Shown piece after piece: positions 1-64,000 of a stretch of 64,000 nucleotides of DNA. A model generated the notes under the pieces. It did no database searches. It worked only from the letters and a program-made list of their open reading frames with translations, and was not told the DNA's origin. The stretch's first letter is position 1. Each line of letters begins with the position of its first letter. The DNA is from Rhizophagus irregularis (Eukaryota; Glomeromycota; Glomeromycetes; Glomerales; Glomeraceae): positions 4,206,501 to 4,270,500 of the forward strand of contig NC_089444.1 in assembly GCF_026210795.1 (NCBI RefSeq), given 5' to 3'. Position numbers and translations under genes: made by a program.

Positions 1-1498
1 GTAGAAATGTCAGTTTCAAAGTTATTATCCCTATCATCCAATTTAGCACGAATGGAAGAATCTTGAAATTCTTTTTCTTTGAGAAGAAGGAGGCCGTGAA
101 GGGCACTGGAGATAATCTTTAAAGATTTTAAGAGAAATTTAAAATCGTCTTGCCTACATGTGGACAAAAAAACAGGTAAAATAGGGGGAGAAGGAATAAC
201 CTTCTTATAAAAATGAAGAATTTTTTGAAGTCGAATGAAATGAGTGGACCAAGTACGTTCATATCTATTATAATATGTGGAAGGATATTTTTGCAATAAG
301 CGTATCGAATGCAAAAGGCGACTGAGGAAACGATAATGTTGAGTCAAAGCTTCCAAGTCCTTGGGCACTGTAGGTATATGATGATTTCCAACTGTAACAG
401 ATGGAAGACAGGCATGAGCAGCTTTCACTATACGAGAATGTAAATATTCACATTGTTGATTGATGTGCCATGATGAGAAAGTCGATGGAGAAACGTCGCA
501 TAAAGAGTCAGTATGAGTAGAAAAGGAATCCCATTGTTGAGCAGTGACTGAATCAAATTTAAAAATGCGGCGAGTTCGACGTTGGAGTTGTTTAGCACGA
601 GCGACCTTGATAGACACAAAAAAGAGTGAATCATCAAAATACGTGATGACAGGATTATGATCAGATGAGCAAGTATCTTGTGCATCAAATATATAGGAAG
701 TGAGAGCAAAGCTCTTGAGCATAGGACAAGACCAAACATAGTCTATACGAGTGATTTGATCATCACGGTGAAAGGTGCCTAAGGAATCAGAAGCGTTAAC
801 AGGAATAGTTTCTTCATAACCATGTGATAGAAGATGATGTAGCAAACGATAAGCTCATTGAGAGGCAATAGAAGGGCGATTAAAGTAAATAGGATAATAA
901 GTATCAAGGTGCATATTAAAATCGCCACAAATGGCGTGATAAAAATTATTTTGTTTGGTTTGCACCAATAATTGCAATAAAAAATCAATGGTTTCTGATC
1001 GTAATTTAGAATCAGAAACAGGGGGAATATAAATAACAAAATGCGCAATTTAATGTTGCCTTTAAAATAAAGGTCAACAGATAAAATACGCGAGAAATGT
1101 GAAATGAAATCTTGCACATGGGAAGTAAAGGATTTTTCAATAAAAAGGGAAACGCCACCAGTGGATTTAACTTGTTTGGTATTATCTAAATCAGATGAAA
1201 AGACAGTATAATTAGGAAGGCGTTTAGATAGAAAGTGAATTTGTTTAGGGGATAAATGGGTATCTACAATACCACCAAATGAAATATGTTTAAGATTGAA
1301 AAAATTTGAAATTTGTTCAATCTTAACTTGACTATTATGACGAAGACCATTAACATTAAAGGATGAAATATTAAAAGAATTGAGGATAGGGGAAGAATTT
1401 AAAGAAGTAAATAAAGATTCATGTTCTGAAAAATTATAAATGTCTGCGGGGTTGGGTGGGTTATGAACAAATGTATCATAATTAAAATTGTCAGTCAT
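1..1498 (-). pseudogene. LINE-A ORF2: endonuclease and start of reverse transcriptase, partial, broken
   Basis: Starts at 1498 (MTDNFNYDTF) 48 bp after the ORF1 stop. The exonuclease-endonuclease-phosphatase domain shows the FNVNGL segment and the DTHLSPKQ segment. A frameshift lies near 1035, after which the domain continues in another frame with the ICSDFN-, RIDYVW- and SDHNP-type motifs readable in the 428-1000 region. At the position where LINE-B has a stop codon near 10127, LINE-A keeps an arginine codon (EYLHSR, near 430), which helps define the ancestral frame. The reverse transcriptase begins below 420 and leaves the window. Confidence 0.8.
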
Positions 1499-1545
1499 TA
1501 GAACACATTGATAATAATAAACGGGGAAAGGAGTTGAGAATTCAG

Positions 1546-3675
1546 TTATTGCGAAGGAGCTGAAGCTCGATCGGAGGGAGAACCACCAAGAGAAGCAATA
1601 AAACTTTGAATGGAACTAGTGAGCGATTGTAAAGTATCTTTAATCGCTTTTTGATCTTGAATAACAGAGTTCAATTCGTCTTGTGGGGAAGGGTTAGAAG
1701 TGGATGCAGGAGCAGAGTGCGAAGCTTTGTTAGATGCAGATTTATTGGAAGAGGATTTCATTGGACCAGAAGATAAGGGAGCATTGGGATGCTGGATTAA
1801 GGTACCAGTGGATTCGGGAGGGTCTTCTTCCATTCGATCAGGTTCAGGAATGACAACAGGTGTAGACGGAAGATTAATGCCTAAATGGGCTTCTATAGCA
1901 GAAAGCCGTTGGTTGTTGAGTTCAAGGGTTGAAATGCGGAATTCCACACGAGCAACATCTTGTTGAAGATTCTTCAAAACATTAAGGATGTTGAAAGCAG
2001 CTTCAAGGGCACTAGAAGAATTCGGATCAGGGAGGGGAGTGCGAGTACTGGACGAAAATGAAACAGATCGATCTTTGCCTTTTCGATTGTTGGAGGGTGT
2101 ACGTCCATGAGCAGTTGAGGAGGAACCAGCTGAATCAGAGGAGGAGGGTTTGGTATTTTTATTGTGATTGGTATTATTAGAGTTAATGGAGTTGGAATTA
2201 GAACGTTGGGCAGAGGTAGAATGATCACGGGATTTAGATCGAGAGCGAGATCGAGAATTATTACGAGGGGTTCTTTGTTGAGCAGGTCTTTGACCAATGT
2301 TGAAACGTTCTTTAAGGGCGGCAACAGGGTCACATGTACGTGAGCGACCGTGGCGTTGATTGAGTGGGCAGGAGGTAGGAGCACAACCTAGTTTACCACA
2401 TCTGTGGCAAAGAGCTTTCGAATCGTTCGATGTTCCCCATCAAAGAGTACGGCCTTGGAATCCAATTGTTTGCTCCATAGCGGCGTCCATTGTCGCTTGT
2501 GAGTTAAAAGTAACATAAGCCCAGGGCTTGGGTTTATATGAATTTAGGGAAAGAGGAATGTTAATAGCTTTGGCTCTATATTCTTTAACGAGCGGAGCGA
2601 GATGGATATCTTTAGTGTTAGCAGGGAGACCGGAGAGAACTGCAACGAATTCTCGATGAGCAGCTTTTTGATCCACTGAATAATGACAGGGAGTAACGCG
2701 TAAGCAGGTGGAAAAACAATAAACTGCCCATTGGGTGGTAAAACGGGAGATAGCATCAGCATGATCATAAACGATGCGGGCTTGTTGCATTTTGGCACCT
2801 TTTCTTGAATAGAGATGGAGGGAGAGCAAATTGCCGAATTTCTTGAAGTAGGATTGGAGTTGAGGCTTTGTGATGAAGAACGGTATATCGGTGACTTGGA
2901 TGGCACGGAGATCTTCATCAGATCGGAGTTGTTTCGGGTCGTACAAATGGAATTGTAGGTCCGGAAATTCAGAGTGCGTACCACTGACACACATGTCACG
3001 AGCTTCCGCAGTTTGAAAGTTAATGATGAGACGTTTAGCGTCCCCTGAACCAGTCATACGCGCACGACCGGTATATGATTCATAAGTTTCTAAAAATAAA
3101 TTGTTAACGGCCTCTATGATTGCCTTATTAGTTTTAAGTTTCTCAAGAGTTTGGGGAGCGGAGTTGGGCGCAGCTGCAGCCAGGAAATCTTGACGATTAA
3201 TGGTAATAGTAGGGGAGGGATCGACAGCCTGATCGGGCGATGTACCATCATTCTCGTCCATATTAAGGGACGCGTTAGGGGATGAGTTATTTTCTTTGTT
3301 TTGAGGTGCATGAATAGACGCGTTAGCTTCAGAAGACGCGTCTTGGCCAGGCGCAGTGGGCGCAGCAGAATTATTCGGGGTAGAAGCTTGAGTATTTTCT
3401 TGAGAGGTGCTGCGGGAATTATTTTGTTGAGGAATAGCGGTCGAAGTTGAACCAACTAAACCACCGTCAGCCGGCGCGTCGGCAATGAAATCTTCATAGT
3501 CTTCATCCATGGAGTCTTTTGTGAGTATACGGGAATGCTTTTGAGAAGCGTTATTACTATCAGAGCCAGTATCAGAGAGTTGCTTTTTGTTGTTATTTTT
3601 CTTTTCTTGACGAGCAGCCCTATTACTATTAGGATTGTAGCTGCCGCCACCTCTTTTAGCAAGGTTTTTAGACAT
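1546..3675 (-). pseudogene. LINE-A ORF1: RNA-binding Gag-like protein of a LINE, broken
   Basis: Encodes the nucleic-acid-binding chaperone expected of ORF1 in this LINE class. From the start at 3675 the protein has a low-complexity Asn/Ser/Pro/Ala-rich N-terminus of about 160 residues, then a folded region with RRM-like segments (IQVTDIPFFITKPQLQSYF and LPANTKDIHLAPLVKEY). The frame of the first part ends at 2440. Downstream pieces at 1974-2384 and 1546-1977 match the C-terminal half of LINE-B ORF1: a zinc knuckle, an RS-rich stretch and a coiled coil (RISTLELNNQRLSAIEAHLG). At least two frame changes separate the pieces. The overlapping plus-strand frame at 1700-1966 is a shadow. Confidence 0.8.
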
Positions 3676-3782
3676 GTTAGAAGGTATAAGTTGGGTAAAA
3701 TATAAGAGTTGTTAGTACGAAGATATATAAATTTTCTTTCCGAAAATTTTTGGTCAATGGATCGGCGGTAAGAGTAGGCAGA

Positions 3783-3857
3783 TCCTTATCATCAGTCCTT
3801 ATCAAAAAATACAAGAAAACCTGATGATAAGATTACATGGTTATCAGTCCTTATTAA
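3783..3857. repeat. Unit of the ~52-bp Polinton tandem repeat stranded between LINEs
   Basis: The sequence matches, in the same orientation as Polinton A, the tandem unit seen intact in Polinton B at 34080-34187 and 34889-34945 (core CAGTCCTTATCAAAAAATRC). It therefore looks like a remnant of Polinton A separating LINE-A from the next insertion. The last 15 bp, ATCAGTCCTTATTAA (3843-3857), resemble the LINE-B target duplication at 13683-13697. Confidence 0.6.
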
Positions 3858-5114
3858 AGTAAACATAGCTTGAGCTTGAATTTTATTAATTAATGCTGAA
3901 GTGACTTTAGAGAAACACAGAGTGATCTAAAAAGCACTCCAACAAGTGCAGAATTAATAGAAAAACAAAGAACAAATAATCTTCCAAAATTACATATAAG
4001 AAAAGCTAAGATTAAAAACCCCACCCTCTCTATATAAATAACTACAGCTACTCCCCCCAAATATATTTCAAAATGAGTAAAGTCGACTATGCTATACGTA
4101 ACCCATCCAGCGCCATACCCATTCCTAGAATCGGTAAAGAACCTCTGAGCTACCATTAGCACTATCAGAAACGCATAAAATTCAATTTCCCCTATTTGAC
4201 TACATACTATGGATAACAAACCTATTTCACAAAGACCTCTGGGAACTTTTTAGTGTCGTGCAGTCCAGCCGATGGGGAACTTTTTAGTGTCATGCAATCC
4301 CCGAAGGGATACCCACCTCATTTCGAACGATCCCAAACGGAGGACACCCACCTCATTGCGAACGATCCTTCGATCTAAAATCTACCTAGATAAGTCAATC
4401 CAATGATAGTCCAACATGTGACCACCATGATCGGTATACTACAAAAACTGCGGTACCCAACCTGTCACCCCCTTATCACCCGAATGATCATTGATTTTGA
4501 AAATTAGTAACACCAAGCCACCATGACGATCAAATTTTCCAGTATCCCCCCACCCCCCAAAGAAAATAAGGTTACACTGAAAAAGTGACCAAGAAAAACA
4601 AAAAGCAAAAAATAAAGACATAAACCTCAGGAAAACTCAAAGTGCAATGAGAAAAACCTGAGTAAAAAACACCAAACATACACCTCAACTCCGTCTCCTT
4701 ATATTAGAAGACTAACTCCCCAGTTAACAACATCAACTAGCAAGAAATACGTTGGTCAGGAGCTCCTTCTAAGAAATACCGGTCCGGCCTGCGAACCACT
4801 TGGCCAGTTAGACTTTAAAGGAGTAGAAACCAAGACGCACTACTTTTCAACCTTTCAGAAAGCCCAGGGGAACGTTTGTATGGAACTGCCATCTTACAGT
4901 ATTATTGGTAACTCCAAGACTCATGATAACGGTCCTAACTCAATATAAGCCATAAGGAGTTCAGGCGAAACTAAAGACCTCCGTAATAACTTCACATAAT
5001 GTCGAAAAGTCCTTTTACTATCACTCAAGGCAAAAAATCCTCATATTTTTCATCCATAACTTCATGGGAAAAAATGGGCAGAGCCCAACGGGGGAGAAAG
5101 TACGATGATCTTTC
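3858..5114 (-). mobile_element. Probable 3' fragment of a LINE related to LINE-B
   Basis: The left end (AGTAAACATAGC followed by a T-rich run) matches the 3' tip of LINE-B at 5143 (GGCAAACATGGC, T-rich run), and both abut the same repeat-unit sequence. This suggests a 5'-truncated LINE copy read on the minus strand and flanked by imperfect ATCAGTCCTT duplications (3843-3857 and 5115-5127). Inside I recognise no protein domain. The 109-aa minus-strand frame at 3890-4219 matches nothing I know. Two short local duplications occur near 4227-4375 (TTTTTAGTGTC and CATTKCGAACGATCC). Confidence 0.4.
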
Positions 5115-5448
5115 ATCAGTCCTTGTCATCAGTCCGTATTAAGGCAAACATGGCATAGTAGCCTTTATTTTTATTAAATTTATTTAACGAACTTACAAAA
5201 ATAAAATAAAATTTTCAAAGTACAAAAAGAAAAATAAAATTAACTAAAAACAAAACTATATAGTCTCCAAAATAGTAATAAAGCTATAAAATTAATTCGA
5301 AAAGGAAAAAATCGCATAACACTAAAACTATCCTGATCCCCCACCTAGATATATTCCAACCTAAGAAAAAGCAACTATGCAAACAAACCAACGAACAATG
5401 CGCCCATTATTAAAATCGACACACCACCCTGCTAAAGCTGTTAGTAAG

Positions 5449-6461
5449 TTACACCGTTAGACGACCCATAAAGCCCGAATAATGATTAAACCAAGGCAAA
5501 CCATATATCATCGAGTTCTTCAAATAATCAACGTCGGAGTCACGTGCGGCGTCGGAAAGGGTCAGAGGAGGTAAAGTTGAGAAAGGTAAGTACGTGGACT
5601 TTGGCAAATTAGAAGGCCGAGAAAGTTTAAGTTTTTGAGTGATATTCATCGCATCTTCCCATTTGGATTTGTCATAGGAGCGCGGTAGCCAAATTCGTTT
5701 CTTGATCTTTTGGATAAAGTGATTGTGGATGGCAGAGATAACCTTCATCGCTGAGTTTCGTGGAACAGAGAGTTCGTCAAAGTATTCGACAAAGGATTTT
5801 GGAAGGCAGCCACGGACAAAACTATATCCCAGTAAATAGTTTTTGTATAAATTTGTACCAAATGGGCTCATCCATATATAATTGGCTCTAGATTGGCTTA
5901 AATTTGGATTATTTTTTGCATAAATTTGAGCTAATTTCGAGCCAATGAGCCCGTTTGGTATAAATTTACACAAAAACTATTTACTGGGTATGAGGCCCAA
6001 TTCGATGAGGAAAAGGACCAGCAAGGAAGAGATTCAAATTTGTTAATAATTAAAGAGGGATCTTTATAAACGAGATTACCAGCTTCTTGGAGTTTGTTGA
6101 TAAAATGTTTTTGGTATGAAAGGAGAATTTGTTCTATAGCACTTCGTCTACATTTGCATATAAACAAGTGCATGAAGTCTTCCTTGGAGTCAAGGCATGA
6201 ACGACATGATAAAATGTCAATATATAAGTCCGGGCGAATTCTTTTAAGATGTTCCAAGGTAGGTAAATCTTCCAAAAAGAGTTTGAATTTGAAGGTGTGA
6301 TGAAAGGAAGCATGAGCACGAGTAAAAGATGCATCATGTTGAGGTTCAGAGTTTAATGAGAACCAGGTAAGATCCCAATCAATCACGAAATCTGAAATGG
6401 AAGATAAAGTAATGGTAAAATTAAACCGCGATAAACGTGTTAATCTATGCATCCACAGCAT
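5449..6461 (-). pseudogene. LINE-B ORF2 C-terminal Cys/His domain, MITE-interrupted
   Basis: The C-terminal region contains a Cys-Cys-His-Cys finger (CRSCLDSKEDFMHLFICKC) near 6150-6215, followed by helical sequence and the end PWFNHYSGFMGRLTV. The 161-bp MITE at 5828-5988 splits it. Comparable fingers occur in LINE-C (CPVCERKKETFGHVWRC), LINE-D (CPICGLHDETFNHVWMC) and LINE-E (CPRCKIEKETWDHVWSC), which links the four families. About 300 bp of T-rich 3' untranslated sequence follows to 5143. Confidence 0.8.
5828..5988. mobile_element. 161-bp Harbinger-like MITE in LINE-B
   Basis: Terminal inverted repeats of about 40 bp begin CCCAGTAAATAGTTTTTGTA. The element is flanked by the 3-bp duplication TAT (5825-5827 and 5989-5991). 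Taking out the element leaves an uninterrupted LINE-B coding frame across the junction, which confirms the boundaries. A 3-bp T-x-T/A type duplication fits PIF/Harbinger, but the assignment is tentative because no transposase is present. Confidence 0.85.
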
Positions 6462-6497
6462 CTGCGAGTATTGCTTGAAGAGGCGTCGAGGGTTGAA

Positions 6498-7121
6498 TTA
6501 GCATAAAATGTCATCATAATATAATACAAAATCATGAGGAGATACTTGATCCAGATCAGAAAGAAGAATTGCTGAGGAAGAAGTATGTGCAGAATTGGCC
6601 AAGGAGTCTGCGTAGTCATTATAAAAATTACTAGAGTGACCTTTCACTTTAACTGCCATAACGGATAAGGACTTGGATGAAATAAGATGCTCAATAATAG
6701 CCCAGAGTTCAAAATTGGTGGTCTTGTAATAAAGCCTACTATTGGAATAAGAAGAAGTAGCGCATAGACGAAGACCATCTATGGCAGATTGCGAATCAGT
6801 ATAAATAGTGATCGTTGAAGAAGGAGGAACAACTGTAAGGGTAGCATGTATAGCTGCGATTTCAGCTCTTGTAGAGGAAGGCCAATTATAAAAAATTCCA
6901 TGAGCATGAGCAGCGATAGATTGGAAAAAACCAGCGCCATCTAAGACTTGAACCCAAGACCAACCCATTGAAACATTAGGAGTGCCAAGGTTAATTAAAG
7001 AACCATCAGTATAAAAACAATAATGGTTGTCAGGAGGAGTCGCTAACAAAGAAGCAGCAAAAGCAAGAGAGGCGGCCGAGCCCAAAGAGGGAGGAAGAGG
7101 AGGAGAAGAAAGAGTAGCCAC
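6498..7121 (-). pseudogene. LINE-B ORF2 RNase H domain
   Basis: 207-residue open frame with ribonuclease H active-site segments: FYTDGSLINLG (first Asp), STRAEIAAIHATL (Glu), IYTDSQSAIDGL (second Asp) and KVKGHSSNFYNDYADSLA (His and final Asp). It degrades the RNA strand of the RNA-DNA hybrid during element copying. It is separated from the upstream reverse transcriptase by a decayed stretch (7122-7390), so this copy cannot be expressed as one protein. Confidence 0.85.
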
Positions 7122-7762
7122 ATCTACTTGTGAAAGTTAGGTTGAACGTCCAGACGACCATAATATGAAGTTACAGTCTCGTCAAGGTCCGCCCAAGTAA
7201 AGGGAGAAGTAATAATGGTGGTGTCATGTCTAATATGCTTCTGCGTCGTTGGAAGAATCAAAGATCTAAGAGGAGAAAGCTTTGGGATGATACATAAAGG
7301 AGTAACATCTGTTGGGTTGCTTTTAGTATGGGTAACCGGTACATGTCTAGAACAACCAGGACAAGGAGAAAGCGTGATAACATCATTAGATTAAGTCACA
7401 CAATCAGAGGTCCAATGGACAATCTTGCAGGAGTATTGTTGTTTGCTGAGTTGTTTTCCAAAAAGAGGAGAACCATCTTCATCCAAGGTTACAATCCATT
7501 TCATGGATTTTCTAGAGGAGCCAAAAGCAGGAGTCAAGTCGATTTTGGAAGGAACAGCATCAGAAGAAAATTGATCCAAGAGTAAAGAGTTGGAGTTAGG
7601 AACAGTGACGTGTTCGTGAATGTCACTGAACCACTTATGTGGGAGGACACGATAATCTTTTCTACTTGACAGATTGAATAGGTATACATTCCAAGTGATC
7701 ATATGGGTTCCATGAGGCGTGATGAATTGGGATAAGTAATATAGTTGCAAACTTCTCAGATG

Positions 7763-10123
7763 TCAGAAGTAAGATATAAAGATATTTGGAGTCATAACAT
7801 CAAATAAGGGCGTATGACCATCAGATATAGTAAGGTCTGGCGAAGTTGAAAGTTGTGAACGTGACAACCTGAAAGGAGTGGTGGTCAGGAGAGCGATAGT
7901 GCAAGCGATATAATCCTGTTTAAAAGCAAAAAGTTTGGACCATATAGTCCAATCTTTAACTAACAATGGGGAAATAGGAATCAAAAAAGAAAATTGAATT
8001 AAACGTAGTCTATATAAAAATAGAATTTTCATAAAAGAAGAAGAAGAATTAGCTAATAAAAATAAATTAGTTAAATGTGTTTGCGATTGATGAAAAAATA
8101 AATTAATTAATCCCAGGCCTTGAGACAAAAACAAAATAGAGTCAGGGAGTACTCGTGAAAAGTTGGCCTTATGTTTAACTAAGGAACGGATACTGCTGGT
8201 TGCCGAGGCACATTCAGATTCGGAGAGGTGAGTGACTTGCATACGATATTCCAATTTCGGAATAAGGACAGTATTGTGTAGGTAAACAACTTGTTTTGCA
8301 GACAATTTGGCAGGGCGAATGATAGCAGCAAAGGAGTTGCATTCACGAGCAACTTGTTTCTTGACAAAGTCGCGAGAACCAGCGACATTGAACCAAACGC
8401 CCAGGAAGCGAAAAGAGCTATTCATGGAGATAGGCACAATAGAGATGGAAGGAACTTTGTTCAGTCCAGATAATTGCAAGTCAAACACGACTGGAGAAGG
8501 CGAAGAAGCTGAAGTGGGAGGCAACGAATTAGTAATTAAAACATATTTGTTGTGATTAGCGGAAGTATTATTGATTTGATAAAATTCTTCCGTAATAGAA
8601 AGCATCGATTCCATTCCAGATTTGGATGATAAAATTAAAGTGGAATCATCCATAAAGACCAGATTGTTGATTCGTAGTTCATCTGGACTGGTCTCAGCCA
8701 AGGGATTAGATAAAGAAGGAGCATAAAGTATATATGGATCCATCATTTCATTCTTAAGAACAGTTAATAAAGGGTCTATATATATAACCCAAAGTAAAGG
8801 AGAGATAACTTCGCCTTGATCTATACCAATGCGAACACGGTAAGAAGGAGTAGTTCCATGAGCAGTAAAAACGCGATTAGAGCGTTTCATAAAAAGAGAT
8901 AAAATAAACTTGGTAGCAGAAGCAGGAAGTTTAATGCGTTCTAGAGCGAAACGCAACATCTTGAGATCAACCGAGTCGAAAGCCTTCGAAATATCTTGCG
9001 AAAGGATCCAAAGCGGTGATTTGTTAACATGAGCATCATGGATAATGGATTCGAGTACGACAATAGGGTCGCGACAAGAACCACCAGGGAGACCTGCGAA
9101 GTTTCCTCCTTTAAGGACCTCATTTGAAGCCAAGATGGAGGCGAGACGATTATAAAAGAGTTTGACTAGAGATTTTCTAATAACTTCAAGTAGAGTAATC
9201 GGCCTTGTATTTTTAAGTTGACATTTCCATTCATGAGGTTTGGGAATAGGGAAAACCATAGCTTGACGCCATAAATCAGGAATATCTGCATTGCGGAAGC
9301 ATGATTGGACTAAGATTAAAACCAAAGCTGAAGCGCTGGAACCTAGATGCTTAAGCATCTCGTAAGTGATCATAGAAGGACCAGGAGCTTTGTCGTTAGG
9401 CATGGTAGAGACCATAGACAACCATTCATCAAGGGTAGGAGGATCCAATAAAGAATTATAAATAGAAGGGTCCACATCATCCATAGGACGATAGGCAGTA
9501 AGCCATCTGTCAGGAAGAACAGAAATATTATCTGGAGGAGATGATTTAATGGGAACAGAGTTCTGGAAATGGTTAATAACGGCGTCATCAATATCGTGTG
9601 GGTCCGTCAATAGTTGTGGTTGTGCAGGGTGGTCGATAAAGACACGATCCAAAGTAATATAACGTCGAGTCCTTGAAAGAGGAAAATCAATAAATGAGGA
9701 GATATCAGTTTCAAAATTGTTATCTCTATTATCCAATTTAGCACGAATAGAAGAATCTTGAAAATCTTTTTCTTTAAGGAGAAGAAGGCTGTGGAGGGCA
9801 CTGGAGATAGCCTTTAAGGATTCTAATAAAAAATTAAAATCGTCTTGCCTACATGTGGATAAAGAGGTAGGTAAAATAGGGGGAGAAGGAATAACCTTCT
9901 TATAAAGATAAAGAATTTTTTGAAGTCGAATGAAATGAGTGGACCAAGTACGTTCATAACGATTATAATATATGGAAGGATATTTTCGCAATAAGCGTAT
10001 TGAATGCAAGAGACGGCTAAGGAAACGATAGTGTTGAGTTAAGGCTTCCAAATCCTTGGGCACCGTAGATATATGTTGGTTTCCAACCATAACAGATGGA
10101 AGAGAGGCATTAGCAGCTTTCAC
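7763..10123 (-). pseudogene. LINE-B ORF2 reverse transcriptase domain
   Basis: 786-residue open frame. Reverse transcriptase motifs in order: PGPSMITYEMLKHLG, NTRPITLLEVIRKSLVKL, ILSQDISKAFDSVDLKML (motif A), GIDQGEVISPLLWVIYIDP (motif B) and NNLVFMDDSTLI (motif C, MDD in place of the usual ADD). The frame begins just after the endonuclease stop and ends at 7763 ahead of a decayed connector (7391-7750). Jockey/I-like affiliation is inferred from the endonuclease-RT-RNase H layout. Confidence 0.85.
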
Positions 10124-10126
10124 TAT

Positions 10127-11194
10127 TCAAGAATGTAAATATTCGCATTGTTGATTTATGTGCCATGTTGAGAAAGTGGATGGAGGAATGTCGCATAAAG
10201 AGTCAGTGTGAGTAGAAAAGGATTCCCATTGTTGAGCAGTGACTAAATCAAATTTAAATATGCGGCGAGTTCGACGTTGAAGTTGTTTAGCACGAGCAAC
10301 CTTGATGGATGCAAACAAGAGTGAATCATCAAAATACGTGATGATAGGATTGTGATCAGAAGAGCAAGTATCTTGGGCGTCGAATATATAGGAAGTAAGA
10401 GCAAAGCTTTTTAGCATTGAGCAGGACCAAACATAATCTATGCGAGTAACTTGGTCATCACGGTGAAAGGTGCTTAAGGAATCAGAAGCGTTAACAGGAA
10501 AAGTTTCTTCATAACCATGAGATAAAAGATGATGTAATAAACGATAAGCTCGTTGAGAAGCAATAGAAGGGTGATTAAAGTAAAGAGGGTAATAAGTATC
10601 TAGGTGCATATTAAAATCACTACAAATTGCGTGATAAAAATTTTGTTGTTTGGTTTGCACCAATAATTGTAATAAAAGATTAATGGTTTCTGATTGTAAT
10701 TTAAAATCAGAAATAAGGGGAATATAAATAACAAAAATGCGCAATTTAACGTTGCCTTTAAAATAAAGGTCAACAGATAAAATGCGTGAGGAATGTGAAA
10801 CAAAATCTTGTACATGGGAAGAAAGGGATTTTTCAATAAAAAGGGAAACGCCACCAGTAGATTTAACTTGCTTAGTATTATCCAGATCAGATGAAAAGAC
10901 AGTATAATTAGGAAGGCGTTTAGATAGAAAGTGAATTTGTTTGGGGGATAAATGGGTATCTACAATACCACCAAATGAAATAAGTTTGAGATTGAAGAAA
11001 TTTGAAATTTGTTCAATTTTAACTTGACTATTATGACGAAGACCATTAACATTAAAGGATGAAATATTAAAAGAATTGGGAATAGGGGAAGAATTTAGAG
11101 TAGTAAGTAAGGATTCATGTTCTGAAAAATTATAAATATCTACAGGGTTGGGGGGGTTTCGAACAAATGTATCATAATTAAAATTGTCTGACAT
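10127..11194 (-). pseudogene. LINE-B ORF2 N-terminal endonuclease domain
   Basis: 355-residue open frame starting at MSDNFNYDTF, 47 bp downstream of ORF1. Exonuclease-endonuclease-phosphatase signature segments appear in order: FNVNGL, DTHLSPKQ, ICSDFNMHLD, RIDYVW and SSDHNPII. In a LINE this domain nicks target DNA for target-primed reverse transcription. The frame ends at a TGA where LINE-A has CGA. The reverse transcriptase frame resumes immediately at 10123, so this is one ORF2 split by a single nonsense change. Confidence 0.85.
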
Positions 11195-11241
11195 TAGAGC
11201 ACAATGATAATAACGAACGGGGAAAAGAGTTGGGAAATTAG

Positions 11242-13680
11242 TTATTGAGAAGGAGCTGAACCACCAGCTCGATCGGAGGGAGAACCACCAAGAGAAGCAA
11301 TGAAACCTTGAATGGATCCAGTGAGCGATTGTAAAGTATCTTTAATCGCTTTTTGATCTTTAATAACTGAATTCAATTCGTCTTGCGGGGAAGGGTTAGG
11401 ATTGGATACAGGAACAGAATGCGAGGCTTTGATAGGTGTAGAGTTGGGGGAAGAGGATATCTTTGGACCAGAAGACAAGGAAGCATTAGGGTGTTGAATT
11501 AAGGTACCAGTAGTTTCTGGAGGGTCTTCTTCCATCCGGTCAGGTTCAGAATTGACAACTGGTGTGGAGGGAGGATTAATGCCTAAATGGGCTTCTATAG
11601 CAGAAAGCCGTTGGTTGTTAAGTTCAAGGGTTGAGATGCGGGATTCCACACGAGCAACATCTTGTTGAAGGTTTTTCAATACATTAAGAATGTTAAGGGC
11701 AGCCTCAAGGGCACTAGAAAAATTCGGATCAGGGAGTGGAGCACGAGCATTGGATGAAAAGGAAACAGATCTATCTTTGCCTTTTCGATTGTTGGAGGGC
11801 AAACGTCCATGAGCAGTTGAGGAGCTGATGGAACCAGAGGAGGAGGAGTTGATGTGATTATTACGATTATTATTATTAGAGTTATCAGATTTGGGATTAG
11901 AACGTTGAGCAGAGGCAGAATGATCCTGGGATTTAGATCGAGAGCGAGAGCGGGAATTATTTCTCAGTGTTCTTTGTTGAGAAGGTTTATGGCCAATGTT
12001 GAAACGTTCTTTAAGTACAGCAACAGGGTCACGTGTTCGTGAATGACCGTGATGTTGATTGAGCGGGCAGGAGGTAGGAGCACAACCGAGTTTACCACAT
12101 CTGTGGCAAAGGGCTTTCGAATCGTTGGATATACCCCATCTAAAAGTACAACCTTGGAAACCTATAGTTTGCTCTATAGCGGCATCCATTATCGCTTGTG
12201 AGTTGAAAGTAACATAAGCCCAGGGTTTAGGTTTATATGAATTTAGGGAAAGAGGGATGTTAATAGCTTTAGCACCATGTTCTTTAACTAATGGAGCGAG
12301 ATAAATATCTTTAGTGTTGGCGGGAAGTCCTGAGAGAACAGCCACGAACTCTCTACGAGCAGCTTTCTGATCTAAAGAGTAATGACAAGGGGTAACGCGT
12401 AAACAAGTGGAAAAGCAGTAAACTGCCCATTGTGTCGTGAAGCGGAAGATAGCATCGGCATGATCATAGACGATGCGGGCTTGTTGCATCTTAGCACCTT
12501 TCCTTGAATAGAGATGGAGGGAAAGTAAATTGCCGAATTTCTTGAAGTATGATTGGAGTTTAGGTTTTGTGATGAAGAATGGTATATCGGTGACTTGGAT
12601 GGCACGAAGATCTTCATCAGATCGGAGTTGTTTGGGGTCATATAAATGGAATTGGAGGTCCGGAAAATCAGAGTGCGTGCTATCAACACACATGTCACGA
12701 GCCTCCGCAGTATGAAAGTGAATGATAAGACGTTTAGCGTCCCCTGAACCAGTCATACGAGCCCGACCAGTATACGATTCATAAGTTTCTAAAAATAAAT
12801 TGTTAACGGCATCAATGATTGCCTTATTAGTTTTGAGTTTCTCAAGAGTTTGGGGAGCAGAGTTGGGTGCTATCGCAGCCAGGAAATCTTAACGATTAAT
12901 GGTAATAGTAGGGAGGGATCGACAGCCTGATCAGGCGATGTACCATCATTTACGTCCACATTAGGGGACGCGTTAGGGGATGAGTTATTTTCTTTGTTTC
13001 GAGATGCATGAATAGACGCGTTAGCTTCAGAGGACGCATCTTGGCCAGGCGCAGTGGGCGCAGCAGAATTTTTCGGGGTAGAAGCTTGAGTATTTTCTTG
13101 AGAGGTGCTGCGGGAATTATTTTGTTGAGGAATAGCGGTCGAAGTTGAACCAACTAAACCACCGTCAGCCGGCGCGTCAGCAATGAAATCTTTATCCATG
13201 GTAGAGATGGTCAGTCGGTCCTGCGGTCTTTGATCGGTCCTGATCGGTCTTTAGGAAATTTTTGGAAAAGTAATAAGGCTGTGCTTCCAATTTTTTTGTA
13301 GCACAACAGAACTGATTAAAGACCAAAAAGTGGTAAATTTTGGTCTCAATCTAATCACCCAATTTAGAGCTAGGCAGGTTTTTATTTTGCCAAAACCAGT
13401 ATTTTTTGCTTTTTTCGGTCTTTTTCCAATTTCGCCTCTGCTGGTCTTAAAAAAAGAAGTATAAAGGCCAAATTTTGACATTTATTGGTCTTTAGCCATA
13501 CTTGCTGCGCCTTAAAAATTCAAGGGTGCATTCCTTATAACTTTTCCAAAGACCGGGCAGGACCGTCCAGGACCGAAAGACCGACTGACCATCCTTAATC
13601 CATGGTGTCTTCAGTAATAGTACGGGAATGTTTTTGAGTAGTGGAATCACTATCAGAGCCAGAGTTATTGGAGAGTTGTT
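11242..13680 (-). pseudogene. LINE-B ORF1: RNA-binding protein, 5'-truncated and MITE-interrupted
   Basis: The largest open piece (11242-12756, 504 aa) holds RRM-like segments, a zinc knuckle (CHRCGKLGCAPTSC), an Arg/Ser-rich stretch (RNNSRSRSRSKSQ), a coiled coil (RISTLELNNQRLSAIEAHLG) and a Ser/Pro-rich tail. The low-complexity N-terminal part is at 12870-13199 in another frame. It is then cut by the MITE at 13202-13597, and a few more codons follow to 13680. The expected role is nucleic-acid binding in the LINE ribonucleoprotein. It is broken by the MITE, at least one frameshift and a stop near 12888. Confidence 0.8.
13202..13597. mobile_element. 396-bp hAT-like MITE in LINE-B ORF1
   Basis: Inverted ends are TAGAGATGGTCAGTCGGTC and, on the other strand, TAAGGATGGTCAGTCGGTC. 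The element is flanked by the 8-bp duplication ATCCATGG (13194-13201 and 13598-13605), typical of hAT elements. Subterminal GGTCC/GGACC motifs recur near both ends. There is no coding capacity. Confidence 0.85.
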
Positions 13681-13682
13681 TT

Positions 13683-13800
13683 ATCAGTCCTTATTAAAAA
13701 ATGCAAGGATACTTAATGATAAGGTTACATGGTCATCAATTCTTGTCGAAAAAATGCAAGGATACCTGATGAATATGTTACTGGGTTATTGGCCTAGAAT
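13683..13800. repeat. ~52-bp tandem repeat of Polinton A
   Basis: About two units of a ~52-bp repeat (core ATGCAAGGATACCTGATGAT) downstream of the F-box-like gene. They correspond in position and sequence to the array in Polinton B at 34080-34187 plus 34889-34945. The LINE-B insertion point is inside the first unit. Confidence 0.75.
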
Positions 13801-14141
13801 GCATTCATGGAAAAACTATGGATTATATTATATTATATTACAGAAAATGTGAACAGGGTTCATGTCACGTGATACCCTGAACAAATGTGTAGAGTGTCAC
13901 GTGATTTCATGCAGTACGTAGATCATTTCCTTTTTGGGTGATACCCATTCCACAAAAATCGATTTTGGTTAAAATGCGTTTGGAATCTTGTGTAACATAA
14001 ATTTCCTTTTTCGGTAATTCGGGATTACGCGGTAATGCCGGCCAGATCTATACACGTGACATCCAACGGACGTCCGGGAGGTGTCAGGTGGTTTACACTT
14101 ATAATATAAAAAAAAAATATAAATCTGCGAGTACAAAATGC

Positions 14142-15504
14142 TTACTCCTGTTGAGTCCATTCGTTCCACTCCCAGTTCAATCCCCAAAGGTCGCCTCCCC
14201 ATCTTTGTTCACTTAATACATATTCTATGGTTTCCCTTTCCTGGGGTCTACAACCATTCCATTCCTAAGCATTTTCTCCATAATATAAATAAAGCTGATT
14301 CTCGGTAAGGCAGTCTATCCATCCTTTATAAGAGTAAATTACACTTTCAAATGTTATCCAGTCAATATTATCTTTTTCATACTGCTTTCCGACAGCTCAG
14401 ATTTCCCAGTACATATTCCCGATTATAGTGGCATAAATTTTCCACCTCTTATATGCTTCTTGACGAACATCCTGCCACCACACACTATCTACTTTACTTG
14501 CTGCAATAAGGTCAGTATCCGGGATCTTTGCGACAATGTGTTCGACTATTTCTACTGGTAATCGGTAAAGCTCTGCATGAGCCGAGCTGGCTCGACGAGC
14601 TGGCTCAAGCTTTTCAATCTGAGCCGAACTGAGCCACGATTAAATTGGCTCAGGTGGCTCGCGAGCCAGCTTGAAAAGAGCTCGAGCCGGTAATAGGCTC
14701 GGCTCAAAAGCTCGAGCTGGCTTGAGTTATCATACAAAAAACGTTGCGAAAACATTTTTTGTATAATATTATATTAAAAAAACATTTCGCAACATTTTTT
14801 TAAATTCTTTAATGAAAACATTTTTTTCACAATATTATATTAGAAAAAAATGTTTCGCAACGTTTTTTGTATAATATTATATTAAAAAAACGTTTTGCAA
14901 CGTTTTTTTCACAATATTATATTAGAAAAAAATGTTTCGCAACATTTTTTTAAATTCTTTAATAAAAAACGTTGCGAAAACATTTTTTCCACTATATTAT
15001 ATTAGAAAAAATGTTTCGCAACATTTTTTTTAATTCTTTAATAAAAAACGTTGCGAAAACGTTTTTTTCACAATATTATATTAGAAAAAAACGTTTCGCA
15101 ACATTTTTTTTAATTCTTAGTAAAAAAACGTTGCGAAAACGTTTTTTTCACTATGTTATATTAGAAAAAAATGTTTCGCAACATTTTTTTAATTCTTTAG
15201 TAAAGAAACGTTGTGAAAACGTTTTTTTCATTATATTATATTAGAAAAAAACGTTTTGCAATGTTTATTTCAATGCTTCAATAAAAAATGTTGTGAAACG
15301 TTTTTGTGAAGATAAAGCTTGAGCCTGGCTTGGCTCGAGCTATGATTTTTATGGCTCAGCTTGGCTCACTTTAGCTTGAGCCAAAATTTTTATGGCTCAG
15401 CTTATTCTGGCTCAGGCCAGAATTTTTTTTTTCGAGCTGAGCTGAGCCAGACTGTGGCTTAGCTCAAGCTGGCTCATGCGGAGCTTTAGTAATCGGTCCA
15501 ACAT
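14142..15504 (-). pseudogene. Polinton A F-box-like gene, interrupted by a MITE
   Basis: Counterpart of the F-box-like gene of Polinton B (33301-33716). The N-terminal F-box-like segment and the acidic, Trp-rich C-terminus are recognisable on either side of the 923-bp MITE at 14566-15488. It is treated as a fossil part. Confidence 0.65.
14566..15488. mobile_element. 923-bp hAT-type MITE with internal palindromic repeats
   Basis: Inverted ends are TAAAGCTCTGCATGAGCC and TAAAGCTCCGCATGAGCC. The 8-bp duplication GTAATCGG lies at 14558-14565 and 15489-15496. Subterminal stretches are GAGCC/GGCTC-rich. The core (about 14750-15310) is a run of imperfect ~80-bp palindromic units built on AACGTTGCGAAAACGTTTTT. 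Polinton B lacks it at the same site, which confirms the boundaries. No coding capacity. Confidence 0.9.
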
Positions 15505-15597
15505 GATGTTATGTTACTTATACTATAGCTATCTTCAATTACTGTATGCCCATTACACATGGATAAAAAATATAAACTAAATTCATATAGGAGCCGC

Positions 15598-16068
15598 TTA
15601 TGCAAGAAGTTCTGCTAGGGTTTTCTCAGCCTCATTCATAGTGACTGCTCGCTTTGGGGGACCTGTTGATGAGTCCTTAGTCACATTATAATACAACTCG
15701 AAGAGGGCCTCAAGTTTGTCTAGAAGAGCTTGTTTATTCTTGTATGATTCATGAATCTTTGCTATCTTAGCAGTATATGCTGCATTATCTGGGAAGAGTT
15801 TTCTGGCCACGAACTTCACATATGATACAGGAGACTTTGCTGTCTGGATTCTCTTGATATACTTCACATGATCCTGGACAAGGTAGCTGGTTTTGCTAAA
15901 CCCAGATACTAATGCGACTACTATAGTGTCTTTCAATGCACGGATAATCTTGAGGACAGTTTCATCAGAGACAATGGTGAACTGATTGTGTGATACATCA
16001 TAAATAACTTCATCACTAATGCTGTCAGTGCTGTTAATAATGCTTGCTAATTCGGTATATGTTGACAT
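15598..16068 (-). CDS. Polinton A conserved 156-aa protein of unknown function
   Basis: Open frame MSTYTELASIINSTDSISDE to its stop, the same length in Polinton B (32720-33190) with about eight amino-acid differences by eye. It is predicted mostly helical, with a Lys-rich central part and a Glu/Leu-rich end; no membrane segment or motif is recognised. It lies between DNA polymerase B and the F-box-like gene in both copies, on the same strand. A role in replication, or as a terminal or virion protein, is possible but unsupported. Confidence 0.7.
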   Translation of the reverse strand: MSTYTELASIINSTDSISDEVIYDVSHNQFTIVSDETVLKIIRALKDTIVVALVSGFSKTSYLVQDHVKYIKRIQTAKSPVSYVKFVARKLFPDNAAYTAKIAKIHESYKNKQALLDKLEALFELYYNVTKDSSTGPPKRAVTMNEAEKTLAELLA

Positions 16069-16199
16069 GATTCCTTATACTTTTTTGTACTTTGTAATAA
16101 ATAGGAATCTTCAAATTGACTTTACATTCAAGCAAGAAAAAATATATATACCTACTGTAAATCCAACCGCATTCTTGGCAATCATGTCCAAATAACCTT

Positions 16200-18319
16200 G
16201 TTTGCATTTTTCACATGTCAGTATCCTGCGGTTTCAAACTTGAGAGCTTTCAATGCTTTGGATGCATTTTCTGGACAAGTGATAAGTGTAGGACTACTCG
16301 GCTGTTCCTCTAGAATAAATCCATCTGTATAGATGTGTCGTACTTTATCCTTATATGGTTCTAATAACTCTGAAGTCGTCTTCCGTCTATGTGCTAATAA
16401 GAATGGAGCGATCCTGGGATACTCACCTTTGAAGGGACTACCTGGGTTTGTGAACTGGAATCGCCACTGGTCAGATCCTACTGGTATGATGGAGTCAAGT
16501 GTGTGGCCTTCCACAAACTTGAATGGATTTGTTTGATCTGTGGTGAGTGTCTTGTAATTGCATTTTCTCTGGCAGAGTGCTCCCCATAATGTATTGAGAA
16601 CTCTCTTTGCAACACGACCGGCCACGCCACCCTGGTTCTTTATATTGAAGAGAAAGTGGACATACTCACCAAATATTACAGTCTCAGGAATTCTTGCTTC
16701 TCTGTCATATATCAAGGCATTTGGCTTTCCATCCTGGATTAACTGTATATCAAGACCAAGTTTCTTTGCTCGTTGTAAGTCAATGAATGTATAGACTCCC
16801 CTCTTATTCTGTCAGAAGAGAATGTCATTACCACTTACCTTAGCACGAAATAATCCATACAAGGCATAACCTCTGTGGTCTATAAAGTTTTTGAGTATTT
16901 GAAACTTACCTTGTTGGATTGGAAAGTTTGCATTCGATTGCTGAATACTTGGATACAAACTTGTCACATCGTATTGTCTTCCATAGCCCTTCCATTCATT
17001 ATCTGCCCAGATAAGACCTCCTATTATTGCATCACTTATCCACTCTGCTTCGACTGGATCAAGAGGATCATTAGCTGGAACTCCTACACTAGACCGTTCG
17101 AAAAGCCAGAGAGCAGTTCTCTTGTACGACCAGTTGTGGTAAGATAAGTCGATTCCTAGACCGAACTTCTTTGTAGCCTGTAGGAAGGAATCCCGCTCTT
17201 CATGGATCCTCTGGTATGTTTCCTCAAGTGTTTCATATATTCCAGTTTTACAATTCTTCTCAATAGGGATGAAGGAGTAACTATCAGAGTTCTTACCTTT
17301 CTGAAACTGTCCAACTGTGAGAGACTTAACTGTCTTACCATTGTATATTGTTACTACATTATTAACCCCATCTTCACGATAAACAAAAAGAGACTTTTGT
17401 TTTCTATTTAATTTACTAGGGTGGAGTCTTCCGGAATTCAGTGCAAGAGAGTAGTGGCTTTCAGACAGGATGAAAGTTGCACGTCTGTCAGATTTGCTCT
17501 TGGAAATTCGAGTAGAATCCCCTACAATATTAAGTGCAAGGCTTCCTGCAAGTTGTTCAACCTTATCCATATATGAGACTGGAATTGGAGTATCACGATT
17601 GAGATCTAATGCCTTTTTGATATATTCGGGCTTCTTTATAGTCTCAGGTATTTTAGAGAATATACCATAGATATGCTTTAGGCATTCATACAGGCAATCA
17701 TTTAGCTTCCCATTGCATCCTCCTGCAGTCGGTGGAGCATCTCTCACATAAATTATGAATCGTTCAAAGTAATCAGGATCTGCATCATCTGGTAGTTGTG
17801 CTTCATCATAATGGTTTAATAGTGAAAAGAGGCTGGCTGGTTGGTTTCCTGATGTCCATCCACCAGGTTTTCAGCACTGGTAAAAAAATGGTCTATCCTA
17901 CACATATCCTACACATATCTTACATATATCGGGTACTCAAAATGTAGAAAATCATACACAAATAATACACATATCATACACATATCGGGTACTTATATAT
18001 ATAGTATACCTATCAGGTACCTGATATATGTATAATATATATATTAGTACCCGATATGTGTATGATATGTGTATTATTTGTGTATGATTTTCTACATTTT
18101 AAGTACCCAATATGTGTAAGATATGTGTAGGATAAATCATTTTTTTACCAGTGCAGTTTTCATAGGGAGCAGGATCTGAAATTTATGAGTTAGATACCGG
18201 GATTGGAGTTGCTGTCCAAGTCTTGCTATTGCTCCTCTAGAAAATCTTGCGCCTGAATACTGTAGTTCTTTGATATCTGGTCTTGTAGGTAAAGCACGTG
18301 CAATTTTTGAATAGGCCAT
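16200..18319 (-). pseudogene. polB: Polinton A DNA polymerase B (protein-primed type), broken
   Basis: Counterpart of 30923-32600 in Polinton B. Starts MAYSKIARALPTRPDIKELQ at 18319. Family B polymerase motifs are visible: motif A-type YDVTSLYPS, motif B-type KRVLNTLWGALCQRK and motif C-type IYTDGFIL. It would copy the element DNA, probably protein-primed as known for Polintons. A 279-bp MITE lies in the N-terminal part (17875-18153). It is a fossil with a few breaks. Confidence 0.85.
17875..18153. mobile_element. 279-bp palindromic MITE with CACTG ends
   Basis: Both ends begin CACTGGTAAAAAAATG when read inward, and the whole element is close to one long palindrome rich in ATATGTGTA repeats. 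It is flanked by the 3-bp duplication CAG (17872-17874 and 18154-18156). CAC-type termini with a 3-bp duplication fit the CACTA (EnSpm) superfamily. Polinton B lacks it at the same site. Confidence 0.85.
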
Positions 18320-18399
18320 TTGATATAACTATGAATTGTATTCAATTGTAATATAGGTTTTTTATATAAAAAATATAAGATAACTAAGAGGCGCTTATC

Positions 18400-20942
18400 T
18401 TATTAAAAGGAGTCGATCATATCACAGGCCTCATCAATATCCAACTCGTCTACAAATCCATTAGCAGCCTTCCACTGGCATTCCATATCGGTCTTTGGAC
18501 GCTTCTCTGGGATTTCTCGTGCCTTACCTTTATTCATCTTCATAGTTTCATAACCAGAGGTGGTAGGAATAATCTCAGCATTACGATCCTCCTTGTATAC
18601 TCTTATTATATTTGCAAGTTCTTTACGGCTAGGTGTTTTAGGTAAGTTCCCATTATATTCGATCCAGTCCTTGAAGCGGTCTACTACCTCCTAAGGTAGT
18701 ACTGGTACTTGTCCTCAATACGCGTTGTGGGACATTCCCTCTACTTCAAACGTGAGTATTTCCCAGTCATAGTCATCTGACGCGTCTTGGTACTTAGCCC
18801 ATAATTCCTTACCTGTATTATAGAGATCATTGAAGACCTGGTCCTTTGAATTCTTGACCCATGGCTTACGATCCCATTGGCACCTTTCATGCCAAACCCA
18901 GTGTGCTTGAGTACCTTCCTTTGGTTCAGGATCCCGGTTGACTTCTAGCTCTGTGTCGGGTTCTGGGATAGGTTGCTCTTTGAGAGTCAGTTCTACTACA
19001 GGTTTTGTAGAAGATTTGGAATCTGCGAGAGATTCAGATTTTGCAGAAGATTCTGCAGGTGACTCGGGTTGTTGCTCAAGAACTGGGTTAGCGGTTATAG
19101 AATCTGAGTCAGATAGCAAGTCATCTAAAACGTCGTAGTCATCATCAGCTTTAAATGCAGGTTCCTCAGCAGGTGGCTCATTTTCTTGATCAGGTTCTTC
19201 ATCAGATAGATAACAGTCTGAGAAACTGTCTATAATTTCATCAGTATTTGACACTATGGGAGCTGGAGATTCCTCAGGAATAGGATCATCATTGATGACA
19301 GGTGCGGGTTTTACCTTCAAGCAATCAGGTTTAAGTGGTACTGGTGGAGGAGCCTTTTTGGCAACTGATTGCTCTTTGATAACAGGTGCAGGTTTTTCCT
19401 CAGCAGGTTTCTCTTGTACGTCTTGTGGATTATTAGCAGGAATACTATATATATTTGCCAAGAACTTCTCTAAGGCTTTGGGATCAGATGCGGGTTTCTC
19501 AGGAGTATCTATATCAATTCCTTCTATATCGATTTCATCTGTTTCATGTATCCAGTTTTTGCCAAGAAACTTCTTGTATAGATCCTCTCTGGATATACTG
19601 TAAACTTGTGGTGTTGTTTTACCTATATGCATTTTTTTACTTTTTATACTTAACTCATTTGATAGGATTCTGGAGGCATTGATCTTTGATAGGGGTGAAA
19701 TGCAATGAGTTTCACAGTATGAAGTATATACCCTATAAAATTCTTGAACAGGTAGGTCATTTATATGATTTTTTACTACAAGGTAAGTGTCCTTTATGAA
19801 TTGAAATAGGGGTGGGAGAGTCGATATGATGTGATCCTGCTTAGATGTTGTCATAGGTGGTGGATTCCCATTGAAGTCTGGATAAGCATCTGCAATGGCT
19901 CTCAAGTAAGCGTATTTCATAGCGTTACCAAGTTTCTTAAAGTAGTTGAAATCTCCCTTGCGGGATGGTGACACATCTAAGAACACTGTGCGCCTATCGT
20001 CATTCTCCACTCTGAGAGCATTTTCATTGGTGAGTACAATGGTGGATATAAAGTTTTGTAATGTGTTGGCATCTTATATTTTTCATGGATTTCCATTATG
20101 TCGCCTATTACCTTATCCTTCAACGATTGATACAGATTATTCCACTGGCTTTTTTCTGTAGGCATTTCCTCGAAGAGGAGAAGAACCTTACCCTGTAATT
20201 GCCCATTGAAACTTCCAAGAATCGTTTGAGAATCGCTGGTCTTATAAACAAGTTGAGTACCTAAGACACTACGTTGAATGAAATCTGTTATAATACTCTT
20301 ACCCCAACCCTGTCCGGATTTCAGATAGAGAATCGAATACATTTTCCTTCCAGCAGACACACTGGCCAACCACTTGATGATATACTCAGTAAGATTCCAA
20401 TCGCCTGAACACCAGATATCCTGAATGTGGGAGAAAATAAATTTAACTGCCTGATAGGTTGTAGACTTAAAAGTGAATATTAGACGCAGGATATGGAGGA
20501 ATCCTGGGAAGATATTGAGATAAAGTTGGCCACCTAGTTTAAAGATACGGGATTTTTGAAGGTCACAGGTAGCTACACATACAGTACTATATTCAATCAT
20601 AAACCATTTGTTGATATTGAATTCAACCTTTTGTGAAGGACCTTGTTCGAATTGTGTGTAAAAGACTTTGGTAATTGGACGGATAAGTTTATTAATATTT
20701 TTATCAGGGATGTGCTCGAGGTTTTTGATTTCTGACCGCCACATGAAGACTCCATGCGGGTTGGAGCAGGGGATAAAGTAACTGCAAAGATAAAGTTTAG
20801 CTTGATCAAGGTCACTCATACTTTTAGCAGTGTTAATGAGCCATTTAAGCTCATCAATACTAAAAGCCTTCTTCTGTTCACTGAACTTGGGGATAACTTG
20901 AGCTTGAGTGCTAGTTTGGGCAGTCATTTTTTGTTCTATCAA
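18400..20942 (-). pseudogene. Polinton A SF3-type helicase, broken
   Basis: Counterpart of the helicase of Polinton B (28266-30542) and its conserved downstream tail. The Walker A-type loop GQGWGKS, the Walker B-type LLLFEEMP and the long acidic Glu/Pro-rich C-terminal region are recognisable. The Pro-rich motif APPPVPLKPD is shared in altered form with copy B. It is a fossil with about one or two breaks. Confidence 0.8.
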
Positions 20943-21186
20943 ATCGAGTACTAATTTATAGTTACCTAATCTTCAATTGCCGAATATTTTTTCCAAAGAT
21001 CTGCACTCTTACCTGGTTACCCTCCTGTAGTCCTGCAGTCCTGCAGTCCTCCGATCATACCTGGTTATCTTCTAGGGGTAAAAAAAAAACTATAAACCAC
21101 AAACCTTTACGACTGCTCTAAATCTTTTCTTCCCCTTTTTCAATCCACATATATCTAGTGAAATCCACACTGCTCAATAGCTCACC

Positions 21187-21597
21187 TTACCATACAATGC
21201 TCTTTTCTAGCTTCCAATAACTCTTTACAAGCCTTTTGATATGCCTTCCATTTAAGCTCATGAAGTTCACGACTTCCAATACCCTCCTCCTCAAATGATT
21301 GACCAAGATCATCCCCGCTTTTTCCTTCTTTTCTACTGCCCTATCGTATGCCTCCTCGGTTTTTTTATGCCGCTTCCAGAGTACTTGTTCAGCTTCGGCT
21401 CTCCAGATTGGGCTGACTTCTAAAAGATGTGGCCCGAAATTGCTACTTGGAATGCGTTCCAGGATATGGCTTACAAGTTTGGGGATTACTGATACTGCGT
21501 GCAGAGTTTGACAGCTTTTTAGGATTTCCCTATTGATAGCCATAAGATCAGAGACTGTGCAGCTGAAGATTGTTGCTAACTTTTCTGCGGTATACAT
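21187..21597 (-). CDS. Polinton A terminal small helical protein
   Basis: 136-residue open frame beginning MYTAEKLATIFSCTVSDLMA, the first gene inside the terminal inverted repeat. The second half is rich in charged heptad-like sequence (KRHKKTEEAYDRAVEKKEKA), suggesting a coiled coil. Polinton B has a counterpart at about 27591-28030 with a different N-terminal part. No family recognised. A DNA-binding or terminal protein role is conceivable from position only. Confidence 0.6.
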   Translation of the reverse strand: MYTAEKLATIFSCTVSDLMAINREILKSCQTLHAVSVIPKLVSHILERIPSSNFGPHLLEVSPIWRAEAEQVLWKRHKKTEEAYDRAVEKKEKAGMILVNHLRRRVLEVVNFMSLNGRHIKRLVKSYWKLEKSIVW

Positions 21598-21626
21598 GTT
21601 GTTTGTTTTTATAGGTTACTTATAGT

Positions 21627-22091
21627 ATACCCATTGTTCAATTACTTATTTTTTCTGATGGGGGCGGGACGGGGTTGGTCTTACTGGCTCTATAGACCTT
21701 CTAGGAGCTTACCTGTTAATCTACCTGGTTTGCTATCTCATTAGCTTATACAGATAATCAGACGGAATCCTGTATGTGTGGAAGATGTTCCAGATGTGGA
21801 AGATCTGGGGGTAAAATCAAAACTTTTTTCTGGGGGAATCCCTCTCCTGATATTTTTAAAACATCCTTCACATCCTCCACATCCTCCACACTCTTCTGAT
21901 TCCCTCTTATTTTCCTCTCTTTTCCCTTATTTTATCCTTTTTTGTTATATATTTTTGTGAAGGATCTATGTGGAGGATTGTGGAGGATATATGGGGGATT
22001 ACTAAGCCCCGTAGGGGTTATATAGGTACTGCGACGGGTCGTAGACCCAGAGGTGAGTGGTGCTTGCACCTCCCACATTCAGCCCGATGAT
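21627..22091. repeat. Polinton A terminal inverted repeat
   Basis: About 465 bp matching both terminal repeats of Polinton B, running from ATACCCATTG at the inner edge to the outer tip, read inward as ATCATCGGGCTGAATGTGGG. The hairpin-forming segments GGTGCTTGCACC and GGGTCGTAGACCC near the tip are kept. LINE-C reverse transcriptase sequence starts directly after 22091. Target duplication cannot be checked because the other end is not in the window. Confidence 0.85.
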
Positions 22092-23752
22092 GGTATAGAT
22101 TAAATAATACTAGACCAATCACATTATTGGAAACAGCTAGAAAAGTTATGATGAAAATAATTACAAAACGTATCTCGAAGATAATAGTAGAACATCAAAT
22201 TTTGCAAGGTTATCAATACGCGAGTTTACCCCTAAATTCAACTTTTGAACCATTACGGATAATTAACGAGATAATTCAATATAGTAATAAATGTGATAAA
22301 GAATTATGGATTCTTGCTCTTGACATGTCAAAGGCTTATGATCAGATTAATATTTTTATGCTTGAAAAAGTGATGAAAAGAATTAAATTTCCAGTAGAAT
22401 TAATTAATTTATTAACAGGTTTATCGATTAGACGGAAAAATAAAGTTTTTACACCTTATGGTTTAACGGACACTTTTGATATGCAATGCGGGATTGATCA
22501 AGGGGAAATAATTTTGCTGCTTTTATGGATTATTTACTACGATCCTTTATTAACAAAAATCAAGAACTCAAATCTAGAATATGATATAGATGGTGTTAAA
22601 GTTAATAATATTTATGAAAACATCGAAGAAAAAATTAATTTTAACTTTCTGGGTTTAGCGTATATGGATGATGATACAAATTTCATGGCTGGAAACCAGG
22701 AAAATTTAGAAAAATTTTATCAATTGCTGACACCTTTTATAATCTTAATGATATAAAAATTAATAAGGATAAATCTGAATTATTGTTAAGAAAAAAATAT
22801 ATCCCAGAATCGTTATCTTTGAGTTTTGGAAAATCGATAGTTAATATTAAACCTACTAGTCAAACAGGATCAATTAGACTTCTAGAAGTTTGGTTCAATG
22901 CTTTCAATAGAAGAAATCATGTAATTTATCAAATTAAACATAAGATTAATAACTGCTGCGATTCAATGATGTTAAGAAAAAAATTAACAGATAAACAAAT
23001 GGTTTATATTTTTAATGTCTTAATCATACCAAGAATTGAGTATAGAGCACAACTAATCATTTTATCAGAACAAGAATGTAACAAATTTATGGCAAAATTT
23101 CGTATTTTATTTAAACATAAGTTAAAATTTATGAAAACTACACCAAATTTAATAATTCATTTAAAAGAGATGTTTAATGTTAAAAATATTGAGGATAACC
23201 AATTACAAGCAAAAACAACTAATTTTATCTTACAAATCAATGATAAAAATGAATTAGGAATGATCACAAAAATTCGTTTATATAATCTTCAACAATTGTT
23301 ATTTTTAAACGATAATCCTATTTATTTATTAAAAGAAAAAGATATTATTAGATATAAAAAAATTTTTATGACGCAATTAAAAAATCATTATATATTAGAG
23401 TGTATTAAAAAGTATTAAGAATCAAAATTTTAGCATTGCTATTAATGATACAATAGACAAAATGGAAATAATTGGAGGGAATATTTTAATTAAAGATATT
23501 TTACCTGAAGAAATTTATTTTAAAAATTTACGATCGATAAAAAAACTCAATATTATGTTTGCAAATCAAATTTTGACATTAGATGGGAAAATTTTATTAA
23601 CGTTAAAAGAAATTTTGGGAAAACGATTTAAAAAATTTTTTAGTCCAAATAGATCTTTAATTGAAAAAAGTTGGAAAATTATAGAAGATTGTCTTTTAGA
23701 TAACAATGAAGTAATAAAGAGACAAATTTCTATTGAAGCTAAGAATAAATAG
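22092..23752 (+). pseudogene. LINE-C reverse transcriptase region
   Basis: Begins mid-domain with NNTRPITLLETARKVM. Motifs are ILALDMSKAYDQINIFML (motif A), CGIDQGEIILLLLWIIYYDP (motif B) and FLGLAYMDDDTNFM (motif C, again MDD). Open frames are 22127-22756, 22783-23418 and 23462-23752, separated by a frame change near 22750 and a stop near 23418. The latter part is the helical thumb/connector sequence seen in LINE-B. Codon use is extremely AT-rich compared with LINE-A/B. Confidence 0.85.
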
Positions 23753-23796
23753 GCATTAGTTTCGCTCATAACTTAAAAGGAACAATTCCAACTAAA

Positions 23797-24858
23797 ATGA
23801 ATTCAGAACCTATAAATAATGGTTTTGTTTTTGGAAAAAAGAAGGTTCATAACGATATAATTTTGGTTTATGGAAAAAATTATAATTTGGGATCTTATGA
23901 TATAGTATTGGAACATTATATAACGGTTAATAACCCAGATGATTTATTTATGGGTTTAAAAAAGTGTTTAGGATGTGTTTTGGATGAAACAAGCAACTTT
24001 GGACACCTTGAAAGAATATATAAGAAAAGTAATTGTTTAGTTAAATTAAGAATAGAAGATGTTTATTTTCTCAAAAATTATTTAAATTCACATGCAATGA
24101 TAATACAAGAAACTGATTCATATATAGTACCAGATATTATTCAATCACACATTGAGTCAAATATATGGCATGAACATAAATTTATTATAGAACCAACGCT
24201 TTTTAAACAACATGATATTAGATTAAATATTTTTGATTTCAATATGCAAAAATCAACGCAAAATTGTATAGAAAAATATGTTAAAAAAGAAAAATTTAAT
24301 AAGAACTTAACAATCAAAAGGCTAAACGTTATTAACTCCAAATTAATACAACAACATGGAGAACAAATTTTCGTATATATAGATGGTTCTGTTATAAATA
24401 ATGGGACAGAAAATATCAATGGAATGGCTGGTTTACATTTTTACGATAAAGATCATAAATTAATTGAAGAATTTTACGTTAATATTGAACATTGGATTTC
24501 TCCAAGTAAAGCAGAAGTGACAAGTTTTATACTCGCGTTGCTTATCGTTCATAATATTAATAATATCGAAATAATTGCAGATAATGAATTTATCTTAAAT
24601 TGTTTTAATGAAATAATAGGCAAAACTGAAATTTATAATACACGTAAATTATTAAAAACGCAAAATAACATTTATATTTGGGCTTTAATTCAACAATTTA
24701 TAGATTTACATGAGATAATTATACCGACAATCACGAAAATTAAAGCACATAGCGATAATATATATCATAATTTTTTAGATCAACAAATTAAAAATCGATA
24801 TTCAGATAGGAATAGTTTATATTCGGTTAATTTTAATTTTTTCAACTTGACAAAATAG
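23797..24858 (+). pseudogene. LINE-C connector and RNase H domain
   Basis: 353-residue open frame. The second half is a ribonuclease H domain with FVYIDGSVINNGTENINGMA (first Asp), SPSKAEVTSFILAL (Glu), IEIIADNEFILN (Asp) and TKIKAHSDNIYHNFLDQQ (His, Asp). It ends at 24858, after which the C-terminal region continues with further stops. It belongs to the same ORF2 as the upstream reverse transcriptase. Confidence 0.85.
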
Positions 24859-25158
24859 AATATATGCTTACATGGAATAATATTATCATCGAAAAACCGA
24901 TTAGACATTTTATATGATATTATAACGAAACTTTAAATTTAGAAAAATTTTTTAATCTTTGGAGAAATCGAAAATATACTTTAGATAGTGTTGAATGGGC
25001 AATTACATTCGAATTTTTAAAGGAAAATGAAAATGCTTTACAAACTAATTTCCGTACTACGAAAAGATGTCGTTATAAGATCTAAAATTTAATCGAAGAA
25101 ATTCCGACCGTAGAACATCGTAAATTATCCAATTTTGATATATATAAGGATTGGAAAT

Positions 25159-26879
25159 TAGGGATTGGAAAAGATTCGATTAAAATCGTATCTATCGAAA
25201 ATCGACAAAAATCGATTTTAAATCGATTATTGAATAAAAATCGAATCTATTTATTGTGGCGCAGTATCGTTAATAAATGTTTATTAATGACACAAGTTAG
25301 CATTTTGCAGTATTAAACAAGGAAGTATTACGTCATTACGTGATGAAGCAGACGAACTCTTTGTTAGAATAATATGTATTACATCATTTGTAATCAAAAT
25401 ATCAAAAATTTTTTTTAAAGTAACTTTTAAAATGTAATGAAATTTTTATTTGCAGATGCTTTAAAACGTCGAAAAATTTCTATAGCTTCTAAACTAAATA
25501 CTTACACGTCTATAATGATAATAATAATAATTTATTAATTAAAGATACGTTTTATTGATTAAAAATATAAATATTAACAATTTTTATTTATTTATTTATT
25601 TATGGAAATAACAGAAATAATGAAAATAAAACGAAGAGAATGTGCAATAACAAAAAGAAGAGTAAGAAACAAAATATAATGAAAAAAATAATGAATGAAG
25701 ATCAACAAAAGAAGTGAAGGGAAGAACAAAATAAATGAAGAGGAATAAAAAGTAATGAAAGAAACAAAGGTGGAGTAAAAAAAATGAAAGAAGCAAAAGA
25801 GAGGTGAAAAAGGGATGAAAAAAATGAAGGGGATAAAAAGGAACGAAAAAAATGAAGGAATGAAAAGGAATGAAAAAAATGAAGGGAAATGAAAGGAACA
25901 AAAGAAAATGAAGGCCTTTATAACATATTTTCAGCCCACTTAAAGACAGAAAAAAATTTGCCAACTTCTCTGTCAATTTCTAATCATTTGCATACGCGAT
26001 ATAAAACACGGGGAGTGAAAAGGAGTGAAAGAAACGAGGGACGAGCAAAAAGGAACGAAAAAAAATGAAGTGGAGTGAAATAGAAATGCAAAAATTAAGG
26101 AAATAAAAGTAACAAATGAAACAAAAGATAAAAAAATAGTAGGGAATAAAAAAATGAAGGAAACCAACTGACCAAATAAAAACCATAAAATAAACGAAAT
26201 ATGATAGACAAAATAAAAAAAATAATAAAAAAAAATAAAAGAAAGAATACACCGAGAAGAACTAAGGATCTAAAAGAAAACAAAATAAAGTTAGAAAGGA
26301 AATGTAAGGAACAAAATATAAGAAACGAAGTGTAAGAGACAAAATAAAAAAAAAACAATAACTTCAAAAAATCGTGACTATGTAATACTAAACACACCTT
26401 AATTGCAAAGAGCAAAAGACTGAAAGGAGTAAGAACTTAAAGAGAATAAAATAAAGTTAGCAAGAAATAAAATATAAAAACAATAAAAGAAAAAAAAAGA
26501 AAAACATACCAGCTGAGCGAAGGGTTTAAAGTTGGGAAAGTACTAGAAATAATAAACAAATAAACATTTATTGATGATGATGTAATCGCGTAACCAATCA
26601 AAAACGTGGGTGTGATCAGTGAATTTGACATTCTCAAATTATATTACTTTTAATTAAATAAATTCATTAAAATATAAAAATTCTATTATTATAAATAATC
26701 TTTTAAGTATAATTATAAATTTGCACCGTAATTTGTATTTTTTGTGAAATATAAATTCGATTAGTTTCGATTATCAAAAATCGAAAATCGAATCTTAAAA
26801 TCGATATTTGCGAAATGATTAATCGCGATTAATCAATTTTAAAATCGATTCCAATAATGGGAATCGATTCCAATCCCTA
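25159..26879. mobile_element. 1721-bp non-autonomous hAT element in LINE-C
   Basis: Inverted ends are TAGGGATTGGAA; the subterminal regions are rich in AATCGATT motifs. The 8-bp duplication TTGGAAAT lies at 25151-25158 and 26880-26887. Removing the element leaves the LINE-C zinc finger in frame, starting CPVCERKKETFGHVWRC, which confirms the boundaries. No transposase was recognised. The core (about 25600-26520) is strongly purine-rich on the plus strand, and its long minus-strand frames are low-complexity Phe/Ser artefacts. Confidence 0.9.
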
Positions 26880-26987
26880 TTGGAAATGTCCTGTTTGTGA
26901 ACGAAAGAAAGAAACTTTTGGACATGTTTGGCGTTGTTATTCAAATCGTAAAAAAATGTGAAATATTATATATTATTCTATAATATG
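26880..26987 (+). pseudogene. LINE-C C-terminal zinc finger remnant
   Basis: Short piece between the hAT element and Polinton B encoding CPVCERKKETFGHVWRCYSN, the Cys-Cys-His-Cys finger typical of the C-terminus in this LINE group, then a stop. The protein's final helical region is displaced to 48376-48880 by Polinton B. Confidence 0.8.
26982..26987. other. Target-site duplication AATATG, left copy (right copy 48370-48375)
   Basis: Identical 6-bp direct repeats abut the two tips of Polinton B (GTCATCGGGCTGG read inward on both sides). Six base pairs is the duplication length established for Polinton/Maverick integrases. Confidence 0.9.
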
Positions 26988-27451
26988 GTCATCGGGCTGG
27001 ATGTGGGAGGTGCAAGCACCACCCACCTCCGGGTCTACGACCCGTCGCAGTACCTATATGGCCCCTACGGGGCTCAGGAATTCCCATATATCCGCCACAA
27101 TCTGGGACAACATCTGGAACAAATATATATACCAAATAACTAGAAAACAATAGAAAAGGAAGCAATAACGGATATAATGAGAGGGTTGTCCCAGATGTGG
27201 CAGATGTGGCAGATGTTTCAGAAAAATTATGAGAGGACATCCCCCCAGAAAAAGTTTTATTTTTACCCCCCCAGATCCGCCACATCCGGAACATCTGGAA
27301 CAAGTCAGGATTCCGTCTAATAATCTGTTGGAAGCAGTGAGACAGCAAACCAGGTAGATTAACAGGTAAGCCCCTAGGAGGTCTATAAAGCCAGTAAGAC
27401 CAACCCCGTCCAGCCCCCATCAGAAAAAATAAGTAATTGAACAATGGGTAT
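26988..27451. repeat. Polinton B left terminal inverted repeat (464 bp)
   Basis: Aligns over its full length with the reverse complement of 46611-46664 plus 47960-48369. The outer 90 bp contain three perfect short stem-loops: GGTGCAAGCACC (27009-27020), GGGTCTACGACCC (27031-27043) and GCCCCTACGGGGC (27061-27073). By eye 17 differences separate the two repeats, 16 of them transitions. Confidence 0.9.
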
Positions 27452-27590
27452 ACCATAAGTAACATACAATGATGAACTTACACACTTTACTGTAGGTATT
27501 AAACACTCAATATCATACTTGTACAAAGCGTAGTAATAGATACTGTACGTAAATTAATAATAATAATTTTTTATTAGTGGATTATTATGG

Positions 27591-28030
27591 GTGAGTGGAG
27601 TACGTTTCTTTTTTTCCTTTTTTTTTTACGCAGCTACTTCTCTTGCCAAAGATCTTGGTCTCGATCTTGTAGACATCTATGGAATCCATAAATGGATCCA
27701 AATGCAGGCATCGCCCCTCAACGACCCGGACATAGTAAGAGAGATGGTCAGAAACCTTCCGGTCAAAGAATTCAGAAAGCATCTCAAGATAAACAGACTC
27801 TGGTACAACTATTGTAAAGCCGAGTTGTGAAAGCGGCATGAGAAAGCCGAGGAGGCATACGACAGGGCAGTAGAAAAGAAGGAAAAAGCGGGGGATGATC
27901 TTGGTCAATCATTTGAGGAGGAGGGTATTGGAAATCGTGAACTTCATGAGCTTAATTGGAAGGCGTATCAAAAGGCTTGTAAAGAGTTATCGGAAGCTAG
28001 AAAAGAGCATTGTATGGTAAGGTGGACTAT
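27591..28030 (+). pseudogene. Polinton B terminal small helical protein region
   Basis: Counterpart of 21187-21597 in Polinton A, sharing the charged helical segment KRHEKAEEAYDRAVEKKEKA. The N-terminal part is different in sequence from copy A. It lies about 140 bp inside the terminal repeat, upstream of the helicase on the same strand. Unknown family; fossil part. Confidence 0.5.
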
Positions 28031-28265
28031 TGAGCGGTGTGGATTTCACTAGATATATGTGGATTGAAAAAGGGGAAGGGAAGATTTAGAGCAGTCGTAA
28101 AGGTTTGTGGTTTATAGTTTTTTTTTTTACCTCTAGAAAATAACCGGGTATGATCGGAGGACCGCAGGACCGCAGGACTACAGGAGGGTAACCAGGTAGG
28201 AGTGCAGATCTTTGGAAAAAATATTCGGCAATTGAAGATTAGGTAACTATAAATTAGTACTCGAT

Positions 28266-30542
28266 TTGATAGAACAAAAAATGACTGCCCAAACTAGCAC
28301 TCAAGTTCAAGTTATCCCCAAATTCGGTGAACAGAAGAAGGCTTTTAGTATTAATGAGCTTAAACGGCTCATTAATGCTGCAAAGAATATGAGGGATCTC
28401 AATCAAGCTAAAGGTTATCTTTGCAGTTACTTTATCCCCTGCTCCAACCCGCATGGAGTCTTCATGTGGCGGTCAGAAATCAAAAACCTCGAGCACATCC
28501 CTGATAAAAATATTAGTAAACTTATCCGTCCAATTACCAAAGTCTTTTACACACAATCCGAACAAGGTCCTTCACAAAAGGTTGAATTCAATATCAACAA
28601 ATGGTTTATGATCGAATATAGTACTGTATGTGTAGCTACCTGTAACCCTCAAAAATCCCGTATCTTTAAACTAGGTGGCCAACTTTATCTCAATATCTTC
28701 CCAGGATTTCTCCATATCCTGCGTCCGATATCCACTTTTGAGTCTACAACCCATCAGGCAGTTAAATTTATCTTCTCCCACATTCAGAATATCTGGTGTT
28801 CAGGCGATTGGAATCTTACTGAGTATATCATCAAGTGGTTGGCCGGTGTGTCTGCTGGAAGGAAAATGTATTCGATTCTCTACCTGAAATCTGGACAGGG
28901 TTGGGGTAAGAGTATTATAACAGATTTCATTCAACGTAGTGTTTTAGGTACTCAACTTGTTTATAAGACCAGCGATCCTCAGACAATTCTTGGAAGTTTC
29001 AATGGGCAATTACAGGGTAAGGTTCTTCTTCTTCTCGAGGAAATGCCCACAGAAAAAAGCCAGTGGAATAATCTGTATCGATCATTGAAGGATAAGGTAA
29101 CAGGCGACATAATGGAAATCCATGAAAAATACAAGACGCCAACACATTACAAAAACTTTATATCCACCATTGTACTCACCAATGAAAATGCTCTCAGAGT
29201 GGAGAATGACGATAGGCGCACAGTATTCTTGGATGTGTCACCATTCCGCAAGGGAGACCTCAACTACTTTAAGAAACTCAGTGACGCTATGAAATACCCA
29301 GGTGCCAGTGAGGCATTCTATGCTTACTTGAGAGCCATTGCAGACACTTACCCAGACTTCAATGAAAATCCACCACCTATGACAACATCTAAGCAGGATC
29401 ACATCATATCGACTCTCCCACCCCTATTTCAATTCATAAAGGACACTTACCTCATAGTAAAAAATCATATAACTGACCTACCTGTTCAAGAATTTTATAG
29501 GGTATATACTTCATACTGTGAAACTCATTGCATTACACCCCTATCAAAGATAAATGCTTCTAGAATCCTATCAAATGAGTTGGGTATAAATAGCAGAAAA
29601 ATACGTGTAGGTAAGGCAACACCACGAGTTTACAGCATATCCAGGGAGGACCTTTACAAGAAGTTTCTCACCAAAAAATGGATTCATGAAACAGATGAAA
29701 TCAATATAGAAGGAATAGATGTAGAAACTCCTGAGAAGCTCGCATCTGATCCAAATGCCTTGGTGAAGTTCTTGGCAAATATATATAATTCAGCTAGTAA
29801 ATCGCAAGTAGATCAAGAGAAAGTGGAACTAGTTGTTGAGAAATCTGTTGAAGAAAAACCTACTGAAGAGCAACCAGTTGCCAAAAAGGCTCCTCCACCA
29901 GTACCACCTAAACCTGATTGCTTGAAGGTAAAACCTGCACCTGTCATCAAAGAGGATTCTGTCCCTGAAAAACCTCCAGCTCCCATAGAGTCAAATACTG
30001 ATGAAATTATAGACAGTTTCTCAGACTGTTATCTATCTGATGAGGAACCTGATCAAGAAGATGAGCCGCCTGCTGAAGAACCTGCACTTAAAGCTGTTGA
30101 TGACTACGACATCTTAGATGACTTGCTATCTGACTCAGATCCTACAACTGCAGACCAAGTTTCTGAGCAACAACCTGAGTCTCCTGCAGAATCTTCTGCA
30201 AAATCTGAATCCCTCGCAGATTCCAAATCTTCTACAGAACCTGTAGTAGAACTGACTCCCGAAGAGCAATCTATCCCAGAACCTGACACAGAACCAGAAG
30301 TCGACTGGGATCCCAAACCAAAGGAAGGTACTCAAGCACACTGGGCTTGGCATAAAAGACACCGATGGAATCGTAAGCCATGGGTCAAGAATTCAAAGGA
30401 CCAGGTCTTCAATGATCTCTACAATACAGGTAAGGATTTATGGGCTAAGTACCAAGACGCGTCAGACGACTATGACTGGGAAATACTCGCGTTTGAAGTA
30501 GAGGAATGTCCCACAACACGTATTGAAAACAAGTACCAGTAA
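28266..30542 (+). CDS. Polinton B SF3-type helicase with long acidic, proline-rich tail
   Basis: 758-residue frame. Residues about 190-320 form a superfamily 3-type helicase/ATPase: Walker A GQGWGKS (210-216), Walker B VLLLLEEMP (251-259) and motif C-like STIVLTNEN (298-306). SF3 helicases unwind DNA in replication of small DNA viruses, virophages and some Polinton relatives. The tail from about 500 is Glu/Pro/Ser-rich with KKAPPPVPPKPD, an SH3-ligand-like motif. The helicase resembles that of copy A throughout, and the conserved region continues in both copies, here to about 30840. The SF3 call rests on motifs only. Confidence 0.75.
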   Translation: MIEQKMTAQTSTQVQVIPKFGEQKKAFSINELKRLINAAKNMRDLNQAKGYLCSYFIPCSNPHGVFMWRSEIKNLEHIPDKNISKLIRPITKVFYTQSEQGPSQKVEFNINKWFMIEYSTVCVATCNPQKSRIFKLGGQLYLNIFPGFLHILRPISTFESTTHQAVKFIFSHIQNIWCSGDWNLTEYIIKWLAGVSAGRKMYSILYLKSGQGWGKSIITDFIQRSVLGTQLVYKTSDPQTILGSFNGQLQGKVLLLLEEMPTEKSQWNNLYRSLKDKVTGDIMEIHEKYKTPTHYKNFISTIVLTNENALRVENDDRRTVFLDVSPFRKGDLNYFKKLSDAMKYPGASEAFYAYLRAIADTYPDFNENPPPMTTSKQDHIISTLPPLFQFIKDTYLIVKNHITDLPVQEFYRVYTSYCETHCITPLSKINASRILSNELGINSRKIRVGKATPRVYSISREDLYKKFLTKKWIHETDEINIEGIDVETPEKLASDPNALVKFLANIYNSASKSQVDQEKVELVVEKSVEEKPTEEQPVAKKAPPPVPPKPDCLKVKPAPVIKEDSVPEKPPAPIESNTDEIIDSFSDCYLSDEEPDQEDEPPAEEPALKAVDDYDILDDLLSDSDPTTADQVSEQQPESPAESSAKSESLADSKSSTEPVVELTPEEQSIPEPDTEPEVDWDPKPKEGTQAHWAWHKRHRWNRKPWVKNSKDQVFNDLYNTGKDLWAKYQDASDDYDWEILAFEVEECPTTRIENKYQ

Positions 30543-30922
30543 TACTTTAGGGAGGTAGTAGACCACTTCAAGGACTAGATCGAATATAATAGGAACTTAC
30601 CTAAAACACCTAGCCGTAAAGAACTCGCAGATCTAATAAGAGTATACAAGGAGGATCGTGATGCCGAGATTATCCCTACTACATCTGGTTATGAAACTAT
30701 AAAGATGAATACGGGTAAGGCATGAGAAATCCCAGAGGAGCGTCCAAAGACCGAGATGGAATGCCAGTGGGAGGCTGCTAATGGATTTGTAGACGAGTTG
30801 GATATTGATGAGGCCTGTGATATGATTGACTCCTTTTAATAAGATAAGCGCCTCTTAGTTATCTTATATTTTTTATATAAAAAACCTATATTACAATTGA
30901 ATACAATTCATAGTTATATCAA

Positions 30923-32600
30923 ATGGCCTATTCAAAAATTGCACGTGCTTTACCTACAAGACCAGATATCAAAGAACTACAGTATTCAGGCGCAAGATTT
31001 TCTAGAGGAGCTATTGCCAGACTTGGACAGCAACTCCAATCCCGGTATCTAACTCATAAATTTCAGATCCTACTCCCCTATGAAAACTGGAAACCTGGTG
31101 AATGGACATCAGGAAACCAACCAGCCAGCCTCTTCTCACTCTTAGACCACTATGATGAAGCACAACTACCGGATGATGCAGATCCTGATTATTTTGAACG
31201 ATTCATAATTTATGTGAAAGATGCTCCACCGGTTGCAGGGGGATGCAATGGGGAGCTAAATGATTGCCTGTATGAATGCCTGAAGCATATCTATGGTATA
31301 TTCTCTAAAATACCCGAGACTATAAAAAAGCCTGAATATATCAAAAAGGCATTAGGTCTCAATCGTGATGCTCCAGTTCCAGTCTCATATATGGATAAGG
31401 TTGAACAACTTGCAGGAAGCCTTGCACTTAATATTGTGGGGGATTCCACTCGAATTTCCAAGAGCAAATCTGACAGACGTGCAACCCTCATCCTGTCTGA
31501 AGGCCACTACTCTCTTGCACTGAATCCCAGAAGACTTCACCCTAGTAAATTAGATAGAAAACAAAAGTCTCCCTTTGTTTATCGTGAAGATGGGGTTAAT
31601 AATGTAGTAACAATATACAATGGTAAGACAGTTAAGTCTCTTACAGTTGGACAGTTTCAGAAAGGTAAGAACTCTGATAGTTACTCCTTCATCCCTATTG
31701 AGAAGAATTGTAAAACTGGAATATATGAAACACTTGAGGAAACATACCAGAGGATCCATGAAGAGCGGGATTCCTTTCTACAGGCTACAAAGAAGTTCGG
31801 TCTAGGAATTGACTTATCTTACCACAACTGGTCGTACAAGAGAACTTCTTGCTGGCTTTTTGAACGGTTTAGTATAGGAGTTCCAGCTAATGATTCTCTT
31901 GATCCAGTCGAAGCAGAGTGGATAAGTGATGCAATGATGGGAGGTCTTATCTGGGCAGATAATGAATAGAAGGGCTATGGAAGACAATACGACATGACAA
32001 GTTTGTATCCAAGTATTCAGCAATCGAATGCTAACTTTCCAATCCAACAAGGTAAGTTTCAAATACTCAAAGACTTTGTAGACCACAGAGGTTATGCCTT
32101 GTATGGATTATTTCGTGCTAAGGTAAGTGGTAATGACATTCTCTTCCGACAGAATAAGAGGGGAGTCTGGTCGTGTTGCAAAGAGAGTTCTCAATACATT
32201 ATGGGGAGCACTCTGCCAGAGGAAACGCAATTACAAGACACTCACCACAGATCAAACAGATCCATTCAAGTTTCCGGAAGGCCACACACTTGACTCCATC
32301 ATACCAGTAGGATCTGACCAGTGGCGATTCCAATTCACAAACCCAGGTAGTCCCTTCAAGAATGAGTATCCTAGGATTGCTCCATTCTTATTAGCACATG
32401 GACGGAAGATGACTTCAGAGTTATTAGAACCATATAAGGATAAAGTATGACGCATCCATACAGATGGATTTATTCTAGAGGAACAGCCGAGTAGTCCTAC
32501 ACTTATCACTAGTCCAGAAAATGCATTCAAAGCATTGAAAGCTCTCAAGTTTGAAACCGCAGGATACTGCCATGTGAAAAATGCAAACAAGGTTATCTGG
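30923..32600 (+). pseudogene. polB: Polinton B DNA polymerase B (protein-primed type), broken
   Basis: Begins MAYSKIARALPTRPDIKELQ. N-terminal half has GGCNGELNDCLYECLKHIYG, a Cys-containing segment that could be an OTU-like or structural element (uncertain). The polymerase half shows motif A-type YDMTSLYPS, motif B-type KRVLNTLWGALCQRK and motif C-type IHTDGFIL, as in family B polymerases of Polintons and linear plasmids. It would replicate the linear element. It is a fossil with a few breaks; the copy in Polinton A keeps some sequence not seen here. Confidence 0.85.
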
Positions 32601-32719
32601 ACATGATTGCCAAGAATGCGGTTGGATTTACAGTAGGTATATATATTTTTTCTTGCTTGAATGTAAAGTCAATTTGAAGATTCCTATTTATTACAAAGTA
32701 CAAAAAAGTATAAGGAATC

Positions 32720-33190
32720 ATGTCAACATATACCGAATTAGCAAGCATTATTAACAGCACTGACAGCATTAGTGATGAAGTTATTTATGATGCATCACAC
32801 AATCAGTTCACCATTGTCTCTGATGAAACTGTCCTCAAGATTATCCGTGCATTGAAAAACACTATAGTAGTCGCATTAGTATCTGGGTTAAGCAAAACCA
32901 GCTACCTTGTCCAGGATCATGTGAAGTATATCAAGAGAATCCAGACAGCAAAGTCTCCTGTATCATATGTGAAGTTCGTGGCCAGAAAACTCTTCCCAGA
33001 TAATGCAGCATATACTGCTAAGATAGCAAAGATTCGTGAATCATACAAGAATAAACAAGCTCTCTTAGACAAACTTGAGGCCCTCTTCGAGTTGTATTAT
33101 GATGTGACTAAAGACTCATCAACCGGTCCTCCAAAGCGGGCTATCACTGTAAATGAGGCTGAGAAAACCTTAGCAGAACTTCTTGCATAA
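32720..33190 (+). CDS. Polinton B conserved 156-aa protein of unknown function
   Basis: Identical in length to 15598-16068 in Polinton A and uninterrupted in both, unlike most neighbours. Helical, Lys- and Glu-rich; ends EKTLAELLA. It follows DNA polymerase B after about 120 bp and precedes the F-box-like gene by about 110 bp. No recognised domain. The few replacements seen between the copies are mostly conservative, which could reflect past selection. Confidence 0.75.
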   Translation: MSTYTELASIINSTDSISDEVIYDASHNQFTIVSDETVLKIIRALKNTIVVALVSGLSKTSYLVQDHVKYIKRIQTAKSPVSYVKFVARKLFPDNAAYTAKIAKIRESYKNKQALLDKLEALFELYYDVTKDSSTGPPKRAITVNEAEKTLAELLA

Positions 33191-33300
33191 GCGGCTTCTG
33201 CGGTCCTGCGATCCTGTACGAATTTAGTCTATATTTTTTATCCATGTGTAATGGGCATACAGTATTTGAAGATAGCTATAGTATAAGTAACATAACATCA

Positions 33301-33716
33301 TGTTGGACCGGTTACCAGTAGAAATAGTTGAACGCATTGTCGCAAAAATCCTGGATACTGACCTTATTGCAGCAAGTAAGGTAGATAGAGTGTGGTGGCA
33401 GGAAGTTCGTCGAGAGGCATATAAGAGGTGGAAAAATTATGCCATTACGATCGGGTATGTCTGAGCTCTTGGAAAGCCATTTGAAAAAGGGAATATTGAC
33501 TGGATAACATTTGAAGATGTAAACGACTTCTATAAAAGATGGATAGACCGCCTCACCGAGGATCAGCTTTATATTATGGAGAAAATGCTTAGGAATGGGA
33601 TGGTCGTGAACCCTCAAGAGAGGGAAACCATAGAGCATGCATTAAGTGAACATAGATGGGGAGGCGATCCTTGGGGACTGGACTGGGAGTGGAATGAATG
33701 GACTCAACAGGAGTAA
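33301..33716 (+). pseudogene. Polinton B F-box-like protein
   Basis: N-terminus LDRLPVEIVERIVAKILDTD followed by LIAASKVDRVWWQEVRREAY fits the F-box pattern (L-x2-LP-x-E-I ... DL-x2-A-x-V-x-R-x-W). F-box proteins link targets to SCF ubiquitin ligases. Known DNA viruses carry such proteins, and glomeromycete genomes are rich in them. The rest of the short protein is acidic and Trp-rich with no known repeat domain. It is present in both Polinton copies, in A cut by a MITE. Fossil part. Confidence 0.6.
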
Positions 33717-34079
33717 GCATTTTGTACTTGCAGATTTATATTTTTTATATTATAAGTGTAAACCCACCTGACACCTCCCGGATGTCCGTTGGATGTCACG
33801 TGTATAGATCCGGCCGGCATTATGTTCGTAATCTCGAATTACCGAAAAAGGAAATTTATGTTACACAAGGTTCCAAACGCATTCTTACCAAAATCGATTT
33901 TTTTTGTGGAACGGGTATCGCCCAAAAAGGAAATGATCTACGTACCGCATGAAATCACGTGACACTCTACACATTTGTTCAGGGTATCACGTGACATGAA
34001 CTCCGTTCACATTTTCTGTAATATAATCCATAGTTTTTCCATGAATGCATTCTAGGCCAATAACCCAGTAACTTATTCA

Positions 34080-34187
34080 TCAGGTATCCTTGCATTTTTT
34101 TGACAAGGATTGATGACCATGTAACCTTATCATCAGGTATCCTTGCATTTTTGATAAGAACTGATGACCATATAACCTTATCATCAG
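34080..34187. repeat. ~52-bp tandem repeat of Polinton B, left portion
   Basis: Two units with core TTATCATCAGGTATCCTTGC and an imperfect dyad (ACTGATGACC). A third unit continues after the MITE (34889-34945). The array lies in a non-coding stretch between the F-box-like gene and the adaptor-like gene. Confidence 0.8.
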
Positions 34188-34888
34188 TAGGGTTGGATCA
34201 GTCCGGTCTGGTCCGGTCCAGTTCCAAAAAGACCGGTCTTTCAACCTGGACCAGACCGGACCGGGACCGGACCAATTTAAATTCAAGAAATTTTGTCCCC
34301 ATGATTTTAAGACCTCTAAAACATTAAAGAACGTTGCGAAACATTTTTTAACATGTAATTTAACAAATAAACAACGTTTCGCAACGTTTTTTAATTATTT
34401 TAATAGAAAACGTTGCGAAAACGTTTTTTATTAATAAGTTCATAAAAAAAAAACATTTTTCGCAAACGTTTTTAATTATTTTAACAAACAACGTTGCGAA
34501 AACGTTTTTATTAAGTAATTTACGTTTTGCAGCGTTTTTTATTAAGTAATTTAATAAAAAAACGTTTTTGCACGTTTTTTAATTATTTTATTAATAGGAA
34601 ATGTTACAAAAACGTTTTTTATTAATAATTTCACGAAAAAAAGGTTTTCGCACATTTTTTTAATAAAAAACGTTGCGAAAATGTTAAAAACTGAACTGAT
34701 AATCGGTTTTGGCAAAAATCGTGCCCTAGAAGTACATGAGCACAAAAATTTGGCTCATTTTTATTGGATATTAATAATATAAGATCGGTTCCGGTCTGGA
34801 CCAGTCCTCAGATCTCGGACTGAAGACCGTGAAGACTGGTCCCAAGACTGACGCAGGACCGGTCTTTGCTAGGACCGATCCAACCCTA
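34188..34888. mobile_element. 701-bp hAT-type MITE with AACGTTGCGAAAACG core
   Basis: Ends TAGGGTTGGATCAGTC and, on the other strand, TAGGGTTGGATCGGTC. The 8-bp duplication ATCATCAG lies at 34180-34187 and 34889-34896. Subterminal GGTCCGGTC-like repeats are dense. The core (34320-34690) carries AACGTTGCGAAAACGTTTTT palindromic repeats like those of the MITE at 14566-15488, although the termini differ. No coding capacity. Confidence 0.9.
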
Positions 34889-35000
34889 ATCATCAGGTAT
34901 TCTTGCATTTTTTGATAAGGACTGATGACCATGTTACTTGGTTATTATAAATTGAAGAAAACCATTAGGTACTGTATGTAGACATATACAGAAAAAAGAC

Positions 35001-35582
35001 ATGTCTTACCCTTATATAGCTAACCCTATAACTGGACGTCCAATTATTATCGGTGGAGATACCTTTAATCGAATAGTTATGGAATCCCATGATTATATTG
35101 ATGGAAGGCTTGTTCGTAGACAAACTGCACCTCCACCTGAGGAGCAACCTGTATATTTAAATACAGATACAGGACGTTATGTTCGACGTGGTACTAGAAC
35201 ATATCATAGACTGATTGAGAGTGACTATGAGGTAGTTGAGGATTACTACCTTGTCCATTATGAAGAAGAGGCGCTTATAGAGGAAATTATCAATGAAATA
35301 CGCTATAATGAGGAAAATCTTGATGGGCAGCAGTTAACTTTCAATGATATACAACAAATCAGGACTGCTATTCAGGCTGACCAAGATGAATATGATGATT
35401 TTATCTTACAGCAGGATACGACTAACGGGACACCTTCCTCCGGTCCTTCTGGTCATCCACGAACTTTGAAAGACCATGCCCCGAGACTTACAGAGCTTAA
35501 TATTGAGTTGTGTAGGGAATGTCTCATGCCTGTAAGCCCAAATGACTTAACGGACAAGTTGTGCAAGGACTGCTCCGAATAG
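35001..35582 (+). CDS. Polinton B protein with two 2-cysteine-adaptor-like repeats and a C-terminal zinc ribbon
   Basis: 193 residues, single open frame. Residues about 5-30 (YIANPITGRPIIIGGDTFNR) and about 51-75 (YLNTDTGRYVRRGTRTYHRL) are two related segments with the N-x-x-T-G-R ... G-x-T-[FY] pattern. That pattern is known from the 2-cysteine adaptor domain of large DNA viruses, here without the flanking cysteines. The C-terminus has CRECLMPVSPNDLTDKLCKDC, a four-cysteine zinc-ribbon-like motif. Between them is an acidic helical region. A virion-associated role is plausible by family analogy only. Confidence 0.65.
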   Translation: MSYPYIANPITGRPIIIGGDTFNRIVMESHDYIDGRLVRRQTAPPPEEQPVYLNTDTGRYVRRGTRTYHRLIESDYEVVEDYYLVHYEEEALIEEIINEIRYNEENLDGQQLTFNDIQQIRTAIQADQDEYDDFILQQDTTNGTPSSGPSGHPRTLKDHAPRLTELNIELCRECLMPVSPNDLTDKLCKDCSE

Positions 35583-36079
35583 TTACTTAATTTTGAATAA
35601 TTCTTTTTTACATATAGAAAGATAGCCATGTCAACATCAATCGTAATAAACCAGTGCCAAAACTGTGGAATAATCACTCCAAAAACAGCACATAGAGGAT
35701 TATCCAGTGTATTATACAGACAGATTATAAAGAAGATTAGTGATGAGAATGACCCTCTACAAGCCTTGGGACTTGCTAGGGATAAGTTAGTTCAGATCAT
35801 TCGTCGGGCAAGTAACACAGGTCGAAAAGTGTCAAATCAGTCACCAATCAGTCACCAATCGGGTGCCTGATTGATGCCTGATTGATGCCTGATTTTACCA
35901 ATCTAATACCAATCGGGCTGCCCGATTGATACCTGATTTCCGCCAAAATCCGACACCAATCAGTCACCTATCAGGCTGCCTGATTGTTGACAGATAGGTG
36001 ACAGATTTATGACAGATTGGTAACCGATTGGTAACAGATTGGTGACAGATTGGTGACCGATTGGTGACCGATTGGTGAC

Positions 36080-36260
36080 GAATGATAGTTAATTTTATGG
36101 TCAATCGATGGTCAATTTATAGTCAATCAATGGTAAATTAATGGTCAATTAATGGTTAATTTATGGTTAATTTATGGTCAATTTATGGTCAATTTATGGT
36201 CAATTTTATGGTCAATTTTATGGTCAATTTATGGTCAATTTATAGGTCAATTTATGGTCA
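36080..36260. repeat. GGTCAATTTAT minisatellite inside the CACTA-like element
   Basis: About fifteen imperfect copies of an 11-13-bp unit reading approximately ATGGTCAATTT in tandem, just inside the left subterminal repeats. Confidence 0.85.
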
Positions 36261-37079
36261 AATAACCAATTGGTAAAATTTTCTAGTAGTAATCATATAA
36301 CCAATAATAAAATTTATTACAGCACATAATAATATTTATTAAAATTATAAACTCTACAAATAATAAAATACATAGTGTCTTTATTTATTTATATTAATAA
36401 GTAGTGTAAATAAACATAAATAATTAATATTTAAAATAAAAACCATTCATAATCTTTTTTAAAAACAGATGTTAGTATATAACTGATAAAGTTAGTAATA
36501 TTTAATAAATAGTAAAGAGTAAATATAAAAAGTTAGTAACCGTAGTAAAGTACAAATAAATAATAAATACAGTTAGTATTATGAAGAGTTTGATAAAATA
36601 TATAAAAAAAAGAAAAATACATGATGATGTTAGTAAAAATAAAGAAATATAACATTACATTAGTAATATTAAAAAGTGATAAAGTTAATATTATAAAATA
36701 AAATATAGTCAGTACAATAAATTTAATGACAAAAATACAATAATTAATATACCTGTAAAATGTAAAGAGAATAAGAAAAAAACAAACAGAAAAGAAAGAG
36801 CGTGTATATTTTTTGAAAAATAAACAAACTCGAGTTTGGTAATTTATATGCATGTTAAGATCAAGTCACGTGCATAAAGATCAGACCGAATTTTAATTGG
36901 TTAATAATAGATAAATATCGCATCTCCAGAAAAAATTTCAATTTTTACTGTCTCTCACTTTTAAATTTGTATTAAAATTTACCTTAGACTTTCGGAGACC
37001 TAAATTTTTTTAAAATTGTTTAATTTATTTAATGTAAATTTAATAAAAAGTATATTGTTTTTTAATTAATGGTACGAAT

Positions 37080-38668
37080 TCTAAAAAATTCTCTATTAAA
37101 AATATCTCATACAAATTCTTAGAAAATTTCAAAAAAAAATTCTCTATTTCCTATACGAATCTTAGAAAATCTCAAAAAAAAAAAAAATTTCTATCAAAAA
37201 CACCCTAAAAAATTTTACAAAAAAGAAATCTCTATCAATCAAAGATATCCCATATGAACCCTTCCTATACGAACTCTTAGAAAATCTCTTAAAAAATTTT
37301 CTATCAAGGAATCTCATACGAATTCTTCCTATACAAACTCTTAGAAAATCTTTATCAAAATATTCCATACGAACTCTTCCCATACAAACACGTAGAAATC
37401 TCAAAAAAAAAAAACTCTATTTATCAAAAATATCCTATACGAATCTTAGGAAATTTCTCAAAAAAAATTTTCTATCAGATATCCCATACGAACCCTTCCC
37501 ATATGAACTCTTAGAAAATCTCAAAAAAATTTTCTATCAGATATCCCATACGAACCCTTCCCATATGAACTCTTAGAAAATCTCTTAAAAAATTTTCTAT
37601 CAAAGAATCTCATACGAATTCTTCCTATACAACTCTTAGAAAATCTTTATCAAAATATTCCATATGAACTCTTCCCATACAAACACGTAGAAATCTCAAA
37701 AAAAAAAAATCTCTATTTATCAAAAATATCCTATACGAATCTTAGGAAATTTTTCAAAAAAAATTTTCTATCAGATATCCCATACGAACCCTTCCCATAC
37801 GACCTCTTAGAAAATCTCTTAAAAAAATTTTCTATCAAAGAATCTTATACGAATTCTTCCCATATGAATCTACGAATCTAATGTATAGTTAAAATAAATT
37901 GGTCAAATAAGAAAGTGAAAAAGAGAGAAATATATTACCATATTTGAAATTAACAGAGAAAAAAATTTTTTTAATTTTTTTTTTATCAATCCTTTTTTAT
38001 ACTGTATGCTGCATTAGTATCACAAAAAATTTTCCAATTTTTGATGATCTTTACATAGTTCTTAGAAAATCTCAAAAAAATTTTCTATCAGATATCCTAT
38101 ACGAACCCTTCCCATACGAACTCTTAGAAAATCTCTTAAAAAATTTTCTATCAAAGAATCTCATACGAATTCTTTCTATACAAACTCTTAGAAAATCTTT
38201 ATCAAAATATTCCATATGAACTCTTTCCATACAAACACGTAGAAATCTCAAAAAAAAAAAATCTCTATTTATCAAAATATCCTATACGAATCTTAGGAAA
38301 TTTCTCAAAAAAATTTTCTATCAGATATCCCATATGAACCCTTCCCATATAAACTCTTAGAAAATCTCTTAAAAAAATTTTCTATCAGATATCCCATACG
38401 AACCCTTCCCATATGAACTCTTAGAAAAACTCTTAAAATATTTTCTATCAGATATCCCATACGAACCCTTCCCATACGACCTCTTAGAAAATCTCTTAAA
38501 AAAATTTTCTCTCAGATATCCCATACGAACTCTTCCCATACGAACTCTTAGAAAATCTCTTAAAAAATTTTCTATCAAAGAATCTCATACAAATTCTTCC
38601 TATATAAACTCTTAGAAAATCTTTCAAAATATTCCATACGAACTCTTCCCATACAAATGCGTAGAAAT

Positions 38669-38702
<34 letters not shown>

Positions 38703-38790
38703 CTATTTATCAAAAATATCCTATACAAATCTTAGGAAATTTCTGAAAAAAAATTTTCTATCAGATATCTCATACGAACCCTTCCCATAG
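37080..38790. repeat. Complex tandem array inside the CACTA-like element
   Basis: Repeats of short modules, chiefly CATACGAACYCTTCCCATA, TCTTAGAAAATCTCTTAAAA and AATTTTCTATCAGATATC, arranged in higher-order units of roughly 150-300 bp. A uniform A-tract of about 30 bp occurs near 38669-38698. Open frames here follow the repeat period and are not genes. Confidence 0.8.
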
Positions 38791-39385
38791 CAACACTACA
38801 AAAAAGAAAAAAATATATTTAAAAAAAAAAGAAAAACCTTCTCCCTTGCTCAGCCTTCCCTTACCTCAATTCTCAAAGTCTGGCAATTTTTTTCGTCCAT
38901 AAAAAAGATTTTTTTTTTTCAAATCGGATAATGATCTAGATTACGGATCACATCTCACTCAATTCAGAGTAACACAAATTGCAGGAAAAGAAGTTGATCA
39001 GCAATATTGTTAACCAATTGCTACCCGATTGCTAACTATTTGACTTATCAATTTACCAATTACGAACAGGTTTTCGGACAAATAATACGATCCGGAAATA
39101 ATTTTTTTTCTCAATATTTACAATTAAAAAATTTGTAAATCGGAATGCTGTTTATCTTTATTAAATGAATGTTTTTTTAAGCCAATCAGTCACTAATTGG
39201 CTATTCATTTGGTAGCCGATTTTCATATTAAAGAATAAATAAAAATCCTAAATTCTTGAAAACTATCAGATATTGCAAACCAATCAGTAACCAATCAGTC
39301 ACCAATCGGTTATGTCAGATTGGTGACCGATTGGTGACTGATTGTCAATAGTAAATTTAATATATTTATCAAAACAAACTCAAAA

Positions 39386-40074
39386 TAGAGATGCGATCCA
39401 GATGAAATTTTACAATCCGTGATCTGCACAGATCAATCCGGATTATCATAGGATTAAATTCGGATAATCCAGATTAACTTCAAATTTTTGGGTATCTCGG
39501 CATCCAACGATCGTATAGAGATGCACTATAGCTCATTCGAATCGTTGCATTGAGACGATTCGAATGAGCTATAGTGCATCTCTGTACGATCACTGGATGC
39601 CGAGATAATTGGCAAAACGTGAAACATCAGCATTTTTATTTTACGATCATGCAAAATTTTACGTTTTGCCGAATATCTCGGCATCTAGTGATTGTACAGA
39701 GATACACAATAGCTCATTCAAATCGTCTAAGTGCAACGATTCGAATGAGCTATTGTGCATCCCTGTACGATCGTTGGATGCCGAGATATTCGGCAAACCG
39801 TCAAAAATCAGTAGTATCGTAAATAAAAAATGCTGATTTTTGACGGTTTGCCGAATATCTCGGCATCCAGTGATCGTACAGAGATGCACAATAGCTCATT
39901 CAAATCGTCTCATTACGACGATTCGAATGAGCTATTGTGCATCTCTGTACGATCATTGGATGCTGTTTCGGATTAAAACGGATATCCTTAATTCATCCAG
40001 ATGCATCCATTATCTGTTCGGATCGGATGGATAGGCGGATGATTTGAATTTTTGGATTTTGGATCGCATCTCTA
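39386..40074. mobile_element. 689-bp hAT MITE nested in the CACTA-like element
   Basis: Ends TAGAGATGCGATCCAGAT and, on the other strand, TAGAGATGCGATCCAAAA, with the 8-bp duplication ACTCAAAA at 39378-39385 and 40075-40082. It contains a triple-hairpin array at about 39492-39964. No coding capacity. Confidence 0.9.
39492..39964. repeat. Array of three ~110-bp near-perfect hairpins
   Basis: Three palindromes, about 39492-39606, 39670-39790 and 39855-39962. In each, ATCTCGGCATC...GAACGATTCGAAT-type arms face each other (recurrent words CGATTCGAATGAGCTAT and GTGCATCTCTGTACGATC). Linkers between them (GGCAAAACGT and TTTTGACGGTTTGCC) are themselves inverted with respect to one another, so the block folds as hairpins within a hairpin. 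Confidence 0.8.
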
Positions 40075-40897
40075 ACTCAAAAGCTCAGATTAAGCATAAC
40101 TTGACTTGCTTTATAAAGCTATAATACTAATTTTTTGACTTTAATATAAAAATCAGATATTGTAAACCAATCAGTAACCAATCAGTCACCAATCGGTTAT
40201 GTCAGATTGGTGACCGATTGGTGACTGATTGTCAATAATAAACTTAATATATTTATCAAAATAAACTCAAAAGTTCAGATTAAGTATAATTTAACTTGCT
40301 TTATAAGACTATAATGCTAATTTTTTACTTTAATATGTAAATCAAATATTGTAAACAAATCGGCAATCAATCAGTCACCAATCGGTTATATGACCGATTG
40401 GTGACCGATTGACAATCTATGCCTGGTTAGTGACCGATAGGTAACAGATTGAAAGAATCGGTCACTAATAGGTAACCAATCAGTCACCAATCAGTCATAT
40501 GACCGATTGATGACTGATTTTTCATATTTCGACCTGTGTAATGTGGACTTTACACAATTGTTTACACAAAGATTGGATATGAAAATTATGGATGGAGAGC
40601 CATATGAAGATATTAGGAAGTGGCTTTTCGAACAGCTTATAGCCATAGGTTGTGATAGTGGAGAAATTGCCTTATATCAATTTCTAAGGGATACATATCC
40701 AGATGGTATCGACGAGCCTTTCAATACATTCTATGAGAACTATGTAAATCATATAAGTAATTCAATGACTAAGAACTTTGCTTCTCGTGCCTTAGGAGCA
40801 ATAGGGTTGAAGGCTAAGATGTTAAGGATTGACTTTGAGGGCCGTAAAAAAAGTGCTATGATTCTTAGGGCTTCTGCAGACAAATTACTTGATATTC

Positions 40898-41068
40898 TCA
40901 CATAATACTATTAATCCCTACTTGTAATGCTCGACGGTCCATATGGCCCTTAGAAAAGATATGTAGAAGAACTTCAATACCTTCTATTATTTTTTTATTA
41001 TCCAGAGGGCGACTAGACTTCAGGGCTTCATATCGGGAGAATAACTCCTTCACATTCTCAGTTTTCAT
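40898..41068 (-). CDS. Possible 56-aa small protein next to the packaging ATPase
   Basis: Short minus-strand frame beginning MKTENVKELFSRYEALKSSR and ending ALQVGINSIM. Its start overlaps the 3' end of the ATPase gene by 11 bp and its stop overlaps the end of the convergent plus-strand gene by 8 bp. This compact layout is typical of viral gene clusters. Helical and charged; no family recognised. The evidence is layout and a plausible composition only. Confidence 0.4.
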   Translation of the reverse strand: MKTENVKELFSRYEALKSSRPLDNKKIIEGIEVLLHIFSKGHMDRRALQVGINSIM

Positions 41069-42122
41069 AGTTTTCAGTCTTTGCAGTCCTACCCTGTACT
41101 TTTGCTAAGAAGTCCTGAAAGTCAGCTCCTAGGTTCTTACCAGAAAGTCCATAAACTTCCCGAAAGACATATTTAATCCAGGTATCTGCATTCTTGGCTA
41201 AGACACCAGGTACAAGTAAATGTTGACGTTCTTTAGGGGATGGAAATACCCGAGCAAATTCAATCAAGTATCCACCTTTTTTTGCTTCAAATACAGCTTT
41301 CTGACCATAGGGACTAAACTTGGATCGAACTGTGATTGAACTGGGTTCAGACTGAAATCGAACTGGGTTCAAACTTGGATCAAACTGAGATTGAACTGAG
41401 ATCGAACTAGGATTGAACTGAGATTGCTCTGTGATTGAATTGAGACTAGTATCCCATCTTACTCGAATGGACAGTGGATCACTTTTGGACCGTCTAAGAT
41501 CAAACACTACAAATTCACGTTGCAGAGTAAGATCATCAATTACTGGTGCTAATGACTCTGATTCTTCTGTATATAGGCGGATGATTCTCTTGGTATCTGT
41601 AAGGCTCCCATGACCTCCATGCAGTGAGATGTAGTTAACATTTTCTCGAATAGCCTTAGGAATGGCAAAGAATCTTTGGGCTACATAAATACATGAAATA
41701 TTTTTGTGTCGTCCATGTGTAAAGTAACCAGTGATGAGATCCTGGATTTTTTTAGGTGCATCCATCAGATCCTCGAAGATTACCACAGTAGCTTGAGTAG
41801 GGTCAAAGGAGTCAATCTCTGGAATCTCACTATGGGTTACTGCAGTGAATGGGATCTTCTCCTCTTTGAAAAAATCATGTACAACTGCCCACTTTGGCTC
41901 GTCAAGATATCTGCCAACTAAAAGTACTGCATCACATAGTACATACCGATTACCATCCTCCTTTGCCTTCTTGTCACCCATTAACAAGTTAATGATCATA
42001 GTTGTTTTACCTGAGTCTGAGCTACCTGCTACGGCTAATCGAAAGGGCCATGATGGAGCAAACTCATTGCCTTGTCTTGAGTCGGTCGTGTACTCGTCCA
42101 AATTGTATACATAAAGATCCAT
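41058..42122 (-). CDS. Polinton B A32/FtsK-HerA-type genome packaging ATPase
   Basis: 354-residue frame. Walker A is GSSDSGKT at residues 33-40, Walker B is VVIFED at 113-118, and the order around them (PFRLAVAGSSDSGKTTMIIN ... IPEIDSFDPTQATVVIFEDL ... TGYFTHGRHKNISCIYVAQR) matches the A32-like packaging ATPases of Polintons, virophages and large DNA viruses. These pump element DNA into capsids. Residues about 225-275 are a Ser/Gln/Phe/Pro repeat stretch (QSQFNPSSISVQSQFDPS) that looks like an insertion in the family fold. Divergent from the coiled-coil gene, with 31 bp between their starts. Confidence 0.85.
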   Translation of the reverse strand: MDLYVYNLDEYTTDSRQGNEFAPSWPFRLAVAGSSDSGKTTMIINLLMGDKKAKEDGNRYVLCDAVLLVGRYLDEPKWAVVHDFFKEEKIPFTAVTHSEIPEIDSFDPTQATVVIFEDLMDAPKKIQDLITGYFTHGRHKNISCIYVAQRFFAIPKAIRENVNYISLHGGHGSLTDTKRIIRLYTEESESLAPVIDDLTLQREFVVFDLRRSKSDPLSIRVRWDTSLNSITEQSQFNPSSISVQSQFDPSLNPVRFQSEPSSITVRSKFSPYGQKAVFEAKKGGYLIEFARVFPSPKERQHLLVPGVLAKNADTWIKYVFREVYGLSGKNLGADFQDFLAKVQGRTAKTENYEN

Positions 42123-42153
42123 TTGAATTTTATTCTAACTTAGTTTAAATACT

Positions 42154-42951
42154 ATGTCGACATCAACACCAATTCCAGTTTATACTCCTTCAGAACCTAC
42201 TGGACCGCCTCCTGCACACTTGGCCAATGAAGAAGACGATGATGAATTAGTTAGAATACTAAAGGCTCATGCAAATTTATTGACTACCAGGGGTCGTTTA
42301 ACTGTTGATTCAGAGATACAGGAGGCAAATAATCAAATCAAACATATTATTAATATATTAATGTATCGCTGTAAAGCAAAACATGAAGAACTTGGTATTA
42401 CAAAAGATTTGTTAGTTTTTGCACAAGGTAATATAAATGCATTTGATGAAACATTTACTAATTTAGAACGACAATTAGTTATTATACATGCTGCCAATGA
42501 TAATTTCATAGAAGAAAACCATAACCTGCAAAGAGATTATGATACTATGGTAGAGCTTCGTCGACGGGCTATAGGTGAACATAATCAGGCACGACATGAA
42601 CGTAATGTATTACAAGCAGATTATACTCAAGCAGTAATGGATCGTAATGAGGCTCAAAATGCTGTGAATCGTGGTAATATCCTTCTAAATCATTGGCGGC
42701 TGAGGGCTACTCGGACTGGAGGACAACTTGTATTGGCTAATGCGCAACTTGGACAGGTTAATGCACAGCTAGCACATGCTAATAATAGGGTGCGTTTTGG
42801 GATTCAGACATTAGGGAGACTTAGGAATAGACTTTTCCAACAGATAGCTGCTCTTAGAATTCAGGTACAATGGTTTCGAATTAGACAATTGAACCCTCCT
42901 CCACCTCTTTTAAACAATCCACTAGAGACGATATGGCTACCACTGCGATAG
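42154..42951 (+). CDS. Polinton B long coiled-coil protein upstream of the Gag-like region
   Basis: 265 residues. A Pro/Glu-rich N-terminus (TPIPVYTPSEPTGPPPAH) leads into nearly continuous helix with Asn/Gln/Arg-rich heptads (residues about 45-245) and a Pro-rich end (RQLNPPPPLLNNP). It overlaps the start of the Gag-like frame by 19 bp, suggesting coupled expression. No family recognised. A structural or assembly role alongside the Gag-like protein is inferred from position. Confidence 0.65.
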   Translation: MSTSTPIPVYTPSEPTGPPPAHLANEEDDDELVRILKAHANLLTTRGRLTVDSEIQEANNQIKHIINILMYRCKAKHEELGITKDLLVFAQGNINAFDETFTNLERQLVIIHAANDNFIEENHNLQRDYDTMVELRRRAIGEHNQARHERNVLQADYTQAVMDRNEAQNAVNRGNILLNHWRLRATRTGGQLVLANAQLGQVNAQLAHANNRVRFGIQTLGRLRNRLFQQIAALRIQVQWFRIRQLNPPPPLLNNPLETIWLPLR

Positions 42952-44363
42952 GATTGCCAATTTTTGAGGGTAAAGCTACTGATGATATTGATACATTTGT
43001 TAGGCTTTATATGGGTTATCTTGATACTATCAATCTTAACCCATACGCTGCTGGAGGGCCACCAGAGTCTTGGAAAAGAGCTATGGGTATACTTAGAAGC
43101 TGCATGGCCGGTGAAGCAGCTGAATGGTTTGATCGAGAAATTACAGGAAAAAATTGGGAACTTTCTGGTATCACTTCAAGAGGTGGAGCTAATTTAGCTG
43201 CTTTTGTAGCATTAGTAATACCAGAAGGTGCAGGAGGACCGAATGCAGGTACCTATGTAAATGGGTCTGAAGCAGATGTTTATGCTACAGATGTAGCTAA
43301 TGCATTAGTAACTATTAGAGCAGCATTTATTCCTACCCATGATTTAATAGGTGGAGATAAAGCTTGGGGAAGAGCTGGTGCTCGTCCGACAGATAGAGCT
43401 GCTCCAGCTACTGCAGATGCTGGTGTTGCTGCTAATAATAATCGTTCTATAGTTTTTCCAGGTATTAAACCTAACCAGGCACTTTATTGGCTTAGAACAC
43501 AATTCCCAACTATTTTAGATGAAAAGAAACATATCCGTTTTAACAGTCTTTATCAGGAAAATGAGCCAGTTGATGCATTTTATAGAACTGTAAAGAGGGC
43601 TGGAAAATTACTAAAACTAACTGATGATCTTATTATCGACCAGTTCTTTAGAGGTCTTTCAGCTGATAATATTTTTGAAGCAGAAAGGTTTAGTAATCTT
43701 AATCCTGATGACTTGGTTAAACATTTGAGAAATTTAGAACGGAGAAGGGCTGAAATGCGCTTGGGGTTACAAGATAGAAATCGATGACTTCAAGCAGATT
43801 ACAGTGATGTAACTCAACCTCCGTTAGGAAAACAGGAACCTGTCGTACTGACATCAAAGTCATTTGGGGTTACTCAAGAACAATTACAAGAGTTGCTTAA
43901 GGCTCAGGCTGAAGAACTTACCAAGAATTTTCAGGTGCAACTTAAACAATTACAGGCTCGGCCAGTTCGTAATCTACCAGTCTATAGACAGCAGATTAAA
44001 CCTGTTCAACCAAAACCACAGAGACGTGTTATTCAGGATCATCAGGATCCTGATTGGGATGATGGTTATGTAGAACCTGATGTTGGTGATGATCCTGATG
44101 CTCCTGATTGGACTTTGGATGATTATCAAAATGCTATTGATCTTATTATGGGATATAAACGTGGGACTTCTAAAATACTTACAAATCAACTTCAGAAGGC
44201 TAAAGATAGACGTGATGATCTGAATTTGGCCCGAGCAATGAGAAACCTCGATCTTAACAATGATGCTATGGACATTGATACTGTGAGTTTTGGTGAAAAG
44301 GTAGAATTGAGAGAAAAAGATGGTGATGTCTATATGGTTCGTGTTGGGTCAAAAAAAAAGTAG
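42933..44363 (+). pseudogene. Polinton B Gag-like (retrotransposon capsid-type) region
   Basis: The N-terminal portion reads LPIFEGKATDDIDTFVRLYM, then MAGEAAEWFDREI, then YQENEPVDAFYRTVKRAGKL and DQFFRGLSADNIFEAERFSN. This is the pattern of the Ty3/gypsy Gag capsid domain (F-x-G-x3-D-x-D-x-F, A-x-x-W, F-x-x-L, F-x2-G-L). An Asp-rich, Gln-rich C-terminal portion follows to 44363. No CCHC knuckle was seen. It lies inside the Polinton between the coiled-coil gene and the retropepsin-like gene, same strand. Fossil with about one break. Confidence 0.7.
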
Positions 44364-44425
44364 GTTCGAGTATCTCAAAACTTCTTAAGTCGTCCCCAAA
44401 TAAGACATCAGTTAGCCCTTCTAGT

Positions 44426-45094
44426 GTGCCCTTAAAAGGCAAAGCAACCCCTGTTAAGATTCCTGTGAAAGTTATTGGTAGTAAGTCTACACCTGCAAAA
44501 GCTGTTACTAAGAATGACTTATTAAGCCTGTTAAGGTCTGCAGACTTTAGGAAATTACTTCGTGAGATTCTTCAGGAGGAGATGATGTCTGCTAGAAAAG
44601 TCATAGAGATTTCAGATGACTTAGCTGAGGAGAAACAAGAAGAGGATATCAGGGAAGATGATCCTATGGATATTGATATAGCTCGTTTGGAAAATACTAA
44701 AGATCTTTTAGCACTGGATGGGAAGGTTAATGGGATAGCAATTCAGTGTTTAGCAGACACTTGTGCTAATGCGTCTTTTATTCAGAGAGAAGCTGTTGAG
44801 GAATTAGGGTTGGATATCGACAAGAGTATTACATACAACATATTTGGTGCTCCAGGAACAAATAGGACATTCGGCATGGTAAAGGGAGTGTCAATCAAAC
44901 TTACCCCTGATTATGCTATTACTGAGGATCTTGCAGTTTTAGATGGATACAAGCATAGGGAGATTGGGTTAAGCCGAACGTGTCTGAAACGTTACAATTA
45001 TGATGTCCATGAATCACGTGAACATATAGCCCTTACCTGTGATGGAAAGAATGTTTTTATCCCGATAGTTCCTGATGTGAATAGAGGAGGATAA
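44426..45094 (+). CDS. Polinton B retropepsin-like aspartic protease region
   Basis: 222-residue frame. A Lys/Glu-rich N-terminal part with a conserved DDPMDIDIA stretch precedes a retropepsin-like domain (residues about 95-215): VNGIAIQCLADTCANASFIQ, the D-T-x-A-type loop, then REAVEELGL, TFGMVKGVSIKL, LAVLDGYKHREIGLS and LTCDGKNVFIPIV, in the order seen in retrotransposon proteases. Such proteases process Gag. Located directly after the Gag-like region and convergent with the integrase gene, whose end is 20 bp away. Confidence 0.65.
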   Translation: MPLKGKATPVKIPVKVIGSKSTPAKAVTKNDLLSLLRSADFRKLLREILQEEMMSARKVIEISDDLAEEKQEEDIREDDPMDIDIARLENTKDLLALDGKVNGIAIQCLADTCANASFIQREAVEELGLDIDKSITYNIFGAPGTNRTFGMVKGVSIKLTPDYAITEDLAVLDGYKHREIGLSRTCLKRYNYDVHESREHIALTCDGKNVFIPIVPDVNRGG

Positions 45095-45114
45095 AAAATA
45101 GAGGTGTTTCTTTT

Positions 45115-46242
45115 TTACTCCCAGAATTTGAGCACTAGATTTGGAACATCCTCCTCCAACCGGTCAGCAGGTTCCCAAGTGGCTTCTGTATCTGGGTATC
45201 GCTCCCACTTAACCAAATACTGGTCTTGACTTTTTCTAATGCGATGCCGAAGTATCTGCTCAGGAACAAATCTTTTAGGTTGTCCTCTTATCACAGAGTC
45301 AGGTGGAGGCTTTTCATTAATAGGAACTACTTGCAATTCTTTTCGGGTATATGCACATCTGGATACACCTAATCGACCATGTGGTCCGTTAAGAAGATAT
45401 GTAGGAGGTTGTTCGGGTGAGAGTATCATTTTTTTGATTACACGAATGTTTGGGTTCCATCTTATATCTCCTGTACGGAATTTTCTATAAAGTTTGTTAC
45501 CAAGTACAGAAATAGGTTCATCTAACTTGACTCTGACACGTGTTCCTTCAGAGAGGAGGTCTGTCTTTTTTGACACTTTGGGTGACCCTGTCGGAATGTC
45601 TGGGGGATTTCTCTGCCAGAGTTCATTTACTTTACTCACTATATTATGGAAATCTTCTGACCATTCCACGGATGTCACCCCAGTCTTCAACTCCTGTGCC
45701 ACCATTCGTTTGAGAAGGGGTTCTTGGATGGCTTGGATAGCTCTTTCAGCATATGATTGCTGTTTATGCCTTCCTGGCTCTCCGAATCTCATCATTACCC
45801 CTAGGCTGTTCAGGAAAAAATCACGTACCTGGTCGTTAGTGAATTCTGATCCAGAGTCCGTCTCCAGTCGGTGTGTTGGAGGCTTGATATGATTTCTTCT
45901 GTAGATTTTGACAAACCCATTTAGAACTCTATTTGCAGTCTTATCCTTTAGGGGTTCTGCATCAACTCTCTTTCCTGCGACTTCCACCACTACGAGAAAA
46001 TAGTGGAATCCTTTGGGGTTAACTGGCATCTCTGCAAGATCTGCCTGATGTGTTGCATTTGGTTTCCATACAATTACCATTGGGCGTTCTGTTGACTTTT
46101 CCTTTAGGGGCTTTTTGTATAGGTTGTAGTGCTCTTCACCTTTTAGAATTCGTGCTGGTACTCTGGATAGACTGTAGTACTTGTAGTAATTCTCTAAGTG
46201 TGACATATTATGACAAATTAAAGGAATGGTTTTAGACTTCAA
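45115..46242 (-). CDS. Polinton B DDE integrase with C-terminal chromodomain
   Basis: 375 residues. Catalytic-core segments: HQADLAEM (Asp68), LETDSGSEF (Asp129) and RHKQQSYAERAIQAIQ (Glu166), a D,D-36-E spacing expected of the retroviral-type integrase known from Polintons. The C-terminus (residues about 322-375) is a chromodomain: QILRHRIRKSQDQYLVKWER, then YPDTEATWEPADRL, which may steer insertion to heterochromatin marks. It makes the 6-bp staggered joints seen at the element ends. The start is 8 bp from the divergent zinc-ribbon gene. Confidence 0.9.
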   Translation of the reverse strand: MKSKTIPLICHNMSHLENYYKYYSLSRVPARILKGEEHYNLYKKPLKEKSTERPMVIVWKPNATHQADLAEMPVNPKGFHYFLVVVEVAGKRVDAEPLKDKTANRVLNGFVKIYRRNHIKPPTHRLETDSGSEFTNDQVRDFFLNSLGVMMRFGEPGRHKQQSYAERAIQAIQEPLLKRMVAQELKTGVTSVEWSEDFHNIVSKVNELWQRNPPDIPTGSPKVSKKTDLLSEGTRVRVKLDEPISVLGNKLYRKFRTGDIRWNPNIRVIKKMILSPEQPPTYLLNGPHGRLGVSRCAYTRKELQVVPINEKPPPDSVIRGQPKRFVPEQILRHRIRKSQDQYLVKWERYPDTEATWEPADRLEEDVPNLVLKFWE

Positions 46243-46250
46243 ATCTTAAG

Positions 46251-46571
46251 ATGACACGTTTTTACTGCCTAAAGTGCAAGAAGAAAACTGAGACTGCTAG
46301 TGAAATACAAGATATGACCACAAATGGACGTTATCGTTTACATGGTGATTGTACAGTTTGTGGTATGCATAAGAATACTTTTACTGGAGTAGACTTGGTG
46401 ATCAAGAAGAAGACTAAGGAGAAAAAGAAAGAAACCGCTGCTAAGAGACAGCAGACGGCTTACAATCGGCAATGCAAAAAACTCGGACAGAAAATTTTAG
46501 ATGCTGATGACACTTGCAAGCAGTGTATTGATAAATGTCTTAAAGAGGCAAAAAAGAGGAAGACGGATTAG
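46251..46571 (+). CDS. Polinton B basic zinc-ribbon protein (virus-type)
   Basis: 106 residues. An N-terminal two-CxxC ribbon (FYCLKCKKKTE ... LHGDCTVCGMHKNTF) resembles the small zinc-ribbon family DUF5679 found in DNA viruses and Polinton relatives. The C-terminal half is very Lys-rich with further cysteines (CKQCIDKC), suggesting nucleic-acid binding. Divergently arranged with integrase and ending 39 bp before the right terminal repeat. Family call from pattern only. Confidence 0.65.
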   Translation: MTRFYCLKCKKKTETASEIQDMTTNGRYRLHGDCTVCGMHKNTFTGVDLVIKKKTKEKKKETAAKRQQTAYNRQCKKLGQKILDADDTCKQCIDKCLKEAKKRKTD

Positions 46572-46664
46572 TACTGCCTTCTAAACTTATCTGGATACAC
46601 TCTATTCCCAATACCCATTGTTCAATTACTTATTTTTTCTGACGGGAGCGGGACGGGGTTGGTC

Positions 46665-47951
46665 TAGGGTTGGTAAAATAACCGTTAGTTATGAATTTGG
46701 TTAATTAACCGGTTAATTAACGGTTAGTTAACGGTTAATTAACCCATAAATAACCTGTATATATAATTTTAAGGAAGTTAAAATAAATTTATAATTTATT
46801 AAATATTATAAAATTTTAATATATTTTATTTATTCTTCATCATCTAAATTAATAACATTTGCTTCAAATCCAAATATACTATCATTATCAGAACTATTAT
46901 TATTATCATCTTCTTTATTTTCATTATCAGAACTATTATTACTATCTTCTTCATTTTCATTAAAATTACTACCCATTTAGCTGTATGAGATTCTTCACCA
47001 GAATAAATAGCATCAAAGAATAATGGTTTTGGAGTACAAATAACAAAATTTTGAACTGATTCTCGATTAATATTAGACCAACCATCTGAAACCATTGTAA
47101 GAGATTTAGCTTGTAAAATTTGTTCATTACATTCAGCTTTAACTTCATCAAAAACATCATCAAGTAATTCATCAGCAAGTTTTCTTCGATTAGGTAATTT
47201 GAATGCTGGACGTAATTGTTGAAAAAACTGAATAACATAATTATTTTCAAGAAAAGAAAAAGGAACTCCAGCAGCAAATAATGCTTGAGCTAGTAAAATT
47301 TCAAGAGTATCTTGTTCTTCTTCACTCATACGATCAACAAAATTCTCAATTGTTGTATTTTTTAAATGCTTTTTTGATGTTTTTACTGTAGGAATAAAAG
47401 TAGAAGTAGTAGCATCAGAAGTTTCTAATAGTTCAGGAATTTGTTGTTTCTTTGTTTTTGCACTTTCTGGAGCTCTAGGACAACTATCATTAAGATGAAC
47501 TTGCATTCTTTTAGCTGTACCTTGTTCAAAAACTTTAGAACAATAATTACAACGTACAGAAGGATGTGTTTTTTTCTTAGACCTACTACTTTCTTCATTA
47601 CTTTCTGCTTCAGTAATTATTGTCCAATGTTTCCAAACAGTTCCCTTTTTTTTTACCATGATAATGAACAATAAATTTGCAAAAAAAAAGTGTTTTTTTA
47701 AAAAAAAATTATCTTAAAAAAAAGATCATGCAATATGTAGATCATAGATTTAATCAATATTTATATTAATTAATATTTAATTGTGTAACAAAATAATGGA
47801 TTATCATTTAATCACATGATTTAAATTCTGCATTTTGATTGGCTAATTATAAATAACGGTTAATTAACCATTTTAAATCAATCATAACTAACAAAATTAA
47901 CGGTTAATTAACCATGGTTAATTAACCGTGGTTAATTAACCCCCATCCCTA
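46665..47951. mobile_element. 1287-bp hAT element with truncated BED-finger transposase
   Basis: Ends TAGGGTTGGTAAAATAACC and CCATCCCTA (the opposite end reads TAGGGATGG inward). The 8-bp duplication GGTTGGTC is at 46657-46664 and 47952-47959, inside the Polinton terminal repeat. Subterminal regions are packed with TTAATTAACC/GGTTAATTAA motifs. It encodes an N-terminal transposase fragment on the minus strand. The missing catalytic half suggests an internally deleted derivative. Confidence 0.92.
46844..47671 (-). pseudogene. hAT transposase, N-terminal fragment with BED zinc finger
   Basis: 275-residue frame. A BED-type finger (VRCNYCSKVFEQ ... MQVHLNDSC) binds DNA. The hAT core then begins: ALFAAGVPFSFLENNYVIQF, ELLDDVFDEVKAECNEQI and SLTMVSDGWSNINRESVQNF, the last holding the first catalytic Asp. 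The frame departs from the family after GEESHTAKW into Ile/Lys-rich low complexity. The middle insertion domain and C-terminal dimerisation part, about half of a normal hAT transposase, are absent. A start a few codons in (MVKKKGTVW) is equally possible. Confidence 0.85.
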
Positions 47952-48375
47952 GGTTGGTCTTACTGGCTCTATAGACCTTCTAGGGGCTTACCTACTAACT
48001 TACCTGGTTTGCTATCTCACTGCTTTCAACAGATTATTAGACGGAATCCTGACTTGTTCCAGATGTTCCAGATGTGGCGGATCTGGGGGGGTAAAAATAA
48101 AACTTTTTCTGGGGGGATGTCCTCTCATAATTTTTCTGAAACATCTGCCACATCTGCCACATCCGGGACAACCCTCTTATTATATCCGTTATTGCTTCCT
48201 TTTCTATTGTTTTCTAGTTATTTGGTATATATATTTGTTCCAAATGTTGTCCCAGATTGTGGCGGATATATGGGGATTCCTGAGCCCCGTAGGGGCCATA
48301 TAGGTACTGCGACGGGTCGTAGACCCAGAGGTGGGTGGTGCTTGCACCTCCCACATCCAGCCCGATGACAATATG

Positions 48376-48880
48376 TTTAATTGAGAAAATTAAAGAATAC
48401 GAAAAATATACTATCGATGAAGCAAAAATAATTGACTTATTTATTAACGAATCCTTTGGAGAAGTTAAAGTTAATAATAATAAATTAACTTTTGTTGATA
48501 TTACTAAAGGTTTATTTCCAAAACTCTTAGCTGATTTCTTACGACAAGAAATAAAAATAACTAAAGCTCATATAATTGAAACTGGAGTTAAATTTTTAGA
48601 TTTCATTTTTGAATCTACACATAAGATTTGGATCGATAGATGTGATTTACAAAAAGATAAAGAAAGAAGTTTAGGTATTACTAAAGAAGATAAAAAACAT
48701 TATAGTTATGATAAAAATATGGTTAAAAAAGGTATTAATCATAAAGTCTATCAAAATATAGAAGGGCTTTTGAATAATATATATTTTAATATAGAATCGT
48801 TGGATTTTATAGTTCGTGTTAATCAGTATACTATTCAAATATTTTTTTTCTTTTATTTTATTTTATTTTTTCTTAGATAA
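48376..48880 (+). pseudogene. LINE-C C-terminal piece beyond Polinton B
   Basis: Continues the LINE-C ORF2 end: LTFVDITKGLFPKLLADFLR and IWIDRCDLQKDKERSLGITK. The latter aligns with LINE-D (VWIPRCSHLKKFERSMGLTR) and LINE-E (IWTERCNETIELEKQMGIFK). The helical W-x-x-R-C ... E-x2-x-G-[IL] motif is a shared C-terminal signature. The frame runs into a T-rich tail. Confidence 0.75.
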
Positions 48881-49064
48881 TTTCTTTTATTTTCGCCCAT
48901 ATGGGTTGATTTTTTTTTCTTTCTTTTTATTTTTATTTTTGTTTAGTTATCCTGGTTCATCAGGGATATATTAATTTTTAGTATATTCTAGGTGTTTAGT
49001 TTTGTATTATTGTTATGTAGATTTATTCTATTACTGTTATCAAACTAATGACACGTGCTGTAAT
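48881..49064. other. T-rich 3' region of LINE-C, no gene
   Basis: Pyrimidine-rich sequence with TTTTATTTTTATTTTT runs between the ends of LINE-C and LINE-D, which meet tail to tail. No coding feature seen. Confidence 0.5.
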
Positions 49065-49376
49065 GTTTCTTTTTTTATTTTTATTTTTATTAAACAGTAA
49101 TAGTTAGCGAATACAAATTTTATAAACATATCAAAAATGAAAAAGTAAAATAAAAAAATGAACTAAACTATCAGAAGAATCTACTTCGACGGTGGGGCAA
49201 TTAAACACGAAACTATTAAAGATATAACCAACTACACCTAAAAACCATTTCTTTAATTAACCCACTACCTCCTATACACTAGCTGAAACTTGGTAAGTTG
49301 AAGCCCGCCCTGCAGAAGAAAGTAAAATTGACCCTATAAAATTATATAAATCAAACTACTAAAATTTATGATGGCG

Positions 49377-49964
49377 CTACGAAGTAAGATTAGTATAAAA
49401 TTCTATTATATTTTTACCAAAATAAATGTAATTCCTAACACTATCTAAAGAATCATAATGAATAATATTATTATTACTACTATTATTACTAGGTAATGAA
49501 TGAACGCTTTTGAATTCTAATTTTTTCTTTCTAGTTAAGCCCATAGAACGTTCAAATTTCTTCAAATGCGAACACCTTGGAATCCAAACTTCTTCAAATA
49601 TTTCATTAAAAATAAACTGCCTCAATTGAATTAAAACATCAACAACGTTTTTCTTTGTAGTCCAAGAACTCAACAAATCTGAAAGTGACATAGGTATAAT
49701 TCCTTTAATAAGATCGATAAAAGTAAACACGTTAGGATCATAAGATATATCCCATATATCAAGTGCCATAAGAGCATTGAAATCTTGTATATTATCATTA
49801 TATTCTAATATCCAAGTCAAGAGATGATTAATAATTTTATCTCTAATACTTTTAATGGTATCATAATGACCACTACACATCCATACGTGATTAAAGGTTT
49901 CGTCATGCAATCCACATATAGGGCACATCCAACCATCATATAAATCAAGTAATGATTTCTTCAT
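49377..49964 (-). pseudogene. LINE-D ORF2 C-terminal finger domain
   Basis: 195-residue frame: CPICGLHDETFNHVWMCSGH (Cys-Cys-His-Cys finger), LIKGIIPMSLSDLLSSWTTK and VWIPRCSHLKKFERSMGLTR, then a tail ending at the stop at 49377. It matches the order of domains in LINE-B, -C and -E. A decayed stretch (49965-50227) separates it from RNase H. Confidence 0.8.
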
Positions 49965-50227
49965 CTGTTCAATTGTAGGAATTTTTTCAATTAATAAATG
50001 AACTTTTTGAGCTTTTGTTTTTGAAGAAAAAACAGAAGTTTCATTATTATTTATATCACAATTTAAACAATTAAATGTGGATGTCCAATCAACTTCTAAC
50101 GTGCGATATTTAGAATTTCTGTTCAGATTAAAAAATTTTTCTAATCCTTTATAGTTTCATATATTTTTCAAAAATGAACGCAGCTTATTTTCAATAATAA
50201 TCCCATTCCAACAAGGAATAACTTTCA

Positions 50228-51240
50228 TCATACAGGCATCCCATCGAAAACTATATAGCGATCTTGATCAGTATGCGCAATTTTCGCCAAATTATTTACA
50301 TAATTATTACCCATATCATCACCATGAGCAACAACCTTAAACATTTCTACATGCAAATTCAATGTTAATATGATTCTACATAAAATAGCCCATAAGAAAT
50401 TATTATTAGCCTTAAAGTATTCACGTGATGTTTGAGAAAATCTTGATTTCTTTAATTTTTCAAATTGAGTAATCACGTTAAGCGAATCAGTGTTAATTCT
50501 AACTTTACTATTTTTTGGAACGACGCTTAATGCTAAAAGAACAGCTAATAATTTTCCTCTATACGCTGAAGGCCATTTATCAATAGTAGAATAAAATTCG
50601 ACATGAGGTATATCAAACAAATCACTGATCTGAGCGAAAGCACAACTAATACTACATTGTTCAGTACCTAATTATATTAATGATCCGTCAGTATAAAATA
50701 AGGTTGCTTGTCTAAACCTCTTCAAAATCCTACGATTAGTTTCGGCAAAATTTTAATATAGATTTATTATAGTTTCGGCAGAGTTTCGGCAGTTTCGGCA
50801 TTTATAATAAGTTTCGGCAGTTTCGCCTTTTTCCAAAGTTTCACCAGTTTCTTTAATATAGTTTCAGCAGAATTTCACTTTTCGGCGAAATGCCATCTTG
50901 CCTAAACCTTTAGGTTTCGGCAAGCAACCTTAGTATAAAATTCAAAAATATAATAATTATTACTATCAAAAGGAGCTAATGTTCGTTGTATAGTTAATAA
51001 GTCGTTTCTTGAAGTAGAAAAATCTAACAATTCCAAAATTATATTATCTTGTAATTGTGGAGAAATCACGTGATTTTGCGTTAACGCTCTTTGTAAATTA
51101 TCATATTTTTTTTTTGCAAAATCAAAAATGTCAAAAATATTAAATTCTATTAAGTTTGTAATTTGACTATGCGCAAATTGAGAATCTGTTAACAATGGTA
51201 CTAAACATTTCCAGTCAGCAGAAAAAGTGCAAGGTGATCG
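50228..51240 (-). pseudogene. LINE-D ORF2 RNase H and connector, MITE-interrupted
   Basis: Downstream piece 50228-50620 has STIDKWPSAYRGKLLAVLLA (Glu position replaced by Gly-Lys), VRINTDSLNVITQF (Asp) and FKVVAHGDDMGNNYVNNLA (His, Asp). The N-terminal strand with the first Asp (YTDGSLI) is at about 50650-50698, directly at the MITE. The connector ILELLDFSTSRNDLLTIQRT is at 50933-51195. Several stops are present. Confidence 0.7.
50699..50932. mobile_element. 234-bp hAT-like MITE in LINE-D
   Basis: Ends TAAGGTTGCTTG on both sides read inward. The 8-bp duplication GTATAAAA is at 50691-50698 and 50933-50940. The interior is full of TTTCGGCA repeats. It interrupts the LINE-D RNase H just before the first catalytic Asp codon. 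Confidence 0.9.
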
Positions 51241-51295
51241 TGATGATAATTAAGCATTAGCAGCACATCCATATTCCATACATTGATATATATAA

Positions 51296-51430
51296 CACTG
51301 GTCGAAATAGTCCAAATCGGCTAGAAATCGGATGTCCGATTTTAGGCCGAATTTGGTGATAAAGATGGCCGATTTATTAATTTAGGCAAAGTTCCGATTG
51401 GCAGGCCGATCGATGCCGATCAGAATATCC
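51296..51430. repeat. CACTA-type terminus with subterminal repeats
   Basis: Starts CACTGGTCGAAATAG, close to the CACAGGTCGAAA termini of the CACTA-like element at 35816-40538, and is preceded by TAA. It is followed by dense GGCCGAT/ATCGGCC/CCGATT motifs in both orientations. It abruptly ends LINE-D homology. The matching right terminus was not found with confidence. Confidence 0.6.
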
Positions 51431-51479
51431 AAATTGTATCTGAATTGCTTAGTATTTTTGATCCGAATTGTTTAAAAAA

Positions 51480-51700
51480 ATATATTCATAAATTTACCGA
51501 ATTGCAGTGAATTTATTCTGAATTATGATAAATTTTGATAAATTGCGATAAATTTTAATCTGAATTGCAGTAAATTTTAATCTGAATTGCAGTAAATTTT
51601 AATCTGAATTGCAGTAAATTTTAATCTGAATTGCAGTAAATTTTATTCTGAATTGCAGTAAATTTTATTCTGAATTGCGGTAAATTTGCAGTAAATTTAT
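51480..51700. repeat. ~23-bp minisatellite
   Basis: Tandem copies of GAATTGCAGTAAATTTTAAT with small variations, about eight units, between the CACTA-type terminus and the six-exon gene. No gene seen in 51431-51852. Confidence 0.85.
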
Positions 51701-51852
51701 TTCGAATTGTAATTAATTTTTTTCTGAATTAAGACAAATTTATTTTGAATTATGGAAAATTCTAATACTAATAATTTGGAATATTAATTACATATATATA
51801 TAGATTTTTGACGAAAAAAAGAAAGTTTTCTACCAAATTAATTCAGATTTGT

Positions 51853-54546
51853 TCATTGCGCGTCGTCCATATGTAAATCAGAATCTGAATTATTATGATT
51901 GTCGCCGACCGTTGATTTTGATGGTTTTTCTTCTTCTTCCTTGTTATGGTCTTCATCATTTTCGGTGGTGTTGCCAGTTGCTGGTGTTGTCCCTCTACTA
52001 ACTTCTTCTTCTTCTTCATCATATTCAGTGATTAAACCCTGATCGATATCAGTATCGAATATTAAATCTTGTTGTTGTACGATATAAGACCATTCGGGAG
52101 CATTCGACGGATGTGGTCGGTCGTATTTTTGTACCTCGTCATCGTATCTACGTTCGCGTATTAATTTTGACTTATTTGACGAGTGTACATCGAGTACATT
52201 TCGTAGCAAATTTTTAAGCTGAAGAAACAATAAAATATAAAAATTAAATCCAGCGATTCGTCTGAAAAATCAAGATTCAGAAGTTCTAACCTCATCAGAT
52301 CTCCACGAATAGTCGTAAATAGCGATTATGGACTTTGTTGGGTCTTCTTCGTCTGTCTCACTTATTTCTGGAGAATGAAATAAGCGATTGGATAACATCT
52401 TTAGTAATCTACGCTTATCATATTTTGTTATCCGTTCATCGTCAAAACTATATAATCTCTTTGCCGCCTTAATTCGGCAGATTTTCTTCTAAAATACGTT
52501 ATAATTTGAATAAAATTCAATACATAATCGGAATAAAATTCAGCATAATAATTATAAATCATTACTAACGTCGTGTACTCGATTGTTTGAGTGCACCCGG
52601 TGTTTATTTTCATCGGCTTTTCCCCTATCCATTAATCTTTGATGAGAACGACGAGACTTGTGGAGACAACCCAACCATTTTGTAAGTTGCTTATTCGAAG
52701 CGGGAAAACACGGAGCAAAAGCTGAACGCAATTCAGGGACTAGCTTACGACGAATCTTGAGATTTTTCGCGCTATTGAACGTTTCATTGTAATCTAGTCC
52801 TCGAGTTTCATCGATGGTTTTCAAAATAGACTTCATTTCAGCCTAAATATAACAATCAAATAATGATAACCAGTACTTAATTACTCAATACTGCAATTTT
52901 AAATAACTGAATCAGACAAATAAAATTAATATACCCTAGCTTCTTTTTCGTCGTACTCATCATTATTGTTAGAACCAGACCGTTCTTCCTCCGATTCTTC
53001 CTCGTATCGCTCGGACTTTTTTGTCTTAATTCTTTTTTGACGTTTTGCCGGCTGTTCGAGATCCGTCTGCCTATGAATGGCTTTAGGCAGACGGATTCTC
53101 GAATACCTGTTTAAGCTTTCGCATAGATCGTCATTCTCGTCTGCAAAGGCCTCGTTTATTCGAGTCAAAAAACGATTTTCGTCGAATAATCGGTTATTTT
53201 CGCGTTGAAGCTTTGCATTCTCTACTTGTACTTCTTCAATTTGTTTCTTTAATTTTAGATTTTCTAAATAAAGAATTTTATTAATAGTAATATTTTTTTA
53301 CGAATAATTCTGAATTTATACGAATGAAGTCAAAATCGTACCTGCTTCTAAATCAGTATCGTCGTCATCGATCATCCTTTCATTACCTTGATCGTCTTTA
53401 ACCACTAATACGAATTTTTGTGGAATTCGAATATTCCCATATCGTTTTTTCATTTCCGATAACATCTCTTGTTGATCTATAAAAATTATTAATTATCGTA
53501 CATGTCAATCAGCAATTTTCCAAAATTCAATTACCTTTAGGAATATTTGGCGGTTCAATTTCTATAACCTCATCGTCAGACTCTTCTTGAGTCGGCTTAG
53601 TCGACTTTGCAGATTTGAGGATCGACTTGATGGGTGACGATTTGCTAGTCGACTTATTGGTTTTGTCAATCGTCTCATTCGGATTACTTTCTTCTTCTGT
53701 TCTTCCCCGTTGACGATTAGATACTTCGTCAGGTGTTTCTTCTTGAAACCTTTGCTGCTTTTGTTTGTTTGACTTGATGAGTGACGATTTGCTAGTCGAC
53801 TTATTGGTTTTGTCACTCGTCTCATTCGGATCACTTTCTTCTTCCACTCTTCCCCGTTGACAATTAGATCCTTCGCTCGGTGTTTCTTCTTGAAACCTTT
53901 GCTGCTTTTGTTTGTTTGACTTGGTGGGTGACGATTTGCTAGTCGACTTATTGGTTTTGTCACTCGTCTCATTCGGATTACTTTCTTCTTCCGTTCTTCC
54001 CCGTTGACGATTAGATCCTTCGTCAGGTGTTTCTTCTTGAAACCTTTGCTGCTTTTGTTTGTTTGACTTGGTGAGTGACGATTTGCTAGTCGACTTATTG
54101 GTTTTATCACTCGTCTCATTCGGATCACTTTCTTCTTCCGCTCTTCCCCGTTGACGATTAGATCCTTCGCTCGGTGTTTCTTCTTGAAACCTTTGCTGCT
54201 TTTGTTTGTTTGACTTGGTGGGTGACGATTTGCTAGTCGACTTATTGGTTTTGTCACTCGACTCATTCGGATTACTTTCTTCTTCCGTTCTTTCCCGTTG
54301 ACGATTAGATCCTTCTTCAGGTGTTTCTTCTTGAAACCTTTGCTGCTTTTGTTTGTTTGACTTGGTGGGTGACGATTTGCTAGTCGACTTATTGGTCTTG
54401 TCACTCGTCTCATTCGGATTACTTTCTTCTTCCGTTCTTCCCCGTTGACGATTAGATCCTTCGTCAGGTGTTTCTTCTTGAAACCTCTGTTGCTTTTGTT
54501 TGTTATTTTTTTTATTGTTTTTTTTATTATTGCTATTATTTGACAT
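51853..54546 (-). CDS. Six-exon gene of unknown function, apparently intact; possible CACTA-associated DNA-binding protein
   Basis: Exons (minus): 54546-53535, 53476-53342, 53263-52935, 52842-52570, 52488-52291, 52218-51853. All five introns (58-92 bp) are GT...AG and the joined frame is open, giving about 770 residues. I chose MSNNSNNKKN at 54546; an in-frame ATG at 54600 is possible. Exon 1 encodes six 49-residue repeats rich in Gln, Glu, Asn, Ser and Lys. Exon 3 has a leucine-zipper-like coiled coil (KKQIEEVQVENAKLQRENNR). Exons 4-6 form a basic helical domain (APCFPASNKQLTKWLGCLHK; IAIYDYSWRSDELKNLLRNV; RPHPSNAPEWSYIV) and a very acidic end. I recognise no family. It sits between a CACTA-type end and a divergent transposase fragment, the layout of a TnpA-like accessory gene, but a host gene is possible. 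Confidence 0.75.
53620..54505. repeat. 147-bp in-frame tandem repeat within exon 1
   Basis: Six copies of a 147-bp unit encoding KQKQQRFQEETPDEGSNRQR and so on, ending STSKSSPTKSN. The unit is a multiple of three, so copy-number change keeps the frame; the second open frame across it is a shadow of this periodicity. Confidence 0.9.
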
Positions 54547-54600
54547 TTTATATTCACTTAATATTCGTTTAAAAAATCGAAGCGGGTTCAATATCGTCAT

Positions 54601-55470
54601 ATCGTCCTATTTATAAATTTAAAAATCATCAATTAATTAATAAGAAAATCGTTAGCGTTCTACTGCGTTGATTTCTCAATTGAAAAATAAATTATAAATC
54701 ATAATTAAAAAAGACAAATCAATTAATTAATAAGAAAATCGTTAGCATCCTATTGCATTGATTTCTCGATTGAAAAATCAACTATAAATCATAATTAAAA
54801 AATCAAATAAATTAATTGATAAGAAAATCGTTAGCGTCCTACTGCGTTGAATTCTCAATTGGAAAATCAACTATAAATCATAATTAAAAAATCAAATCAA
54901 TTAATTAAAATTAAGAAAATCGTTAGCGTTCTACTGCGTTGAATTCTTGATTGGAAAATCAACTATAAATCATAATTAAAAAAAACAAATCAATTAATTA
55001 AAATTAAGAAAATCGTTAGCGTCCTACTGCGTTGATTTCTCAATTGACAAATCAACTATAAATCATAATTAAAAAAGACAAATAAATTAAAATTACGAAA
55101 ATCGTTAGCGTTCTACTGCGTTGATTTCTCGATTGAAAAATCAACTATAAATCATAATTAAAAAGACAAATCAATTAATTAATAAGAAAATCGTTAGCGT
55201 CCTGCATTGATTTCTCGATTGAAAAATCAATTATAAATCATAATTAAAAAAGACAAATAAATTAAAATTACGAAAATCGTTAGCGTTCTACTGCGTTGAT
55301 TTCTCGATTGAAAAATCAATTATAAATCATAATTAAAAAAGACAAATCAATTAATTAATAAAAAAATCGTTAGCGTCCTGCGTTGATTTCTCGATTGAAA
55401 AATCAATTATAAATCATAATTAAAAAGACAAATAAATTAAAATTACGAAAATTGTTAGCGTTCTACTGCG
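54601..55470. repeat. Minisatellite of ~110-120-bp units upstream of the six-exon gene
   Basis: About eight units, each with AAAATCGTTAGCGTYCTACTG, then GTTGATTTCTCGATTGAAAA and TATAAATCATAATTAAAAA. The units sit in the space between two divergently oriented genes. No coding feature in 54601-56011; the rest is AT-rich, with a tandem TAAGCTTTTTATT stretch near 55698-55760. Confidence 0.85.
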
Positions 55471-56011
55471 TTAAAATTTGATATACTTTAATGCGGCAAG
55501 TTATACTTTGTCGAAATTTGCAGTAAAATCGAAAATATATTGTTATTATAGCAATACCACTTCGATTAATACAAAATTGTTACTTTTCAACTTTCGCTAA
55601 AATTTACAGTTTCTTTTGATAAGGTTTGTTTGGCATCCGAAAATGATAAAGGGATGATAAAGTGATTATCTTGTAAATAAAAGTTATTTTAAAATAAAAT
55701 AAGCTTTTTATTTTAAAAATAAGCTTTTTATTAAAAATAAGCTTTTTATTGTAAAATAAGCTTAAATCATATTGCAATTTTTAAAAGTATATTAATTAGA
55801 AAATTCGCAAATTTATTATATAAAATTGCCAAATTTGCGAAAAAAAATATTAAATCCTAAAAAATTATTGAAATAATCATAGAAGCCAGGATTACATTAA
55901 TTATACATACAAATTATACAAATTTTGTGTTATTCCAAATTTTATAAAAATCGGCCTTTTTACAAATTTGGATTTTGCCAAACTTATTAAACTTATTCAA
56001 ATACTAAACAA

Positions 56012-56560
56012 ATGAACAGAAAAAGGTCAGTCTCTAGTATACTTGACGATCTTGATGATGAAGAATCACCTTCAAATCAGCCATCTTCTACTCGTAGAAA
56101 TAGATCAATTTCTGGTATAATAAACGAAGAAATAGTATCTTCTGCTAGACCAACAAGTAATAAAAGAAAACTAGTAGTTTGTAATTGTCCTGATTGTGAT
56201 GGCAACTTGGTGGATTCTCGCACAAAAGAAATTCACGATTCTAGACATCAAGAATACCAAGATTCGCAAGGTACAATTTCGTCTCAAGTTCGTCAACTTG
56301 AAATAGGTGAAACATCAATACCCGCTTCAGCTGGACGAATGATTGACGAATCTATTAGACAAGAATCGGAAAAATCAGATAACAGTAATCAAGATGATGT
56401 TGATGATGAACATCAAGATGTCGAATTTAACTTCTTACCTCGACAACGTGCAAGAAAGTATACAAATCGTCCGGAAATTTCAGAAGATCCAGAAGATTCA
56501 TCATCATCCGAATATACTACAGAGGAAGATATCTACAGTGATACACAGGTCAAAATATAA
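56012..56560 (+). pseudogene. CACTA transposase N-terminal fragment
   Basis: 182-residue frame with KLVVCNCPDCDGNLVDSRTK, matching the N-terminal zinc motif of the tnp2-type transposase at 61063-64000 (MPCNCKKCNGKWTESRTREK), followed by a similar acidic, Ser-rich segment. Homology stops where a CACAGGTC terminus begins at 56544, so the last codons are element sequence. The catalytic part was not found downstream in the window. Divergent from the six-exon gene. Confidence 0.7.
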
Positions 56561-57135
56561 TAAATCGGCCACCAATCGGTCATATAACTGATTGGTAACT
56601 GATTAGTTACTGATTCTTTTAATCAGTTACCAATCAGTCATCAATCAGGTGTTAATTCCAATCGGTTACCAATCAGTTATATGACGATTAGTAGCCGACT
56701 GATGACTAATTGTCAATCATCAACCAATCAGGCATCATTGGGTCATCACCTACAGGTCGAATTTATTAGGCCTGTTCAATTCCGTTCAGTTGGATTTTTC
56801 TTTAATTTTTTTTCGAACTACGTAATTTTACATATAAAGCACCGGAACCATCAGTTTTCAGCGATTTTGCATATAAAAACACCGGAACTATTAGTTTCGG
56901 CATTTTTTTTTGTAATTTTACATTTAAAAAACGCTAGAACTAATAGTTTCGGCATATTTATTTAACCAAATGACCGATTAATGACTGTTTTGTCAATCAG
57001 TCATCAGCCAGCATGTGACCGATTGATGCAGGATATAAAAATGTCATCAATCAGCGTTCGTTTTAATACATTATAAAATTAAGGTCAATCACCACCTATC
57101 ATGCATATGCCGGTTGGTGACTAATTGGTAGCCGG
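56544..57135. repeat. CACTA-type terminus and subterminal repeats interrupting the transposase fragment
   Basis: Begins CACAGGTCAAAATATAATAA and continues with dense AATCGGTCA/ACCAATCAGTCA motifs in both orientations, nearly the same repertoire as the ends of the element at 35816-40538. The segment 56780-56960 has three copies of an ACTAATAGTTTCGGCAT-type motif. The opposite end is not identified. No gene in 56561-57310. Confidence 0.65.
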
Positions 57136-57310
57136 AAGAATAGAATACTAAAAGCCGTGGTCTGTTGCCTCTTGTTATCTGAAATTATTACTCAGGACAA
57201 TTTTTTTCTCAATGTGCCGGTTTGTGTATAGTCGATCAACTTTACTTGTACAACTGAACAGGTTTGGCTGAATTATATAAATTATTATAAATTTCACTAC
57301 CGATTGAAAT

Positions 57311-59112
57311 TTTTTTTTTTTTTTTTTGGTAAACGTATTTTATTAATTTTATTAAATCTCTCCATACCAAAACTTTAAAACTCAATTTAAAGTAATCACG
57401 TAAAATTCTTCTAAATCTATTTTTATTAAATCTTTGATTTTTTTATTATTTTTTTTTTGTTTTCTAATTTTTCTAATTCTACCTCGCTTGTGTCTGTCCC
57501 ATTTTTAGATCTTTTCTTTTTCCTTTTCAAATCCTTGAAGATTCCCATTTGTTTTTCCAATTCAATCGTCTCATTACATCTTTCAGTCCATATTTGTTTT
57601 TGTAATCTTATCAAATATTCGTCACAAATTTCTCGCATTAATATTATTAGCACAACAATTCATCCACTTCTCATTTATAAGTCCTCTAGTCAATTCTCTA
57701 ATAACACCTTCCGTAACCATAATATTTGACCTCGTCGATGCCACTTCTAAAATTTTGTCAATGAAACCACTCCTAATCTTATCTTTGTTAATACTTCACT
57801 GGTACTTTCTTTTAATAAATAAAATTCTGTATTAGTATCATTTTTGGAACACGACCAAACATGATCCCACGTTTCTTTTTCGATCTTGCATCTTGGACAC
57901 TTCATGTTTAGAATTCCCCATACTTCTCTTTCCAAAGTGTTTCATACGTCGGTAATATTTTTAGAAAATTTTTAATGCGCCAGCATCTAATTGATGTGTC
58001 TTTCTATTCGTTGTATTTTTGACGTCATGATTTCATTATTTATCAATTTAAAAGTTTCTTTCCAATCGATGAAAATGTTCGCTCCATTTACTTCAATAAA
58101 ACAATCTTTGACATAGTCTAATAATATTACATCTATTTTTGTTATATTATTACTAAGCTCTTTAAACCAGTATCTATACCCTCCTTCGATCGGTATATGA
58201 TTCCAACGTAGACTATATTCATTAATTATCAAATTGTTCAAATTTATTTTCACTTCAGGTATAACTTCTTTACACTTAATTAATTCCTTTTTCAAGGCTG
58301 GTAATTTCAAGTCTTGCATCGTCAAATCCATATTTTTGAGCTCCAATATTGTGTTAACAAAATTTAAATAGCCCGTCATCTAATTCTCTTCTCATACTAC
58401 CTGTTTCACTATATTTATATAACCACTCTACTATCCTAATATCTGTTCTTAAATCTAATATAATATTACATGGTAACATTATTAATGCAACTATTCTCAT
58501 TTTTAATGATTTAATTTTTCCTTCAAAATTAAATTTATTGACTTCATTATTCTTTGGAATCACTTCTATTCCAAAAAACCCGTTTAGACACAGATCAGAT
58601 CCTTTCTGAATTATACCTTCAACCTGTAAAATCACCTCTTTGTCTCATTTTCCCTGTTACAAATTCTTTAATTTTCACAGAACCTTCTATTTCTTCTTGA
58701 CCCATATTTTATTAACACATTCTTCTATATTACTATAAACTTTCATATTATTATAATTTTTTTCTTGTAAATTCACCAATATTTTCTTTAACTACCATTT
58801 CATTTTTCTCATATATATTTTCCCTCGTCATGTATGGTTTCATTAATGTTATATCATTCTTATCTTTCACTACCCTCCCCTTAATCAATAAAGCTGTTTC
58901 TTTCTCAATATAAATCATACATTTTTCTTTATTTGTCTTCCTTCTAATATTGAACGCACATCCTTTACAATCAATTAAATAAGGTGAATTATAATCATTA
59001 TTACTATCTTGTAGTTCTTTATTCGATCAAATGTTTTCCAATTTCATCGTATTTCCTATGACGTGACTTTTTACTTCTAATACTATATATGATCTCGTTA
59101 TCTTTGTTCCTT
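57311..59112 (-). mobile_element. LINE-E: 1.8-kb 5'-truncated non-LTR retrotransposon
   Basis: A T-run at 57311-57328 marks the poly(A) 3' end. The 12-bp duplication ACCGATTGAAAT is at 57299-57310 and 59113-59124. Coding remnants are an RNase H-type region (about 58354-58680), a connector (57987-58379), a finger CPRCKIEKETWDHVWSC (near 57850-57905) and the C-terminal IWTERCNETIELEKQMGIFK (near 57540-57600). They lie in several frames, so it is dead. It inserted in non-coding sequence. Confidence 0.88.
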
Positions 59113-59124
59113 ACCGATTGAAAT

Positions 59125-60030
59125 CTATGCGCAAGAATTCCTCTTATATGATATGCTGTCTACATTACAGACTAATTACGATTATAAATTTTGATTTGAT
59201 CGGTTGCAGCAATATTTTATCAGTTTTCTTTTTCGATTAGATATAGCTTTTTTCTTCCGATTACCGATTTTTGTCATTATTTTCTGGCTTTTTTGTAGTA
59301 GTAAACTTGGTAGTAAACAAGTAATTTTTTAAATAATTTTCGCTTGATACAAAATATATTTAGCGATTATCACTTTTATGTTAAGAAAATAATTAATTAT
59401 ATGTGTTAAATATATAAAATAAGTTATTTGCATAATTGAAATAAAGTTTAAAGACCGATTAATAAATTGAATCAGGATTGTTAAGAAAAATTCGCGAGAA
59501 TTTTCCTTGAACTGCTTAAAAAACACGTTTATTGATTTAATTTTAATAGAATAATAAATATTTATTTAGCTCAAGGTTTACGTCTTTTATGAATTTCGAT
59601 ACACAAATTACCAATTTAAAAAATTTCACTATAATTGAATCTATTTTTGAGCAAATAGCACATTTTGGTGGCGAAATGAGATCTGTTTCACAAATTCCTA
59701 TTAGATTCCGATATAACCAATAATTTGAGCACATCTTGTGACCAATATGACCGATATAGGCTTATCTACTGGCTTATCTATCATGTTATTGTACCATATC
59801 CAGCATATTAGCAAAAATGTATACTTCTATACTGGGTAGCATTGCATCATATATATAAGATGTAAGAAATTTCTCACACTTTTTTTTTTTTTTTGATAAA
59901 ATTTCTCACACTTTTTTTTTTTTTTTTGATACACTTTATTTCTCACACTTTATTTCACACTTCATTTTATATATAAAGGATGTAAGGATGTAAGAAATGT
60001 CTCGCACTTTATTTCTCATTTTTAATAACG
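59125..60030. other. Non-coding AT-rich stretch
   Basis: No convincing gene. Contains scattered CCGATT/ACCGAT words near 59215-59270 and 59730-59760, and a tandem TTTCTCACACTTTTTTTTTT pair at 59868-59945 just upstream of the zinc-knuckle gene. Confidence 0.5.
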
Positions 60031-60504
60031 ATGAACGACGGTAATAATGAAAATACCACGGAAGAGATTGAAATTATAAACGTTGGTAAAGAAGGAATGT
60101 CTTACGGCAAACTAAAAAGGCTCCATAGCATGTCCATGTTGACATTAAGCAACATGTCGAAAGTTATATCGTCTCTTCCATCAACGTCAACGTCAACATC
60201 ATCATCACCAACAAACCCAATAACATTATACTCTTCAAAAAATGTTAAAATTTCAAAAACAAACAATAATTGGTTGATTCCGTATTATCCTTTCAAAGAA
60301 GGCTGCCGGGTGTGTCATTATTATGGACATTCTTTGAAAAATTGCCCTAATCTTAAACCTGAATTTCGAGGAGTAGATCGTTGTATACATTGTTGGGAAC
60401 CAGGGCACTTAAGTGGTAATTGTAGTAGGGATTCAAAGGTACCACCGTATAATGAAGATTTTTTATCCCCGGAAGAAATCATAAACAATTTATTTTATAA
60501 ATAA
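60031..60504 (+). CDS. Small protein with two CCHC zinc knuckles
   Basis: 157 residues, single exon, uninterrupted. Acidic N-terminus, a Ser/Thr-rich linker, then two knuckles of C-x2-C-x4-H-x4-C form: CRVCHYYGHSLKNC (about residues 92-105) and CIHCWEPGHLSGNC (about 117-130). Such knuckles bind single-stranded nucleic acid in Gag, LINE ORF1 and cellular RNA-binding proteins. No capsid-like or RRM domain accompanies them, so it may be a host gene or a captured ORF1/Gag tail. Confidence 0.65.
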   Translation: MNDGNNENTTEEIEIINVGKEGMSYGKLKRLHSMSMLTLSNMSKVISSLPSTSTSTSSSPTNPITLYSSKNVKISKTNNNWLIPYYPFKEGCRVCHYYGHSLKNCPNLKPEFRGVDRCIHCWEPGHLSGNCSRDSKVPPYNEDFLSPEEIINNLFYK

Positions 60505-61062
60505 TTTTTTTCTTTTATAATTTTTTAAATAATTTTTTTTCTTTTATAATTTTTTAAATCTTTTTTTTTTCTTTTAAAAATTTATCATGGGTTGCCGGTG
60601 GTAGTGATAAATTTGGAAAAAGTTCACCTGGACACCGGGTGGTGTGGTGACTTTTCTTTTTATATACTGTATATAATGTAATAAAATAATAAATATACCG
60701 TAATAATATAAAATTATAAGTTCTTAAATTTAATTTACTAAAATATAAATTAGATTAATTCCTGCATTTATTAAAAATTAATAAAATTGACAATATAAAA
60801 TCAATCGGATTGCATTGCATTTAATAAAATTTTATTAAATTCTACTTTATTATTAGTTTTATTGTAATGTTATATGACAAAAGTGTTTTCTTTTTGTAGT
60901 AGCAATTAAATATGAAAGTGTCTGTTTACTAAAATAACCGCCATATATTTAATAGGGTTCCTTTTACCTATTGTAAAATCACTAGTTATAAATCGGGCAT
61001 AAATGTTATGAACCGGTATAATACTGTCTCTACCTATATTGTAAAAATCATATTTCCATATC
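60505..61062. other. Intergenic AT-rich stretch between convergent genes
   Basis: Starts with three repeats of AATTTTTTTCTTTTATAATTTTTT (about 60502-60580, quoted as consensus in parts), then featureless AT-rich sequence. No gene seen. Confidence 0.5.
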
Positions 61063-64000
61063 TCAATAATTGACCCGACATTGAAATCTTTTTTGTTGAT
61101 CTTCTGCCGGTAAATACCACTTAACGAACGCTAACCGATGCGTATGGTAGCCATCTGGAAGTTCAACTGTATGCTCAAAGAAGAACTGAACTTGACCAGG
61201 GAACGCTTCAACTATTTCATTTTCTTGTATAAAATTAGCTAATATATATGAATTCTTTTTATATTGAGGTGAAATTACTGATCCGAAAATTTCAGAACCA
61301 ATTCGGACGCGACCAAACTGATTAGCTCGAGGATGAACAATAATCTGCTGGTTTGAATTTCTCAGCTTTATTTGTCTGCTTGAGACATATTTGTTAAATG
61401 ATATAAAATCCAAATTATACGCATCTTTGTAATATTGTACCAAGTGATCGCAAATTTCTTCAGGAAGATTAACCTTTAATCTTGTCGGTTTCATCATTTC
61501 GCCGGGGAATGGTTCCTTGCCAGTAATTGTTTCATCAACATCAAGACGAAAGCTTCTCATGAATCGGTGCATTTCATCAAAATTAAATTCATCGTATGCA
61601 GATAAGCTGCCGACAGATGGCCGAGGGCGTAACAACTTTAATCCTTCTTGGAGTCTCAGATTATCCGATTGATCAGATAATAAATCATCAAGTTTCTGAT
61701 TTTGCATTATGATACGTAGGAGCTCTGACTCAATTTGACGATGTGAATTAGGATACGAACCTAAATACCAAACATTATCATTTAATAATATGGTCGTAAA
61801 AAAAAATTTATCAGCCTCAGAAACTCACCTAAAATACCGTTCATTCTTTCGAACGAAAAACACCAGAACGAATACAAGGGACCATAATCATGGCAGCATT
61901 CAGTAAGATGAAGGGAAAGGTGAATGTTCGGAGTGATGTATTCTGATCCGTAATGTTCTTCGATTAATTTAGCAACAGTTAACAACCGGCTATGTGCTTC
62001 ATTTAATGAATTTCTATCAATAATGCGTGATACTAATAAGAAGCACGCTCTAACGAAATTTGCTAAAATTTTCCTATCAGATTCATCTAAAAGATCCCAA
62101 AGAATCGGTGTAGCATAAATCATGATGAAGGATCTCCATTGATCGGCTGTAAATGCGGAAAATCCATCTCCAGTTGCTATATTATCAGGAACTCTCCCTA
62201 AATCGGCGGGTATTTTGATTCTTTTTGCCCGTTTTTCGATTAATTCGAGGTCAGATTTTGTTAATTTTCCGTTTTCAATCCATAGTCGCTTCACAATCCA
62301 ACGAGTAATCCCGAGAAAAAGACAGTGCATCGGATCCACAATTAGGTGCCTAATCGGATTGAAATAAGGAAGCCTCAACATTTCTGACCAGCGTACATGT
62401 GTATCAGAAACATGTTGTTTTCTTTCTTCATTGGATATGCAGCTCAGCCAACCTTCAGCATTACGTCGATGTTCATCTACACTTCGCTCTCTAAACCATT
62501 CTCCTATATTATCAAATTCCCCGAAGTTTGGCCTTTTGTTATCACCATTTCTTTCAGCGCGTTTATAGCATCTATGGCAGCCAACTAATGCCGATATGTG
62601 GCCACACAATTTTCGCGCCGCGGGGATATCGTTTGAACAGCAAATGACGGCTAATCTGATTCTCTTTCCTGTTGGATGTTTTGATGACACTGGTAAGTCA
62701 AAACCATGCCAAAATTCTAGCAATACATCAACTATCGGGGCAAGGTAATGGTTTATATGGTGTAATTTAACTTCTGTGGGTCCCGGTAGTAGACCAAGTG
62801 TGAGCATGTATTCCTTCTTGAATCTAATATCACGAGGAAGATTACAGATAACGCCATAAATCACACCACAACTATAAGTTCTCGAATCAAATGGCTGGAA
62901 CCAGTCCAGGTTTAACATTATTCCCAGATGAGTATCTGCTGTTTCTGGGGCAAAAAATGGCGAAGGATCTGGGATATCATGTTGTGAGGGAAAAGTTTTC
63001 CAAATATCGCCGTCATAAATATCAAACATTAACCCTTGATTAACACTCCGATTTGTCCATTTTCGTAAAAGCTCTTCAAAACCTGCTCGTTGATACAATG
63101 CAACTAGCTGTGTCTTTAAGCATGGTAGAGGGTAAATCATTATCGGCCGCCAAATATATCCTTTAGATATTGGTACCTTTTTTAATAAGACTGTATTGCA
63201 AGATTTTTGTTGACTCTTTATCGGATGATTTGGGAACTCGACATTGTTGCATCTTGTGCTGGAGTCGGCTGAGCTTTTGGAAATGACTTCTGTTGGATTG
63301 AATAATTTATTACATTGGGGACATACTGCATAAGTATTTGATTTTTTAATAAATCCCATTAGTTTTTTTGCCATATAGGCAGATGAAGGAAAATTTTCAA
63401 ATCTATTCTTATCGATTTCCAATAAAACCAACTTGAAAAATTTAATTAACGCGTCGATTGCCGAATCGGATAGCTGGAATCTTGTTTGATACTTAAAAAT
63501 CCAAAGTAAAATCCATGTATCACTAAAGTTCACGCGTATATTAGAAGTTTCGACAGTATCATCAAAATCGGGAGCAGAAAATTGCTTCATAGTTAATGCT
63601 TCATCATCATCTGATAGCGTTTCATCATCAATTGGCCGAAAATCTTCATCACTATATTGTTGATCAACTTCTGCCGGGTTAATAAATTGATGCCTGGCAT
63701 GCCTAGCATCACGATTTTTAAGCGTTTCATCATCAATTGGCAGAAAATCTTCATCACTATATTGTTGGCAAGCTTCTGCCGGGTTAATAAATTGAAGCCT
63801 GGCATGCCTGCCATCACGATTTTTAATAGTTGCAGGATTCGATCCTGAAACTTTCCTTTTCTTTTTATCAGGTTCTTCCATTGCCAGCCGCAACTTTTCC
63901 TCCTTTGCATAGTGTTTTTCTCTCGTTCTCGACTCAGTCCACTTACCATTGCATTTTTTGCAGTTGCATGGCACTTGTGGTCTTACTTTCGTAGTTTTTG
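61063..64000 (-). CDS. tnp2-type transposase of a CACTA (EnSpm) element, 5' end beyond the window
   Basis: Two exons, 64000-61829 and 61760-61063, with a 68-bp GT-AG intron. From Met at 63974 the product is 947 residues, but the frame stays open to the edge, so the true start may lie outside. Parts: zinc motif CNCKKCNG; a 36-residue tandem duplication (RHARLQFINPAEACQQYSDE); a DUF-like Cys finger (CPQCNKLF); and the tnp2 core with LNLDWFQPFDSRTYSCGVIY, LGLLPGPTEVKLHHINHYLA, LIVDPMHCLFLGITRWIV and WCFSFERMNGILG, containing the likely catalytic Asp, Asp and Glu. It would cut and rejoin CACTA ends. It looks whole within the window. Confidence 0.88.

Follow-up and report, generated by a model that had tools for sequence, protein, structure and literature searches.

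The 64,000-nucleotide stretch of Rhizophagus irregularis DNA analysed here (the window) contains a Polinton-type element at positions 26988-48369, in which a coiled-coil-like gene, a Gag gene and a retropepsin-like gene lie between the A32-type ATPase and the integrase. This block is probably the morphogenesis module of the element, with a Gag of the Ty3/retrovirus type and a retropepsin taking the place of the double-jelly-roll capsid and the Ulp1-type protease. Pfam searches over the ORFs of the element give a gene set of family B DNA polymerase (PolB), SF3 helicase, A32 ATPase and chromodomain integrase, and the features are laid out as follows:

26982..26987, no strand: left target-site duplication AATATG (sequence reading)
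26988..27451, + strand: left terminal inverted repeat (TIR), 464 nt (repeat comparison)
28236..30542, + strand: SF3-type primase-helicase, 768 aa, 879 aa in the C11 copy (Pfam DUF5906, 2.7e-17)
30914..32606, + strand: family B DNA polymerase, broken here (end set by C11 comparison)
32714..33190, + strand: conserved 158-aa ORF (ORF list and copy comparison; no Pfam match)
34956..35582, + strand: 208-aa ORF (C11 homologue weakly 2C_adapt-like, E 0.0009, below cut-off)
35816..40537, no strand: insertion of ~4.7 kb, not in the C11 copy, disrupting a 190-aa gene (comparison with the C11 copy)
41058..42134, - strand: A32/FtsK-type ATPase, presumed packaging motor (Pox_A32 2.4e-9, over cut-off)
42139-42951 (ORF), ATG at 42154, + strand: coiled-coil-like gene by reading (ORF list; long helix modelled for family C)
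42933..44363, ORF 42885-44363, + strand: Gag, CA domain followed by a linker region (structure model, profile searches)
44327..45094, + strand: retropepsin-like aspartic protease, -1 frame to Gag (Asp_protease_2 1.1e-6, over cut-off)
44351..44359, + strand: A9 run where Gag and protease overlap, candidate site of a -1 frameshift (sequence reading)
45115..46245, - strand: rve integrase with C-terminal chromodomain (rve 3.3e-9, Chromo 8.8e-16, both over cut-off)
46236..46571, + strand: 111-aa ORF, DUF5679 (Pfam 2.3e-18), zinc-ribbon-like by reading
46666..47951, no strand: insertion within the right TIR (comparison with the C11 copy)
47952..48369, - strand: right TIR, main part (repeat comparison)
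48370..48375, no strand: right target-site duplication AATATG (sequence reading)

The 464-bp terminal repeats of the original prediction are confirmed, the right one being split in two (48369 down to 47952, then 46665 down to 46611), and the target duplication is 6 bp. The window copy is itself broken: besides the split TIR, the PolB, Gag and 190-aa genes are interrupted, the 3' part of the last lying at 40538-40905. A complete copy on C11 measures 14.35 kb, contains the block, and has TIRs of 462 nt that are 100% identical and a target duplication of TACAT. The PolB reading frame of the window is open to 31969, with a gap relative to the C11 copy at 32168. The 629-aa PolB of the C11 copy matches DNA_pol_B_2 (1.7e-7, over the Pfam cut-off), the match being without the exonuclease part; a PDB profile search with PolB gave no match, and an OTU domain suspected by reading from a C/H pattern had no Pfam match. 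The C11 helicase gave Pox_D5 at 0.015 and NCBIfam primase_Cterm at 5.5e-6, both under cut-off.

The coiled-coil, Gag and retropepsin regions predicted between the ATPase and the integrase are found there as ORFs, all on the + strand. The coiled-coil protein has 246 aa in the compact C11 copy, and comparison of 30 family A loci shows its gene intact in 24; its counterpart in families C and D is a region fused with Gag. The window Gag is interrupted by an in-frame TGA at 43785-43787 and reaches Retrotrans_gag in Pfam at only 0.013, below cut-off; this family is weakly matched in 10 of 21 Gag homologues, and each other family in 1. Searching the PDB by profile ranks PEG10 first (E 0.014). An AlphaFold model of Gag (pLDDT 80.2) submitted to Foldseek finds the PEG10 CA-CTD as its best match (probability 1.00, target-TM 0.67-0.70). 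The identification as Gag is made because the best 50 of the model's 269 PDB matches are uniformly retroviral or LTR-type CA; the modelled fold is Gag-CA-like as judged by this uniformity, the E-values being weak, and with that proviso the Gag capsid pattern of the original prediction is borne out. PEG10 CTD likewise occupies the first four rows with the family C model. CX2CX4HX4C knuckles can be read in the family C proteins (zf-CCHC 0.0098, below the Pfam cut-off), and no CCHC zinc knuckle was seen in families A and B.

The retropepsin-like region had also been correctly recognised, its Asp_protease_2 match lying over the Pfam cut-off, and a family B homologue matches the same domain at 3.2e-8. 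The motif is DTC in families A and B (44756-44764 in the window), DSG in R. irregularis family C and DTG in the family C proteins P0147 and P0148. Of the 30 copies that match best, 23 have the A9 run at the junction. A9 is combined with AAG-stop (TAG, TAA, TGA) and a protease at -1 in families A, B and D, each read at one locus; in family C this rule fails in the one locus read. Among 31 near-full-length metagenome homologues, chosen by eye with shorter ones excluded, 26 have KK in the C-terminus count, against a background of 0.04. About half of the 30 compared family A loci are damaged, and the family B locus L041 has a stop plus a frame change within gag. Among intact copies pN/pS is 0.385 for Gag (intact in 14 of 30 family A loci) and 0.216 for the protease (intact in 16 of 30).

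The arrangement recurs across the genome. Counting the best candidates only (131 of 323 for gag, 114 of 424 for the ATPase, 109 of 440 for the integrase and 116 of 203 for PolB), 117 merged gag loci have the ATPase upstream in 104 cases, ATPase and integrase beside them in 93 and PolB as well in 79; at 98 of 108 integrase loci a gag is found no more than 6 kb away on the other strand, and gag adjoins the ATPase in the same arrangement at 103 of 110 merged ATPase loci, which answers the concern raised with the original prediction that other copies might lack the block. Eight of the 117 gag loci are without ATPase, integrase and PolB in this count. Five of them belong to family C, and C14:4258073, C18:3857417 and C27:128185 are probably decayed pieces. 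Because the linkage with ATPase, integrase and PolB recurs across gag loci, the coiled-coil/Gag/protease block is no late insertion, and its recurrence at about a hundred loci makes it more than chance. It can therefore hardly be maintained that a nested LTR retrotransposon, or what is left of one, makes up the block, although Gag and protease both belong to the retrotransposon type and rve genes are many in this genome (150 scored of 458 candidates): block, order and orientation are the same at those hundred or so loci, pN/pS is below 1, and the block is intact in the copy with identical TIRs. In that C11 copy no direct repeats flank the block, the only repeats being two short tandem ones in L039 and the inverted TIRs, and no reverse transcriptase was found among the ORFs given to Pfam (window and L039-L048, antisense and overlapping ORFs mostly left out), so neither of the bounding features that would have pointed to such an insertion was seen.

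The reverse origin has also to be weighed, in which a Ty3-type gag-pro-int element shed its reverse transcriptase and acquired PolB, helicase and ATPase, the integrase being retrotransposon-derived as well. The integrase does have a chromodomain and does adjoin gag-pro; chromodomains are, however, also borne by Polinton integrases, and the integrase lies on the opposite strand to gag-pro. Moreover, the family A integrase has no tblastn match in family C and D loci at 1e-3, though family A ATPase, Gag or protease did match there, and because of this it seems to have a separate history. This direction of events is accordingly unlikely.

No jelly-roll capsid was matched by Pfam among the ORFs scanned in the window and other copies, and no Ulp1/adenain cysteine protease among the ORFs scanned, so that at Pfam sensitivity the predicted lack of a recognisable double-jelly-roll capsid and adenovirus-type protease holds. 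The Capsid_NCLDV profile was silent on the whole genome, as were its 14 controls. A jelly roll might instead be hidden among the small ORFs of 158, 190 and 202 aa, with Gag as an accessory, since families A and B both retain these ORFs and no family could be assigned to them with confidence. A double-jelly-roll capsid usually exceeds 450 aa, however, and these ORFs are far shorter; among the ORFs of at least 120 aa left unassigned in the compact copy, none but the coiled-coil one (246 aa) is longer than 202 aa. We give this explanation very little credence.

The same module adjoins a different polymerase in families C and D. All five diverged gag loci of family C have their own ATPase, integrase and PolB (5/5), and the family C and D polymerase is of asfarvirus type: its best PDB match is 8ywg (6.2e-193), labelled only as DNA polymerase in the PDB table and which we take to be the asfarvirus enzyme, followed by two more of its kind and then by 3.3e-21. 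Asfar-like polymerases have been reported in R. irregularis (PMC5294986, PMC10640383).

A further alternative is that Gag and protease are conserved without packaging DNA, as an intracellular ribonucleoprotein, an Arc-like capsule or a trafficking complex, the element being a transposon only. Solved capsids of Arc and PEG10, which are host-domesticated Gag proteins, are among the structure matches; the idea that such Polintons gave up the capsid gene for transposon life has been put forward (PMC7805220). This reading would, however, leave protease and ATPase with no obvious role, and the A32-type ATPase adjoins gag at the 104 loci counted above and at all five family C loci. It seems somewhat unlikely.

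Sequence, model and comparison, then, show a Gag-CA-like fold, the retropepsin-like domain, the stable linkage of the two to A32 ATPase, integrase and DNA polymerase, and the -1 overlap at A9. The proposed exchange of the morphogenesis module for one of retrotransposon type stands as regards this linkage at many loci; a Gag shell that the ATPase fills with DNA is our inference. In the favoured scheme, a retrotransposon gag-pro would have been taken up by a DNA element long ago. The integrated element would be transcribed, and PolB and the SF3 helicase would copy linear DNA between the TIRs, with protein priming likely from the polymerase family. Gag and its coiled-coil partner would assemble the shell, slippage at A9 may yield a minority Gag-protease product that cleaves Gag, and the A32 ATPase would pump element DNA into the shell. 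The chromodomain integrase would then insert the DNA, making a 5-6 bp duplication.

To our knowledge, a Gag capsid is the mark of reverse-transcribing viruses and of copies domesticated by their hosts, and a packaging ATPase goes with jelly-roll or tailed DNA viruses; no case of the two joined was found in a literature search. Their conserved joining, if true, would cut across one of the fundamental divides among viruses, and suggests a virus-like element with the replication system of a DNA virus and a retrovirus-type shell. The major capsid protein (MCP) of the R. irregularis Polinton was not yet identified as of 2021 (PMC7805220), and for the asfar-like virus none was found in five strains, an unknown major virion protein being allowed for (PMC10640383, 2023). 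The Gag module is a capsid candidate for both, and both gaps can now be addressed by experiment in a fungus amenable to laboratory culture. The evidence is evenly poised on a broader proposal, that Glomeromycotina harbour an unrecognised class of dsDNA viruses or virus-like elements with a Gag shell, matured by retropepsin and filled by A32. Coiled-coil, Gag, protease, ATPase and integrase would form an exchangeable cassette on at least two unrelated replication systems (short PolB with SF3 helicase; asfarvirus-type PolB), with the capsid part exchanged from one lineage to another; at least some of the scattered asfar-like polB genes of R. irregularis would belong to these elements, and Gag would be the capsid that both are missing.

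The element shares with Polinton/Maverick elements (Polintoviricetes) the TIRs, a 5-6 bp target duplication, family B polymerase, rve integrase, A32-type ATPase and a size of ~14 kb when free of insertions, but has Gag and retropepsin where a jelly-roll capsid and Ulp1-type protease are not recognisable. With Ty3/Metaviridae Gag-Pol (Ortervirales) it has in common the predicted Gag-CA-like fold, a retropepsin-like protease that follows Gag in the -1 frame and a putative CCHC knuckle read in family C, whereas DNA polymerase and A32 ATPase are present here and no reverse transcriptase or LTRs were found. Mavirus carries an rve integrase, as does the R. irregularis element. Mavirus-type virophages also resemble it in their short PolB and separate SF3-type helicase (PMC11071308), the PolB match of the R. 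irregularis element lacking the exonuclease part, but no jelly-roll capsid was found in the R. irregularis element. The Bidnaviridae show that a Polinton polymerase can be combined with an unrelated capsid (PMC11071308), theirs being of parvovirus type with single-stranded DNA. Finally, the asfarvirus-like insertions of R. irregularis (PMC10640383) share the asfarvirus-type PolB with families C and D, whereas here that PolB repeatedly has integrase, Gag, protease and ATPase genes as near neighbours, in a constant order.

The element occupies window positions 26988-48369. It is bounded by inverted terminal repeats (TIRs) of 464 nt, in agreement with the original prediction, and these are accompanied by a 6-bp target duplication, AATATG. 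Within the genome searched (146.7 Mb, 32 contigs) a compact copy of 14,351 bp lies at C11:411621-425971 with TIRs of 462 nt that are 100% identical. The two copies, both placed in family A of the gag-bearing element groups (families A-D), are collinear, with window 41011-46665 at 96%. Set against the C11 copy, the window copy contains two insertions (35816-40537 and 46666-47951), its PolB is gapped at 32168 and its gag gene is interrupted by TGA; it thus counts as a damaged copy in a family that also has intact ones. The window also holds an inverted, partial second copy facing the first (14143-22103; helicase, PolB and one TIR region), long direct repeats 9.7 kb apart (4-3497 and 9699-13195, 85-96% alike), and tandem repeats of 147-nt spacing (53477-54511) that lie in frame within an ORF of 359 aa and so encode a protein repeat of 49 residues.

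The gene set was derived from ORFs of the compact copy, with some domain matches taken from the window or from family B homologues.

Genes of the element and their Pfam matches
Helicase, compact copy: DUF5906, 1.6e-17
PolB, compact copy: DNA_pol_B_2, 1.7e-7
Coiled-coil protein, compact copy: 246 aa
Gag, compact copy: 492 aa
Further ORF matches, compact copy: F-box-like, 0.0087, and 2C_adapt, 0.0009, both below cut-off
ATPase (Pox_A32), protease, integrase with chromodomain, and DUF5679: matches from the window or family B homologues

The helicase is seen at three loci (window, C11 and C23). The DNA_pol_B_2 match of PolB starts at profile position 209, so that the first (exonuclease) part is absent from it. 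HTDG was read in the PolB of families A and B (L039, the C11 copy, 4362-6251; L042, 4279-6141), which we take to be polymerase motif C, where DTD would be usual. Among the ORFs scanned there were zero Pfam matches to capsid, Ulp1 protease or reverse transcriptase families; at this level a jelly-roll capsid and an adenovirus-type cysteine protease are as unrecognizable as had been predicted. The coiled-coil protein aside, the largest unassigned ORF (of at least 120 aa) in the compact copy is 202 aa.

The window Gag is 92-93% identical to the R. irregularis proteins P0001-P0003 over 98-100% of its length, and up to 99% identical to P0075 over 100%; its closest named matches being of R. irregularis, the window is assigned to that species. 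By sequence alone the evidence for its identity as a Gag is weak. Retrotrans_gag matches fall below the Pfam cut-off for the window Gag (0.013), for 10 of 21 homologues (best 0.0041) and for the family C relatives P0147 and P0148 (0.00035 and 0.00042), and the top match in a PDB profile search is PEG10 (0.014). An AlphaFold2 model built from 34 sequences (pLDDT 80.2, pTM 0.66) matches the PEG10 CA-CTD with probability 1.00 (target-TM 0.67-0.70, best E 0.011), followed by HIV, MLV, SIV and Ty1 CA; the best 50 of 269 structure matches are all retroviral or LTR-type CA proteins. Against predicted viral structures, ORF1 of a fungal metavirus and Gag of an endogenous retrovirus come top (E 0.20 and 0.28). 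For family C the model is poorer (15 sequences, pLDDT 56.8); PEG10 again fills rows 1-4 (target-TM 0.72-0.76), and 49 of the best 50 matches listed are Gag CA. The profile and model matches support the predicted Gag capsid pattern, with weak sequence scores and E-values.

The retropepsin-like region was also correctly foreseen, Asp_protease_2 exceeding the cut-off in the window (1.1e-6) and family B (3.2e-8). At the catalytic motif, families A and B have DTC in place of DTG (window 44756-44764; family B locus L041, ORF 4059-4826), and family C has DSG or DTG. At its end the Gag frame has an A9 run, then G and a stop; the protease frame, shifted by -1, overlaps it. A runs of this kind are slippery sites; no stable fold was found 3' of this one. 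Of the 30 loci that match best, 23 have A9, three A8, two A7, and one each A10 and A6; at the two A7 loci Gag and protease form a single 737-aa frame. Loci read from families A, B and D, one per family, all carry A9 with AAG-stop (stops TAG, TAA and TGA). The one family C locus read is without A9, and its Gag/protease overlap is in the other frame. KK is present in the last 14 residues of 26/31 selected metagenome Gag proteins, versus 4% of random 14-mers.

Genome searches, in which only the top candidates were scored so that all linkage counts cover a part, returned 135 matches to gag, 119 to ATPase, 110 to integrase and 118 to PolB, merged into 117, 110, 108 and 111 loci. To count as linked, an ATPase had to lie upstream of gag and an integrase downstream, each on the opposite strand and no more than 6 kb away; for PolB, upstream and on the gag strand, the limit was 25 kb. 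The arrangement recurs in other copies: 79 of the 117 gag loci among these best candidates have all three. Partial sets comprise ATPase and integrase (14), ATPase and PolB (11), integrase and PolB (two) and integrase alone (three), and 8/117 best-candidate loci have none; about 0.002 ATPases per gag locus are expected by chance. The composition and conservation of the module are hardly in doubt. Three gag loci, C14:4258073, C18:3857417 and C27:128185, show no detected ATPase or integrase within 6 kb and are probably decayed pieces.

Intact family A copies give pN/pS values of 0.385 (Gag), 0.216 (protease) and 0.507 (coiled coil), indicating at codon level modest purifying selection, as expected of young copies. 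Comparing one locus each of families A and B, amino-acid identity is high in the flanks (ATPase 0.88, protease 0.86, integrase 0.93, PolB 0.89, helicase 0.82) and low in the coiled coil (0.57), Gag CA (0.45) and Gag C-terminal part (0.42). dS reaches 1.65 for CA, 1.30 for the coiled coil and 0.90 for the C-terminal part of Gag; the helicase, integrase, protease, PolB and ATPase genes all stay within 0.44-0.84. Low identity and high dS between conserved flanks fit replacement of the capsid cassette by recombination, although very fast evolution may instead account for the divergence.

Family C Gag shares 33-34% identity with the window Gag (E 2e-30 to 2e-33). The frame that contains it is 941 aa long, is coiled-coil-like at its N-terminus and includes a CCHC knuckle; homologues are present in R. 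clarus, R. diaphanus, Glomus cerebriforme and Dentiscutata erythropus. At 5/5 family C gag loci the ATPase lies 3.5-3.9 kb upstream on the other strand, with the integrase between it and gag (5/5). An asfarvirus-type PolB beyond the protease was first seen at C30 and C21; the position so predicted proved to hold one in the remaining family C loci (3/3) and in family D as well. These PolBs are 34-81% identical to that of C21, and the ATPase pieces of the same elements are 97-100% identical to the query; a diverged PolB beside a near-identical ATPase again points to module exchange. In family D (L047) there are an ATPase, an integrase (rve 0.049, below cut-off), a protease at -1 and an 805-aa coiled-coil protein ending in KKK; in its capsid region Gag similarity is undetectable. 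Its integrase frame (L047 2320-4011, 563 aa) has a weakly treble-clef-like C-terminal extension (DUF4379, 0.03). A coiled-coil-like protein common to families C and D (L048 997-2073, L047 8047-9000, L045 5544-6407, L046 3569-4588) has a hydrophobic C-terminal segment resembling a membrane anchor, and a short gene, HTH-like by reading, adjoins it in L046-L048.

An asfar-like polymerase is reported from R. irregularis (PMC5294986), as are asfar-like polB genes on several chromosomes of all strains, together with an asfar-like region of 1.5 Mb in one strain; in five strains neither an MCP nor the A32 and D5 markers were found, and the lack of an MCP might, on one explanation offered there, reflect an unknown major virion protein (PMC10640383). 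In L045 and L048-L052 (contigs C30, C21, C1, C23, C6 and C8) such a PolB lies near Gag, protease, integrase and A32 ATPase in fixed order, so at least some of the fungus's dispersed asfar-like polB genes may belong to these elements and not to giant-virus insertions.

Mavericks are listed among recent expansions of R. irregularis (PMC8647823), and mavirus layout and bidnavirus capsid replacement are set out in PMC11071308. According to PMC7805220, MCP genes went undetected in Polintons described early on, that of Glomus intraradices (R. irregularis) among them, which prompted the proposal that they live as transposons; for this Polinton an MCP is described as not yet identified. Nothing bearing on these points was drawn from PMC4409740 and PMC11071296. 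A literature search, covering few of the subscription journals, listed no Gag-bearing Polinton. We consider it probable that the Gag/retropepsin block is the morphogenesis module of a Polinton-type element; that Gag is the actual shell around the element's DNA is somewhat favoured. The element resembles Polintons in its TIRs, target duplication, integrase and ATPase and less surely in its polymerase; at Pfam level it yielded neither the capsid nor the protease by which viral Polintons are defined. Should families C and D turn out to share its life cycle, a new class would be justified.
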